Assembly (NCBI GenBank): GCA_030710605.1 | Contig: CP092876.1 | Location: forward strand, 59,960,252-60,024,251 | Length of the DNA stretch: 64,000 nt | Direction of reading: 5' to 3' | Source: Cordylochernes scorpioides | Taxonomy: Eukaryota; Arthropoda; Arachnida; Pseudoscorpiones; Chernetidae | Part shown: in pieces, positions 1 to 64,000 of the stretch | Position numbering within the stretch: the first letter of the stretch is position 1 | How the letters are laid out: each line of letters begins with the position of its first letter | The notes under the pieces: model-generated | Told to the model about the DNA's origin: nothing | What the model saw: the letters and a program-made list of their open reading frames with translations, nothing else | Databases searched by the model: none | Made by a program: the position numbers and the translations under genes

Positions 1-568
1 TTTGGCTCTGGGAATAAACCTCCTTCATACAAGGAGGGGGTCTTCTTGAACTTCCTTCAATTCAGTTTTGTGCTCAGAAGAACCAGTCAGATGCAAGGAT
101 AACGTCATATCCATGCTTCGCCCGACCGACGAGAGAGAAGCCCGCCTCGTTATGGAAGCCTCTAAGAGATATTCTTGAGTGGAGGATGGATTTCCTGGCA
201 TAGAACTTTCAGGTGATCTAACAACCAGCTGATGCTCAGCGGAGGGTTGCACGCCAATCGGCATTGATTAGAAGAACGATGTTATCAGCAGCATTCCTGG
301 GGCCGAGCGCTTGTTCGAGGCGACACGGGAAAGGGCCCGTAGCGAAGTTGAATATTGTGGCGCTGAAGGCGCAGACCTGTTATACTCGTTCAAAAGATGG
401 AAGGGTCTAGTGTGAAGGGCTCCGGCTCGGATCGCCGCGTCTGTCCCGGTATAGAGGAAGAGGAACCATCGGATGAAGGCCGGTGACATTTGCAGGAAGA
501 CCATCCGCCTTTGTGAGGTAGAACTTTTTCCATCGATTCCGCCAGACCACTCTATTAATGTGTTAGAC
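1..568. other. Unclassified moderately GC-rich stretch
   Basis: The base composition is richer in G+C than most of the window and no repeat is recognised. On the minus strand one frame from 504 down to 25 is interrupted by a single stop near 265, giving about 160 codons in all. The predicted peptide has no motif I recognise. It could be a decayed exon or chance. No promoter or splice signal supports coding. Confidence 0.25.
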
Positions 569-746
569 CAGGGGTCGGCAAACTGCGGTTCTTTGGATGT
601 GAAGCTGCGGCTCTTTATATAGTTCTATACGCAAATATTATTTATGCGAGTAGTATTTATTGTTGGTCAGAAAAAATTTGAGGGTCTTTAAAAACTTTGA
701 ATTTTTGTACAATTGTAATTTTTAACTATTCCGACTCGAAAGTTTG
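569..746 (+). mobile_element. hAT-type MITE, copy 1, with perfect 8-bp target duplication
   Basis: The element begins CAGGGGTCGGCAAACTGCGG, a classic hAT terminus. It is flanked by identical 8-bp copies of TGTTAGAC (561-568 and 747-754), the target duplication length of hAT transposases. The 178-bp body has no coding capacity. It matches a second copy at 31483-31669. Unlike that copy, the right end stops at AAGTTTG and lacks the last 9 bases of the inverted terminus, although the target duplication follows directly. Confidence 0.9.
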
Positions 747-754
747 TGTTAGAC

Positions 755-2164
755 TAAATAGGTTATTAGAACCCCTAGTTATAGTTTATGCACAACTATC
801 GAATTCGATATATGGGGAGATAGGATTATAGATAGATTGCCGAATAAATTTGTGCATGTTGTGCTCTCTTGTCAAAAGACAGCAATATTTATATTTCTGC
901 ATAGTCTGAGATTTTTTCCACAGACGCCTCTAAATTTAGAAAATACCCAAAGGCGATATGTAAGACATCGGACCAAGTTACTTCAAGTTAATTGAGAATA
1001 ATGAAAACGACGTAGCCAGATGTGTCGAAATATTGAGAAATTACCTGTATTATTTGTGCTACTCTCATCCATTTTACATACGAGAGGAAAGGGGTGTAAA
1101 TAAAAATTAGTCATGTTTGATGGAAGAGCGCCCAAGGTGTATATCAATTTCTTATGTAAATATGGTTAAATATAACATTTTCGCAGAGACACACAGCGGA
1201 TCACCCGGTATATCAAAATGTAAGCAAAAAAAAAAAGGTCAAAATGAAAAATTTGACACACACAAACTTTGAAAAAAGTCTAGAAAACCTGTTTATTAAA
1301 AAAAAAAAAGCCAAAGGAGGGATAATGCAGAATGAAAGAAGTCCTCGAGCCAGCTAGAGAAGTCCGATAGAGATGCGATAGCGCTTTAATTCACTTAACG
1401 ACTTTAAGAATTTAAACGAGAGAAAAAAATGATGACACAGTTGGGCAAATATAAGTTAAGCCAGCGAATGGAGGCTGTTTACTTTAACTTCAATCAAGGA
1501 AATTGGCTGACCATTTGGCAGCTCGAAAATATCGATCCAACTTTCTTTAAGGCGTGGTGACATCTCATTAACTCTAGTGGCGTTGTTGAAAGTATTCTTT
1601 GTTGGAACTGGAGAGAGATGGGCTAATTATTTTTGATATCTTTCAAGCCTAAATTTCCGCTTCCAATCGGCGGCCTCACCGCTATGGTTAGTGGTTGAGG
1701 GTTTGTTTATTTCCATGTTTGTGGGGTTACCACCACCTTCCGGGGAAGTTAGAGAATGGGTCTCCTTTATCTCTCGAGTTTAGTTTACTAGACACTTTTT
1801 GAGAATTAACATGATTTTATTGACATCTTGTCAATACATTCAAAAGTAAACAGTCTGCACTATTGTTTTTTAAAATAATAATTAGATATATACATAACTA
1901 TGTACAATGAATAAGGCGCCTCTGCCAGCGCTGCAGAATTTGGTGGAGAATCACCAGCGGGTCTCCAGCGACACCACACATTTCGCGATCTACGAAGAAA
2001 ACGGAGATCGAATGCTTCACTGCTGAAGGAGATGACGTAAACATCGAGATCAACCGGAAAGATCCAGGACTTTGTTAGAGCAAATGTTCAAGATGTTTAT
2101 TATGTCCTTTCCCAATATTGTCATTCGAGTTTTTTTCTAATTAACACAAATGTTCATTGATATT
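755..2164. other. No gene recognised; AT-rich unique sequence
   Basis: I see short poly-A tracts (1226-1238, 1300-1311) and no long open frame, tRNA-like box or terminal repeats. A modestly GC-rich patch lies near 1910-2000. Confidence 0.4.
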
Positions 2165-2407
2165 TGCCACTTTGAGTAAAAAAACCAGGCCACTAGGGAA
2201 AAGTATATTTCCAAAACCTTTTGAATCTCTAGCTTTCGGGTACAAACGCCCTTCTACAGGAGAAAACCTGGTATAATCTCCTGTAGAAGGCCGTTCGTGC
2301 CCCAAAGCTAGAGATTACAGATTTTGAAAACGAAACTTTTCCCTAGAAGCCTGACATTTTTACTCAATATTGATACAAGGGATTATTCTATTGAATATGC
2401 CACTTTG
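2165..2407 (+). mobile_element. Foldback element 1 with 10-bp target duplication
   Basis: The insertion at 2175-2397 is flanked by direct copies of TGCCACTTTG (2165-2174, 2398-2407). It folds as imperfect arms of roughly 95 bp. The left arm runs into GCTTTCGGGTACAAACGCCC and the right arm mirrors it with CCTGTAGAAGGCC and CCCCAAAGC. An unpaired tail, ATTGATACAAGGGATTATT, follows the right arm. The same tail and stem-loop recur at 8925-9126 and 34010-34205. Variable 10-15 bp target duplications fit a retroposition mechanism such as Penelope-like elements better than a cut-and-paste transposon, but no coding region is present to prove it. Confidence 0.75.
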
Positions 2408-2948
2408 TTTTGGAATATTTGATGGTGAAAGTGGTTAGGATAAATGCTCAGGTTCTCGTGAATCCTCAAGAGCTGGCAGGACTCGTGCAGGAGGAGCTTG
2501 TGTTGAATTCAAGTTGTATTCAACAACGTAGACTTGCCTTTCAGAGAAAAGCATAATAAAGAACTTTATTATTATTATTAAAGAAAGTCCGTTTCATTAA
2601 AGTATATCTATCATTGGTTAAGAGGAATTTTTATTAAAAAAAAAAAAGAGAGAGAAAAAAAAAAGAGGGGATAAAGAAAATTGACTTCTAAAAAGAATAA
2701 TTAAATATTTAAATTAGATTGAAAGGGGGGGTTAGAGGGGCAATGTTTACGATCGGGAGGCAGAAAATTGATTAGGGGAAAAAAGTGGAAAATTGAAAAG
2801 TGTTCCCTTGACATTTCCTATAAAATAAATAGGTATAAAACTACACCAAGGGATAAATGCTATTGAAGCAGGTTTTTGGCAGAGAGATTCCTCGGATTAG
2901 TGGAAGATAGAGGATGATGAGACATGCAGGACGGTTTTTAATTTTTAT
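2408..2948. other. No gene recognised; purine-rich AT-rich stretch
   Basis: Contains an ATT microsatellite near 2563-2580 and A-rich/GA-rich tracts at 2636-2672. Nothing codes. Confidence 0.4.
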
Positions 2949-3211
2949 CCCTAGTACACGTGGTACTGGCCATGATAATCATGGCGGGTAGTTAGCGACT
3001 GCTTTTACTGTAAGTGCACCACATGTTACATGCACTTACAAATATGCCAGAGCCCCGTTTGGTTACTTGCACTCGCTGGTAGGGTTGGACTTTTGCAAGA
3101 ATCGGGGGTCATTGTAGCATTTTTTAAATTAAAAAAAGTGCCCACTGCGGGATTCGATCCTGAATCGTAGCGGTCGAAAACAAATGGTTTAGACCACCCT
3201 TCCACCGTTTC
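2949..3211 (-). repeat. tRNA-derived SINE, family 1, full-length copy A
   Basis: Read on the minus strand, this has a tRNA-like head with a B box (GATTCGATCCTGAATCG on the plus strand around 3150), then a T/A run, a body containing CCAACC and CAAACGGGGC, and a tail containing GTGGTGCACTTACAGTAAAAGCAGTCG and TACCACGTGTACTAGGG in parts. The same order is seen on the plus strand at 41405-41706. The head resembles a tRNA with a long variable arm but is not a functional tRNA. Confidence 0.85.
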
Positions 3212-3892
3212 CCATGCAGGATGGTTACATTTTTAGAACAACTATTGTAAGGGGTGGAAGTGGGTATTATCAGTTGTGTTTGGATGTTAAGCTATATATT
3301 ACTTAACCTCCAAGAAGAAATTCTTACAGCGATTTCTGAAAAGGAAACTTTGAGAGCATTTACAGACCTAAAGACCACCAGTAATCAAGACGATATGATG
3401 TTCCACGTGGTCTGGGAAACCCGCCCTGAGCAAGTCCCTAATCCCAGGGCGGAGCTATCGCAGGACCCACTTAGCGCGCGCTGGGAACCCCATCAATTAT
3501 TCAGAATCCCAGAGGCGCGTCACGCCATAAATTCGCGCCCCATGAAAATCCGATTTTAAATTTGGCGATAAAGTATCGCCGGAACAAAAAGCTCTCGGAA
3601 ATCCCAAACCCTCTAATCTTTTACGAGGAGGAGCCTTGCGCGTAAGAAGAAGAAGAAGGGGAAAAAAAGAGCTACTCCTGTCGAAATTTATGAGGTAGCG
3701 GCGGGCGTAAAGAATTTTAATATTTCTTGGCCACTTGCTCATCCATAAAACGCCTAACCAATACTTTTTTACTTAGGACAGCAGATGTTCTTTTTTTAAA
3801 GATCTTTTTCTATCGCGAGGCATATTGAATTTGACTACTGGCTGAATATATTGGTGTGCTACGTTGTAGGGGGAGGAGAACTTTTTTTAACA
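3212..3892. other. No supported gene; short GC-rich patch
   Basis: The region 3400-3740 is GC-richer and holds overlapping small open frames on both strands (for example 3254-3559 on plus). None has a recognisable domain, start context or splice support. I treat them as chance frames. Confidence 0.35.
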
Positions 3893-4050
3893 TGTGACAA
3901 AGTGATAAGGCACACAATTTGGATTATAGATTAGAAACACAATAAGACCAAATCCAAGTAAATGAAAAGTGTGAGACATTTCGGTAACAATTACCGAAAC
4001 GTAACACACTTTTAATTTATTTGGATTTGGTCTTATTATCTTGTGTTTAA
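3893..4050. mobile_element. Hairpin MITE-like repeat, copy 1
   Basis: Inverted arms of about 50 bp (3937-4046) centre on CGGTAACAATTACCG. The outer sequence (AATAAGACCAAATCC and its complement) recurs in a second hairpin at 13570-13700, with the same flanking block that reads ACAATTTGGATTATAG. The class is unknown. Confidence 0.7.
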
Positions 4051-4750
4051 CATGGGACATAATAGCTGCAAACATAGCGGGCGTGAATTTTACTTAACTT
4101 CCGACAACCGAGGTTGACATGACCATGTTAACGAAAAGCGCAAAAACGGCCAATGACTAAAGAGTGTCAGACTGACATATTTACATATAACACCCTCCCA
4201 GCAGAGGGGATGGAAGAACAATGGAGGCCTTTTTGTTTAGGGGAGTGGAGATAGAGGAGATTAAAAAAAATCCAACTTTAGAAAAGACAATAATAAAACA
4301 TTTTAAAATAAAATAAAATAAAAAAAGTTATATCATTATAGACAAGGTTGTTTTGTTTAGTCACAAGGTGTAAGGAGGAGACCAAACTCATTCCATTCAT
4401 AAGTACATGGGGAAACGTAATTTACTGAAATGTGATGCGATTTAATGGTAACAAACGGAAATTTGTTGAATCTATTCAGCGCGTGTCTAGCTAGATTTAT
4501 TGACTTTTTTTGTAGAATATATTTATTATATAAAATAATATAAATGCGTAAATGTTATGTAGTAATATAGAGGTCGTTTTAATTTGGCATGTCGATGTTC
4601 TATAAAGAAATGGGAGAGATAGCAGAAGGCAATTGGGGAGCGGAAGCCACAAGATGGTTGTTCTTCATTTCCGTGATGCGGAGATAGATAGCAGGGACGT
4701 TGTTAGCTCGCTCAAGTGGACAGATGGATTGTTCTTATCGCTGCTTGGAC
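4051..4750. other. No gene recognised; AT-rich
   Basis: Contains a short AAATAAAATAAAATAAAA tract near 4308-4325. No other structure is seen. Confidence 0.4.
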
Positions 4751-6317
4751 CAGTAGCTTGGTCAGAAACCTTTCATGTACCAAATCTACACTCGAGATAC
4801 AGGTGTGTAGACAGATCTTGGTCAGAAACCTTTCATGTACCAAATCTACACTCGAGATACAGGTATGTAGACAGCAGCTTGGTCAGAAACCTTTCATGTA
4901 CCAAATCTACACTCGAGATACAGGTGTGTAGACAGATCTTGGTCAGAAACCTTTCAGGTACCAAATCTACACTCGAGATACAGGTATGTAGACAGTAGCT
5001 TGGTCAGAAACCTTTCATGTACCAAATCTACACTCGAGATACAGGTATGTAGACAGCAGCTTGGTCAGAAACCTTTCATGTACCAAATCTACACTCGAGA
5101 TACAGGTGTGTAGACAGATCTTGGTCAGAAACCTTTCATGTACCAAATCTACACTCGAGATACAGGTGTGTAGAGAGCAGTTTGGTCAGAAACCTCTCAT
5201 ATACCAAATCTACACTCGAGATACAGGTATGTAGACAGTAGCTTGGTCAGAAACCTTTCATGTACCAAATCTACACTCGAGATACAGGTGTGTAGACAGA
5301 TCTTGGTCAGAAACCTTTCATGTACCAAATCTACACTCGAGATACAGGTGTGTAGACAGCAGCTTGGTCAGAAACCTCTCATATACCAAATCTACACTCG
5401 AGATACAGGTATGTAGACAATAGCTTGGTCAGAAACCTCTCATATACCAAATCTACACTCGAGATACAGGTGTGTAGACAGATCTTGGTCAGAAACCTTT
5501 CAGGTACCAAATCTACACTCAAGATACAGGTATGTAGACAGTAGCTTGGTCAGAAACCTTTCATGTACCAAATCTACACTCGAGATACAGGTGTGTAGAC
5601 AGCAACTTGGTCAGAAACCTTACATGTACCAAATCTACACTCGAGATACAGGTGTGTAGACAGTAGCTTGGTCAGAAACCTTTCATGTACCAAATCTACA
5701 CTCGAGATACAGGTGTGTAGACAGATCTTGGTCAGAAACCTTTCATGTACCAAATCTACACTCGAGATACAGGTGTGTAGACAGCAACTTGGTCAGAAAC
5801 CTTACATGTACCAAATCTACACTCGAGATACAGGTGTGTAGACAGCAACTTGGTCAGAAACCTTACATGTACCAAATCTACACTCGAGATACAGGTGTGT
5901 AGACAGATCTTGGTCAGAAACCTCTCATATACCAAATATACACTCGAGATACAGGTGTGTAGACAGCAACTTGGTCAGAAACCTTACATGTACCAAATCT
6001 ACACTCGAGATACAGGTGTGTAGACAGCAACTTGGTCAGAAACCTTACATGTACCAAATCTACACTCGAGATACAGGTGTGTAGACAGATCTTGGTCAGA
6101 AACCTTACATGTACCAAATCTACACTCGAGATACAGGTGTGTAGACAGATCTTGGTCAGAAACCTTTCATGTACCAAATCTACACTCGAGATACAGGTGT
6201 GTAGACAGATCTTGGTCAGAAACCTTACATGTACCAAATCTACACTCGAGATACAGGTGTGTAGACAGATCTTGGTCAGAAACCTCTCATATACCAAATC
6301 TACACTCGAGATACAGG
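4751..6317. repeat. Minisatellite, about 26 units of 60-61 bp
   Basis: Each unit contains GGTCAGAAACCTTTCATGTA, then CCAAATCTACACTCGAG, then ATACAGGTGTGTAGACAG. Units differ by recurrent variants: TTTCATGT, TCTCATAT or TTACATGT in the middle and GATCTTGG, CAGCTTGG or CAACTTGG at the junction. Where the unit is exactly 60 bp the array stays open in several frames on both strands, giving 20-residue repeats. These are by-products of the period and I do not call a protein. The array runs into unique DNA at both ends without a target duplication. Confidence 0.97.
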
Positions 6318-6523
6318 CGACATACACACTTATCTCGCGATATTGACGGACATCGGCAATGGTCAAAACATTAGAGATTAGGGAACGCTTTAAACGCAAG
6401 ATAAGGTTCAATGGGAAGTTTTCCAGTACGTTAATAGATACCACCTCTCTCTAAGAGTGTAAAAATCGTGATGTTTTGAAATATTTGAGCACGAAAGATA
6501 CGCATAAAATAGCGTACCAAGAT
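6318..6523. other. Unique sequence between minisatellite and retroposon tail
   Basis: About 200 bases with no feature recognised. Confidence 0.4.
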
Positions 6524-6640
6524 ATACAACAACAACAACAACAACAAAAAGCCTTTATTTAGGGTCACTGACCCTATACAGGATTCACCAGAGGTATGCA
6601 TAAGAACAAAGCAGTGAGACAAAGGAAATAACGATATAAA
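6524..6640 (-). repeat. Retroposon 3' tail with (CAA)n
   Basis: A run of ACAACAACAACAACAACAAC is followed by AAAGCCTTTATTTAGGG and CAGGATTCACC. Related tails occur at 39068-39120, 40864-40990 (minus) and 60100-60150 (plus). In each, the simple repeat sits next to a (C/G)TTTATTAAGAC block, as expected for 3' ends of a non-LTR element with a short microsatellite tail. The parent element is not visible. Confidence 0.55.
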
Positions 6641-6902
6641 GAGAATAAAAAACAAGAAAGAGGGAAGCAAGAAAAACAACACAAAAAGAGTAGCAGCAAG
6701 AAAGTGAGGAATGAGTGTCACTTGGCCTTCTTCTGAGATATGGACTTGTGGAAACCATAAAACGCCGTAGCAATATACTTATTCTGGGTTATATTGTCAA
6801 TTATTGATGGAAGTGAAGCACAGAGTTGCCCAGTTTTGAGCATAAGGGTTCTTATTTCTTCTTTCATTTTTTAGTTTTAAAGCGTACCAAGATATTTATA
6901 AA
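6641..6902. other. No gene recognised
   Basis: Continuation of AG-rich retroposon-like sequence on the minus strand and AT-rich unique sequence. No domain is seen in small frames here. Confidence 0.35.
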
Positions 6903-7145
6903 TATATATAAAGATGAAGGTCGCCTCTCTCCCGTCAAAACTAGACGCCGTCTATTGACCGTCGCCGTAAACTAGCGGCTTCGGGTGGGCGACAAAGCCA
7001 CAACACCAGCTTTGGCAAACTGAGAAGCGTCCACCTATAGACCATGGTTTCGGGCTAATGGCATCTATTTAAACTTCAGCCTTTTGGCATCTATTTAAAC
7101 GGGAGAGGCGTCCTTTATCTTTATACATGAATATCCTCCCGGCAA
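6903..7145. mobile_element. MITE with long terminal inverted repeats (family H), copy 1
   Basis: The left end carries AAGGTCGCCTCTCTCCCGTC and the right end GGGAGAGGCGTCCTTTATC followed by ATATCCTCCCGGCAAAA, which are inverted relatives. Inside are GACGCCGTCTATTGACCG and repeated GGCATCTATTTAAAC. Other members are at 15003-15365 (full) and as fragments at 14680-14775, 30768-30900 and 33425-33485. The superfamily is unclear. Confidence 0.7.
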
Positions 7146-8033
7146 AATTTCCATATATATATATATTATTTATATTTGTATATATAAATGTACAAAATAT
7201 AAATTTTGATATTTTGTTAATGAGAAAATATCTCTCCTTGCTTATCTTTTATTTGATATAAGTTGATAATTGTTTCGATTTAAACAAATTGTCATCCTCT
7301 CACCTGTTTGGCATCTCTTATTTCACCATGTGACATTTTGGTGAAGATGCTGGGAATATTAGGGAAGGTGAACGAACATAAGATCGCTGACTAGAGGCTA
7401 TGAACTGTATTTTCTGCGACCAACTCGAGGAGATGCCATATAATTAAAAACTATTTCTACAATAATAAAAATGAAAAAGAAGGAGGTGGTTGTTTATCTC
7501 AGTAGTTAACACCCCCAACAATTTTCCCAGTTTAATCTTCAGATTGTTCTATTAATGTTTCAGGCAAATTTTCTCTTAAAATAAATTTTGACCAAAAATA
7601 TTAAAGCCACGCGTGCTTTATTATTACAATAAATAATTCTATTTGGGTTTAATTAATCCAATGATGTTTACTGGCATGTAGAATTCGCATAAAGCGAATG
7701 ACACGCGAAGGAGAAATTGTAAATTAATGTTCAAAATAAATTTAGGATTTTTATGAATATTTTTACTTTTACAAAAATGCTATACTATGTAAAGGGCCTG
7801 GAATACATATTCAAACCATAAAGTTCGTAATGTTTTAAAAAACAATGGTTGCCTGTAAAGTCGGTTTTACGGGCGAAGATTTTACGTGACAACGGTAGAA
7901 TATTTATTGATATGAATATAATTAAATTGCACAATAGGAACAAGGAATTGAATGAAAATAAGAATTGCACAAATTTTAACTATAGAAATATATTTTGTTT
8001 ACTAAAACATTGTACATGTAAACTTAAACTTAA
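7146..8033. other. No gene recognised; AT-rich
   Basis: Contains TA-rich microsatellite sequence near 7152-7200. Small open frames overlap on both strands at 7785-8037 and have no recognisable domain. Confidence 0.4.
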
Positions 8034-8576
8034 CTAATTCCTATTTGAGTGATTTTGTTGAGGATAGGACGATGATAGGAGAAATATGAAATGAAAGGAA
8101 GTGTTTCTGCTGTAATGAATGTGTCTTGCGAAAGTCAAGTCGATAGTTGTTCCTTTTAACGTAGTTGACTTAGAAACGTTTGATACGCAATCAAGATTAT
8201 ACGTATTTTTCATGAATTTAAGAAACGAGTTGTCAGGCTTTACGTTTTTGTTAAAATCACCACACAGAAGAATCGGTATACTAGAATCAACTTGCACGAA
8301 CGGTGGCACGTACTGGCTGTTGTGAATGTACGGACCGAGTCCTTGCCATAGTAACATTCCAATATCCTGCATACTAGCTCCTGGATGAATATATACAGCA
8401 CCGAGTATAAACTTGAAGCTAGTATTAGCGGCGAAGCAAGTAACTTCAGTCATGCACATGTCACCCTTGGTTTTAATGACACGAGTTACGTCTGTAATCG
8501 CAACTTGGAACACTTCCGCCGTAGATGTCGATGATAATTTACGATAGATCGCCACTCCACCAGCCGCGTTGGTATT
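8034..8576 (-). pseudogene. Endonuclease/exonuclease/phosphatase domain fragment of a transposon
   Basis: The frame reads AAGGVAIYRK at its start, ILLCGDFN in the middle (the metal-binding GDFN motif of APE-type endonucleases), then TTLKGTTIDLTF. The expected final motif, FSYHRPIL, is present in the next frame at about 8045-8090, so a one-base shift near 8100 breaks the protein's end. The family cuts DNA for non-LTR elements and also forms the C-terminal endonuclease of Helentron-type Helitrons; the style here resembles arthropod copies. No methionine precedes AAGGV and a stop lies about three codons upstream of the SNTN residues. There is no neighbouring reverse transcriptase or helicase, so this is a stranded remnant of roughly 180 codons. 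Confidence 0.8.
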
Positions 8577-8865
8577 TGAAAATCAAAACACTTATTCAGA
8601 TCGAAGGTTCAAATTTTTGCTAAATAAATTTGAAATTAAATAAAATTTGTAATTGTAAATGATGAAGTTGAAAATTAAAACATTTACTTAAATTAGATGT
8701 TAAAATTCTTGCTCAACACAGTTTAAATAAAGTTTTCTTATATCTGCCACTTTTTCTTAATATTTGTAATTTTAAAGAATCAATTCGAAAATCAAAACAT
8801 TTATTCAGATCGAAGGTTCAAATTTTTGCTAAATAAATTTGAAACTATTTAAAATTTGTAAAATA
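8577..8865. repeat. Direct duplication of about 75 bp
   Basis: A block starting GAAAATCAAAACACTTATTC and containing GATCGAAGGTTCAAATTTTT occurs at about 8577-8640 and again at about 8785-8850, roughly 207 bases later. It abuts the broken endonuclease frame and may be part of the same element's non-coding region. Confidence 0.75.
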
Positions 8866-8909
8866 ATAATTAATTAATTAATTAATTTTAAACTAATAAT
8901 TTACTTAAC

Positions 8910-9141
8910 ACTATCAACATTTATTAAAATAAAAACATAAATCCTCCAGGGAAAAGATTCTTTTAAAAATATTTTTATTTAAAAATATCTCGAGTTTCTC
9001 CCGTAGAAGGGCTTACTTGCCCGAAAGCTCGAGATATTTTTAAATAAAAATATTTTTAAAAGAATCTTTTCCCTGGAGGATTTATGTTTTTATTTTAATA
9101 TTGATTCAAGGGATTATTTTTATCGAACTATCAACATTTAT
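8910..9141 (+). mobile_element. Foldback element 2 with 15-bp target duplication
   Basis: Direct copies of ACTATCAACATTTAT lie at 8910-8924 and 9127-9141. Between them is a palindrome whose arms are perfect over 71 bp by eye (8924-8994 with 9028-9098). The 33-base loop reads CCCGTAGAAGGGCTTACTTG and CCCGAAAG. An unpaired tail ATTGATTCAAGGGATTATT fills 9099-9126, as in the elements at 2175-2397 and 34010-34205. The hairpin is almost free of mutation, so the insertion is young or the arms are kept identical. No protein is encoded. Confidence 0.85.
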
Positions 9142-9707
9142 CAATAGTATGACATAACCTATAAACTCAGTTTCTCAACTTTTGTGTCAATCTAACAATT
9201 AATCAATCAATCATAGTTTACGATAATGAAATATCAGTGTACAATTATTTACCTTTATTGTTGTAGTTGTTGTAAATGACGAATCTAAGCACTCCACATT
9301 TTCACTACAGACACAGCTGACGATACTTTAACCACACGTGTGAACTTGTATTATGACGCTTTCTTGTTTTTCCAACGCCAAGAACGTTCGAGAAAGACAA
9401 AGACAGAGACAAGCATGCGCCGATTCAATGCGCCTAATTCTCTAGCGCTGCGCGCGCAGCACTCTCGTTCGATGACTCATCGTAACGTTACCGGGCGTTA
9501 CACTTTTTCATAAGTGACTCCCAGCCGCAACCTAATTTAAGACGTTGTCACGTCAAAATAACGTGTTTCAAACAGGAGACCTAGATGTGAAAGCAACAAA
9601 ATGATATCCTCGTTAAAGCCGAAATTTCGCAGTGGCTCCTGAACTAACTCTTAAACATATCACAGAATGAAATTGCAGGATTCTCTATGAAGAAAATTTG
9701 ACTGCAA
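9142..9707. other. No gene recognised; one short GC-rich palindrome
   Basis: A perfect 14-bp palindrome GCTGCGCGCGCAGC lies at 9447-9460 within a GC-rich patch (9350-9490). No transcript or element is supported. Confidence 0.35.
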
Positions 9708-9918
9708 CCAAATGACAAAACTTGAGGGAGTTGTACTTTTTAGCATGTATATCGGGATTCAGATAATAACTCTGAAAGATATTACAGTGACCTTTATTAG
9801 AAACACACGAGATAACCAAGTGTAAACAAAATTACCTCTGTCTCCTGAAAAAAAAAAAAAAAAAAAGACGGGCGATATAAAAGACATTTCACTTCCTTAA
9901 GTTTTGTCCACGAGTGTA
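9708..9918 (-). mobile_element. Tc1/mariner-like MITE (family T), copy 1
   Basis: Ends match ACAAAACTTGAGG on the left and CCTTAAGTTTTGTCC plus GAGTGTA on the right, an inverted pair. The inside holds GCATGTATATCGGGATTCAG, ACACACGAGATAACCAAG and a long A run. Related copies are at 25452-25653, 29044-29280, 32544-32735 and 52357-52564. The terminus TACACTCATGGACAAAACTT resembles Tc1-group ends. Confidence 0.75.
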
Positions 9919-10412
9919 TGTTGTGTTACAATAGAGACGGACACCTTCGGTTTATATTTCAACATTAGAAATGAAAAAAAAAAAAAAAAAGATTCGCTTT
10001 ATACAGCAATATAGACGAAAATATATTTCATTCCTAGTTTTTCTTATCGTTTGTGTGGCTATATTCAAAATTATCATAAAAAGTTAAAAATACTGGTGAA
10101 TTTATTCAAAAATATTTATTTTTAAAACAATTTTATCGTGTGAAAATTAAATTTGTGTTTAGGTAAAGGTCATTAGGAAGATGGCTCTGAGTTATTCAAA
10201 AATAAAGTAAATCTATTTTTAAAAATTTATCCTGAAGAAATTAAATTTGTGTCAAGGAAAAAAAAAAGGTCATAGGAATAAAGTTCTGGGTCAGAATTCC
10301 AGATCAACTTATAACAATCAGATATGCTATTGAAACTGGTAATACCACATCTCAGCAATACTTTATGCTTTTCCATCAGCTGTTGGGCATTTGGTCTTTG
10401 GAAATTGTTTTG
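9919..10412. other. No gene recognised; AT-rich with poly-A tract
   Basis: An A17 tract lies near 9973-9990. Nothing codes. Confidence 0.4.
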
Positions 10413-11143
10413 AGGGAGTCGGTGGAAGAACCGCTACGACCCGGATTCGATTCCCGTGTCAAATTATATTGACAAACATTTTCAGTTTTTTTTTTTCTGA
10501 TCAGGTTTTAGAGGGAAGAATGTTGTCTTCGTTTGTTAGTGAACCAATCTCTCACGCCTTCTCATTGGACAAATGTGGCCATGTCTGTATAAAAGAGGGG
10601 ACTAAGGGAATGCGAGGGGGCTCAGAGCGTGGAGAATTGGTGTGGAGACGCTTAAAGTGTTTTTCTACGAGGTTTTTCCGTGTCTGGCTGCTCTCTTCGC
10701 ATCCCGGTGTCACCCGAGTCCGATCCCTACCAACGCTACAATAAAGATAAGTACTGTTTTGTTTTATTTTACCAATCGCGAGTTTCATTTACCTCCTTCT
10801 TGTTGTTGGTGTTGTACTCTTGAGTGTACTCTTTTCTGTGTATTGAGTTACATTTACTTTAGGCACTACTTTATTCCATTTTTGTGTGATAACCCGCAAA
10901 AGAAGTAACTTTTGTCACCCGCATTGGGCACTTTTTTTCTGATTTAAAAAAAATGCTCCAATGACCCCCGATTCTTGCAAAAGTTCAACCCCACCAGCGA
11001 GTGCAAGTAACCAAACGGGGCTATTGCACATTTGTAAGTGCAAAGTCGAACTGCTTTTCACGTGTGGTGCACTTACAGTAAAAGCAGTCGCCTACTTCTA
11101 CCCATCATGATTATCATGGCCTGTACCACGTGTACTAGGGGTA
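10413..11143 (+). repeat. tRNA-SINE family 1, copy B, split by a solo LTR
   Basis: The tRNA-like head (GTCGGTGGAAGAACCGC, then GGATTCGATTCCCG) ends at 10456. The SINE resumes after the LTR at 10918 with CCCGCATTGGGCACTTTT and runs through CAAACGGGGC, GTGGTGCACTTACAG and TACCACGTGTACTAGGGG. Removing 10457-10921 restores the expected order, so the SINE is older than the LTR insertion. The head is missing part of the D-arm-like region. Confidence 0.88.
10457..10917 (+). mobile_element. Solo LTR with 4-bp target duplication
   Basis: The 461-bp segment starts TGTCAAATTATATTGACA and ends TAACTTTTGTCA, so it has TG...CA termini. It is flanked by CCCG (10453-10456 and 10918-10921). It has a TATA box TATAAAAG at 10588-10595 and a polyadenylation signal AATAAA at 10740-10745, as an LTR promoter/terminator should. 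The termini TGTCA and the 4-bp duplication are the same as for the LTR element at 49510-52289, which suggests one superfamily (Ty3/gypsy most likely). A divergent relative lies 0.4 kb downstream. Confidence 0.85.
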
Positions 11144-11214
11144 AGAAAAAAAAGTTTTGACAAAGCGTCAAATGGCCATTTTGATGGTCTCTGGAAAGCT
11201 GTAATGAAAGAATG

Positions 11215-11650
11215 AGACAAACTCAAATTATTTGACTAAAAAAAAAAGTTGTTTTAAGCTTTTCAGTTATATTGGGAAAATGTTGTTTAGTTGTTAAGTT
11301 AACTGATCTTCCAAACCTTCTCATTGGACGAATGTGGCCATGTTTTTACTTAAAGAGAGTTCAAAGGGAATGCGAGGAGGTCTTCCAGGATTAATTGTGT
11401 GGAGACGCTTAAAGCGTTCTGTTTGCTTGATCCGTGTCTGGTAATCTCACATAACGGTGTGAGCCTAGTTCGCTCCTTATAAACGCTGCAATAAAAGATA
11501 AGTACTGGCTTTGTTATAACTGATTGTGTGTTTTATTTGTTTATTTAAGTCTTCCTTTTATTTTTATTGTACGTTTTGAGTGTAAGCGCTTCTATGTGTT
11601 GCGTTACTTTTACTTTAGGCTCTAGTACTTTTTATTTCGTATACCTTAGG
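11215..11650 (+). mobile_element. Diverged LTR related to the preceding solo LTR
   Basis: CCTTCTCATTGGACGAATGT, GTGTGGAGACGCTTAAAG, GTGTCTGGTAATCTC and ACGCTGCAATAAAAGATAAG line up in order with the solo LTR at 10457-10917. The boundaries are uncertain and no clear target duplication was found. It is probably an older copy of the same or a sister family. Confidence 0.7.
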
Positions 11651-12101
11651 ACGAGTGCATCGATACTATCCCAACTATCGGAAGATGACCGACTTCTGTA
11701 CAACGGAATTGTTTGCTTCGGTCACATCGCGTGACACAGGGGAATGGAGTACACCTTACTGACAGGAAAGACGTCTGGGCGACGCATACCTAGACGCCCG
11801 CCGACACGCTTCGTGACTAATTAAAGGAACACACTGGTTTAACGGTCGCTGAGATGATACATCGAGCTAAAGGCTGATATGGCTGGCGTCGTGTTTGGGA
11901 TGTAATATGTACAGTGGTGGGCCACAACATACGATCGCGAATAAAAAATGGTATTACTATTTTTTTTTTTGTAGGTAACCTGTAAAAAATAACTTTTGTC
12001 AAAACTTCCTTTGCTATTTAGAAACAGCTTTCTCAAATGGAAAATTCACGATAGATTTGACATTGAATTTCATTCGAAGTTTCCAAATCACAGATATGTA
12101 A
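11651..12101. other. No gene recognised
   Basis: The patch 11660-11830 is GC-richer and unique. No open frame is supported. Confidence 0.35.
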
Positions 12102-12798
12102 TCTATATATATAAAATTGAATGTCTGTGTGTCTGTGTGTGTGTCCTCTATGGATTCAAAAACCATACATCCAATCGCCGTGAAAATTTGGGATATTATT
12201 AGGCATATCCCCGGAAAGGTTTACGAAAAATAATTTCTTGAATATCTTAAATATCCTTAGAGTTATTTGCAGATTTGTAGCTTTAACTCGCAAGCGGGGG
12301 GCGGGTGACCTCCGGGAACTACGTCTATCTTCCATAAACGACCATGATTTTATTCAACTTATCGAGTATTTTTCAAGGGACCGGGAAAATATGTAGATAA
12401 AACGATGATTTTGTAATGTAGAAAATTAGGAAAGACAAAATTCAGGATGACACGGCACACAGGGACCGGGAAAAAATAATCACTTTATCGAGAGATTCAC
12501 GACCATGATTTTATTCAACTTATCGAGTATTTTTCAAGGGACCGGGAAAATATGTTAACTAGATAAAACGATGATTTTGTAATGTGGAAAATTATGAAAG
12601 ACAAAATTCAGGATGACACGGCACACAGGGACCGGGGAAAAATGTTCACTTTATCGAGAGATTCAAATTTACGAGTTTCAAATTATCAAAATATATCTTT
12701 TTTTTTTAATAAGTTTATAGAGAATTGTTTTAACAAATGTTCGTTAGACAAACCTTTACTGGGGTAAAACCTCGGGCGAAGCCGGGTACGTCCGCTAG
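12102..12798 (+). mobile_element. Non-autonomous Helitron, complete
   Basis: The 5' end reads TCTATATATATAAAATTGAA followed by TGTCTGTGTGTC, and GATTCAAAAACCATACATCC with CCGTGAAAATTTGGG follows, the usual 5' block of animal Helitrons. The 3' end reads GGGCGAAGCCGGGTACGTCC then GCTAG, a GC-rich hairpin followed by CTAG. The element sits between A (12101) and T (12799) without duplication, as the rolling-circle mechanism predicts. Inside, a block beginning ACCATGATTTTATTCAAC is duplicated at 161 bp spacing (12341 and 12502). There is no Rep/helicase frame. Confidence 0.92.
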
Positions 12799-13482
12799 TA
12801 TCTAAATAATGCTTTTTAATACATTAAAAACTTTTTTTTTTTTAGAATTTGACCAATGCCTTTAGGAAACGAGGGTTTGTCTGTTGAGGAAACAAAGCTA
12901 ACGTACGAAAGGTTCTAACATAAGAGTCTCTAATAAAACTACAAATTGAATTCAACAAAGACAATTTAATCGACGACAACAAGGAAAAGACAAATTTTAA
13001 TATAAAAACCTCTATGACAGATTCTGGTACAAAAAAAGGAGAAAAAAACAACAACACACGCTTGACATTGCATTTTATTAACTTTAATTTTGAAAGAGTT
13101 GCAATTTATTAATTCCTCGGGCAGCGCGACACAAAAATATTACACTTTATGACATTTAAATAAATAAATAAATAAAAAAGGCTGTACACTCTTTATTGCT
13201 CTTTTATATTTATAAAAATTGCGCCATAATTTTTTAAAACGGAGATATAGAAGGGGGGGAGGGACTTAAAAAAATAAAAAAGACAAGTTAATTAACCAGG
13301 CTAAATATGAATATTTATAGTTTCTTTCCTCTTGTGAAGACGATGTCAACGTTTTTGTAAAGATTGTCAACTGACATTACAAAATTTGAGGGCCGCTTGG
13401 TTTCATATGAAGAGAAAAGAATTTAGCGATATGTCATGATGCAATTTACACCTAAGTTTTCCACCGACAGAAATTAGAAGTA
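12799..13482. other. No gene recognised; AT-rich
   Basis: Poly-T and poly-A tracts, a TAAA microsatellite near 13160-13178 and small overlapping frames with no recognisable domain. Confidence 0.4.
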
Positions 13483-13545
13483 CAGTAGAACCTCCCTTTA
13501 GCGGACACCTCCTGAATCAGGAGAGGATTATTTTGTATAAAAAAA
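13483..13545 (+). mobile_element. 5' end of a pogo/Tigger-type MITE
   Basis: Starts CAGTAGAACCTCCCTTTAGC after TA (13481-13482). The body breaks off into the hairpin repeat that follows. The terminus is the same as the right end of the element at 33532-33681. Confidence 0.75.
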
Positions 13546-13569
13546 AAATAGCTGAAATTTTATCTTGTT

Positions 13570-13700
13570 TTTATTACAAGAAAATAAGACCAAATCCAAA
13601 TAATTTAATAGTATTTTAATACACACTATTAAATTATTTGTATTAGGTTCTGATTTTCTTGTATTATAATCTATAATCCAAATTGTGCTTTATCACTCTC
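13570..13700. mobile_element. Hairpin MITE-like repeat, copy 2
   Basis: Arms carrying AAGACCAAATCCAAATAATT and its complement flank TATTTTAATA. The right flank ATAATCTATAATCCAAATTG is the complement of the flank at 3905-3935. It appears inserted between two pogo-like sequences. Confidence 0.65.
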
Positions 13701-13728
13701 TTGCTTTTATTTTACAGGCTCATTATTA

Positions 13729-13906
13729 CAGTAAAACTTCCATGAGAAGACACCCGCACTAGAGAACACCTCTCTACAAAGGACAGTTTTCATTTGCAAA
13801 ATTACCATTTTTACAATTTAGCAAATCTCTGGTAAGAGGACACCTCTCCCTAAAGGACACTTTGGCTCTGTAATTAGGTGTTGTCCTTTATAGGGAGGTT
13901 CTACTG
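13729..13906 (+). mobile_element. pogo/Tigger-type MITE, 178 bp
   Basis: Terminal repeats begin CAGTAAAACTTCCATGAGAA and, inverted, CAGTAGAACCTCCCTATAAA. TA flanks both ends (13727-13728 reads TA with one base of uncertainty; 13907-13908 reads TA). Inside are AAAGGACAGTTTTCATTTGC and CTCTCCCTAAAGGACACTTT, shared with 33532-33681. It has no transposase. Confidence 0.85.
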
Positions 13907-13908
13907 TA

Positions 13909-14320
13909 TATCAATAGAGAAAGCGCACTTTTTTAAATAATAAAAACTTAGGTGATTGTTAATTTACCAAAACAAAGAACAATTAAAATTAAAGTTATAT
14001 TAAATTAACTTTAATTCGAAGTGATGAAAGATAATCAAAATGGTTTGTAAGATAGACTCAAATCTTTTAATTTCCAAAGCTATGCTTCAAGTAGGAATTC
14101 AATAATCTTTGCTAATTATTTGAAAAAATTAAAAGATAAAAAAAAAAAATCAAATTTCTGATAACAAGTATGAAAAGTAGTTCTCTAAATGCTTTCCTCT
14201 TGTCAAGAAAGTGTTTGGGAAACACCATTTACAGGCGTCCGTTGGCGCGTCTCTGTACTACAATACGACAATATTTCCCTTACATATTTCAGCATGGGAA
14301 AAATTTTGAATTATCAAGAA
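13909..14320. other. No gene recognised; AT-rich
   Basis: A 77-codon plus frame (14170-14403) has no domain and overlaps the following repeat. Confidence 0.35.
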
Positions 14321-14324
14321 AATG

Positions 14325-14450
14325 GGTTGGCCAAATATCAGGGAACAGGCTAAATCGACGTTTATTTGATTTCTGCTCCACTAGATGGCGCTCTGCCATC
14401 TAAAAAGCACATGTGCTCGTGGTCAGGATATGCCTTCATTATTTTTAATA
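14325..14450 (+). repeat. Interspersed repeat family G, copy 1
   Basis: Shares GGGTTGGCCAAATATCA, CTCCACTAGATGGCGCTCTG and CCATCTAAAAAGCACATGTG with copies at 34688-34805 and 43782-43877, and a small minus-strand fragment near 62625-62660. The 5' part folds around the sequence upstream of GCTCCACTAG. It may be the terminal part of a larger unknown element. Confidence 0.7.
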
Positions 14451-14679
14451 TTTTAGTATAAGTGGAGATATCGTGTAGGGTCATTTACAAACTACACGTT
14501 GTGAATTTTTATCCCAAGTAACACCCACTTCTAAATGTTCTTCTTATTTTGATAAATCATTCGACGGGTTATTTCTGAGTGAACACGAATCAATACTTTG
14601 ATAAATGTCAAATTTCAGAATTTATTTCGATTTTTTTTTATCTTTTTTACATTTTTATATATATAAAGTTTATATTTTA

Positions 14680-14775
14680 CTTTCGGGGGATATTGATCTA
14701 TAAAAATAAGCCACCCTCTCCTGTCAAAAAGTCGCAAAACTACGCTAATCTATGGCGTCTGCTAATTTAACGTGA
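14680..14775 (+). mobile_element. Family H MITE fragment
   Basis: GGGGGATATTGATCTATAAA and CACCCTCTCCTGTCAAAAAG match the end of the family H elements at 6903-7145 and 15003-15365. Confidence 0.6.
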
Positions 14776-15002
14776 TGGGAAATGCCTTTACATTTGGAAT
14801 TGGACATTTTCCCACAGTTAGGTGTCTATATTCTCAGAGTGAAGGTTAATTATATACCTTTACGTGTGTAACATTGCCGAGGCTTCAGCGTGAACATGCT
14901 ATAGCCCTAATTTTTGTTAATAAAATTAAAACTTTAAATATGGACTTATTATAATTTTATCATTAACTTTCTTTGATCTTAATTCTATTTTTTTCCCTTT
15001 AA
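14776..15002. other. No feature recognised
   Basis: About 225 bases of AT-rich unique sequence. Confidence 0.35.
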
Positions 15003-15365
15003 ATATGCATATATATATATATATATATATAAATAAAGGCCACCATCTTACCCGTCAAAATAGACGTCAAACTATACGCCATCTATATTTTGGCCTAGCC
15101 ACTTTGACAGCTAAACACCTCTTTGATAGATTGTGAATATTCCATTTGATTCCGGGTGGATCTCATGAAATTAAATCCACCCAGGACTAACGAGAACCAT
15201 TAGCCTGAAACCATGGTCTCCAGATGGGCGTTTCACAGTTTTCTAAAGATGGTGTTGTGGCTTTGTCACCGACTTGAGTCCGCTAGTTTGCGGAGACCAT
15301 CGATAGATGGCGTCTAGCTTAGACGGGAGAGGCGATCTTTTTTATATAAATCAATATCCTACCGG
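15003..15365. mobile_element. Family H MITE, copy 2, near full length
   Basis: After an (AT)n tract (15008-15031) the left end reads AAAGGCCACCATCTTACCCG and TCAAAATAGACG. The right end reads GACGGGAGAGGCGATC, then TCAATATCCTACCGG, the inverted counterpart. The middle has GGTGTTGTGGCTTTGTCACC, whose complement (GGCGACAAAGCCACAACACC) is in copy 1, so the two copies are inverted relative to each other internally. Confidence 0.7.
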
Positions 15366-15437
15366 CTTCATCTATCGTCGTTGAAAAAGGCAGAGTTGGA
15401 AGTTAAAAAGATCACTGTTATAACCTCTCTATCTGAC

Positions 15438-15551
15438 TACTCCAACGCTTGTTCGGCGGTACATATACTAAAATTGGAACGATACAGAGATGATTAGCAT
15501 GGCCCCTGCGCAAGGATGACACGCAAAATCGTGAAGCGTTCCATACTCCAA
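15438..15551 (+). pseudogene. U6 snRNA pseudogene with 8-bp flanking repeats
   Basis: From 15446 to 15543 the sequence follows U6: ACATATACTAAAATTGGAAC, GATACAGAGA, GATTAGCATGGCCCCTGCGC, AAGGATGACACGCAAAATCG and TGAAGCGTTCCA. U6 forms the catalytic core of the spliceosome; the ACAGAGA box and the internal stem-loop are intact. The 5' stem is degenerate and the 3' end stops at GTTCCA without the terminal T run needed for Pol III termination. TACTCCAA flanks both sides (15438-15445, 15544-15551), indicating insertion by retroposition. A TTATAA lies about 25 bp upstream, so a transcribed variant cannot be fully excluded. Confidence 0.85.
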
Positions 15552-18179
15552 TGTCAGATAATCAACCTAAGTAAATTCTACCCTACTCGATTATCCACCT
15601 TGTCATAGTTTTTAACATTGAGGTGGAAGCTACTTATTCTCCCAATCTACAAAGATGTAAATCATTCATGGCAATACTTTCCTACTTCAATGTTTATTCA
15701 CCTTTCAGTTTAACGCCTTCGAATTGATATTTGTAAAATGGATTCATGTTAACTTTACAAACTCGACGGCAACACCTTAACGTTACCTCGACAAGCACAT
15801 ATATACAGACACTCTATACCAAAAATGGAACTGGCAACAAATGCGATGATTGTTTATCTCGAGTTCCTATATAATTCAAGGTAATCATCAAATATGAATG
15901 GCAATAAACAACGAAATACATGATTCAATAAATTAAATATCGAAAGATATGTTTAATGTGACTAGATCAGAACAGCAAATAAGGAAGCATTTTCGAAAAT
16001 ATAAAGGAACTTAAAGAGAATCCAGATAATTCATATTGAATATACAAACTCTCCAAGACACGGTGTTCTATGTAAAGAATAGCGAGTTACAAAATTCCTT
16101 CAAAACAATCCTTAAAGGAAATTTATCAAACACATATTAGGGCGCATAGACAAAGAAATTTCACATAATTCAAGAACATATGAATCGTGTGTTAAAAACA
16201 AATCTTCCAAAGGTGCTCGTTATATATCCCTGGGATGAACCTAAAGAAAATTGGGATCATATTGTAGCGAAAAATAAATTTTATAATTTATTTTATTATT
16301 TAATTAATCAATGAAAATACACAGCACACAGAATATAACGGTGTATTTATGGAATCATCATGTATGTTCCATAGCTTGTTTGTTCAATATTCTCTAGATG
16401 TAAATAATTGGTTAGTTGAATTGGAGTCGCCTAGTCGTGTTGAGGCGTAATGAATAAATAATATTTTACTTCATCATTGATCTGTCATCCAATATACTAC
16501 GTTACAATATACATATAGATTGTCCAGAGCCATTTACCATCACTATTTGTTTGATGGTTGTCAAGCCAAAATCGAGAAATGTAATAAGTAAAAATGTCTC
16601 GAAAAATATTTATAGCTCTCTATTCAATTATTCTTCTATCATTATTATAATAATTAATAGTGCAGACTATTGACAAGATGCCAATAAAATTATATTAATT
16701 TTGAATTGTTTTCGGAGATTTTTGACATTCATGGATAACGCCATGTAATGGCTTCCGACAATCCTACTATTTCTGTTAGTAATTAATTCATATCATTTAG
16801 TACATAAAATGGTATTTTAAAAAATGCACCCGCGCGGACATCCAGATACAAAACCTAACCTGAAAATCGAATAAATTTGAAGAAAAAAGAACTTATGTTT
16901 ATATATAGGCATACCAAGGTACGGGAAGTTATTTTCCGATAGCGAGCCACTCCATTATCTAATAACAAGACTGATCCATACAAATCCAACTTGACGCAAT
17001 TCTGACCACGCAATAAAGTCAATACAATTAAGCGTAGGAGAAATAGTTCAATATTCCATCAAGCAGTTTGACAAATTCAATCCTAGGTTCCTGGAACTCA
17101 GCAACCTACAGTGTAAGTTGGACCAGAGTCTACAACGTCCGAGATCCAGGAAACCATTTCCCCCAGAACCAGATCCTATAAGTCTAAAACGTCAGCCTAC
17201 TTGAAGGACTACATGGTGAAATAATTTTCTATTCTATTAAGAATTTCCTTTAAACCGTAAAGAAGAACTGTTATATATAAAAACCTATTTGAGAGAATAT
17301 TTTGCTATCAATTCAATACCTATTTATAAATTGCCTATGTATTTTATACCCAATTCCATTCAATATGATTGATGGTTGATGTATTATCAATTTCGATTGT
17401 GATAAATTACAATTTCAACAATGAAGTGAATGCTACTTACTTTCAAAAAAAAAAGCTATCCCAATCTACAAGAGTTATTATTAAAAGATAGTCCAGTTTA
17501 TAAGGAGAGAGAGAGATCAGTTTAATGTTTTATGACAAACAAGAATTTATATTTGATATGAAGGTTCGAGTATACATATATCCAAGAGTTGACCGTGAAA
17601 AACAAGCTACAAATAGGCAGCAGTTTGTGAAGACACGAAAACGGTCTGTAGAGTCAGGACCCCAAGTTTGGGCGCCATACCATGCAGAGGTATATTACGG
17701 GCAAATGAAGAAAACTTACATACTATCTGTTTTCATCAAAAGCTTATGCTTGATTAAGAAAGAAAAGCTAAAGTATCAGAAATGAGTCGAAAACAGCGAT
17801 GTACATTTTTGAAACGACTGATTATCAAACTGGAGAATTCCTAAAAAATACATATCGGTTTGTCTTTAAATTCTAAAAGTTCTTCTCCTAACGATGTTAA
17901 GTTTATAAAATTTAAGTAAGAAGCAAAGTAACGTTTTTACGATTTGTATCGAATTACTAAACTCACCTGAGAGTCTTAAATCAACCTCGTTATTTACTCT
18001 CCCTTTACACCAGCTAGAATACACTCTAATAAATATTTGACTAACTCCTGGAACGTACAGAAGTCGCCAAAGGAGATTTAAATTCCCTATTTACGTAACA
18101 CTTTTTCAGCACAAAGATGTAATGATATCCAAAACTATCACGTAAATATCTTTTAGAAAAAAAAAAAAACGATGTAAAA
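15552..18179. other. No gene recognised; long AT-rich unique stretch
   Basis: About 2.6 kb without repeat-family boundaries that I can define. It contains an 86-codon plus frame (17525-17785), lysine- and arginine-rich, with no known domain or splice support. It is upstream of the promoter at 18.2 kb and could include regulatory DNA. Confidence 0.35.
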
Positions 18180-18400
18180 TGTTGTTTGTTGATGGGAGGT
18201 CAGCCACTCTGCGACTCATCCTATGAGTGTTGCACTCGGGTGGGTTCACCAAGCTATCGATTCGCGCGAGAGAGAAAGAGCGAGAGAGAGAGAGAGAAGG
18301 CTGCAGCTGCGGAAGAGGAGCAGGGAGAGACTGAACTGGCCGCCGTCCGTCTATAAATAGCAATCAATGCGCAAAGACCCCGCGCAGAGCGAGGGCGCCG
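18180..18400 (+). promoter_or_regulatory. Candidate Pol II promoter with TATA/MEF2 box, upstream of miR-133
   Basis: In order: a GA-rich run (18269-18299) like GAGA-factor sites, an E-box CAGCTG at 18304-18309, GC-rich sequence, and CTATAAATAG at 18351-18360. The last fits both a TATA box (TATAAA, 18353-18358) and the MEF2 site pattern YTAWWWWTAR. A start site would be expected near 18380-18390. A GC-rich leader and a splice donor follow. miR-133 lies 1.3 kb downstream on the same strand; MEF2, SRF and MyoD-type E-box factors control miR-1/133 in known animals. Its role as the pri-miR-133 promoter is an inference from position and motifs. Confidence 0.55.
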
Positions 18401-18417
18401 GCATTGACGACAAGAGG

Positions 18418-18616
18418 ATGCGGCGATGGCGGCAACGTCGTAGGTAAGGAGAACGAACTCTCAGTAGCCACAAGTCACCCCTGCTTCCTCAACCTTTCCT
18501 GTCCCTTGCGCAGCCCAGGGCCGAGGAGGACATTGGCTCCAGACACGAAACATCGATCCCGCCCTACCGTGCGTGACGCGATCCATTTGCTGAATGAACC
18601 GTCTGGCCGGAAATAG
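18418..18616 (+). CDS. Candidate spliced 42-residue microprotein or pri-miRNA first exons
   Basis: ATG at 18418 lies just downstream of the predicted start site. The first segment (18418-18443) ends TCGTAG before GTAAGG, a good splice donor. A pyrimidine-rich tract and CAG at 18511-18513 make an acceptor, giving a 70-bp intron. Joining 18418-18443 to 18514-18616 keeps one frame open to TAG at 18614-18616. The product would be 42 residues, very basic at the N-terminus (MRRWRQRR), ending LLNEPSGRK. I know no family for it. The alternative is that the exons are simply the non-coding 5' part of the miR-133 precursor transcript. No signal peptide or membrane segment is seen. Confidence 0.35.
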
Positions 18617-19677
18617 TAAAATAGATTTTTTTACGCTAATATTCCTTCATTGATAGCGAGAGCTTCCGCATTGACGTGGCACGCTCGACCCGTGTCTTGA
18701 TTAATTCGGCGTTTGGCATCCAAACCTAGTTTCTTCGTGTTTAGGCCTATTTTGTACGGCATTAAGCAAACCTGCTCGAGGTCTATTATTGCATTTCATT
18801 CCTCATTGATGAAGATGTAAACGATCTTTACTTATAAAGAGATTAGGATAGGAAAACCAGTAAGATATACAATTTAAAAGAATACAATAAACATATTGTC
18901 ATTAAAAAGAAAAATATTCGGAATTTAGAATATAATGAAAAAGAGAAGAAAGATCGAAAGGAAAGATAAGCGAAAAAAGGTGAAGGACCTGAAGACTATA
19001 TTTGGGATTCATGTGGCATCGATTGTGGGGGCGGAACTTTAATTCCAGCGAGGCGCACTCTGTGGACATAGTCTGTTTTAAATATGGGTGGATCCAAACG
19101 GATCATGGTGAAATAAATCCAGTTATTTAATAATTACTTTAACTATTTTTTTACAAATCGATTAGGATTACAACAAGCTATTAGTGGAAATATTTCCAAT
19201 CATTTTTGAATCGCTTTCTTAGTTCTTAGACCGTCTTAAAAAAAAAAAAGTTTCTTAAAGTCTTAATTCAAATATAGCCCAACCTTCCGAGGATTTTTTA
19301 TTAGATTCTGGATTTTCCCGAGGATATCAATTTCAACAGAAGAGTAGAACCAACGATAGGCGTGTCCGGAATATAAGCTATCTGTAGCAAGGATCATATG
19401 TCCGAACTACAGGGAAGTTCCAATTATCCAGGGGATGACAGCACCACGAAGTGACTCAGGTCCAAGTCGGGCTAATTTTAGTCGGTCCGTGAATGGCGCT
19501 ATTTGCAGAGCACCAGGGGGACCGCGCGAGGAAACCCGAGGCGCCCGCTCCATACAAGGCTCCTGCTATATTTAAAACAAGCAGGCGACGAGCCCCTCCC
19601 CCCTAAAATTAACCCCCTCCCGTCCGCCCCTCACGATAACAATTTAACGCCGGATGGAGGAGTCGCAAGGATGTGGA
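18617..19677. other. Region between promoter and miR-133; no protein gene seen
   Basis: Mostly unique. A GC-rich block at 19490-19670 (with GAGGCGCCCGC and CCCCTCCCCCCT) leads into the microRNA and may be conserved. Small open frames here have no domain. Confidence 0.4.
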
Positions 19678-19762
19678 CGATGCTAAGCTTTAGCTGGTTG
19701 AGGATTGGCCAAGTGTAAGTTCAACCTATTTGGTCCCCTTCAACCAGCTGTGGTTAGCATCG
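19678..19762 (+). ncRNA. mir-133: miR-133 microRNA precursor
   Basis: The 3' arm at 19729-19750 contains TTGGTCCCCTTCAACCAGCT, the conserved mature miR-133. The hairpin pairs CGATGCTAA (19678-19686) with TTAGCATCG (19754-19762) at its base, and AGCTGGTTGA on the 5' arm with TCAACCAGCT on the 3' arm, with GGCCAA facing TTGGTC nearer the loop. The loop includes GTGTAAGTTCAACC. miR-133 is a bilaterian muscle microRNA that represses muscle targets such as SRF in vertebrates and is ancestrally linked to mir-1. I found no mir-1 hairpin in the window by eye. Transcription is likely from the promoter at 18.2-18.4 kb on the same strand. Confidence 0.96.
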
Positions 19763-21202
19763 AGTATGTTCTTCGCCCGCCAGGTACGTATTTCTGGAAT
19801 GTGACGCATGAAACCTGCATGTATTGAGAGCATTCTTTTCTGTAGAGCATTTTTGAATCTTAGCATTTCTAACAACGCACTTTTAAGGGAAAAAAAAAAA
19901 GCCTTTTAGATATTTTTATATTTTTCTATTTCAAGTTACCTCTATATTTTTTCTTTTATATATTTCAACCTCTTTTTTTTACTAAATAATTTAGTTATAT
20001 ATATTCAGGATCATTTAAGCCCGTTTATAACATTTCGGGATGAATAGTAATTCGTTTATGATCATAAAACATGGGTATCCTTTAAATCGAGGGAATATTT
20101 TTAAAAATTAATCGCATCATTCATACTAGGTGAGCAAAATGGCTTAATATTCCTTCCGTATATCACAACTCTCGCGATGGGAATGAGGAAGCGAACAAAC
20201 TTTGTTCAGAGATTGTGTTAACATTTTGTTCGTAACATCTCGTAATGCCCTCCGTTGCCGGTTCAATTATGTGTTTAATTAATAGGTATGTTCTTTTTAT
20301 AAGCTACTTCTCGGGATAGTTAAAAGTTTGAAGAAGGTTTTAGCTGTTTTTTTTTTTAGGTGCACGTAACCCGGACGATACTTTAAAATTACCAAAGAGA
20401 TGCTTTCTTATGCCATTTTATTTGCTCGCATAAGTTCGGCGGCCCGAGTATGTGGCCAAAAAACACTGGAACGTCTACATATATAAACGAATATATAGAA
20501 TTTTTGTTGTTTTTAACACAAATTTAACTTGGATATTTTTGCTTAAAAAAAGTCAAAACACGCATTAAATTTAAATTATATCGATACATTAAAAAAATAC
20601 GGCATTATTAACTCATTTACATATTTAAAATATCTATTAGTGGTATGAAGTTTGCTTTCAGAGTTTATTTTTAATACAAACACCTTCGTTATAAATAAAT
20701 ATACATTTGGAATGAGAGAGAGATTTTTACAGTGCGAATAAACACCGGATGCGTGTATGTTTTCTAGGCAAATAAAGTCAAAGCACAGACAAGTGCAGGC
20801 AATCGGTCGAATAAACATGTAGGCAGAACCTATACCGATGTATATCTCAGTGTTAAAAGTGTTCAGCTGGTGCAATTCAAAGTTTTGAGCATAGTGGCAA
20901 CTCTCTTGAAACTCGTTGTCGCTAGAAATAGAGACGAAAAAAAAAGTGTTTTAAAATCAAAAAAGAACCACTGAAGTACTCTTATGACCATTTCAGATTG
21001 ATTAAATAGTGGAGCATTGAGATAACTATTACATGTTTCTTAAATAAAGTTACGTTCGAATGTTAGAAACACGATCCTTAAATTTATATCTTTTATATAT
21101 TCAATTTAATCACATAGATAAAAACACAGTCGAGTTAAAGTGTTTGACCAATGCAGAATTCGTTGAGAAAACGTTGACTAGCTCAGAATTATAACATAAT
21201 GT
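19763..21202. other. No gene recognised; AT-rich
   Basis: Poly-A and poly-T tracts. A 99-codon minus frame (20576-20875) has no domain. No transcription terminator for the microRNA transcript was identified. Confidence 0.35.
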
Positions 21203-21430
21203 TGCGGGAAGAATATATTCATGTACCTAGAGGGGCACCTCTCCCTTTTTAATAATCCCGAAATCATGACATCCCATTAGGCATTTTGTCTGGATTTGCC
21301 AAAACTGGTGTGTTATGCATGCTTCATTCTTTAACATCACTAGTAAGGTTTTTCACTAGGGTGATGTACAGTGCCATCGTTCTGGTGTACAATTAAAGGG
21401 AGTTGTGCCTTTTTTGGTGCACATACACAT
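21203..21430 (+). repeat. Hammerhead-bearing repeat family, degenerate copy
   Basis: Terminal inverted blocks (GGGGCACCTCTCCCTTTTTA and TTAAAGGGAGTTGTGCC) flank a core with TTTTGTCTGGATTTGCCAAA and CATCACTAGTAAGG...CACTAGGGTGATG. It aligns with 23341-23575. The segment CCCGAAATCATGACATCCC corresponds to the 3' half of the ribozyme at 23326-23386 but has lost the CTGATGA half. This copy is probably inactive. Confidence 0.7.
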
Positions 21431-22240
21431 ATACATTAAATATCTGTTGTGTGAATCCATAAAATTCAACATTTAAATAAAAACGACACATCTTGTATTG
21501 CAAAAACAAACTGCGTTTATTGCATGATATTTCGACGATCAGAATGTTCGTCTTTTTTTCAAACGCTTCCTTCTCGCCACAAATGTTATTATGTTTGCAA
21601 ATAAACACAGTTTATATCGTGAAGTTGCATGAAAGATAGAAAGGAGGGGGAGAAACAAGTGACTTATGGCCATCAGCAATTAATTTAATGGTTGCGAGCT
21701 TGCATGGTCCAGTTGCGTGCTTTAGTGGATGGAGCTTGGTTTCATTCGAAAAAAAAAAAAACAATTTATTACTTTCATGATAATGTGAGACGGCAATATC
21801 AAGCGGTGCTTTTAAACGCTTTGAGGCGATCCCTAAATGCCAAAAAACAGCGGTTAGGCAGCAATTACTTTGGTTGAGGACAATGGTGTTTGTTATTGAT
21901 ACCACATTATAGCGACCATAACAAAGTAAGCGTAATTTGCTAGTTTTACCCTCAGTTCAAGCCAAGTTTTGATGATGGCTACTTTAGACATTCTAGAAGG
22001 TAGCGTCATCTAGACAGCCTCCATTATGCATGCCTTTTATAGAAAACTTATCACCATGTGCTAGAAAAGAGTTTTGCCTGTTAAATATAAGCTAGTTAAT
22101 TTCGCGTGTGCTGTGAAAAGTTTTGAATGGTCAACGAATTAGTTTCTGAGAATAAATAACAACTTATGCTTGAAACCTGGAACAAAATAGCATGCATGTT
22201 GTTTGTTGTAAAGATTCTTCCCTGCTTTTACACTTTGATT
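21431..22240. other. No gene recognised
   Basis: AT-rich unique sequence with a poly-A run near 21750. A minus frame at 21612-21905 has no domain. Confidence 0.35.
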
Positions 22241-22451
22241 TAATCAATAAGGAATCTAGGGTTTCTTTTCTTATTTATTTTATTTCTCAAGCTTTCGGGC
22301 TAACATACCCCTAAACACGGGAGATCCTGAAGAAGATAGAAAAGAAGTTGTACGTCAGGATCTCCGTGTTGGAGGGCATGTTGGTCCGAAATCTCGAGAA
22401 ATAAAAGAAATAATAAAAGAAACGAAACCCTTGATTCCTTATTGTTTGATT
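22234..22451. mobile_element. Foldback element 3 with TTTGATT direct repeats
   Basis: Arms from AATCAATAAGGAATCTAGGG to AAACCCTTGATTCCTTATTG surround CAAGCTTTCGGGCTAACATA on the left and TTGGTCCGAAATCTCGAG on the right. The centre has a second perfect stem, GGAGATCCT with AGGATCTCC (about 22321-22361). TTTGATT occurs at 22234-22240 and 22445-22451, a possible target duplication. The CTTTCGG and CCGAAA half-motifs link it to the foldback family, though the arms are different in sequence. Confidence 0.7.
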
Positions 22452-23120
22452 CAAAATGCTGTTTGTTGATTAATATTAACTCTCTGTATGCATCTTCCAT
22501 CAATGTTAATTCCACAAGCAGCAAGTGCATACAGCATTCATTCCATCCCGACAGTATTCGCGATGTAAGAACATTTGAGAGATGTTTATCTGGTTCTTGA
22601 ATGCCCAACAGTAACAACTCTTAGAGTAAAACTTTGTTACAAGATTCGTGTGAGCCTTTTCAATACATTTGGTATTCGAGATATCTCACAGGAATGCTAA
22701 AATTGACCATTGTAGTCGTATATATTTTAAAATGAAATGTCAAAAAAATGTGTGTTACTCTTCACACCGTGAAAACCACTAACCCAATCATTAGGAAATT
22801 CTACATGAAGTTTAACTTATGGGCTATTCAAAACTAGAGAGAGAATATTCCTTTCATGTAAACAATTTCAATATATGGAAAACACCAAAAAGCGCTAGTT
22901 CCACCTTTTAACAGAAAGCGACAACGCTGATAGGAGGTATGGGATGAGTATATATATAAATGAATACATTTTTGATAAGCCAATATTTTTCAAACGTCTA
23001 AAAAAACTAATTTATTTTGAATAACTCAGTCAAATTTTTAAAATGGTTTTGAAAAGTAAGATTATGTGACATAAACACTGAGAGAAGAATAAAAACAATC
23101 ACTATACTCGGAATGAAATA
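22452..23120. other. No gene recognised
   Basis: AT-rich unique sequence. A 105-codon minus frame (22300-22617) overlaps the foldback element and is not supported. Confidence 0.35.
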
Positions 23121-23244
23121 ATACAAAAGAAAGACAATACATCCAGATGGCACAAGAACCTATAAGACATGCAACAACTGTCTTGGTGTGGAACTAACAC
23201 CGACTCACATATTCTCATGTCGAGCAATAGCCCCCTGCAGATAA
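23121..23244 (+). pseudogene. C-terminal zinc-knuckle fragment of a LINE reverse transcriptase
   Basis: An open frame bounded by stops encodes RTYKTCNNCLGVELTPTHIF followed by SCRAIAP. The spacing C-x2-C, then H-x4-C is the CCHC knuckle found at the end of ORF2 of jockey/I-type non-LTR retrotransposons, after the RNase H domain. The style is like arthropod copies. Only about 40 codons survive, with no upstream RT sequence. It lies just 5' of, and in the same direction as, the hammerhead ribozyme. Confidence 0.65.
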
Positions 23245-23325
23245 TTGGCATGGATCCAGAACAGCAGCTTTACACACCCTAAATAGAAGACATTGCGACT
23301 TCTGTGATAGAGATCCATGAAATCC

Positions 23326-23386
23326 AAGCCGCCCCTGTACTGATGAGGGCTAAAGCCCGAAACAATGGTATACAGGTTGTTGGCTT
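23326..23386 (+). ncRNA. Type I hammerhead ribozyme, complete
   Basis: All core elements are present in order. Stem I 5' strand is CCTGTA (23334-23339), then the invariant CTGATGA (23340-23346). Stem II is GGGC/GCCC with loop TAAA (23347-23358), then GAAA (23359-23362). Stem III is a minimal 2-bp AC/GT with loop AATG. The cleavage triplet is GTA (23368-23370), followed by stem I 3' strand TACAGG (23371-23376), perfectly complementary. Beyond an internal loop (GCC facing TTGTT) stem I continues as AAGCC/GGCTT (23326-23330 with 23382-23386), the arrangement that allows loop-loop contacts. Short stem III type I hammerheads are known from Penelope-like retroelements and other retrotransposons. 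Cleavage would fall after 23370. Confidence 0.88.
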
Positions 23387-23575
23387 TTGTCTGAATTTGC
23401 CAAAACTGGCGTTGTGGCGCATATCCTATACCTATGGTAGTATACCTATACCTATGGTAGCTTAAGTTTTTTACTAAAGTGCAAAGAATAATACATTGTT
23501 TTAAAGGGTATTTAAAGGGAAAGGTGCCTCTTTTGGCATATGTATAGTGTCCTCCCGCAGCGTTGAGATACATAT
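23387..23575 (+). repeat. Body of the hammerhead-bearing repeat
   Basis: Continues from the ribozyme with TTTTGTCTGAATTTGCCAAA, ACTGGCGTTGTGGCGC, a short direct duplication of CTATACCTATGGTAG (about 23428-23461), TTTAAAGGGAAAGGTGCC and a CCTCCCGCAG end. The order matches 21250-21430. The inverted end block, TTGCGGGAGGA on the other strand, also occurs near 31405 on the plus strand. Confidence 0.7.
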
Positions 23576-24261
23576 TGTCACATCTATGATGACCTACTCG
23601 GTGAATCATCATCACCAGTCACGTGACGTCAACGTCTTATCTGTAAATAGTTTGTTTATACATCTCTCTGTTTGTTTGTTGATATCTGGCCAAACTGTGT
23701 AAATACTTTCCTTGTTAAAATAAATCTGTTTTATGAATACTCGTTTTGGTGTTACTTATCGAATATGGACATGACGCCAACCCCCCAGGACATCTGCTGG
23801 AGACACGCTGGACTTGATCCAGTAACGGAAATATAACCATCCGAAAGTGTGTGTACGACGGGAATGAAGATCCTCGGGAATGGTTCCTGATAAAAGTTCT
23901 TTACGTCAGAAAAACACTTCAGAAAGCCACATGAGTCATGTTTCAGGCTTTCCTTTCCCATCATATCCTCAGTTAGCCGTTCTGAAGAGCACAAGACTTG
24001 AGACAAAGGTTCTAATGGATAATGCTGACAATTGACATAGGGTCAATGCCCAGTTTCTTTATCTTCAACTTCTTTACAGGGTCTCAATTTAACTTCTTTA
24101 AATTTTCTGACAAATTAAAACGTTCCTTACCTTATCCGATCGATGCCAGTGTGGTTTCCTTGAAGGTTCACTGTCGGCTTTGTCAAACGACTTTTTGACA
24201 TGGTCACCAGTGGTTTACATGGAATATGGCTACGGATATATATATAGAAAGAAATAACTGG
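23576..24261. other. No gene recognised; possible LTR/gag remnant
   Basis: At 23636-23760 a TTTG-rich stretch carries an AATAAA-type signal (TTAAAATAAATCTG) and is followed by an ATG frame of about 22 codons beginning MDMTPTPQDI. This pattern is reminiscent of an LTR end plus a gag start, but no paired LTR or target duplication was found. Confidence 0.3.
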
Positions 24262-24513
24262 CATATATTGTTTTGTGAAAAAAAAGTACAAATGTGAGAT
24301 TGTACTGGGATAAGGTGGGTAAATTGAGAAAAAGGCTTCTCTTTATCGTGTAACTGAAAATTACATGGTTTGCGCCATCTGTCGGAATAAATATAAACTA
24401 TTTGATGATTTTTAATTATTCCAGAATTGGTCAAATACCCATTCCTGATTAATGATGGCGCAAGCCATCAGAAACTTTCGGTTTCACGATAAGGATATGC
24501 CTTTTTCTTAATA
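24262..24513. mobile_element. Interspersed inverted-repeat family F, copy 1
   Basis: Inverted ends: left GAGAAAAAGGCTTCTCTTTA with TCGTGTAACTG, right TTTCACGATAAGGATATGCC with TTTTTCTTA. TTGCGCCATCTGTCGG and GATGGCGCAAGCCATCAG flank an inner palindrome. Relatives: 30430-30695, 43352-43762, 46090-46180, 46233-46326 and 61745-61850. The class is unknown. Confidence 0.7.
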
Positions 24514-24690
24514 CAGTTAAACCTGTCTATAGCGCCCCCTCTTGGGACTCACCAAAATAGAGTGTTATAGAAAGGGGGTGCTATAGACAGGTCACTTTTA
24601 ATGTAAATCGAATCGTACTACGTATTTAAAATCGGGCGCTATAGAGAGGGAGGCGCTATTTAGAGGGGGCGTTATAGACAGTTTTAACTG
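24514..24690 (+). mobile_element. pogo/Tigger-type MITE, 177 bp
   Basis: Starts CAGTTAAACCTGTCTATAGC and ends with the inverted CAGTTAAAACTGTCTATAAC. TA flanks both sides. Internal copies of GGGCGCTATAGAGAGGG and related blocks repeat the terminal motif. It lies against the end of the family F element. Confidence 0.9.
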
Positions 24691-25116
24691 TATACTGTTT
24701 TATTTGTTTTTCGGTCTGTGTGTTAGGGACATTTCCAATTTATATGATATATTCTGTATAAATAGAATACATGTGTTAAAATATTATAAATCATTAAAAA
24801 TCAATCATTAAAACATTGATAGACAGGTAGTTAAACTCCATCTTTACCTCCCTTTCACTATGCAAATAGCCGGTGGTTAGTTAATAGAAATGTAATATGA
24901 TGCACTAGCGCGCCATCAAATGTTCTAATAAAAGACACTATTTGATATTTGCGGAAGAGCGATTGCTCGAAGCATATTATATATTTATAATTGTATGTAA
25001 TTCTACTGTCCTCAAAGCTTATGTCCATAGTTCTTCTAAAATACCCATCCCAAGAGTATCGAAACAGTATCATTATAAAAGGAAGTTCCAAAAATGTAAT
25101 ATAACAGCGGTATGGT
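24691..25116. other. No gene recognised
   Basis: AT-rich. GATGCACTAGCGCGCCATC near 24900 is the complement of a block at 38505-38523, so this is probably part of the family that includes the CTGATGA module that follows. Confidence 0.35.
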
Positions 25117-25260
25117 AGATTAAACTGGCGAAACCGCTGGGAGGGTTCACCACTGATGAGCCATTAATTTTTCCATTGCAGTAAGGGCAGTAGAAATTGT
25201 TTAATTTTATAAAAAGAATCTTACGCGTTTAAAATAGTTTCGAATTTTGACAATAGAAAT
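25117..25260 (+). repeat. CTGATGA module, copy 1
   Basis: Contains CTGGCGAAACCGCTGGGAGG, GTTCACCACTGATGAGCCAT and CATTGCAGTAAGGGCAG, then ACGCGTTTAAAATAGTTTCG. Copies at 26072-26200 (plus), 38404-38530 (minus) and in the palindrome at 58061-58283 share parts of it. Confidence 0.65.
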
Positions 25261-25339
25261 GTATTTGGTCATTATAGAAATCCACAATATTTGACCGATC
25301 TGGGTGAAATTTGACCAGGAATTACACTTATGGGCACAA

Positions 25340-25451
25340 CTTAAGGTAGTGAAAAATCTTTGATGTCGCCGGTCTTCCTTATTATTATTATTTATTGAAA
25401 GAGACGGGTTTTACTGTGGCATCAACATTTTTCTAAAATTACTCATTGATA
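25340..25451 (+). repeat. Family T MITE fragment
   Basis: ATCTTTGATGTCGCCGGTCT and an ATT run match the left inner part of the family T elements (compare 33708-33740). Confidence 0.5.
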
Positions 25452-25653
25452 TACAATCATAGACAAAACTTAACTCCACCAATCATCTATTTTTTTTTTT
25501 TTAAGGAGACAGAGACAATTTTGTTGACATTAGGTTAACTTGTGTGTCTTCAATAAAAATCACTGTGTATCAAATATATTTCAAGAGTTATTGTCTGAAT
25601 CCCGATATACATGCTGAAGGTACAACTTCCTTAAGTTTCTGTCCATGTGTGTA
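25452..25653 (+). mobile_element. Family T Tc1-like MITE, copy 2
   Basis: The left end reads TACAATCATAGACAAAACTT and the right end CTTAAGTTTCTGTCCATGTG. Inside are GGAGACAGAGACAATTTTGT and GAATCCCGATATACATGCTG. It is part of a longer duplicated block. Confidence 0.75.
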
Positions 25654-25985
25654 CTGGCTCGGTCTATAATCATCAGAGCCCATCATCTCCGCCTATTTCA
25701 TTTTATAATCGAGACAGAATTTGTCCCTTTCCCTCATTTAGCGTAGATAGTTGCATAAATGAAGTGGATAGTTGCATCAAGACATGCGCGCATTGAGCAA
25801 CGTTTAAATCAATATTGAAAGATTAATGGAATTACTTGGAATTTTCCCTAAATATTTACATACTTACATACACTTCACAATGACATTAGCTATTATAAAT
25901 GGAATAAGATTGAATTTATGAAAGATGACAGTAATACGGGGAATGAATGTCGGCGGCCTGAAGTAAACGGCGACAATTTTTGGAA
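25452..25985 (+). repeat. Segmental duplication, unit 1 (partner 29044-29610)
   Basis: From the MITE through ATCATCAGAGCCCATCATCT, AGACATGCGCGCATTGAGCA and GTCGGCGGCCTGAAGTAAAC the sequence matches 29044-29610 with scattered substitutions and small indels. The duplicated block is about 530 bp and the units are about 3.6 kb apart in the same orientation. The identity extends well past the MITE, so this is not just two insertions of one MITE. Confidence 0.9.
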
Positions 25986-26057
25986 GTCCTTCAAATTGAC
26001 ATTTATCGAAACTATTTATATAATTTATAATAAAAGCATTCTAATACAATAGTAGAG

Positions 26058-26200
26058 CGATATGGAGGTTAATTTGGCGAAACCGCTGAAAGGGTTCACC
26101 ACTGATGAGCTAAGCCCTCTTATCTAATAACTTTTATCATTGCATTATAAGGTCTGTGAGAGATAATATTTAATATTAAAGACCAAAACAAACATATTGC
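26058..26200 (+). repeat. CTGATGA module, copy 2
   Basis: Contains TTGGCGAAACCGCTGAAAGG and GTTCACCACTGATGAGCTAA, then AAGGTCTGTGAGAGATAATA. The last block matches both arms of the palindrome at 58061-58283. Confidence 0.65.
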
Positions 26201-26760
26201 CAACTATAATAATTATTAGAGCTTAGTAATTATATATATATATAATATGTATATATAGGTTGTATTTTTATGTTGTATATATACATAGAAACACCAAGCC
26301 TGATGGATCGCCTTTTGACTCAAACCAAGCCCTAGCAGTAACTTTAAAATTGCGTCTAATAAAAGGACACTGGAGAAGGAAGGGCGGCACCCAGAAAGGT
26401 CAATCAAACATGGGTCGTTAACATTGCCCAAGCAACTCAGGGAGGATGTGAACATATCGGCCATGCCGGTCCTTGATTGGACACGGACGCCCAAAAAGGT
26501 CCGCCCTCTCTGACGTCACCATCAGCATATAAGTTATTTTTTCATTTCCTGAGTCCATGGCAGCGGCTGTATAACAGGCACAGTAGCTAGGAGTGAGGTG
26601 CAGTTAGGTCGCCATGCTGACAGATTGATCAGCGATCCATGGACTCCCCCATAGTCCACTCTCACCTTCCCGGGTGCTGCCCCCTCTAAACTGAGGTAAC
26701 CATGTTCCACCATGGTCTTCATTTGTTTTCAAGGCTAGTGCGATCCCACTATGGCCCATG
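26201..26760. other. AT microsatellite and two diverged protein-like minus frames
   Basis: (TA)n lies at 26231-26265. On the minus strand the frames at 26494-26290 and 26722-26534 encode similar segments: CLIDLSGCRPSFSSVLL and SLINLSAWRPNCTSLL. They could be old duplicated exons or a repeat; no family is recognised. Confidence 0.3.
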
Positions 26761-28687
26761 ACTGCATGTTGGATGAGAGCCTACTGTGAGACATAGTGAG
26801 TTCTACATTTTACAACAAGGCTCCCCTATAATTTGAATTAATCAATAAAAAATTATAAATGTGTGTGTAAGTAGCGCTGAAGTGATTTTGTTTACATATA
26901 CACTATTCATGGCCCTATACAAATTTCTCAAATATTAAATAAATCGGATATATGGAGACTAAAAATGATGATTAAAAGATATCCTCAATTCACACGACTA
27001 CTATTATTTATTCCTTTAAATATTTAATTGACCTATCGGAAGCGATATCCCAGCTTGGGATACTTGCGCCTAAATACATTTCATCAACCTATATACAATT
27101 CAATAACCGGAATAAAAACAAAATTAAAACTGAGAAACGTTGGTTATCTCAAACACAAAAGAAAATATAAAATGAATTTCCAATATTATTGAATTTTACA
27201 TGAGTCTTTGTTATATACAAATTCGCAAATTTCTTCGATGATTACTTCTGTAGCTGTGAAAGATCGGACATTCTATTAATAAATGTATTGAGCTTTGGAG
27301 TTTCTTTTAGAGTATTAAAATCATTGAGGCAATAATGTTTGTTACAACAATATTCGTTTTGCAAATATTCATTCGGTGGAAGATATCTTTTCTATAAATA
27401 AAATATAGAAATGTGTTTGCTTCGTATTAATGAATTGATTGAATTAGGATGGCTTTTTTAAAAAAAGGACCATCGCGGTGGCTTATTTTTTGTTTAGCGT
27501 GTATGGAGAGGTTAGTACTATAATTTTTTATTAGGCTAAGTGAAGACCTCGGCTGAGTCATCAGTAAATTACAGAGATGGGAGAGAGAAAAAGAAATGGA
27601 TCTTTTTTTATTTTTAAATCGGATTAGTGGAAGATTTCTGAAATAAATTAGAGGAGCGAGCGTTTTTGCTCTCAACTTTGGGTGATCATTAATAATTATC
27701 AATCATATAATAAATAATTTATATATTTTTCTTCATCTCTCTAAATATAACAGATTCCCTCCGTCATTTTTCATTGTCCCCCCCCCCATCTCTCTGAAGG
27801 TTTCCAATTTTTTCGCATCAATTCCATCTTGCCATTGAATTCAGCTTCAATCTGGGCCATCAGTTATCCCTTCAAAAACTGCTTTCATTTTCGCTTTCTT
27901 TGGACTTGAGATAAGTTGAATCCATATTTTCCTAAATTTTTCCATCTCACTTCTTTTTACATCCTTGCCGTTCATTTTAGCATCCGATTGTAAAGATTTT
28001 CTTATCTTTTTTTTTTTTCATTGAGAGTTCTTTTTTTTTTTTTAAGCGCCGTCTCCTAATCTCTTCCCTGAATTAAAAAGAGATAAGTGGATAGAAACTA
28101 CTTGCTATCAGAGACGGTAGAGAGAAAAGATTTGAGAGATAGTTATAAAGGACTTAGCTACCTCCAGCGAGATCTTAAAGAGTCACTAGAGCTATAAAGA
28201 AACGTTGGGGAGTGCGAAAGGAATAACGGTAGCTGTAAAAAAAGAAAGAATTAAATAACGATCGAAAGCCATGGTTTACAAGTGGGTTCTTCAAAATTTC
28301 CAAAGATATTGCAACGACATATGAACAGATTATTAATATCTTGCTATACTTCCATTATTTATAAGAAGGAATAAAAGATAACTGCAACAAGATTCTTGTA
28401 ATTTGTATCAAAACTTCCATTATATTGTTTACTTCTTCTTGTCTTGTATTTTATATATTTTATGTCTGTACCTCAAATAAATTTGTGTCATCCTGAAGTT
28501 TATATTTCCCACGTGACAATATAATTGCGTCGATTACATTGTGCTGAATGCAACATTTTGGTAAGACGCGGTCACATTTGAAGACATATTTTAAAACGGA
28601 GCCATATAGATGCAAGCTTCAACAGACGAGTAAATATTAATTGTAAAATAAATAATTAAAACTATTTTATTCAAAAAAATCTAAATA
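26761..28687. other. No gene recognised; long AT-rich stretch
   Basis: Contains C- and T-rich tracts (27778-27788, 28004-28045). A 91-codon minus frame (27427-27702) has no domain. Confidence 0.35.
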
Positions 28688-28987
28688 AAATGCACTAAAA
28701 AAGTACATAAAATTTTAAGCTACCGCCATTGTAATATTAGATTTTATGAATAATACATTTTAAAAAAAAAGCAGTGGGGAGACGATCATCGTATATTGAA
28801 TGAAAAGGTAAAAATATTTTGTATATAAACATATAAAAAACTTGTAATCAGTTGTTTCATATCAAATCACATTAAGTTCAAAATTCATCATGATCGTCCC
28901 CTGACGATTTTATTTTGATTCATATGAATCTAATCATTCAATGGCGGTATCTGAAATATTTTTTGTTTGTTTACTTTTAGTGCATTT
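28688..28987. mobile_element. 300-bp element with roughly 65-bp terminal inverted repeats
   Basis: Ends AAATGCACTAAAA and TTTTAGTGCATTT are inverted. GCTACCGCCATTGTAATATT on the left mirrors CATTCAATGGCGGTATCTG on the right, and GGGGAGACGATCATCG mirrors TGATCGTCCCCTGACG. No coding capacity and no clear target duplication. It is a MITE of unknown superfamily. Confidence 0.75.
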
Positions 28988-29043
28988 AGTGAAATGTTTT
29001 GAAATTAATTAATTACTTATTCAATTTTTATAGTCATACATTC

Positions 29044-29610
29044 TATACTCATGGAAAAAACTTAAGAAAATGGAAAGTAATATCGCCGGGGTCGTCTATT
29101 ATTATTATTATTTATATTTTCTGAAGAAGAAGAAGACAGAGACAATTTTTGTTCACACTTGGTTATCTCGTGTGTCTTCAATAAAGGACATTGTGTATCA
29201 AATATATTTCAAAGTTATTGTCTGAATCCCGATATACATGCTGAAGGTACAACTTCCTTAAGTTTCTGTCCATGTGTGTACTGGCTCGGTCTATAATCAT
29301 CAGAGCCCATCATCTCCGCCTATATCAGTTTATAATAGAGACAAAATTGTCCCTTTCCCTCATTTAGCGTAGATAGTTGCATAAATGAAGTTGATAGTTG
29401 CATTAAGACATGCGCGCATTGAGCAAAGTTTAAAACATTATTGAAAGATTAATGGAATTACTTGGAATTTTACCTAAATATTTACATACTTACATACATT
29501 TCACAATGACATTAGCTATTATAAATGGAATATGATTGGATTTAAGAAAGATGGCAATAATATGGGGAATGAATGTCGGCGGCCTGAAGTAAACGGCGAC
29601 AATTTTTGGA
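29044..29610 (+). repeat. Segmental duplication, unit 2, including a family T MITE
   Basis: The MITE part (29044-29280) starts TATACTCATGGAAAAAACTT and ends with TCTGTCCATGTGTGTA. The rest follows unit 1 to GGCGACAATTTTTGGA. See 25452-25985. Confidence 0.9.
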
Positions 29611-30429
29611 TGTCGTTAACTTCGGTCGTTGCTATGGCATGCCAGGGGTGTTTGGAGGCGTGGATATTGACTTAGTGAGGTCCGTAACTTGACACAATCT
29701 GGCATTTCTTCCACATCAGGATGGTCTGTTCTTTTAAATAGTTTCCGTCTTTTTATAACGCATGTCCATATAGCATCATTTTTTAAAACCCAGAGGCAGA
29801 TTTTTTAGTTTATTCATTTACCAGCTATTTTATGTGTGTAGGTACACCAAATAAAGAAGAAAAAAAAAAAGGACGAAATCCAAAAATATATACATTAATG
29901 GACAAAACAAAAGGAAGTTTCATATTTTAACGGCGAATTTCCCATAAATTCGAACGTTCTCCTTTAAAAAATATATATACAATAAAATATAATACAACAT
30001 ATAATAATAAAAATGCATGCAAAATGGTACAACTTCCTTAAGTTTTATCTATGAGTGTATTCATTTTTTGAAATATTGTCATATATTTCAAATATATAGA
30101 ATAATAATTCCAAAGGAGAAAGAGAGTATTGAAGAGATGTCTAAAATTGAATCAAATAAATGGTATCAAGGAAGAGACAATTATAGTTTTTAATGTTTGT
30201 CGCCCGCCCGCCCGTCCTTCCTTAAAATGCCAATCGATGGACTCTTTCACGCCTTGTTAGCTCTCGCCGGAAGTACCGGATGTTTTCCGCGGCGCTAAAT
30301 AGATTTGGGAATTATTCAGTCACTGTAGACACCTGCTTCCTTGACAATCGCCGCCTTCTTGACGCTACTGTTTTCATGAAGATAAGAAAAAAGAAAGAGA
30401 GAAAAGAAACATATATATTTACAATGTGA
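29611..30429. other. No gene; one small MITE fragment
   Basis: GGTACAACTTCCTTAAGTTT near 30026-30045 is a family T right end. The rest is unique AT-rich sequence with a GC-richer patch at 30195-30300. Confidence 0.4.
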
Positions 30430-30695
30430 AAATTTTTCACATTGTATCGCGGTCTCACGCAATTCTGGCCTTAACTACCCGTTTCGTGATTTTTCAGGAT
30501 GCCTAAATGACCAATTTTTTGGTCGTTGAGGTACAGCTTGCACATTGATTAATCAAGAATGGGTATTTGGCCAATTCTGGAATAATTAAAAATCAACGAG
30601 AATAGTTGATATTTATTCCGATAGATGGTGCAAGCCATCAGCAACTTTCAGTTGAACAATAAAGAGATGCCTTTTTCTTAATATATTTACAAATT
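30430..30695. mobile_element. Family F repeat, copy 2
   Basis: Contains GTCTCACGCAATTCTGGCCT, TTTTTCAGGATGCCTAAATG, TTTTTTGGTCGTTGAGG and the right end AGATGCCTTTTTCTTAAT. It aligns with 43500-43762. Confidence 0.7.
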
Positions 30696-30767
30696 TGAAA
30701 TTTTTTGTTATTTTGTGTGTGAAAATTATATAATTGGGAGAATTATCTTAATATATTTATAGTTTTG

Positions 30768-30900
30768 CCGGGAGGAAATTGATCTATAAAAATAAAGGCC
30801 GAACTGAATCTGCTCTAGTTTGCGCAAACGGTCAATATATGGCGCTTAGTTTTAGTGTCTATTTTGAGAGGAAAAGCGACCTTATATATATAGTATCATG
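30768..30900 (+). mobile_element. Family H MITE fragment
   Basis: TTGCCGGGAGGAAATTGATC and TATAAAAATAAAGGCCG match the family H end; the inside is diverged. Confidence 0.6.
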
Positions 30901-31404
30901 GGCTAACTCAAGTTATATGCAAAGGGTTAAACCTTCGATGCTTTTGGAAATAACCAGTTCAGAAACTTCACTATTTTGTGGGTGAATGTCAGCCCGATAT
31001 AGTTTCTAAGCTCTGGTATAAGGTGGGAGGAAGAGAATGATATGGCGAGAGTCATTCCTTCAGCACAGAGGAAACTCACTCCGACAGGGGGGAACCAGAG
31101 AGGACGGTTTTTCAGGCGGGGTAATTAGCGGAAATGCTAATTAAAACTATCATTTATTTAAGAGAAGAAATTAAGAGTGCATGGGCGCAGAGAAGCTACT
31201 GCGGCCAGCAAGTCAAATATTTGGCCAAGACGCCGTCATAAAAATCAATGTTGTGTAACAGCCAAGTTACAATCATCCCTCCCGCTGTCATTTCCTTCGC
31301 GGAATTATCTGGATAGACTTTGGTGGTTAGATCATTGATACCTTCACGCAAACACGTCTATGGTTTGTCAGAGGAACCCCACAAACATAAAATATTACAA
31401 TATA
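30901..31404. other. No gene recognised
   Basis: Unique, moderately GC-rich at 31060-31260. No domain in small frames. Confidence 0.35.
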
Positions 31405-31450
31405 AAATTGCGGGAGGATTGCGAGAGACACCTCTCCCTTTAATTATGAT
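31405..31450 (+). repeat. Fragment of the hammerhead-bearing repeat (end block)
   Basis: AAATTGCGGGAGGATTG and GACACCTCTCCCTTTAATTA match the inverted end of the family at 21203-21430 and 23500-23575. Confidence 0.6.
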
Positions 31451-31482
31451 TCAGAACTATGTACTTGTTCCTCACCCTTGTG

Positions 31483-31669
31483 CAGGAGTCGGCAAACTGC
31501 GACTCTTTGGATGTGAAGTTGCGGCTCTTTATATAGTTCCTTACGTAAATATTATTTATGGGAGTACTGTTTATTTTTGGAAAGAAAATATTTTGTGGCT
31601 CTTTAAAAACTTTGAAATTTTGTAAATTGAAATTTTTGACTCTTCCGACTCAAAAGTTTGTCATCCCTG
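31483..31669 (+). mobile_element. hAT-type MITE, copy 2
   Basis: Begins CAGGAGTCGGCAAACTGCGA and ends AAAGTTTGTCATCCCTG, whose complement CAGGGATGACAAAC pairs with the start. Flanks CCCTTGTG (31475-31482) and CCCTAGTG (31670-31677) match at 7 of 8, an 8-bp hAT target duplication. Body matches 569-746. Confidence 0.88.
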
Positions 31670-31749
31670 CCCTAGTGAAAACTTTACTAGTCATAATGAA
31701 GAGAATGGTATACACATATATAATATATATAAAATGAATGGATTTAAGC

Positions 31750-31853
31750 ACGAATGTTTCTTTTATATGCCATACAAACTTCTACTGTCTCCTTACTATT
31801 TTTTCAGTAGTAAGGACATAGAAGTTTATATGGTATGTAAAAGTAACATTCGT
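31750..31853. repeat. 104-bp near-perfect hairpin
   Basis: The left arm ACGAATGTTTCTTTTATATG, CCATACAAACTTCTACTGTC, CTTACTA is complementary to TAGTAAGGACATAGAAGTTT, ATATGGTATGTAAAAGTAAC, ATTCGT with few mismatches and a short loop around 31797-31806. It could be a small MITE or a transcribed small-RNA hairpin. It does not match a microRNA I know. Confidence 0.75.
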
Positions 31854-32412
31854 TCTCAAATCCTTTCTATCTTATCTATATATAATGGCCTGTTATTGCT
31901 TTGTGTTATCATATAATATTGTTTAGAACTGTAGAATTCTTCGGGCGTCTTCATAAAAATATCTTCTATAACTGAATGTCTGCCAACGTCAACTTAGAGG
32001 GGGAATATCTTCAAGACGGTAAAGAACGCCCATATTTATTGATAACAAAACTGGGGGGATGACAGCAAAAGGTAATTACGTTCTCTCAGATATCAACAAG
32101 AAATTCTATCTTGGAGATGTGCTTTAATTATTTTTGTGCTTCCTCGTTCTATAGGATGTTTAGAACATACCAGTAGAACGTATGCTAGGTGAGAAGGTTA
32201 ACTTAAGTTAGAGCAGCAAGACGAAACACAAAATGTAAACATTATATCATGTATAGATTCCAATGGTTTTTAATTTTGGATTAATAAAGCTTTGTTTGAA
32301 GTGAATTATTTCATTCTAAAGTTACCGGCAAAAAAAACGGAAATTATTTTTTTGCACTCATCTATTATTTTATTGAGGCAAAATATTTATTTTATGAATA
32401 GAATATGAATGC
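31854..32412. other. No gene recognised
   Basis: AT-rich unique sequence. Confidence 0.35.
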
Positions 32413-32461
32413 TTTTCACGTGTGTAGACATGTGGTGCACTTACAGTAAAAGCAGTCGCCT
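32413..32461 (+). repeat. tRNA-SINE family 1, tail fragment
   Basis: CTTTTCACGTGTGTAGACAT and GTGGTGCACTTACAGTAAAA are the tail of SINE family 1 as at 41610-41660. Confidence 0.8.
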
Positions 32462-32543
32462 TGACAACATGTAATAAATTTTATACAATATTAATAAAAA
32501 GTATTTTGTATATATGACTATACAACTATGTATATGATTTATA

Positions 32544-32735
32544 TACACTAAGGACAAAAACTTGAAGAATTCGGTCGTCTTTTTTTTTTTTTTTTAAGGA
32601 GACAGAGGCAATTTTGTTTACACTTGGTTATCTCGTCTTCAATAAAGGTCACTGTAATATCTTTCAGAGTAGTTGCCTGAATCCCGATATACATGCTAAA
32701 AGGTACAACTTCCTTAAGTTTTGTCCATGAGTGTA
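32544..32735 (+). mobile_element. Family T Tc1-like MITE, copy 4
   Basis: Ends TACACTAAGGACAAAAACTT and AAGTTTTGTCCATGAGTGTA are inverted. Contains GGAGACAGAGGCAATTTTGT and the shared GAATCCCGATATACATGC. Confidence 0.8.
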
Positions 32736-32813
32736 GTTGCTGGAGGATGGTAAATATTTAATTTAGGGATGATAAATGGTTTGTTATAAGAACCTTATGA
32801 GAATCAACGATCT

Positions 32814-32972
32814 TTCCTGTTCCAAAATAACTTTATTAGGTACCGCTTAAAAATAGCAACCTAGCTTATGTTATTTACAATGTAAAATATGAACAGGTTC
32901 TTCCCAAAAAAAGTGTACAAGGCGGGATTCGATCCCGGTTCATGGCTGTCGGGACACTTGTCCACCGACTTC
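32814..32972 (-). repeat. tRNA-SINE family 2, copy A
   Basis: On the minus strand: tRNA-like head (GTCGGTGGACAAGTGTCCCG with GGGATCGAATCCCGCC), then a body ending in the tail CGGTACCTAATAAAGTTATT with TTGGAACAGG. The same order is at 41730-41915 on plus. Only the tail is at 59863-59915. Confidence 0.85.
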
Positions 32973-33424
32973 TTGTATATCAATGATATTTCTCAATCAA
33001 TTTTATGTTTACAAAATGAATTGAAATATTCAAGTCGGATCTAAGGGAAGGCCTACCAGAATGTACAATATTGGGCGCTGGCTAAGCCCTCGTCAGTTAC
33101 TTTGCTAAAAAAAGGAAGGATGTTTAATTGAATGGTGTTTTTCAAGAGAGATTTATTAAACTAATTATTTTATTATTTCCGAGATAAATATGCTAAGGAT
33201 GTAAATTCCAGAAAAATAAGCAGGAAACGGGCAATAAATGCGTCCTAAAGTTAGTAAAACTTTGCCGCGCGGTGGGTAAATATTATTCTACGCGGAGGAA
33301 GTTCTGCAGCAACATAATTTGGAGCCAAATATTATTGATCGTATTAAATGAGGTCTCACTCACGACGTCTATATTTACATATATTTATGTAATAGTATAT
33401 GTGCACATTGCTTGAATTTATTTT
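32973..33424. other. No gene recognised
   Basis: Unique AT-rich sequence. Confidence 0.35.
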
Positions 33425-33485
33425 TAACGGGAGAGGTGACTCTTTTGGTACATGGATTATTATATACTATTCCCCAGTAAAATCA
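33425..33485 (-). mobile_element. Family H MITE end fragment
   Basis: AACGGGAGAGGTGACTC and TTATATACTATTCCCCAG resemble the right end of the family H element. Confidence 0.45.
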
Positions 33486-33531
33486 TGTGATTATATATTA
33501 CTGTACAACTATATAAATATACAGTAGAACC

Positions 33532-33681
33532 TTCCTGTAAAGGACAGCTAATTGCAGAGCCAAAGTGTCCTTTAGGGAGAGGTGTCCTCTTACCGGAGAG
33601 TTAATAAATTGTAAAAATGATAATTTTGCAAATGAAAACTGTCTTTTGCAGAGTGGTGTCCGCTAAAGGGAGGTTCTACTG
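33532..33681 (+). mobile_element. pogo/Tigger-type MITE, 150 bp
   Basis: Starts CAGTAGAACCTTCCTGTAAA, ends with inverted CAGTAGAACCTCCCTTTAGC, and TA flanks both ends (33530-33531, 33682-33683). It shares AAAGTGTCCTTTAGGGAG with 13729-13906 in inverted orientation. Confidence 0.92.
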
Positions 33682-33683
33682 TA

Positions 33684-33803
33684 TATGATATAAACTTAAT
33701 AAAATGGAAAGTCTTTGATGTCGCCGGTCGTCTATTTTATTTTTATTTTTTTTTTGAAGGAGACAGAGACAATTTTGTTCTTACTTGGTTATCTCGTGTG
33801 TGT
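33684..33803 (+). repeat. Family T MITE fragment
   Basis: AAGTCTTTGATGTCGCCGGT and GGAGACAGAGACAATTTTGT match the left part of family T; it breaks off in a TG/TA run. Confidence 0.6.
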
Positions 33804-34009
33804 ATATATATGTATAAAGTGCTAAGTACCTGTATAGTAAAAGCAAAAGAAAACGCATAGTTTGGATTCAACACCTTTTCCCATTTAATATTTAGCCATA
33901 TGTTTTAGTATTCAAAAATATATAAAACTATAAATAAGAGATTATTATAATTATTCTAAACAATTTATAGAGTTGCTTTAATATTGACAAGTATTCCTAT
34001 TTCAATAAA

Positions 34010-34205
34010 GCAATCCCTTGTATCAATATTAACACCAGACTTCCAGGGATTCTTTTAAAACATTTTAATTCACAAATCTCCAACTTTCGCGCAAGAAAGC
34101 CCTTCTACTGTTGAAAGGCTCTCGTGTCCGAAAGTTAGATATTTGTGGAATGTTTTAAAACTAACTTATCCCCGGAAACCTGATATTTTCACCTTAATAA
34201 GCATT
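34010..34205 (-). mobile_element. Foldback element 4, same family as 2175 and 8925
   Basis: The tail is on the left here (CAATCCCTTGTATCAATATT). Arms start AACACCAGACTTCCAGGG and end CCGGAAACCTGATATTTTCA. The central loop has ACTTTCGCGCAAGAAAGCCC, TTCTACTGTTGAAAGG and GTGTCCGAAAGTTAG. The orientation is opposite to the other two copies. I could not define a target duplication. Confidence 0.7.
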
Positions 34206-34437
34206 TCATTCTACTGAGTCTTTAAAACATCAAATATATTTCCCCTCTGCTTATTCCAAGAAGTACGCGTGGCCATTTAAATGCACACGCCATATGTTTG
34301 GGCAAGTGTGAAGCATTTTAAATTACATGGAATTATTATAAAATGAATCATTACCTTTATCAATAGATAACACGACGAGATAACATATGATTGTCATCTA
34401 AAATGCTTATATTGGCTTATCTTGATTTAACAAGAAT
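34206..34437. other. No feature recognised
   Basis: About 230 bases of AT-rich unique sequence. Confidence 0.35.
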
Positions 34438-34510
34438 TTTTTTGTCGTGTAGTGGTTATCACATCCGCCTAACCCACGGAAGGTCCCAGGTTCGAGCCTT
34501 GGCAGAAACA
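34438..34510 (+). tRNA. tRNA-Val(AAC)-like sequence, possibly a pseudogene or SINE head
   Basis: The 73-base segment has A box GTGTAGTGGTTATCAC, anticodon loop CTAACCC (anticodon AAC), and B box GGTTCGAGCC. The acceptor pairs TTTTTG with CAGAAA but the first pair is T-C, and the anticodon stem has a C-A mismatch at its loop end. A T7 run follows (34513-34519), a Pol III terminator. The mismatches suggest a decayed gene or the head of a third SINE; downstream sequence has no matching copy in the window. Confidence 0.6.
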
Positions 34511-34687
34511 CTTTTTTTGTGCGTTGATGGAAGGCTAGTAAAATGGCTGTTCTAATCAATGTCACCGCTTTACCAGAAGTGTACTTTTCTGGGAACCAGG
34601 TAAAACTGGTGGAAAAATGGTATTGACTGTTCAAAACTGTGATGGGTTAACCCTCATTGCGGGTCAGTTGAGCTTTGGAATTGTATG

Positions 34688-34805
34688 TTTACAAAAAATT
34701 GGGTTGGCCAAATATCACGGAACAAGTTAAATCAACGTTTAGTTGATATCTGTTCCACTAGATGGCGCTCTGCCATCTAAAATGCTTATGTGAGCAGTCA
34801 GGATA
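34688..34805 (+). repeat. Interspersed repeat family G, copy 2
   Basis: TTGGGTTGGCCAAATATCAC, TCCACTAGATGGCGCTCTGC and GTGAGCAGTCAGGATAT, as at 14325-14450 and 43782-43877. Confidence 0.7.
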
Positions 34806-34824
34806 TTTCTTTTTGTTTTTAATA

Positions 34825-35015
34825 GAAGGTTGTCCCAAAAGTTCGTGTTTTTCTTATTACTTGGCGAATAATATTATTACGGCGAATACATAATAATACA
34901 ATTACTTTATACATATTACAAATACATTATACATAACGGCGAATATTATTATGGCGAATAATATTCGTATTTCATTTTTTTTTGCGAGTGTTTACTAACT
35001 TTTGGGGTAACCTTG
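34825..35015. mobile_element. mariner-type MITE
   Basis: Starts GAAGGTTGTCCCAAAAGTTC and ends TAACTTTTGGGGTAACCTTG, an inverted pair typical of mariner. TA flanks both ends (34823-34824, 35016-35017). The inside repeats GGCGAATAATATT and its parts. No transposase. Confidence 0.85.
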
Positions 35016-35017
35016 TA

Positions 35018-37256
35018 TATACATTGTTTACCAAAATAATATGGCAGATATCAATCCAGAAGAGGACATCCATACGGACAAGGGATTTCGGTTGGCCGAT
35101 ATTGTAATCAGGGTGCATGGACCGATCTGATATGCTCCATAGACAAGACTCCACCACCACCAAAATAATATTTTTTTAATAAAAAAAAAAAAACAAATAA
35201 CACAAAAAGGTGTCTATCGCGAAACAGCGGTGGTATTAATTAACATAAACCAACACTCTCCATAAGCAAGACTGAGTATTCAATTAAAACCACCACAGAA
35301 AGGCAAGATGGTTTCGACCACTCATGATGGCCGCGGTACTAATAAAGCCCCGAGTTCCATTCAATTAGGTCGGGCCAGCTCGACTTTCAAAAAGATTGAA
35401 CTTTCTACTTTAATCTAACGTCCACCAAGCCATCGAACAATCGATTCCATTAACTGGAATCTGATTGGACGGTGATTTCCTCTCCTGGATTTCGAGACGT
35501 TTAAATCCCTCCATTCTCTCTTTTTTCCTTCCACCCTCTTTATTTTCTTCCTGCGCCTTATCAGCCATTTCGATTGTGGCCAGGCGCCACGGTCCACCAG
35601 GATTAGAGGAGAATTACGAGACAACTTTTCATCTCCAGGCTGAATTTTTAAAAAAAATTTGAGCTAAGGGGGACTTTATTCCGTGGAAAAAAAGGAGGAA
35701 AGGGGGGAAGGGAAGTTATGGTTGATTACCAAGTAAAATGGCATGTGCTGTGTCACAGATTTTTCTACAAATTTGAAAATTTTCTTGAGAAATTGTAATA
35801 ATATAATCGAGTTTTTGATTTAATTTTATGCTAAAATATTCACAATAATAAGGTATATATATATTAAAGATGCTATATTTATATATATAGAGATAGGCTA
35901 ACAATTTTAACTGACATTTTATAACGCTTACCTTACTTACATAAAATGAACACTTTGTTGCATCTTGATAAAACATCACATCCTACCAATACAAAAGCAT
36001 GGAGAATTATTTTTATAATCTCTCTCTCCAGTATATACCTTATTTATGAGAGAAAAAAAAGCTATTTATACGTAGAATTTTATTGAAATAGGTTCTAAAA
36101 ATGAATGGAAATCCGCACAAATCAGTAAATAAAAAATGATTACTATGGAGATAGAGAAAGCTAAGAAACACAATTATCACTAATAGATAGTACACCAATA
36201 GCATAGAGAAGCAAGACTCTTCAAATTATTTAGTACATTCCCATAAAATTGAAGTCAAATGCGATAATGAACAATGTGAGATGATGCCTTTATAGTAACA
36301 GCACCATGTCATACTTTGAAGTCAATCGCCGCATTTTTTACATGCATCAAATGAAGTAGATTCAATATATGGTCCATTTGATCCTTAGATGTTGGCTCTT
36401 CCTATCATTGCAGAAATGTATGGTACATTCTCTACTTCAATCTTCGACATCACTAACATGACCTTTTCTGTACCTTCTTAAAAGGAGATCTAGAAAAAGA
36501 AAACTAGAAAAATTGTACAAGAGGATCGGGCAGAATTAGAAAATGTATCCTATCATTGAAACTACAATGTAAGTAGAGAGGACATACCATGTGAACAAAC
36601 ATTTGGGATCCTTTTTTGTAAATTATATTTTTTTTTTTTACTGGAGAAAAAAAATAACACACTTTCCATCCTCGACCCCTGACGTTGTACAATTTATTTG
36701 TTACTTTTTGTCAACCATATTTGAGGAATTTATATTTAATACCAAGTGAAAATAGCGGATTAGGGTGAAAAAATAAGCAAACAAAATGTCTTCAATAATT
36801 ATAAATCAAAAGACGGCAAAAACAGTTTCAAAATGCAAATTGTCAAAGTTCTGTGACGCGGACTATTTATGTACTCGATAACGCTCTAAAAAGTCTGTTT
36901 AATCCTGAACACGGTGTGTATTGGTTCTTATTTTAGAATAAATAGGGGGAGAGTATTTGCGTAAAGTGATAAAGTCTGCAAAAGTTAGCTAATTAATTTT
37001 TGTGTGTGCGGTTTAATTTTCGGCTTTCTACAAACAGACTGTCCCTATTGTGCAAACATGACTTCTTTGGATCTTGTGCGCTAAGGAAAGTGCTTGACAC
37101 ATATGCCCCTGACAAAAAAAGTTCCTGACAGCAGTTTCTCAGGCAACACGTATTACCGCTCTTAGTCTTAGCTAACTGTAGACCTGAAGATATATGTTGT
37201 GGACAATAAATGATATCATCAGTTTCATGTGGCTTAGCATGCCGCACCTTGCAACA
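35018..37256. other. No gene recognised; one moderately GC-rich unique block
   Basis: The block 35290-35640 is GC-richer and unique, a possible conserved non-coding element. The rest is AT-rich with poly-A tracts. Small frames on both strands (35415-35662) are overlapping and unsupported. Confidence 0.35.
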
Positions 37257-37800
37257 ATAAATTACTATAAATATATTGCCATCTCCTACTATTTAAGCAA
37301 TACCATATAGTCTGACTAAGCTATTAGTTTATTACCATGAGAAGACAACGGCGTAAAAGAATGCGAAGATGCAATTAAAAGAAAGAAAAACAAATTACTA
37401 TAAATACATTGTCATCTACTATTTAGGCAATGCTAACAAGTCTGACTAAGCTATTAACTTATTACCATGAGGAGAAAAAACAGCTGCGTCTAAGAATGCG
37501 AAGATACAATTAAAATAAATAACAACAAATTACTATAAAACTATTGTCATCTCCTACTATTTAGGCAATGATAAAAAGTCTGACTAAGCTATCGGCTTAT
37601 TATCATGAGAAGAATAAACAGCGATGTCAAAGATAATGAGAAGATACAATTAAGAGAAAGATCTACAAATTACTATAAAACTATTGTCATCTCCACTATT
37701 TAGGCAATGCTAAAAAGTCTGACTAAGCTATCGGCTTATTACCATGAGAAGAATAAACAGCGATGTCAAAGATAATGCGAATATACAATTAAAAGAAAGA
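37257..37800. repeat. Four-copy tandem repeat, unit about 135 bp
   Basis: Each unit starts near ACAAATTACTATAAA, then ATTGTCATCTCC, ACTATTTAGGCAATGC, AGTCTGACTAAGCTAT and TTACCATGAGAAG, ending with AATGCGAAGATACAATTAA. Copies start at about 37257, 37389, 37525 and 37665. Divergence between copies is moderate. Confidence 0.9.
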
Positions 37801-37929
37801 AGGAAGAAACGAATTGGGAGAAAGTTTGAAGGAGATCGGAGGACGTTGATGGATGGGGAGTATATTCCTATCTAGACTGGAGAGGATTGGTGCGAGGACC
37901 ATACACTTTACAATTTATACTGAATCACA

Positions 37930-38215
37930 CACACACACTATGTACAACATATCGAGATTAGTCTCCATTATTCTGAAAACATTTAAAAAGGTCCTCATCA
38001 GTACAGGGGCAGCTTCTATTTCATAACATCCTACGAAATCGGTCGAATTTACCAAACAGGTGTTTAAGCTGGTGAAGTAGCAAGGGCCGATTTTCAGGCA
38101 AGAATAGAACATAACGTTTCGGGAAGATAATTTGCCAATATTGGTGTTGTGGCTATTTTTCATCACCACTAGTAAAGTTTTTACTAGGGTGATGAACATA
38201 ATGCTTCGTATATAG
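37930..38215 (-). repeat. Rearranged relative of the hammerhead-bearing repeat
   Basis: On the minus strand GCCCCTGTACTGATGAGG (37993-38010) matches the 5' half of the ribozyme exactly, but stem II and GAAA are missing. On the plus strand TTTGCCAATATTGGTGTTGT and CACTAGTAAAGTTTTTACTAGGGTGATG in parts match the body of the family. The two halves are in opposite orientation, as in foldback copies. Confidence 0.6.
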
Positions 38216-38403
38216 CATCATTATAGCATTGTTATATCATATATTATCATTGTTATCGTTGTGTGTGTGAAATATTTTCTCTCTCTCTTCTCTTTCTCTC
38301 AGTATATATAACCCATATATTGTAAGTAATATACATAATATATGAAAAATCGAAACTATTACAGACACGTATGATTCTTTTAAAAATTAAACAATTTCTA
38401 ATG

Positions 38404-38530
38404 CCCTTACTGCAATGTAAAAATTAAAGGGAGGGTCTGGCTCATCAGTGGTGAATTTTAAAAATAATCATACGCGTCTATAATAGTTTCGAATTTTCAT
38501 AACAGATGGCGCGCTAATGCATTATAATAC
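38404..38530 (-). repeat. CTGATGA module, copy 3
   Basis: Complement carries TTCACCACTGATGAGCCAG, CATTGCAGTAAGG and ACGCGTATGATTATTTTTA, with CGCGCCATCTG as in the region near 24900. Confidence 0.6.
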
Positions 38531-39067
38531 AATAGTGACACTTAATAAAGAAGGATATTTAAAAAAAAAACTTACAATAATGTCAATATTATTAAATCTA
38601 TAACTTTATACTATTATGCTCAAAACATTCTATTTTAGCAGGAGTCTCTTCATTCTGTCTCTTTTTATGACATTCTATTTAAATAGTCTCTATAGAGTAG
38701 CATACCTTCATATATCCTTAAAAAGCCCCTTTTGACATTGCGTCGTATTTTCTATACATTTTTCGCCAAGAATAAATAAAAAATAAACCTGTAAATATAG
38801 AGAAAGAGAAAAGAGAGGGAAAAAAAAAAACTGGCCTATGTATCATGATGATAGTTTTTAAATTAATTTTTTTTAAATGAAATTGTAGCGGGGGGGAAAA
38901 AAGCTAATCTACAACTATCCCAAGTTTTAGTTCCATGGAAAGTTTGGTAAAAGTCGATTCAGTAGCTTATTCAGTAGCAATGGGAGAGAGAGAGACAAAC
39001 TCATTGCAATTTTTAAATCAATTTCGTTAAACAAGCTTAACATTTTTCTGGTCAAATTCAATTTATC
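38531..39067. other. No gene recognised
   Basis: AT-rich with poly-A and a G-run (38889-38895). Confidence 0.35.
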
Positions 39068-39120
39068 ACACAGACATAAAGCTTTATTAAAACCACCAGT
39101 CTTATACAGATTCACCATAG
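39068..39120 (-). repeat. Retroposon 3' tail fragment
   Basis: CACACAGACATAAAGCTTTA and ATACAGATTCACC resemble the tails at 6524-6640 and 40864-40990. Confidence 0.4.
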
Positions 39121-39247
39121 GAAGGAATTCAATTTATAAATAAAGGACAATTCGCTGAGAGGGAAGAATTTTATTTTGACCACGACAATACTTCCACAGG
39201 TATAACTACGATATTAAAACCGACTAGAACCTACCTTGTAGCTAAAC

Positions 39248-40233
39248 TTGATTTTTAAATTAGGTTGAAATCCTCTGAAGAATATAAATAATAGAATCAA
39301 AGCGTGCGAGGATGCGTATCTTTTGAGTTTTAATGAAGGCGAGCTTTCGGGTCAATAACCCTTCTTCAGGTCATCATATCCGACTGATCTTGCATCTTAT
39401 ATACATGTCCATTTTGAGAAAAATCAGCATATATACAAGAAAAACAAACGTATCTGCCGAACTGTTAGGAAAGTAATAGCATGTGATGACCGCGTGTCCC
39501 GAGCATATCACGTAGGAAAAACACAAGAAACTTCTCGATTAAGCCATGATACAGTTTAAGGCTGCATGAGTAAAATTAATCCAAAATGAAACGTGCTGGC
39601 AAAGGTCTCCTAAGGTACACTATGGCAATATTGTTTTGTATATATCAGGGATGTCTATATGTCTATTAATACTGTTATGTTTTAAAGAGAGCAACGCCTC
39701 GACGACCAATCTTTTGTATTTGCTCTTGATTCCTGAGTAATATGCCTGTGGATGACAGGCATATTACTCAGGAATCAAGAGCAAATACAAAAGATTGGTC
39801 GTCGAGGCGTTGCTCTCTTTAAAACATAACAGTATTAATAGACATATAGACATCCCTGATATATACAAAACAATATTGCCATAGTGTACCTTAGGAGACC
39901 TTTGCCAGCACGTTTCATTTTGGATTAATTTTACTCATGCAGCCTTAAACTGTATCATGGCTTAATCGAGAAGTTTCTTGTGTTTTTCCTACGTGATATG
40001 CTCGGGACACGCGGTCATCACATGCTATTACTTTCCTAACAGTTCGGCAGATACGTTTGTTTTTCTTGTATATATGCTGATTTTTCTCAAAATGGACATG
40101 TATATAAGATGCAAGATCAGTCGGATATGATGACCTGAAGAAGGGTTATTGACCCGAAAGATCGCCTTCATTAAAACTCAAAAGATACGCATCCTCGCAC
40201 GCTTTGATTCTATTATTTATTTGATTTTTAAAT
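39248..40233. mobile_element. 937-bp near-perfect palindrome in a foldback insertion, 13-bp target duplication
   Basis: Arms 39284-39749 and 39755-40220 are reverse complements with a 5-base spacer (39750-39754). I found one mismatch by eye (G/T near 39352 versus 40152). TTGATTTTTAAAT occurs at 39248-39260 and 40221-40233, so the insertion is 39261-40220 with a 23-base unpaired segment on the left. Near each outer end is CCTGAAGAAGGGTTATTGAC with CCGAAAG or its complement, the same kind of stem-loop as in the smaller foldback elements. No significant open frame is present. The target duplication argues for a real insertion, not an assembly artefact. Confidence 0.9.
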
Positions 40234-40863
40234 ATTTAAAGGAATATATAGAGAGGAGATCTTGTATTTTACCCAACTCATTGTATATTCTTTACCATCT
40301 TTTTAGAGTTAAACAGACAGGCACTGCATATAAACTCGCTAAATAAGTTTAACAACCTATTTCTAAAAGAAGTTTTTGAATCAATTTTATTTATATTCGA
40401 ATATTATATATATCTATAGATTGGAACAAATAAGTGTGGCTCAGTTTGGAAGAAATAGTTAGGTGTCTGGAGAGGGGGGGTTATTGGCAGGTGGAGAAAA
40501 TAAAGTAGCTTCCATTGATCAATTGAACAAATCGATGTGACAAATAGTTAACAGATAAAAAACGAAATGTAGTTTGATCCAGTCAACGTGAAGGATGTGT
40601 GCCATTTGGCGCATTCGTGAGCGACGAGATGACATTGTAGAACAGCAGTTAGAGAATATGCAAATACATACATATATTTTGATGATTAAAATTATTCGTT
40701 ATATAAATTTTTAAAAAATGTGGTGTAATTCAGACGTTTATATTTCATGACGCTTATTTAAATGAAACCTTAACATATTAATGAAATTTTGAAAAGTTCG
40801 TGTAAAAGAATTCTCAGCAGCTATCCAAAATCTGCTCTTCTAACATTTTGATAGGCATTCTTT
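40234..40863. other. No gene recognised
   Basis: AT-rich unique sequence with a G-run near 40473-40480. Confidence 0.35.
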
Positions 40864-40990
40864 ACAACAACAAAAACTTTATTAAGACCTTAAGACAGAT
40901 TCTCCTAGCAGAAATGTAAGATACATGCAGGAAAACTTGCATTCTGTAAAAATACTTCCCATGAATCTCGAATCCAAGCGTCAAAGTTGA
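40864..40990 (-). repeat. Retroposon 3' tail with (CAA)n
   Basis: ACAACAACAAAAACTTTATT then AAGACCTTAAGACAG at the left edge is the complement of the tail at 60100-60150. The parent element is not defined. Confidence 0.5.
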
Positions 40991-41404
40991 AGTATTTGAT
41001 GCCTGATAAGTATGGGACGGAGCATTCAACGAGCAAGTTGGTGCTGTCAATTAGCGAGTAGAAGAATTCGTTGTAAAAGGAGCACGGTATTTAGGTTGAA
41101 GAGAATCGGGAGTAAAATTTTAGTTGAAGTAATAACAGTTCTGACTGCTCATAAAGATTGGGCAAACCTCACCCAGATTGCCTGCTCAGTCTTACTTTCA
41201 TTTAAAGGCGATGCCATAAAAAGTTCAAATAACAAAGTATCCAAAATTCTTGTTTTCCGTGGTCAGTTTTTTAAATGTTCTGTGGAATCCATTTTAAGAC
41301 AACCACCACATCAGCCACAGAACAAAGCTCTAAACACATCCACACTAATTCCAAAACTCCACTGATATAAATCAAATATTGGACTCTTCCTATTCAGCAT
41401 TAAA
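40991..41404 (+). other. Unclassified; open plus frame without domain
   Basis: A 117-codon frame (41012-41365) has no recognisable motif and could be part of the retroposon that ends at 40864 on the other strand. I do not call it a gene. Confidence 0.25.
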
Positions 41405-41706
41405 ATCGGAGGGGTCGGTGGAAGGATGGTCTAAAACGTTGGTTTTCGACCGCTACGACCCGGGTTCGATTCCCGCATTGGGTACTTTTTTCTGTAAAAA
41501 AAAAAATGCTGCAATGGCCCCCGATTCTGGTAAAAGCCCAACCCCACCAGCGAGTGCAAGTAACCAAACGGGGCTCTGGCACATTTGTAAGGGCAAAGTC
41601 GAACTGCTTTTCACATGTGTAGAGATGTGGTGCACTTACAGTAAAAGCAGTCGCCTACTTCTACCCACCATGATTATCATGCCTGTACCACGTGTACTAG
41701 GGACAA
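41405..41706 (+). repeat. tRNA-SINE family 1, copy C, best preserved
   Basis: Head: GGTCGGTGGAAGGATGGTCT with a long variable-arm-like region and B box GGGTTCGATTCCCGC. Then poly-T/poly-A, ATGGCCCCCGATTCTGGTAA, AACCCCACCAGCGAGTGCAA, CCAAACGGGGCTC, GTGGTGCACTTACAG, and the tail TACCACGTGTACTAGGG. Length about 300 bp. It is directly followed by a family 2 SINE. Confidence 0.9.
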
Positions 41707-41729
41707 GCAAAGGAAGCATTAAAATCAAG

Positions 41730-41915
41730 AGTCGGTGGACGAGTGGGTAAACCCCTCGATTCCCGACAGCCATGAACCGGGATCGAATCCCGCGTTGGAC
41801 CCTTTGTTTTAATATGTGAAAAACCCTCGCATATTATTCATTGTTGCAAATATCATAAACTAGGTTACTCTTTTTGAGCGGTACCTAATAAAGTGATTTT
41901 GGAACAAGAAGAAGA
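41730..41915 (+). repeat. tRNA-SINE family 2, copy B
   Basis: Head GTCGGTGGACGAGTGGGTAA with CCGGGATCGAATCCCGCG. Tail GAGCGGTACCTAATAAAGTG then TTTTGGAACAAGAAGAAG. The head shares GTCGGTGGA with family 1, so both probably come from the same tRNA type (long variable arm, Ser/Leu-like), but bodies and tails differ. Confidence 0.88.
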
Positions 41916-41999
41916 ACAAGCATTGAAATCACATACAACGTTTACCTTCGTAGGTTCGAAGATGATCCATTGAAATTGAATATAAGAAAACGCGTATAC

Positions 42000-42144
42000 T
42001 ATTATAAAATGGTCAAAAACCTTTCGCAATAAGTTTGTTTATTAAGAACTTTGAAAAGGTTTGGTATATTTTTAAGAGCTCGAAACTCACGGTTTTCATA
42101 ATAAACAAACATATTGCGAAAGGTTTTTAATTATTTTATAAATC
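42000..42144. repeat. Inverted repeat with about 43-bp arms
   Basis: AACCTTTCGCAATAAGTTTG on the left mirrors CAAACATATTGCGAAAGG on the right, inside TTATAAAATGG and ATTTTATAA. ATCCATTGAAATTGAATA (about 41968) and ATCCATTGAAATTAAATA (about 42144) flank it as imperfect direct repeats. Confidence 0.7.
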
Positions 42145-42160
42145 CATTGAAATTAAATAC

Positions 42161-43351
42161 AACGTTTAAATTCACAGATTAAAATTAAGAATATATTTAT
42201 TTACTTTATCGTTAAATTCACGCGAATGTTAGTCGATACAACTAGACGAAGCTTGATGATAATTTCTGGTGCATTCATTTATTTTTTAAATTCCTTAAAT
42301 CATCCATCTCTACACGCGGTACGCATTCCCCTACACTTTATCTAGCCTTTATTTACTATTTTATTATAGATTTTTCCATCTTTGTAACAATTGATTAGAA
42401 GAATCAATAAAATTATTTAAATAGTCAATTGTCTACATGCAGTACGTTAATGCTTTACAAGAGCCGAGTAAAACATCAGTTTGATCGAAAGATTCTAAAA
42501 TAATCAAATACTGGGGTTCTTAAGAAGGGCCCTAAAGAGTTTTCCCACTCTAACGTTAAGAGTTCGAAGAGCTACCACGAAGAAGAGGCCGGCTTGGAAT
42601 TTAATTGTTCCCACAGGTTCTGCCCGCCATCAACGAAGGAAACTTTAACCAGCTTTGACAAACATTATTAAATTGGCTCGTTACAATCGTTGGAGGGGGG
42701 CATTAACTTGGACGACATTGGAGAAATAATTCGGGAGAAAAGGCGCTGGAAAGAGAAAAAGAAAAAAAAAGTTTATAAATCCAGCGGGAGTTAGTACAGC
42801 ATTTAATTGTCTTTCTTGTATAGAGCGTTTGTCTTGACGGCGGATTGTTCGGCCTTCTAAATTATGCGGAGAAAGAATTGAAAAAAAGAAAACGGGATGA
42901 AAAAAATAATTGAGGAGATGACGGGGAAGAATTAGCGGGCGGAAGACAAAAAGATTGGGGGAAGACCAAATAAAAACAATGCAATAAAAAAACAGACGAT
43001 TAATGCGCCAATGGAAGAAGATGGGGGACGACGAAGGGACGACGTAAAAAGAATACAACATAAAAAAAAATAGTTAATTAAAAGAGGCTTTTTAAAAATT
43101 TACGATATTTTTTTCTTACTTAAACGAGGGAAAGGTCATTTTTAAAACGCAGTTATTCTCTACAGCTCCCCTAACATACGTATATTATTGATACGAGGAG
43201 GCGGCATGAAATACGCACCATGATAAGTTTTGTCTCATGTTGAAGCAGTACATTAGAATCTTGATATTACCTTCTCTTTTTCTACTTAAAAACAACAACA
43301 ACAAAAAACTTATATTTGCGAGAAAAAAAAAAAAGAGTACAGAAGTGAAAT
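42161..43351. other. No gene recognised
   Basis: A GC-richer unique patch lies at 42540-42620. The purine-rich stretch 42740-43030 creates a 126-codon minus frame (42681-43061) of low-complexity residues that I do not accept as coding. Confidence 0.35.
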
Positions 43352-43762
43352 GTGAAAAAAAAAAAAAAAAAGAGCATCTCCTTATCGTGCAACTGAAAGT
43401 TAAATAGATGCTCTTTTTTTTTTCTTAATTTATTCACCTTATTCCAGTATAATGTCATATTTGTACTATTTTTTCCACAGAAGTGAAATTGTTTCACATT
43501 ATTTAGCGTTCTCACACACTTTTGGTCTTAACTACCGGTTTCATGATTTTTCAGGATGCCTGAATGACGAGTTTTTTGGTCGTTGAGGTGCAGTTTGCAT
43601 CACGCTGACGCCTACGTGGTTAGCTTTTCTTGATTAATCAAAAATGGGCATTTAGGCAAGTCTGGAATAATTTAAAATCAACGAATAGTTGATATTTATT
43701 CCGACAGATGGCCATCAGCAACTTATAGTTTCACGATCAGAAGAGGCATTTTTCTTAATAAA
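43352..43762. mobile_element. Family F repeat, copy 3, longest
   Basis: Left AGCATCTCCTTATCGTGCAA and right TTTCACGATCAGAAGAGGCA with TTTTTCTTA are inverted. The middle includes TTTTTCAGGATGCCTGAATG, GGTCGTTGAGGTGCAG and a TTGATTAATCAA palindrome. About 410 bp; family G follows immediately. Confidence 0.75.
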
Positions 43763-43781
43763 CTTATATTTAACTATAATA

Positions 43782-43877
43782 TCACGGAGCAAGCTAAATA
43801 AACGTTTAGTTTATTTTTGCTCCACTAGATGGCGCTCTGCCATCTAAAAAGCACATGTGCTCGTGGTCAGGAGATCC
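43782..43877 (+). repeat. Interspersed repeat family G, copy 3
   Basis: GGAGCAAGCTAAATAAACG pairs with the following GTTTATTTTTGCTCC. Then ACTAGATGGCGCTCTGCCAT and AGCACATGTGCTCGTGG. Confidence 0.7.
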
Positions 43878-44951
43878 CCTTATTTATTTTTAATATCAAC
43901 ACCTGACCCACTTATCTTTTTTTTTTCTATTGTTTTTTCATATTTAACTATATAACAACGGCACACATAAAAAGCTCACAAGTAAAATATTAAACTCTAA
44001 ATGAACAAAAAAAACCCCCTCATATATATCAGAAGATATCTTGGGATTTGGAGAAGAAAGGCAAGATCCAATCGAGAATCAATTTCTTGATATACGGAAA
44101 AATGCAGAAGAGAAAAACACACAAGCTTTGTATGAAAAATTATGTACATAATTACAAAGAAAAATTTATATGATGATTTGAATATGTATAAATACATTTA
44201 AAAACAACAGTAGAGTCAGAATGGTTGAATTCTGGTCAAAATGGTTTGAAAAACGAGAGTGTGGCTATCGGCTCAAATCTTTTAGTTCAAAACATACTCA
44301 ATAAAGAGAGGCGAGTTGTGTTCCTTGAAATAATAACAAATTTATAAATCCAATATATGAAATTTCTCTCTATAATATATATGTTTAATGTGTCATGCCT
44401 TTTCTCCTTTTGATAGAGTTCGACAAAAAAGGCGAGTTAGATTGGAAATAAAGATAGAAAGACCTTTTTTTCTCTAGAATGTCGGACATTGGCTAGGACA
44501 ACACAACTGCTGGAAAAGACAATTTGTAAAGGGGGGAAAAGAAATAGAAAGTAAGCCGGCAACATCGATTACGAGTCCCTGGACAGATGTGCGACAAATG
44601 CAGACAGGAAACGCCGGCCAGGAAAAGCGAGCACTCCTTAGGGACTTGGGGCCGACCGACTCAATATACCTCTAACTTTCTTTCCTGGCCTTTCCTCCAA
44701 TCCTATGTCTTCGGCAGAATGAATCTATAAATGCCTCGACATATGCCATACATCACTCAAAACATGAAACAAACTTGTTAAAAACTCTTCCTGGTATAAG
44801 GAAATAATAAAGCCGAGGACAGCTGGTAGTGTCCAATAATTCCAATAGGAGAGGGGGAGGGAGTATTAAAAAAAGAAAGTGGAGAACACAAAAGGCAATA
44901 TGCAGATGGTGGCGGCGTCTGGAGTTGGGCGTGGGCCAAGGTGGCTTGGCA
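43878..44951. other. No gene recognised; one GC-richer unique block
   Basis: The block 44555-44720 (CGGCAACATCGATTACGAG, CGCCGGCCAGG) is unique and could be a conserved non-coding element. A TATA-like CTATAAATGCC is at 44727. Confidence 0.35.
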
Positions 44952-45590
44952 AGGAAATACTACTGGTTGTGCCCGGCAAATACTTGCTTAATACACTATT
45001 AAACTTGTGGCAGAGAATACAGAGAAATACTACTGGTTGTGCCCGGAAAATACTTGCTTAATACACTATTAAACTTGTGGCAGAGAATACAGAGAAATAC
45101 TACTGGTTGTGCCCGGCAAATACTTGCTTAATACACTAATAAACTTGTGGCAGAGAATACAGAGAAATACTACTGGTTGTGCCCGGCAAATACTTGCTTA
45201 ATACACTATTAAACTTGTGGCAGAGAATACAGAGAAATACTACTGGTTGTGCCAGGAAAATACTTGCTTAATACACTATTAAACTTGTGGCAGAGAATAC
45301 AGAGAAATACTACTTGTTGTGCCCGGCAAATACTTGCTTAATACACTATTAAACTTGTGGCAGAGAATACAGAGAAATACTACTGGTTGTGCCCGGCAAA
45401 TACTTGCTTAATACACTAATAAACTTGTGGCAGAGAATACAGAGAAATACTACTGGTTGTGCCCGGCAAATACTTGCTTAATACACTAATAAACTTGTGG
45501 CAGAGAATACAGAGAAATACTACTGGTTGTGTCCGGCAAATACTTGCTTAATATACTAATAAACTTGTGGCAGAGAATACAGAGAAATAC
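44952..45590. repeat. Minisatellite, about 9 units of 70 bp
   Basis: Unit: GAAATACTACTGGTTGTGCC, CGGCAAATACTTGCTTAATA, CACTATTAAACTTGTGGCAG, AGAATACAGA. Units are nearly identical, varying mainly at CGGCAAA/CGGAAAA and CTATTAA/CTAATAA. Confidence 0.97.
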
Positions 45591-46089
45591 TTGTGTCACC
45601 ACTGTGACTTGTTGGATAAACACTGAGATTCTACTGGTATTCACAGTTCAACACACGTCACTCAGTGGTAGTGAGGACGGAGGGGATGCGCCGTTGTATT
45701 TCTCCCAGTAACACTTAATTATCGATTTTGTACACTACAGGGTTACATCAAGAGAGAGAGAAAGCAAAGATCATGAAAATGTTTGTTTTAGTCATTTTAA
45801 ATACTTTCTATACTTATTCTTGTAATATTGCGAGAACAGGGTTTATTCTTGTGGTGTGAAAAAAAAAAAAAAAAAGATTTTTGAAGCAATTTTGCCATTT
45901 GTACGCCTGCTACCTACAATTTCTGTATTAGATGAGACTTTCAAGAATGAGTCCGATTAAATAACAATAATGTAAGAGCGTAAATTTATAAAATCTACTT
46001 TTTAAATCGTCAATACAGCACTATACTAAATATATATACATTATCCCCCTTATACACCTTACAAGGATCAACTTAGAAAACATTCAAAA
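45591..46089. other. No gene recognised
   Basis: Unique; poly-A tract at 45859-45875. Confidence 0.4.
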
Positions 46090-46180
46090 GGCGCACAAAA
46101 GCTTCTCTTGATCGTGCAACTAAAAGTTTCTTGTTCGATTAGTTACAGGATCAGGAGATGGCTTCTCTTAATTTATCAAC
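46090..46180. repeat. Family F inverted repeat, short copy
   Basis: GCTTCTCTTGATCGTGCAAC mirrors GTTACAGGATCAGGAGATGG and CTTCTCTT. Confidence 0.6.
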
Positions 46181-46232
46181 CTAGAGAATGCCTGGCTGGC
46201 TACCAAAATTTAAAAAAATAATAATAATAAAA

Positions 46233-46326
46233 CATGATTAAGAAAAATGCATCTACTGATCGTGCAACTAAAAGTTGCTAATGGCCATTTTTTAGTTACA
46301 CAATCAGGAGTTGCCTTTTTCTTAAT
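46233..46326. repeat. Family F inverted repeat, hairpin copy
   Basis: AAGAAAAATGCATCTACTGA with TCGTGCAACTAAAAG mirrors TTAGTTACACAATCAGGAGT with TGCCTTTTTCTTAAT. Confidence 0.7.
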
Positions 46327-47391
46327 TTATCCACTTGATCCCGGTACAATTTCACTTTTACACTTCTTTCAAAAACATGATTGTAAAAAAAAAAATGGAC
46401 GAGATGGTATTCAATGGCTGATGTTAGGATGATAATAGGCGAAACTTTAACAAATTTAACAAGTGAAAAAAAAAAAAAGGAGAAATCCCACTTTAAAATA
46501 GAATTTCATACACACAATATTAATTTTATAACATTTCAAAAACAGATAAAATAGTTATTCTCAGATTTAAAATATACAAAAACTATAATTTACTTTGTAG
46601 ATATTCTGTCAAAGACCAATAGTGTAAATAACTATTATCATGTCAGCCACAAGTAAATTTTTGTCTGTGTAATAATGCCTAGAAGTTGTACAGCAGGAGA
46701 CAAATATTTAGATAGGAAGCTGAAATCGTACTTATGCAGAGTAACCTAGTTTTCTCTGGAAACTTATAAAAAATAGAATCCGAAGAGAGAAAAAACGTAA
46801 TTTGAAGCAGAATTCGGAAGGCAACAAAAGAAGACTTAACCCAATGTCCTCGGCAGCTAAACTTGGCCACCGCCGCCCGGCGTCTATAAATACGGCCTGG
46901 CAGGTGCCCTGACCGCTCTTGACAACTATTTCGGTCGCATTGTTTAACTAATTCCACACGAGGAAGGACATCGTTTCAATTTGCATTTCTCTCTCGTGAA
47001 GCTTGATAGAACCCGATAGCACAGGGATCAAATTTCTGAAACTCCAGGGAAAAACCTGTGAACCAATGGAATTAAATCTTGCTGCAGATTGGTTTATTTC
47101 CGTGACACTAATCCGATGGTACCCAAGAAGAAAAAAAAAAAAAAAAAAGGAAGAATGGAAACTGATACCCAGACAACCTGGATAACATTGGAAACACAAA
47201 GTTTAAATGCACCAGTTGTATATTGGCTTATTACAATGGTATTCATAGGTTGTGTGCGTTCGGCTTTTTTTTTACCGAATCACTTCGAGAAGGTTTATAT
47301 CTTCACAAATTATCATACGCGTTAAAAATAGATAGAATTTCTCATATTTACTTTTGTACCTTGGGACGAATTAATACCAAACCCTCCAGTT
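46327..47391. other. No gene recognised; GC-richer patch with TATA-like box
   Basis: The block 46840-46930 (CCACCGCCGCCCGG then TATAAATA at 46885-46892) resembles a core promoter but no transcript follows that I can define. Confidence 0.3.
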
Positions 47392-47694
47392 GATGTTCGA
47401 ATGCACGTATGTGCAGGGAGTACACGCGGCCGTTAGAGTTGTCGTACAGTGATGTAGATAATTATTGGCTCCACTCTACCTTGAACCGCCGTTAAGACAC
47501 AGAGGTCTCAAAGAAAGTCTACCTCACCCACCCAAGAAGAAAGATGTTCGAATGCACGTATGTGCAGGGACACACGGCCGTTAGAGTTGTCGTACAGTGG
47601 TGTAGATAATTATTGGCTCCACTCTACCTTGAACCGCCGTCAAGAGACGGAGGTCTCAAAGAAAGCCTACCTCACCCACCCAAGAAGAAAGATT
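47392..47694. repeat. Two-copy tandem duplication, unit about 151 bp
   Basis: GATGTTCGAATGCACGTATG through CACCCACCCAAGAAGAAA occurs twice (47392-47542, 47543-47694) with few differences (GGGAGTACACGCGG versus GGGACACACGG; GTTAAGACACAG versus GTCAAGAGACGG). Confidence 0.93.
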
Positions 47695-48667
47695 AATCAC
47701 CTCAGTGAAGGGCTAATTAACGAGCCTAATTGAAATATTACCATTCTTATTATTATTGCCCCCTCCCTTCTTCTTTCTTTTGTTACTTTTTCCACCCGCG
47801 TGTCAGGGCAATTAATTTACCACTCTTTGCCCCGGTCTAATTTTTGTAATGCGCCAACAAAATAGCTAGCTTTAATTAAAAAACAAAACTGCCGCCGCCA
47901 TCTATTTTACTTCGGCTTTTTTTCTCTCTCTTCTTTTTCTTTTTTTCTAAATTCCTTTCGCTTGTCTACCAATAAATTTTGGTTCTTTTTTATTATTTTA
48001 GTGGGGAAAAAAAAAGAATAATTTTTAAAAATTCATTATTGTTGAACATCGCTGGCAGAGTGGAAGCATTCAAGGAATGAGGGAGGGGTGAACAACAACC
48101 TACCAAACACCACTGTGAATTAAGTAAGCCTGCAATAAACGCTAAAAAACAATGCGATGGGGAGGAAGAAATACAATTAAGAGGCCTAATGGAATTAGGC
48201 AGAGGTTTGAAAAGCAGAGGCTTTTAGAAAAACAAGGAGGAGAAACGATAAGGAGATGTGGGCAGTACAAGATAAGATAGCAAGAGGGGCCTATTATTAT
48301 ACAAACCAGCGTTGGTCGTTAGAATTCCAATCTGTTTGCTAATTTTTTTAAATTGCCCTCTGGAAGAAATAGATGTCTGTGTGATTAGGGAATGTGTGCT
48401 CGAGTATGTTTCCTCCAAGATTGCGGGGATCAATGCGGATCTTATCTCTCCTCTTGTTGGACTTGCTTGGTCAGCGATCGAACGAAAGAAGATTCCGTGA
48501 AACAAATGAATGTAAACCAGATCTAATAGTTGAAAGAGATAACATAAAAAAATAGATGCTTTCTGAAAAGCGAAACTTTAAACTAGCTCAACCAAACCAA
48601 TCAGTATAAACCTGCATAAATAGAATATGTAAATAGGTGTATATATAGGAAGTGGTGTGAGGTACAA
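47695..48667. other. No gene recognised
   Basis: Pyrimidine-rich (47750-47790, 47905-47960) and unique. Overlapping small frames at 48224-48505 on opposite strands have no domain. Confidence 0.35.
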
Positions 48668-49210
48668 AAATGGCGGTGCCGTCAACCGTTGACAACCAGG
48701 ATCGAATTATTGCATTGAGCACTTAAAAAAAAAAATGTTTCATGCAAATAACCAAATTTTATTTCATTGTGTGTGTGGATTTGAAAGAAACAAATTTGTT
48801 CTTTATTGTTATATTTCTTATATATATTCTGACTCCTTGTGGTGTGAAAAACTAGTTTCTTCAACATGCTGCTTCAACGTGTGATACACTTTTATCTTTT
48901 ACCGGGTAAAAATCAGTCGCACGCCCCTACCCACAATACTTATCATGGCTTGTACTATATGTATTGGGATAAGTGATGATGGCACATATTCCAAGTACAC
49001 GTGGCCATGATACTCATCGTGGGTAGTTAACGAATGTTTGTACTAGGTACAATATCTAAACACATACAGTTACTTGGCGTATGAGTTGGACAAGATAGCA
49101 GCGAAGGTCATGCCTGCTTATGGACCGAAAGGTCTGGGAGGCCATCTGCTTCTAGGATGTTTGTACTAGGTGTAGAAAACCCAGTCCGACTTTTGCACTT
49201 ACAAGTATGC
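48668..49210. repeat. Decayed tRNA-SINE family 1 copies, one on each strand
   Basis: A plus copy is split: head-like GGCGGTGCCGTCAACCG with GGATCGAATTATTGC at 48668-48725, and tail-like ACCCACAATACTTATCATGG with GTATTGGGATAAG at 48866-48974. A minus copy follows: AAGTACACGTGGCCATGATA at 48993 and CCGACTTTTGCACTTACAAG near 49187. All are strongly diverged. Confidence 0.6.
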
Positions 49211-49505
49211 CAAACCCAGAATACATAAATCAATGACTGTCGTCACCGCTGGAGGGAGAATGCCACTATATAGCATTCGTTAAATCGAGGAAACCGGGTA
49301 ACACCTAGTTATAGAGTGGAATATCTCGACAGCGTATTCAATCTGTGCCGGAGTAAGTACAGAAGTCGCCAACTCTCCGGAATAAAGTAACAAAAATAAC
49401 AACATTTTGAAGAGAGTATTCAGATAAAATAATACAACATCAGATTATTTCAAAGATAAGGAATTTCAAAATAGAGTGCTAATTCAGTGAATAATTTTTT
49501 ATATA
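49211..49505. other. No feature recognised
   Basis: About 295 bases of unique sequence before the LTR element. Confidence 0.35.
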
Positions 49506-49971
49506 CATATGTCATAATATATGCTCTTCCAGGGTTAATAAAACAAACCAACAGCCAACGAGAGAGAAATGGGCCGCTAAAGCGAGACACTTTAGACAAC
49601 TAACTAACGACCATTTTTTGGCCACATTCCTGAGGGGGGCGTCACCACCTGGCGACTATCCTGGTTAGCCCCCCGGTTGTGTACACAGGTAAAACAGTCG
49701 TTCAGCAGATAACGTCTCACTCGCTCTCTCGGGTGGCTGCCTGGATGATTGCTCTAACAACTCGTCGTGTGATTATTTCTCTCCTCAACACATTTACCAC
49801 TATATTGTCACATTGAAAAGTCGACAGGATAAGACCTGGCCGGGAAGCGAATCCCTCATATACCGGAGTATGAAGAAACAAGAAGCCAAGCCACGATGAT
49901 CGACCAAACCCAACTCAACTGTAACCACTCCTCTTCGAGCCCTCAACCCCTTCCTCGCCAACCTTTGAACC

Positions 49972-50178
49972 GTGATCCCGAAGAAGTATTCACCTACGAC
50001 GGAGATGGAGCTGCCACGCACTTCTTCCAGCACTAGATCTACTCAAAAACGATCGCCGTGCCAGAGCAGGACACCTCCCGCCATCATGGACAAGACTCCG
50101 CCATCTCCCTACCGCTACTGTGATGTACAACACTGGTACGCACAGTGTCACAGACAGAACTCTCCCGAAGCTCAATGA
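49972..50178 (+). pseudogene. gag zinc-knuckle remnant in the LTR element
   Basis: The frame has no ATG and ends SPYRYCDVQHWYAQC and a few more residues. This follows the C-x2-C-x3-HW-x3-C pattern of gag knuckles in Ty3/gypsy elements, which bind genomic RNA, but the first cysteine is tyrosine. About 68 codons; TCTR-type basic, serine-rich residues precede it. The rest of gag is not recognisable. Confidence 0.5.
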
Positions 50179-50980
50179 ACTTACCTGCGCCCTAAACCAA
50201 CATAACTCGTGAGTGTAATTGTCTTAACTCCTACCATTCATTCTTTAAATAAGTCATTCTTTGTAGATTGTCCCAATATTTCCACAATTAGCTCAATATG
50301 TGTGAATATGTAAAAATATTTAATATTTCCATTTATCTCTCCGCCCCTATTAACAGTGATCTTATTATCCATATTATATCTAGCTATGTGAAACCCATTT
50401 AATTAGTTACCTTACCAGTAGATGTAACAATCGTCATTTTAATTAAATAATTTCCATTTTAACGTAACTCTTTAAAAAAAAATCATTAAAAAAAAAGGAA
50501 TTCTACCTATTAACGCTTTACGATTTTTTACTATTAACAATAGATTTTTCATAATCAAATTATTTATAAAAATATGCCTCCAGCACTTAAACTTTTGTAT
50601 AGACCTCTCCTACTTGTAAGCACGGCTCACGAAAAATAATTTCTTTCCCTAATCGATTCAAAATTCACCCTGTAATTCAGGCGTCGAAGAATTCCAACCA
50701 CCACGTGAGCCTTGCTTACAACCAACCCTTGGTGACTCTTATCTATCTTCCCCTTAATGCCCTTCTCATTCTTACAACTTTGTTAACCTTATACCAGCTC
50801 AGGACCTTTATAGAGAATTATTGATTAATCAATTATCGAACTTCTATATTGTCATTTCAAAATCCTAACCTTCGCCCTTCATTTATGATAATTTATTTCG
50901 TAGTTCATCTCTAGCCTATCCACCGACCCACACCATCTAGCCAATGGCGTGTTCGTCACAGGGTGCAGATTGACTAACTG

Positions 50981-51805
50981 CTAGATATTTATCAATCCCT
51001 TTTTGTTCGCACTTGAACAATCTGCATCGAGCGACAAAGTTCGCCTCTTCTCCTCGCGCCACACGTTCGCCACACGGACCCTGTCTTCAAATCTATGTTT
51101 GTCCATTGTCCAAACCAGCACGATATAGCCTACCTCCGATATTTCCCACGGAGGTACGTTAAACATCGTCGCTGATTTTGTCCGGTCCGTCATCATTTCG
51201 CGCAGACATGGGTCTTACTTTCAACCCACCGCGAAATCATCGCCTTGCACAAGCTCCCACGACGGTTCAAACACCTCGTGTCCGAGCAGCTTGTCACTTG
51301 TAACGGACAACGCAGTCCTCGTCCCAATTTTTGGCACTGTGCGCGCATACTTTCCGCAAATTAAATATAAGTCCGTTCGACTTCCTCACCTACACACGGG
51401 ACTTTTTCCCTCGGACTCGCTACACAAGTAACTACATAGATAAGTTAGATTGGCCCAGGGCAAGTCTCCCCTCGCTCTGTTCGCCGAGGTTCTAACATTG
51501 TATGTAGTTTTATATTTACCTCAGTCCTGAGCTCACACAATTGTCAACCTCAATCTCATTTCTCGTACTCTACACTTATAGCATAGAAAGCCCATGACAA
51601 GTTTCCCCTTGCCATGTCCGCCTGAAAAATATCTTAAAGTGTAGAGTTCCCCAGTCTTAATGATCTTCAGAATTTCACCATATGTATGTGACTCTTCTTC
51701 TCGTTGTTCACACTCCTCCATATCACTTCCCTTATAGTACATTAGATTTTGTTGTATATAGCCTTTTATAACCTTGATATTTTCAAAGATTTCCTTAAAT
51801 GTCAA
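50981..51805 (-). pseudogene. Protein-like segments antisense to the LTR element
   Basis: Three minus-strand segments look protein-like: 51805-51533 (TFKEIFENIKVIKGYIQQ onward, 90 codons), about 51375-51230 (contains ICGKYARTVPKIGTRTAL, stop-bounded), and 51196-50981 (contains FNVPPWEISEVGYIVLVW, 71 codons). They are in different frames and separated by stops. I recognise no family. They may be captured host exons or chance frames opposite a decayed gag/pol. Confidence 0.3.
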
Positions 51806-52356
51806 ACTCCCCGGTGTTGTAAAACTGCTTGTAAATAATATTTACTTGTGTACTATACAATATTTTATTTACATAAAACTATGTCAAACTAAAACTAATT
51901 TTAACTGTAAAATTATTTTCTCTATTCCTGGCTTCACCAGCTTTAAATATACTTAAACTATGTTCAGCCTTCTTCAACGGGGGCCATATGTCATAATATA
52001 TGCTCTTCCAGGGTTAATAAAACAAACCAACAGCCAACGAGAGAGAAATGGGCCGCTAAAGCGAGACACTTTAGACAACTAACTAACGACCATTTTTTGG
52101 CCACATTCCTGAGGGGGGCGTCACCACCTGGCGACTATCCTGGTTAGCCCCCCGGTTGTGTACACAGGGAAAACAGTCGTTCAGCAGATAACGTCTCACT
52201 CGCTCTCTCGGGTGGCTGCCTGGATGATTGCTCTAACAACTCGTCGTGTGATTATTTCTCTCCTCAACACATTTACCACTATATTGTCACATATATATAT
52301 AAAAAAAGAGTGCACACACATCGTTTAATGGGGTTCATTTTAATGTCGAGACAAAT

Positions 52357-52564
52357 GACACTCGTGGAAAAAAACTTGAGAAAGTTGTACCGTTTAGCAT
52401 GTATATCGGGATTCAGACAATAACTCTGAAGGATATTTGATATACAATGGCCTTTATTAAAGACACACGAGATAACCAAGCATGAACAAAATTGCTTCTG
52501 TCTCCTTCAAAGAGGTTTAAGCTTAAAATATGAAACTTTTCCTTAAGTTTTGTCCGTGAGTGTA
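52357..52564 (-). mobile_element. Family T Tc1-like MITE, copy 5
   Basis: Ends ACACTCGTGGAAAAAAACTT and AAGTTTTGTCCGTGAGTGTA. Contains GCATGTATATCGGGATTCAG and ACACACGAGATAACCAAGC. Confidence 0.8.
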
Positions 52565-53299
52565 TTTCCGTTGAAAGGGGAAGTGTTAGATCAATGTTGT
52601 CTAAGCCGTGACGATGGCGGACACAAGGTGCCGTGGAATTCCAGGAGGATGAAGACAACCAAGAGATGGTGTGGGTAACACAGCCAACAATGACGTCCCA
52701 ATAATAGAGAGGGGACCGCGGCCAATGTATTTTGGGGATCTGGTGGAGGAGGGGTATTTATTGGCTGCGCTGCGTAACTCAAGTGAACGAAGGAAATGTA
52801 ATCAACACTAATGCAGCTAAGAACACAGTTTACTATGTGAGAGATAGGGGGTAGTAAATATAAAGTTAAACACACGTGCGCGTTAGGATAAATACGCCAA
52901 TTATCATAGCATCCTCTAATTACAGAGCGAGTCAGAAAGGACAAATGATGATGACTCGTGAAATTACAAGAAAGAACGTAGCCCAATTCGAGAGTCAATT
53001 ACTTGGGTTGATGCGGGAGGAGGTTTCCTGAGAACAGGAGCAGTTGGTGGGAACACGGCGATTTGCATCCCCGCCAAGTCAAGCCATTAATCGGCTGACC
53101 GGGAGATGAAATCCCCGCCTTGATGAATGATAGCGCGGTGGCGGCAGGGTGAAAAATCACCGAGGAGTAACTAAACAAATAATGGCCGGAGAGATGAATG
53201 GTCGAACGGGAAGGAAGGAGAACAGGTGCCGGCCGACTTCAGGTGAGAGGGATAAATGAAGGCGCTGCCTCTGATTGTTTAGTTCCTGCCAGCGAAACA
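52565..53299. other. No gene recognised; moderately GC-rich unique stretch
   Basis: A 135-codon minus frame (52591-52998) has no ATG-supported domain. The composition of 52600-52760 and 53020-53280 differs from the flanking AT-rich DNA. Confidence 0.35.
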
Positions 53300-53832
53300 G
53301 AAAACTGCTTGTGCCATAGGAAATCTCGCCGTGACAGATATCGGAGAATAACATGGCTTACGTGGCTACACTTTACATTCCCATGTGAGAATGAAGGGCG
53401 TCTTAATAGATCGCAATTAAATGGCATCGCGAGATATTTTAGAAGGATTTCTCTCTCTTTCTCTGGTAGGTAGAAAAAACTGCTTGTGCCATAGGAAATC
53501 TCGTCGTGACAGATATCGGAGAATAACATGGCTTACGTGGCTACAGTTTACATTCCCTTGTGAGAACGAAGGGCGTCTTAATAGATCGCAATCGCAATGG
53601 CATCGCGAGATAATCTAGATGGATTTCTCTCTCTTTCTCTGGTAGGTAGAGAAAACCGCTTGTGCCATAGGAAATCTCGCCCTGACAGATATCGGAGAAT
53701 TAACCTTGCTTAATCATAAACTACACATTGCATTCCTATGTGAGAACGAAGGGCGTCTTAATAGATCGCAATCGTAATGGCGTCGCGAGAAATCCAAGGA
53801 TGATTTATTCCTCTCTATCTGGTAGGTAGAGT
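53300..53832. repeat. Three-copy tandem repeat, unit about 175 bp
   Basis: Copies at 53301, 53476 and 53652 start AAAACTGCTTGTGCCATAGG or AAAACCGC, contain GACAGATATCGGAGAATAAC, GAGAACGAAGGGCGTCTTAA and end TTTCTCTGGTAGGTAGA. The third copy is the most diverged. Confidence 0.93.
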
Positions 53833-55374
53833 CTAGTACGGATACATTGGTTAAGGAATGGGTGAGAGAACCCACGCTTAGCGCGGTAAATGCACCAACT
53901 AATTAGACCAGGATTTATCCAGATAAAATTCTAGCGTTTCTTCAGTACCCTATATATGTCACATAACTGCAGCTCGTGTAAGAAAGGGAGAGTGGGAAGG
54001 TGATAAACCTCATTTAAAAATAAAATATTTTATAAAACGAGGTGAACAATGAGAGAAATTTCTGAGACACGAAGTCGAAGGTACTGTTGAGAGAGCAGAG
54101 AAATCCGACAAAAGTTGCTAGAAGTGTTAACTTAGAAAAGTTTAATAATGTGAGAGATACGCTCTATAATAATAGTGAAAAATTGGCAATAGTGCGTTGG
54201 GAAGTGAGACAATCGAGGGATGAAGAATACACAGAAAGAAGAACTGATGCTGAAAGAAGCGAGGTCTGTTATTATTGAAATTCTGTAAAGTCGTGAAAGG
54301 GGGGTTTACATTAAGTGGGCTTCAGCTTTGAAATTATTAATTGGAGAATTGGAAAGTTAAAGATTAGACAATACATTAATTGGATAAGTTGGAAAAATCC
54401 CTGGTTCAGTTCGATAATTCTGGGATCTCCAGAGAATTCTAATTGAATGTGTGAGAGAGGAGGATAATCATACGGCTGTGGGGTTTTAAATGAACTAAAA
54501 TTACAGGCAATGCGTGTCTAAGCTCTTGTGATACGATTAGGATGATTTTATAGCAGCGTGATGTCTTGTGAATTTTATAAGAGGATAAGACACCCCCATA
54601 AGCTACGCGACGTTGGCAGAAATTATTAAGAGAGTGAGTCCATTGTTAATTGGAAGATTGAGTCAAAATTTCACAATCAGCCCAATAAACCATCATACAT
54701 ATTGACATGGTTATAATTCTGAGCTTTGATTATTTCAACCTAAGTGGCCCACAAATTTGTTTGCATTTTTGATACCATTTATGCAAATATTATAATATAA
54801 TTTCACACACACACATGTTAAATAATTTTATGAATCAGCGCTAAAATATTAATAATAATAATAAATCAATCTTTTTTATTTCTTAAAAGCCATTTGAAAA
54901 AGAAAAATTAGAGCTGTGACATAACAAATAGGACAATTTAGTTAATTTAGGACAATGTTAAAATAATCATTTTGCTGGTACAATATGAGGCATTAAATGT
55001 TCTTCCAACTCTGAAAGGGTAGGAAAAAACTAACGCGAAACTGGAAACCGCGGGAGCATCAGCAATATTTAACAACAACAAAAATAAAAAGTGCAGCAGA
55101 AATCCGAAACTAGAGAGAGAGGGCAGATGATTAATTAAATGGTCCATTAAACAGGCTGGAAGTTGAGCTCTCCTCATCAAAATGCTAATTGGTCCATGAC
55201 AACATGGGACCAAACAAATTGAGGCGGATCTTTCGTCTGGGCTGCCGCCAGGGGAAAATATTTGGCTTCTTCTTCTATCTGTTGCCTAACAGATATTCCG
55301 AGGTAGTTATAAATGGAAGCGGTGTTTTCTGAAGGTTGTACTCGTTTTGATAGTTTTCTTAGTGGAATCCTGTG
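53833..55374. other. No gene recognised
   Basis: Unique AT-rich sequence. Small frames, such as 54087-54278, have no domain. Confidence 0.35.
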
Positions 55375-55775
55375 GATTTGTATAAACACTTAGACAAAAA
55401 GGTTCAATATAAATCTTTAGCCTAGGGCAAAAAGTGCCAATGGGGGAATGCCAATGGCAAAAGAGAGACTGTGTATTTGCCTAAAAAAAATAGACAAAAA
55501 GGTCCAACGTAAATCTGTAGCGTAGGGAAAAAAGTGTCAATGGCTGTGTATTTGTATAAACAATTTGACAAATAGGTCCAACATGAATCTGTAGAGTAGA
55601 GCAAAAAGTACCAATGGGGAATACCAATGGCAAAAGAGAAGGACTGTATTTGCCTAAACAATTAGACAAAAAGGTCCAGCATAAATCAGTAGCGTAGGAT
55701 AAACATTTCCAATGGGCAAATATCAATGGCAAAAGAGAGAAAATAAAATGCATGTATTTATATAAATACTAGGAT
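55375..55775. repeat. Imperfect tandem repeat, about 4 units of 80-100 bp
   Basis: Each unit has AATTAGACAAAAAGGTCCA or a variant, AAATCTGTAGCGTAGG, AAAAAGTGCCAATGGG, AATACCAATGGCAAAAGAGA and TGTATTTGCCTAAA. One unit lacks the middle part. Confidence 0.85.
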
Positions 55776-57234
55776 AAACTTACTATGCGCGAAGCCAACT
55801 GATGGAACATAATATGTAATGTAGTAGGTTACTTAGCATGACGTTTGTCTGTGTTGTAAGTTCGACGAGGAAGGAGAAAATTTCGATAACGGCAGGGTTG
55901 GTCGATTGTTCTCCCTGCCAAGCTCGCAGGGCGTCATGAAGATAGCATCGATGACCTCCCTTATCTTGCAGGATTGTGCGGAACATTTACACTTCCGGGA
56001 AAAAAGATTGCGTCACTACCAGCATCAACAGAAGACATTTTCTGGAAGCTAAGCCAGCCAATCAGAAGCTTTGTCAACTTATGTATAAATATAATAATAA
56101 ACTAAAATAAATTTAGTTTTAAGTTTCTACAACGCAACAAAGGGGGAATGGCCATCCTTGACTTTCATGTGTGATCCTAAGCACACATAGTCAATGGCTT
56201 CGGGACTTGCAGTGAAGAAACTTTGTGAGGGCAGGTATTTGCTCTCTTCCTTCTCGACAAAGGTATGTACTTTGGGATCCTAGGTCGGGAAACAACCCCA
56301 TCAAAGTAAATAAAGAAGGAACTTACAAAATTGAAACATACAAAAAACTTTTCCCTGTATCTTATGACAACTCTATTAAATTCAATTAGGTGAACGCATA
56401 TCGCTTACATTTTAATAACAAATATCTTAAAACACTAGATTCACACCTGGTTGACGACATGGTTGTCAAGTAGCGTAGTAGATTTAGCCAATGTGTTGCT
56501 TGCACCGGTCACGGTAGTCGCCGCTGTTCGGAGCAAATATTCCATCATAGGTTAGTTGGTGTGGTGAGAACCAACATTACCTCTTTAATAAATACTCTAG
56601 GACAACTTGTGACCATTTTCGATTTTTGTATGCATATGTAAATATCAGCGTTTTTTGTTCTTTTATTTATTTTTTATGTTTTCCTCGGATTTACCCAAAC
56701 CCATCTTGCCTTAATTAAGTGTTTTCCTGTATATAAATTTCATTATTACCATTTACTGTGATTAGATTTTACTTTTTTAACTTTTTCATTTGAAAACTCT
56801 GTGGTAAATCCATGTATAATAAGTCTATATGCGTCTTAATAAAGGCTTTAGTGTTGTGTGTAAATATTTTTCGACACTGTTAGAAAAATAGAATTCCTAG
56901 CGATATAATACATTTATATAATGTATTTGGTAAAAAGTCGCCCAGGGGTACGTTTATTCAAAGTAATTTTCACTAACTTTCGGCCGTTTTCGCCCTTCTA
57001 CAGAAGAATTGTTAACTATAACGCCTTCTATTAGAGAGAAGAAAGCTAGAGAGATGATAAAATTATTTTCAAGAAATGTATCCCCGAGCATCCCCGATAA
57101 TAAAGGTCATTGTAATTTTAATGGATGTAATGTAAATCAGTTTAAAACACGTTATTCTATCTTAAAAGACCTACTCAATTTTGTAAAAAAAAAGTTTTGC
57201 GAGGGAGAGAGAAAGGTGTAAAAGGGTTTTAACA
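55776..57234. other. No gene recognised
   Basis: Unique. ACTTTCGGCCGTTTTCGCCC with TTCTACAG at 56976-57003 is an isolated half of the foldback stem-loop motif. GTCTTAATAAAGGC near 56833 resembles the retroposon tails. Confidence 0.4.
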
Positions 57235-57744
57235 TTGTTTCAACTCGAGCACTTTAACGAAGTTCTTAATGGAAATGTAAGGGCAGCGAGGCTCGGTTAT
57301 TCCAATAAACTCCAAGATGCGGGGATCAATGCCATTACCATGTTAGCGTCGACCGAGCGTACAAGAGTTTGCACAACTAATAACCGCTACAATGACGGCA
57401 GAATCGATGCAAGGCGCGTTCACAAAGCCCCCATCCATTCTACAACCATCGCCAAAAAGTGCAGTGTGGAGGTGGTACAAAGCACCACTACCAGCAGCAA
57501 TCACTTCCAAAAAGTGGGACCAGGCGAGAGAAGATGGATGACGAGAGGCCGCCATTGTTTGAACCTTAATGAGGAATCAATTAATATCGGGAACCGCTGG
57601 GGGGGAGCGCCAACAAAGAAGCAGCGGGGGTCGATCGCGCGCCCCTCTAGGGGGAGCTGTCTGCCAAACCAAATACCCCAGGGGGGCAGTGGTCAATTAG
57701 CCTTGTGTTTGGATAGAGGGCCCCTCCCTCTTGTTTGCCTGTGA
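57235..57744 (+). other. 169-codon open frame of uncertain coding status
   Basis: One of the longest open frames in the window that is not in a repeat. It starts MFQLEHFNEVLNGNVRAARL and ends with a glycine/proline-rich tail. The N-terminal third is unremarkable and no domain is recognised. GC content is higher than in flanking DNA. The frame has no visible splice or promoter context and the minus strand also has an open frame (57343-57555), which is typical of GC-rich chance frames. It may be an exon or a conserved non-coding block. Confidence 0.25.
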
Positions 57745-58060
57745 GACCTTTTAATATCGCCTTTTTTTCTCTCCCCTCAACTGATGGAGCATCCCCAGAG
57801 GAATGAATACCGGAGCTGCCGGAATTTGAATAGGAAATAAATGTAGGTCAACATTCCTATATATCCGGGATTACATGAAACATGTTGTCAACTCATATAT
57901 CATTATAAGATAAATTAATATTTTATTTCATGGTACCTCGGTACACCATGGTACACGGGTTAAAAGACGCGAATTTGTATTTTAAATGAAGGTTCATATG
58001 GGATTTTTTTTTGACAAACACATTTTTCTTTTATAAAGAAAATCTATCGATGAAATTTGC
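57745..58060. other. No feature recognised
   Basis: AT-rich unique sequence with GGTACCTCGGTACACCATGG near 57932. Confidence 0.35.
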
Positions 58061-58283
58061 AACAAATAAATTTACTGGAAATATGTTTATTTTCAATAAT
58101 ATCATCAAATATTATCTCTACAGACCTTACTGCAATGATATAAGTTATTGAATGAGAGGGCTTGGATCATCAGTAGTAAACCCTCTCATTCAATAGTAAC
58201 TCATATCATTGCAGTAAGGTCTGTAGAGATAATATTTGATGATATTATTGAAAAGTAACACATTGCCAGTAAATTTATTTGTT
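58061..58283. mobile_element. Foldback palindrome carrying the CTGATGA module
   Basis: Arms AACAAATAAATTTACTGG and CCAGTAAATTTATTTGTT mark the outer ends. The inner arms, ATATCATCAAATATTATCTC to ATTGAATGAGAGGG, are nearly perfect. The loop is CTTGGATCATCAGTAGTAAA. The arm AAGGTCTGTAGAGATAATAT matches the single copy at 26145-26175, so a linear module has been inverted and duplicated here. Confidence 0.82.
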
Positions 58284-58514
58284 ACACATATTTATTTTAA
58301 AGAATTAACGACGTGAAGAGGAACTAAAGAATGCTGGGTAGAAAGGATGAATATTGGAGCGACTTTTCTACTGTATTTCGAAACATCTATTGCATTTTAC
58401 TATATTTAAAAAGGAGCATTTATAATAGCAGAATTTCACAAATCGACAATGATTCATTGACAGCTTTCTCCTTGAGTTGGAATTGGACGTGTGTATGATG
58501 ATTATATGAAGGGA

Positions 58515-58547
<33 letters not shown>

Positions 58548-59862
58548 GCTGCAGGAAAACAAACGCCGGGCAACTTGGCAACAAAACATGGCACCCATTA
58601 ATCTTTCGGTGAAGAAAAGATTCGAGTCGCTGGTGTAAAACTTGTGAAAGGGGATGGTTGAATGCCTTCGACTAAAAATCATCAAACTGAGATGGATTTG
58701 GCGCTAGCTCTTGTCCACTGCTTTTTTTTTAGCCGCCATTTTTTCACGTCATTTATTGGTAAATACTTTTTTTTTTTTTGTAATTTTATTTCAGGATTGT
58801 ACAAAGGGCGTTAGGAAAGTTTTCCAATGCTTGGGGTGTTGAAATCTGCTTCTATATCTGGAAGGTTTCCCAAAAGTTCGATCTTTGTTTTCTTTAAACT
58901 GTCAAATATTATGAATGATTAGTTAATTAATGGGTTAATGTTAAATTGGCTATATGAATAGACTATAGTTTAAACCGTATCTTATACCTTCAAGTTAATT
59001 TATGAGTTATGTATTATAAGTTTTAATGGAAAAGAGATTAAAAAAAAGTACTTTGAGACTTTTATTTGCATATAATTTTGACTTGGCTTCGCCTGCGTTC
59101 TGCTCGAATGAATGTTTGCCAAGAGAATATTGAAAATGTGGCAACTATTTTGTCTGCATTGGTCAAATATTAAGGAAACGTATTACAAGAAAAATGCGAA
59201 GGCTGAAAGTTAATTTTATTGAGAGAGACCGTATCACAGGTTATGATGACACCTCGCAGTCCTTCGACTGGTGCAAATTGCAAAGAAGGCGGCGGGTTGA
59301 CAAAAATATGATCTTATATTACATAGTCCATTTACATAATAGTTTTCTTTTCCAATCCTTACCTCGTTTATGATGTTTTTACTCTCTTGCTGAGAAACAT
59401 ACGTAACTATTTGCTGAGAAACATACGTAACTATTTGTTAAAAATTACGTAACTATTTGCATGAAATCTCCGGAACACATTTTACATATTGCTAATTCTT
59501 TTGTACATGATCTTTTCAAAACATTGACTCAGTATGTACATATGATGATATTGTCACCTTAGATCTTGACCGTGAGGTTAGAAATGCGGCCTCTCCCAAT
59601 AAAATAAACTTTCGCATTTTTCTCGTAATTCTTGGCATCTTCTAAGCGAGTAGTCCGAATAAAACGGAGGCTAAGGCGCATCTAAATAAATTTACTTATT
59701 TGCATACGTTGATTTTTATGTAGAGATATGTCCCCGTTCCTAGCTGTAATTCCAGCTTTACAACCCTTTTCTTGACGGGTTTACAGATATATATTTATTG
59801 AGAAAAAATGTATGAATGCACGATTTTAAGCTAGTTTATGCACAGATAAATTTGATTACGGT
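58284..59862. other. No gene; mariner-like end fragment
   Basis: GGAAGGTTTCCCAAAAGTTC (58861) resembles the mariner end at 34825. GAGAAACATACGTAACTATT is tandemly repeated near 59391-59435. T-runs lie at 58526-58549 and 58767-58779. Confidence 0.35.
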
Positions 59863-59915
59863 GTGAAAAGTTGCTCTTTTTGAGCGGTACCTAATATAGT
59901 TATTTTGGAACAGGT
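59863..59915 (+). repeat. tRNA-SINE family 2 tail only
   Basis: CTCTTTTTGAGCGGTACCTA then ATTTTGGAACAGG matches the tail at 41868-41910 without a tRNA head, suggesting 5' truncation or a partner LINE sharing the tail. Confidence 0.7.
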
Positions 59916-60039
59916 ATATAAGGTTTAAACCTCTAAGCATTTTACCGTTTCATTGTTTGTTTCTTGTTGGTTGTTATTGGTTCGGTGTGCTGTATTGAAA
60001 AGAGACAACTGATTTTAATTTATATAATTTTAAAAATTG

Positions 60040-60160
60040 TACTGAATTGTTTTCACAATTACTATTACTGTTATCCCTGTATATCCCCTTTTCTACTTGG
60101 AGAATCTGTATAAGACTAAAAGTCTTAATAAAGGTTTTTGTTGTTGTTTGTGTCGATTAT
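60040..60160 (+). repeat. Retroposon 3' tail with (TTG)n
   Basis: TATAAGACTAAAAGTCTTAA then TAAAGGTTTTTGTTGTTG is the forward form of the tails at 40864 and 6524. Confidence 0.55.
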
Positions 60161-60986
60161 TTTCACAATAGATGTATCTGAATTCTCTAAAGGTGAAATA
60201 ATTGTCTAGAGGTTAATAATAATGCGACGGCTGAAATAAACAAGCTCAGGAAAATGGACTATGAAACCGGTTTTAAAAATCTTTTTGACCGCTGGAAAAA
60301 AAAAAGTGAAGATAGTGGAGGGTCCTAATTTGAAAATAAAATGACTTAACCTTTATATATATTCTTTATTTTAAAAAATGGGTTAATTTTTGATTGTACC
60401 TTGTATATTTACAGTATAGATAATATTGAAGAAGGAAAAACAAAACAAATTAGAATCAGAAAAGTTTAAAAGAAAGTGTTGTACTTGGCGTCAGGAATCA
60501 ATCCACCAGGGAATGAAGGTCAATGGTAGGAAGGAACAAATTCCATTTCTATTAAGGCGAGAAGGAACTTTGGCCAAGTTGAACGTCACGCGATCTCGCG
60601 TTGTTCGCGGCAACCTAATGGATTGGCGTAGTATCATCCTTGCTTGGTAGATTCTCGGCTAAGAAGTTTATTTTAGGCGTTGAAAATCTTCCTTGTGTGA
60701 AGAACGAATGTAATTCAACGAAGTTTCTTCGCGCTATTTCCTGGCGCTTCGTTTTTTTTTTTTTTTCGAAGAAAATAATAAACAGCTGAGTGTTGAAGAG
60801 GCAAAGGATATTTTTTGTGTATTAACGCGACATTTATTGATTAAAAATTGAAACTATATGTTGAAGATATCATTTCAATTCTCCGAGATTATTAAATCTG
60901 AAGAGAATACTGAAATGAAAAAAAAAAAAACTCAAGTTAGTTTGATTGAACTATAAAGTATTAAAAAATATATATATTATAAGAAA
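60161..60986. other. No gene recognised
   Basis: AT-rich with a T-run at 60752-60766. A GC-richer unique patch is at 60480-60650. Confidence 0.35.
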
Positions 60987-61075
60987 CTAGCGGACGTACC
61001 CGGCTTCGCCCGGGTTTTACCCGAGTAAAGGTTTGTCTAACGAATCTCTCGATAAAGTGAACATTTTTTACCGAA
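60987..61075 (-). mobile_element. Helitron 3' end fragment
   Basis: CTAGCGGACGTACCCGGCTT, CGCCCGGGTTTTACCC and AAAGGTTTGTCTAACGAA are the complement of the 3' end of the Helitron at 12102-12798, with a short internal deletion. The A before CTAG fits insertion next to T on the element strand. Confidence 0.85.
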
Positions 61076-61744
61076 AAAACAAAATACAAATGTACATTTT
61101 ACGGCTGGAACACGGGTGGGTGTTTATGGGGTTGTCAAAAGCAACTAAGTGAAAAGGGCTTAAAAGAGATTGGGACGGGGGGAAGGTACATCGATAATCC
61201 TATAACGCTTGTACGACAAGCGGCCGGGGGCATAAAATCTAAGGTGAGCGGGGATTTTGTGAGGAAGGTGACAAATGGCAGTGCAGGTGTCTGGAAGGTA
61301 TCGACTGGACGGGCGGGGAGTCAATCCGGCGGAACATCAGAGATTGGCACCTGTGGAGGCGGCCCCCAATAAATCAATGAAAGATCGAAGGCAGATCAAT
61401 ATCTCGCACTCCCCTGGCGAGAGATAAGCGTGACCGAAGGAATGCCCCCCCTTCCCATCATTCAGGCGCTAATCTGGGATCAGAGCGACGGGCCGGATTA
61501 CAAGGGGGAAATATTGGCTAACTCAGAGTAAAGAAACTTTTGTCTCCAGGGGTGAAACAACAGACTGGTTTTGTTCGGCACAATAGGGTCTTACTTTCGT
61601 TCAACTTGCCTTCGAAAAGTTCAAAGTGGGTGTTATTACAATAATTTAAATCTTTGACTATCCAACATTTGTAATCATCAATGACACTCTCCGTATCAGA
61701 ATAGGTAAATTGTGGCTGCAATTGACGTGGGTTGTGATACAGCC
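61076..61744. other. GC-rich unique block, possible conserved regulatory DNA
   Basis: 61170-61510 is unique and GC-rich, contains an E-box CACCTG (61348), AGATAAG (61422) and GATCGAAGG, and lacks open frames. It is a candidate enhancer by composition only. Confidence 0.3.
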
Positions 61745-61860
61745 TGCACCTAAGTGTGAAAAAAATAGCACAAAAGTGAAATTGTACTTGGCTCAGGTGA
61801 ATAAATTAAGAAAAAAGGAATCTACTGATCGTGCAACTAAAAGTTGATTTTTGTCAGCTA
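61745..61860 (+). repeat. Family F left-end fragment
   Basis: AAAAGTGAAATTGTACTTGG then TTAAGAAAAAAGGAATCTAC and GATCGTGCAACTAAAAGTTG. Confidence 0.65.
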
Positions 61861-62666
61861 AGTTATGTAGTAGAAATGCGTTAAGTTGAGGGAGAATATG
61901 GTTTTACGGGCTACTAACCAAAATGAATGTTGATTTTAAGTTGAGGAAATTGTTTCCATATATGTAAATGTTATGAACACTTTGTATTATATCTTTATTT
62001 CACAATTTGATACAGAAGAAACTAATCTACCAAAAATAGTCAATCAAAGTAGTGAAACTTGGACATTAAAGGTGAAAATAAATTAAGAATTAGGTCCATG
62101 TTATAAAAAAAAAATGTCACCAACATTGTCTTGAATTAATGTTTTACCGTTTTGTTAGCGGATCACATGGAAGTACCTAATTTTATCAAAAGAAATGATT
62201 TTTTAAACACAATTTTTACCCGATTTTTTTTTTTTTTTTAATATGTTGTTGATAGACCATCTTTCTGTTCGAAAACGTAAAGAGTTTTTCTACTAACTTT
62301 TCTTCACGTGTAAAACTTAGTTCAATAAATTGTGGCAAATTGATTTTGAAATATTCATCTCTTCAATTACTGTAAAATGTCCATCTTTGGTTATAAATGA
62401 TTTAAATTTAACGACATTTTCTCTGAAACAATGGTTGTCGAAGCCTGGGCGAGGAGCATTTTCGACATGTTTTATAAACCCTCTTTATACTTTTAATACC
62501 ATTTAAACACATTTGTATATTGTTACAAAATCTTAAAGCTAATGATATCATTAAATCAGCATTTCTCTCCTCTCTCTAATAAAACAATTTCCCTTAGAAT
62601 CTTTCTACCAATCAGACATCGGGCTAACATATCATGACTGCTCACATAAGCATTTTATATCATATA
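61861..62666. other. No gene recognised
   Basis: AT-rich. T-run at 62225-62239. A family G fragment in reverse (GACTGCTCACATAAGCATTT) lies at 62637-62656. Confidence 0.4.
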
Positions 62667-63144
62667 CTAGCCGAATGACCCGGGCAACGCCCGTGTTTTA
62701 CCCGATTGAATGTTTTGATTCAAATACTATTTGTTACAATTATAAATTGGCGCCTTAAATAAATGCATATATTAGTTAATAACTATCTATAGCCTATGTG
62801 CTTTATCTGTCTATGTACTGTTGGCTTCCGTAGGCGTCTCTTACTGGGAAAAAGAAAGAGAGGATTCCATTTAGTTATTAACTAATATATGCATTTATTT
62901 AAGGAGCGACCCGCTCCAACACAATAGTTACAAAACCAAAAAGCGAGTGGGGGGAGGGGCAAAGTCAAAAAGAAAGTGTCTCGCGTAGTGGCGGCGCCAT
63001 CGTAGCCACGTGATCGTAGCCAACCAATAGGAGAGCGCCATTCCAAAAAAAAAAAAAAAAAACAAACGGTGACAGAGATGATGACGCTCGTAACTGTATA
63101 TAGAATATTTCTTACTTTCACACACACACATATATATATATAGA
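62667..63144 (-). mobile_element. Second, different non-autonomous Helitron (probable)
   Basis: On the minus strand the 3' end reads ACACGGGCGTTGCCCGGGTC then ATTCGGCTAG, a GC hairpin plus CTAG. The 5' end would be TCTATATATATATATGTGTG. The 3' junction has the expected T, but the 5' junction base does not fit the A|T rule, so the left boundary is tentative. A perfect 33-bp inverted repeat lies inside (62753-62785 and 62872-62904). Confidence 0.6.
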
Positions 63145-63193
63145 GGGAGAATTAAGACAACTATAATCTCCCTATTCACTATAAAAGAAGAAA

Positions 63194-63366
63194 CACAAGT
63201 CGGAGAGAAGAGATTCTTTTATAAGAGGACGATGGTACAAGCTTTCGGATAAGACGCAGTTCTACGGTTTTTTTGTACCCGGAGAAGGACGACTTGCCTG
63301 AAAGCTTGCACGATCGTTGTGACCCGATCGTCATCTATAAAAGAAGTTCTACTTCCCGATTTGTGT
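63194..63366. mobile_element. Foldback element 5 (degenerate arms)
   Basis: CACAAGTCGGAGAGAAG and CTTCCCGATTTGTG are the outer ends; TTCTTTTATAAGAGGACGAT mirrors ATCGTCATCTATAAAAGAAG. The loop has AAGCTTTCGGATAAGACGCA, GTTCTACGG and CCCGGAGAAGGACGACTTGC, CTGAAAGC, the recurring family stem-loop. Confidence 0.7.
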
Positions 63367-64000
63367 TTATTTTTATATATATAGCGAGTTAGAAGCAGTC
63401 GAGTGGTACACACAGGGTCCCTGAGTAGGCCAGAGATAGGTCCGCCAAAGAGACAGCCTGCGTGGAGACGGCGTTAGAGAGATCTGCCCCCAGATCATTA
63501 CAGGTCCAGAGGATTCTTATGTTCATACCCAAGTGGGACGGAGTAGACTCCGACTCCGAGTAGAGTTTCCAGAATTTACAGACCATTATGTAAGAAGCCG
63601 AGACAACATGGTTGACTAGGCTTAATCTTATTAAACAACTTCACAGATTTGCTCTAATTGAAATATGTTGTAAGAGGTACAGCCTCTATATCTTTATTAT
63701 ATGACACATATATTTACAAGTTTGTATGTAAATTACACAAGGAAATTCTTCAAAGATTTTAAGACAAAGGAAGGTATGGAAAAATATATTAAATCACGAA
63801 GATTATTTAGAGAAATACCTCTTTTTTTTTATTCATTTTGTAAAAAAACAAATGAACAACATTTAAATCATTTGATATCCAAAAATAATTGGTACCATAA
63901 AGGTATTGGATTTAAGACGTCTCAAAGACATTAAAAAAAAAAAGAGAGATTTTTAAAACATTACTTTGACTTTAGCAATGTATAAAGGTAAAACAGTCAA
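63367..64000. other. No gene recognised
   Basis: 63390-63590 is GC-richer and unique. The final plus frame (63701-63934, 77 codons) is lysine-rich with no domain. Confidence 0.35.

Follow-up and report, generated by a model that had tools for sequence, protein, structure and literature searches.

A probable type I hammerhead ribozyme in one copy of a dispersed repeat family of Cordylochernes scorpioides

The hammerhead motif and its comparison with chance

A hammerhead motif of type I lies on the plus strand at 23326-23386 of the window, i.e. the whole stretch of 64,000 nucleotides of C. scorpioides DNA that was analysed. It belongs to a repeat piece designated copy A, and the strand reads AAGCC-GCC-CCTGTA-CTGATGA-GGGC-TAAA-GCCC-GAA-AC-AATG-GT-A-TACAGG-TTGTT-GGCTT. 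The features in and around it are as follows.

23146-23324, plus strand: decayed coding-like tail that contains one stop, one frame change and the spacing C-x2-C-x8-H-x3-C, and terminates immediately upstream of the ribozyme stem
23326-23386, plus strand: type I hammerhead of copy A with extended stem I (internal loop GCC/TTGTT, distal arms AAGCC/GGCTT)
23326-23330 and 23382-23386, plus strand: distal arms of stem I, AAGCC and GGCTT
23334-23376, plus strand: hammerhead core with the triplet GTA, comprising stems II and III and the proximal part of stem I; cleavage predicted at 23370/23371
23334-23339 and 23371-23376, plus strand: proximal arms of stem I, CCTGTA and TACAGG
23340-23346, plus strand: core strand CTGATGA
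23347-23350, 23351-23354 and 23355-23358, plus strand: stem II strand GGGC, loop TAAA and stem II strand GCCC
23359-23361, plus strand: core GAA
23362-23363 and 23368-23369, plus strand: stem III, AC/GT, with loop AATG at 23364-23367
23370, plus strand: A at hammerhead position 17, in the triplet GTA
23396-23418, plus strand: conserved segment 3' of the ribozyme in copy A
23496-23575, plus strand: right end of copy A

The hammerhead consensus consists of the core CUGANGA...GAA and an N-U-H cleavage triplet. Both are present in copy A, with GTA instead of GTC as the triplet. The sequence at 23326-23386 also has the three helices and the open stem I of this type: stem I is built of six pairs, a 3-by-5 internal loop and five further pairs, stem II of four pairs and stem III of two. 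The internal loop of stem I and loop II, which are candidate contact partners, are both present. Every element of a type I hammerhead named in the first-pass annotation was found, in order and in position, including the resumption of stem I as AAGCC/GGCTT past the internal loop. After copy A, an AATAAA-bearing stretch at 23545-23760, with no sharp boundary towards copy A, resembles a lone LTR-like end.

The window was scanned on both strands with a Watson-Crick-only descriptor (at least six, four and two pairs in stems I, II and III, respectively), and dinucleotide-shuffled windows served as control. The result showed one match in the real 64-kb window and none in 1,500 dinucleotide shuffles, and a looser Watson-Crick descriptor (4/3/2 pairs) gave five matches in 1,500 shuffles. 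With G-U pairs allowed, two strict and 12 relaxed matches were obtained in 300 shuffles, compared to one real match in each case. A scan that permitted one core substitution together with G-U pairs returned three matches in the window, the two others having the changed core CTGTAGA.

A covariance-model search had been put forward as a check in the first-pass annotation. No hammerhead was returned when the whole window was scanned at Rfam gathering scores (U6 RNA only) or when a 701-base stretch was scanned at E ≤ 10, but a search of 69 bases against 4,227 families with laxer filters gave Hammerhead_HH9 (RF02275) as the best of three listed matches (19.6 bits, E 0.0044), far below its gathering score of 52 bits and with the expected pairs, including the extended stem I. 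The core and an extended stem I with internal loop are common to RF02275 and copy A, whereas helix III and loop II are shorter in copy A. The U6 spliceosomal RNA (95.8 bits in Rfam) lies at 15445-15550, about 80 bases past copy C of the family described below, and a tRNA-Val (AAC) lies at 34438-34511.

Folding with RNAfold gave the hammerhead pairing -15.5 kcal/mol, compared to -18.7 kcal/mol for the best structure, which lacks helix III. The pair probabilities were at least 0.993 for stem II, 0.55-0.997 for distal stem I, 0.32-0.88 for proximal stem I (0.32 at its innermost pair) and 0.005-0.006 for stem III. This result counts against easy formation of the hammerhead, under an energy model that is blind to tertiary contacts.

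A chance resemblance would agree with the Rfam score below the gathering level, the unfavourable RNAfold energy and the two strict G-U-allowing matches in 300 shuffles, but it is judged highly improbable because none of the 1,500 shuffles reached Watson-Crick-only quality; halves of the core are, moreover, kept in homologous copies. The type I reading of the first pass is supported by the descriptor control, the sub-threshold match to the Rfam clan and these copies.

A generic hammerhead pattern was also run against viral contigs, where it gave 41 matches at 33 loci, some of them from overlapping or the same contigs. Many of these matches look, by eye, type I-like with a long stem III, a build unlike that of copy A. 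At L005, L015, L021, L023, L025 and L032 the contig holds several motifs resembling type I hammerheads, with a maximum of three at a locus; stem III is again long, and stem I is in most cases GGTTAA/TTAACC or a sequence close to it.

A dispersed repeat family and its copies

Copy A is part of a dispersed family, of which self-comparison and profile searches found at least eight further pieces (B-H and J) in the window.

6880-7150, minus strand: copy B, with inverted ends; the hammerhead keeps its 3' half (CCCGAAACCATGGTC) but not the 5' core, and the copy folds as a rod (z -5.1)
15030-15365, plus strand: copy C, with inverted ends and a degenerate full-layout hammerhead at about 15177-15228, triplet GTC; rod fold, z -7.4
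21198-21445, plus strand: copy E, with inverted ends and a degenerate 3' hammerhead half; fold z -3.5
30765-30900, plus strand: piece H, a short copy that lacks the ribozyme; taken alone, its inverted ends do not reach significance
31400-31710, minus strand: piece G, right part without ribozyme, broken up by other sequence
33404-33488, plus strand: piece J, an isolated right end
37960-38090, minus strand: piece D, 5' hammerhead half, with GCCCCTGTACTGATGAGG kept exactly
38110-38215, plus strand: piece F, with the conserved 3' segment kept

Pieces D and F stand in inverted order within 37960-38215. Matches starting in the satellites at 4700-6400 and 44900-45600 were omitted from the self-comparison listing, two weak profile matches (28266-28305, E 0.0021; 14685-14740, E 0.001) were excluded from the copy count, and the short sequence pattern used on the copies also has a chance-like match at 56190. 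The satellite-like arrays themselves, at 4755-6317 and 44954-45591, have 121/182-base and 70-base periods.

As delimited, copies A, B, C and E are 310, 271, 326 and 246 bases long with a GC content of 39-45%, and H is 136 bases long. Identity to A over the aligned stretches, ribozyme parts included, was 66-77% in B, C and E; in D it was 91% across 32 bases. The segment at 23396-23418 has no mismatch in B, two in F and three in C, and E aligns to it with more changes.

Hammerhead parts were found in five pieces (A, B, C, D and E) and are intact in A only. Copy C has CTAACGA in place of CTGATGA and, by eye, two mismatches in stem II and two in stem I; one stem I pair differs between A and C on both sides (T-A versus G-C, in an alignment read by eye). 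An Rfam test of copy C gave no hammerhead match. Piece D carries CTGTACTGATGAGG in the same element order, its 5' half being exact over 18 bases. Copies B and C share GAAAC-CATG-GTC, i.e. a GTC triplet and a CATG loop, suggesting that the ancestral triplet was probably GTC. In the same two copies ACCATGGT is self-complementary, forming an 8-base palindrome. The first-pass annotation had looked to other copies that retain the paired core; within the window this held for the layout in C (apart from a single changed core and mismatched stem positions) and for the halves in B, D and E, but the complete core was found in A only.

Three DNA patterns of the family gave no match in the viral contigs, and a blastn search with 23100-23580 gave none in phages and plasmids, which says little, animal DNA being scarce or absent in both collections.

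The ends of the copies and the nature of the carrier

Inverted ends were observed in copies B, C and E, each with none of 1,000 shuffled controls as good, but were not significant in A (312 of 1,000 shuffles) or in H alone (128 of 1,000), and a left inverted end sought upstream of copy A was not found. The earlier description of the locus as a repeat with inverted ends accordingly fits three relatives but not copy A itself. When the ends were aligned, 11 of the 12 matched one end profile at E < 1e-4, a profile built from those same ends, which suggests that the copies may share common ends. On visual inspection, six of the 12 ends (left of B, E and H; right of A, C and G) show a clear terminal motif near TTGCSGGGAGGA, and no copy has it clearly at both ends. 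The sequences flanking the copies, likewise inspected by eye, showed no recognisable target-site duplication.

In B and C the ribozyme has a roughly central position. Rod-like folds beat the shuffles in C (100 of 100), B (200 of 200) and E (199 of 200), whereas copy A is not a rod (z -0.53 over 91 bases and 0.57 over 311 bases versus shuffles). Copy A contains an internal repeat of two 20-base copies at 23425-23460. No tandem array of unit size was found at the copies in the window, in a search that arrays less than about 70% alike can escape. When all six reading frames of 20501-25002 were searched against Pfam (E up to 1), no family was found, and hence no transposase or Penelope domain in that stretch.

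Elsewhere in the window, a near-perfect palindrome of 937 bp (99.3% identical to its own reverse complement) lies at 39284-40220, and two 308-bp direct repeats at 49506-52292, 99.7% identical and starting 2.5 kb apart, resemble the LTRs of a young element; inspection of their borders settled no duplication. An open frame of 182 amino acids at 8034-8582 on the minus strand seems similar to the AP-type endonuclease of a mobile element, and it had no Pfam or NCBIfam match.

Taken together, the locus is probably a genuine type I hammerhead, carried by a single member of a family of short, scattered mobile repeats that do not code for protein; the better-preserved members are strongly self-complementary. 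It may be classified as a hammerhead of type I whose carrier, of unsettled class, resembles a retrozyme. PMC7229834 assigns most classical type I hammerheads of animals to the non-LTR retrozymes, short repeats in tandem that are expressed as linear and circular RNA.

It is possible, if doubtful, that copy A is a lone broken remnant of such a classical retrozyme, whose tandem units are cut by the ribozyme into circularising unit RNA. Like the retrozymes of Acropora, Mytilus and Ambystoma described there, copy A is type I with a short (2-bp) helix III and a tetraloop; A, B, C and E fall within a unit size of 170-400 bases and a GC content below 50%, the tandem units of retrozymes measuring about 150-450 bp (H is shorter), the self-pairing of retrozyme RNA has a predicted counterpart in the rods of B, C and E, and the palindrome ACCATGGT of B and C fits the dimeric action reported for amphibian retrozymes. 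Unlike those retrozymes, however, the copies form no tandem, the relatives have inverted ends, a single ribozyme is intact and its triplet is GTA; copy A is not rod-like, and the shared, self-built end profile hints at common ends. Retrozyme membership is not claimed here because the tandem feature, tested in the window, was not found. The W-elements of schistosomes, as described in PMC8490949, are likewise repeated and hammerhead-bearing, some with internal inverted repeats; they are transcribed and described as satellite-like, and are likened to the present family by description only.

A DNA-transposon-like or foldback (MITE-like) repeat that moves as DNA, with a near-central hammerhead merely trimming incidental transcripts, would account for the inverted ends of B, C and E, the related end profile, the single dispersed copies and the position of the ribozyme in B and C. 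It is considered rather unlikely, however: the TTGCSGGGAGGA-like motif is clear in only half of the ends and never at the two ends of one copy, neither a target-site duplication nor, in 20501-25002, a transposase domain was recognised, the inverted ends of H alone are not significant, and inverted arms also arise from rod-shaped RNA elements.

Placement of the ribozyme in the 3' UTR of a LINE, from whose tail the small copies would derive, is unlikely. It is consistent with the coding-like tail stopping just before the ribozyme stem, a tail that seems similar to the C-terminus of a LINE ORF, and with the alignments of C and D to A, which start at 23264 and 23294, partly upstream of the ribozyme. 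However, the tail had no match in Pfam, NCBIfam or PDB sequences, its peptide pattern matched six stretches in viral contigs of which none was confirmed, and the best further match in the window, at E 0.093, is not a convincing second copy; such Cys/His spacing can arise by chance.

The first-pass annotation had linked the motif to the minimal hammerheads of Penelope-like elements, a link that the analysis did not support. According to PMC7761336, type I hammerheads are present in Penelope elements, which are found alongside retrozymes, and the minimal forms of Penelope-like elements and Terminons, likewise type I in a mobile repeat, lack helix III or loop contacts. Copy A differs from these forms in its 2-bp helix III with tetraloop and its internally looped stem I, and is in this respect nearer to the invertebrate hammerheads described in PMC7229834. 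A Penelope-like pseudo-LTR, of the kind that flanks an RT and GIY-YIG coding region, is very unlikely, chiefly on helix III; the copies are not in tandem, and no Penelope domain was found in 20501-25002, although a lone pseudo-LTR would show none.

Proposed activity and implications for hammerhead carriers

For the favoured reading, a hammerhead in a short mobile repeat, we infer transcription, cleavage, mobility and a role of the cut as follows. The plus strand of copy A would be transcribed from its own or a neighbouring promoter, and the 23326-23386 part of the RNA would fold and cleave its own strand on the 3' side of A23370, so that the upstream product ends in a 2',3'-cyclic phosphate and the downstream product begins with a 5'-OH. 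By analogy with animal retrozymes, the cut in the ancestral active element would most likely have freed unit RNA from longer transcripts, and this RNA may then have been circularised or reverse transcribed, as proposed for those elements. Copy A in its present state is probably immobile, being solitary and without a left end.

Animal repeats with hammerheads are already known and common, and it is the carrier that looks unusual; none with both inverted ends and a hammerhead was found described in a limited literature look-up, largely at the level of abstracts. Tentatively, and with more doubt than confidence, the hammerhead may be an integral component of a dispersed family of palindromic elements with inverted ends, placed near the foldback apex of either a DNA-transposon-like or a rod-RNA element.

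As to the machinery that moves hammerhead repeats of animals, PMC7761336 states that animal retrozyme repeats show no motif that reveals a helper, and it names Penelope-like elements and Terminons as likely candidates. Recognisable inverted ends would offer a handle on the helper, since an autonomous element sharing these ends would be a candidate for it. Movement of the element as DNA, if it occurs, would mean that retroelements are not the only carriers of self-cleaving ribozymes.
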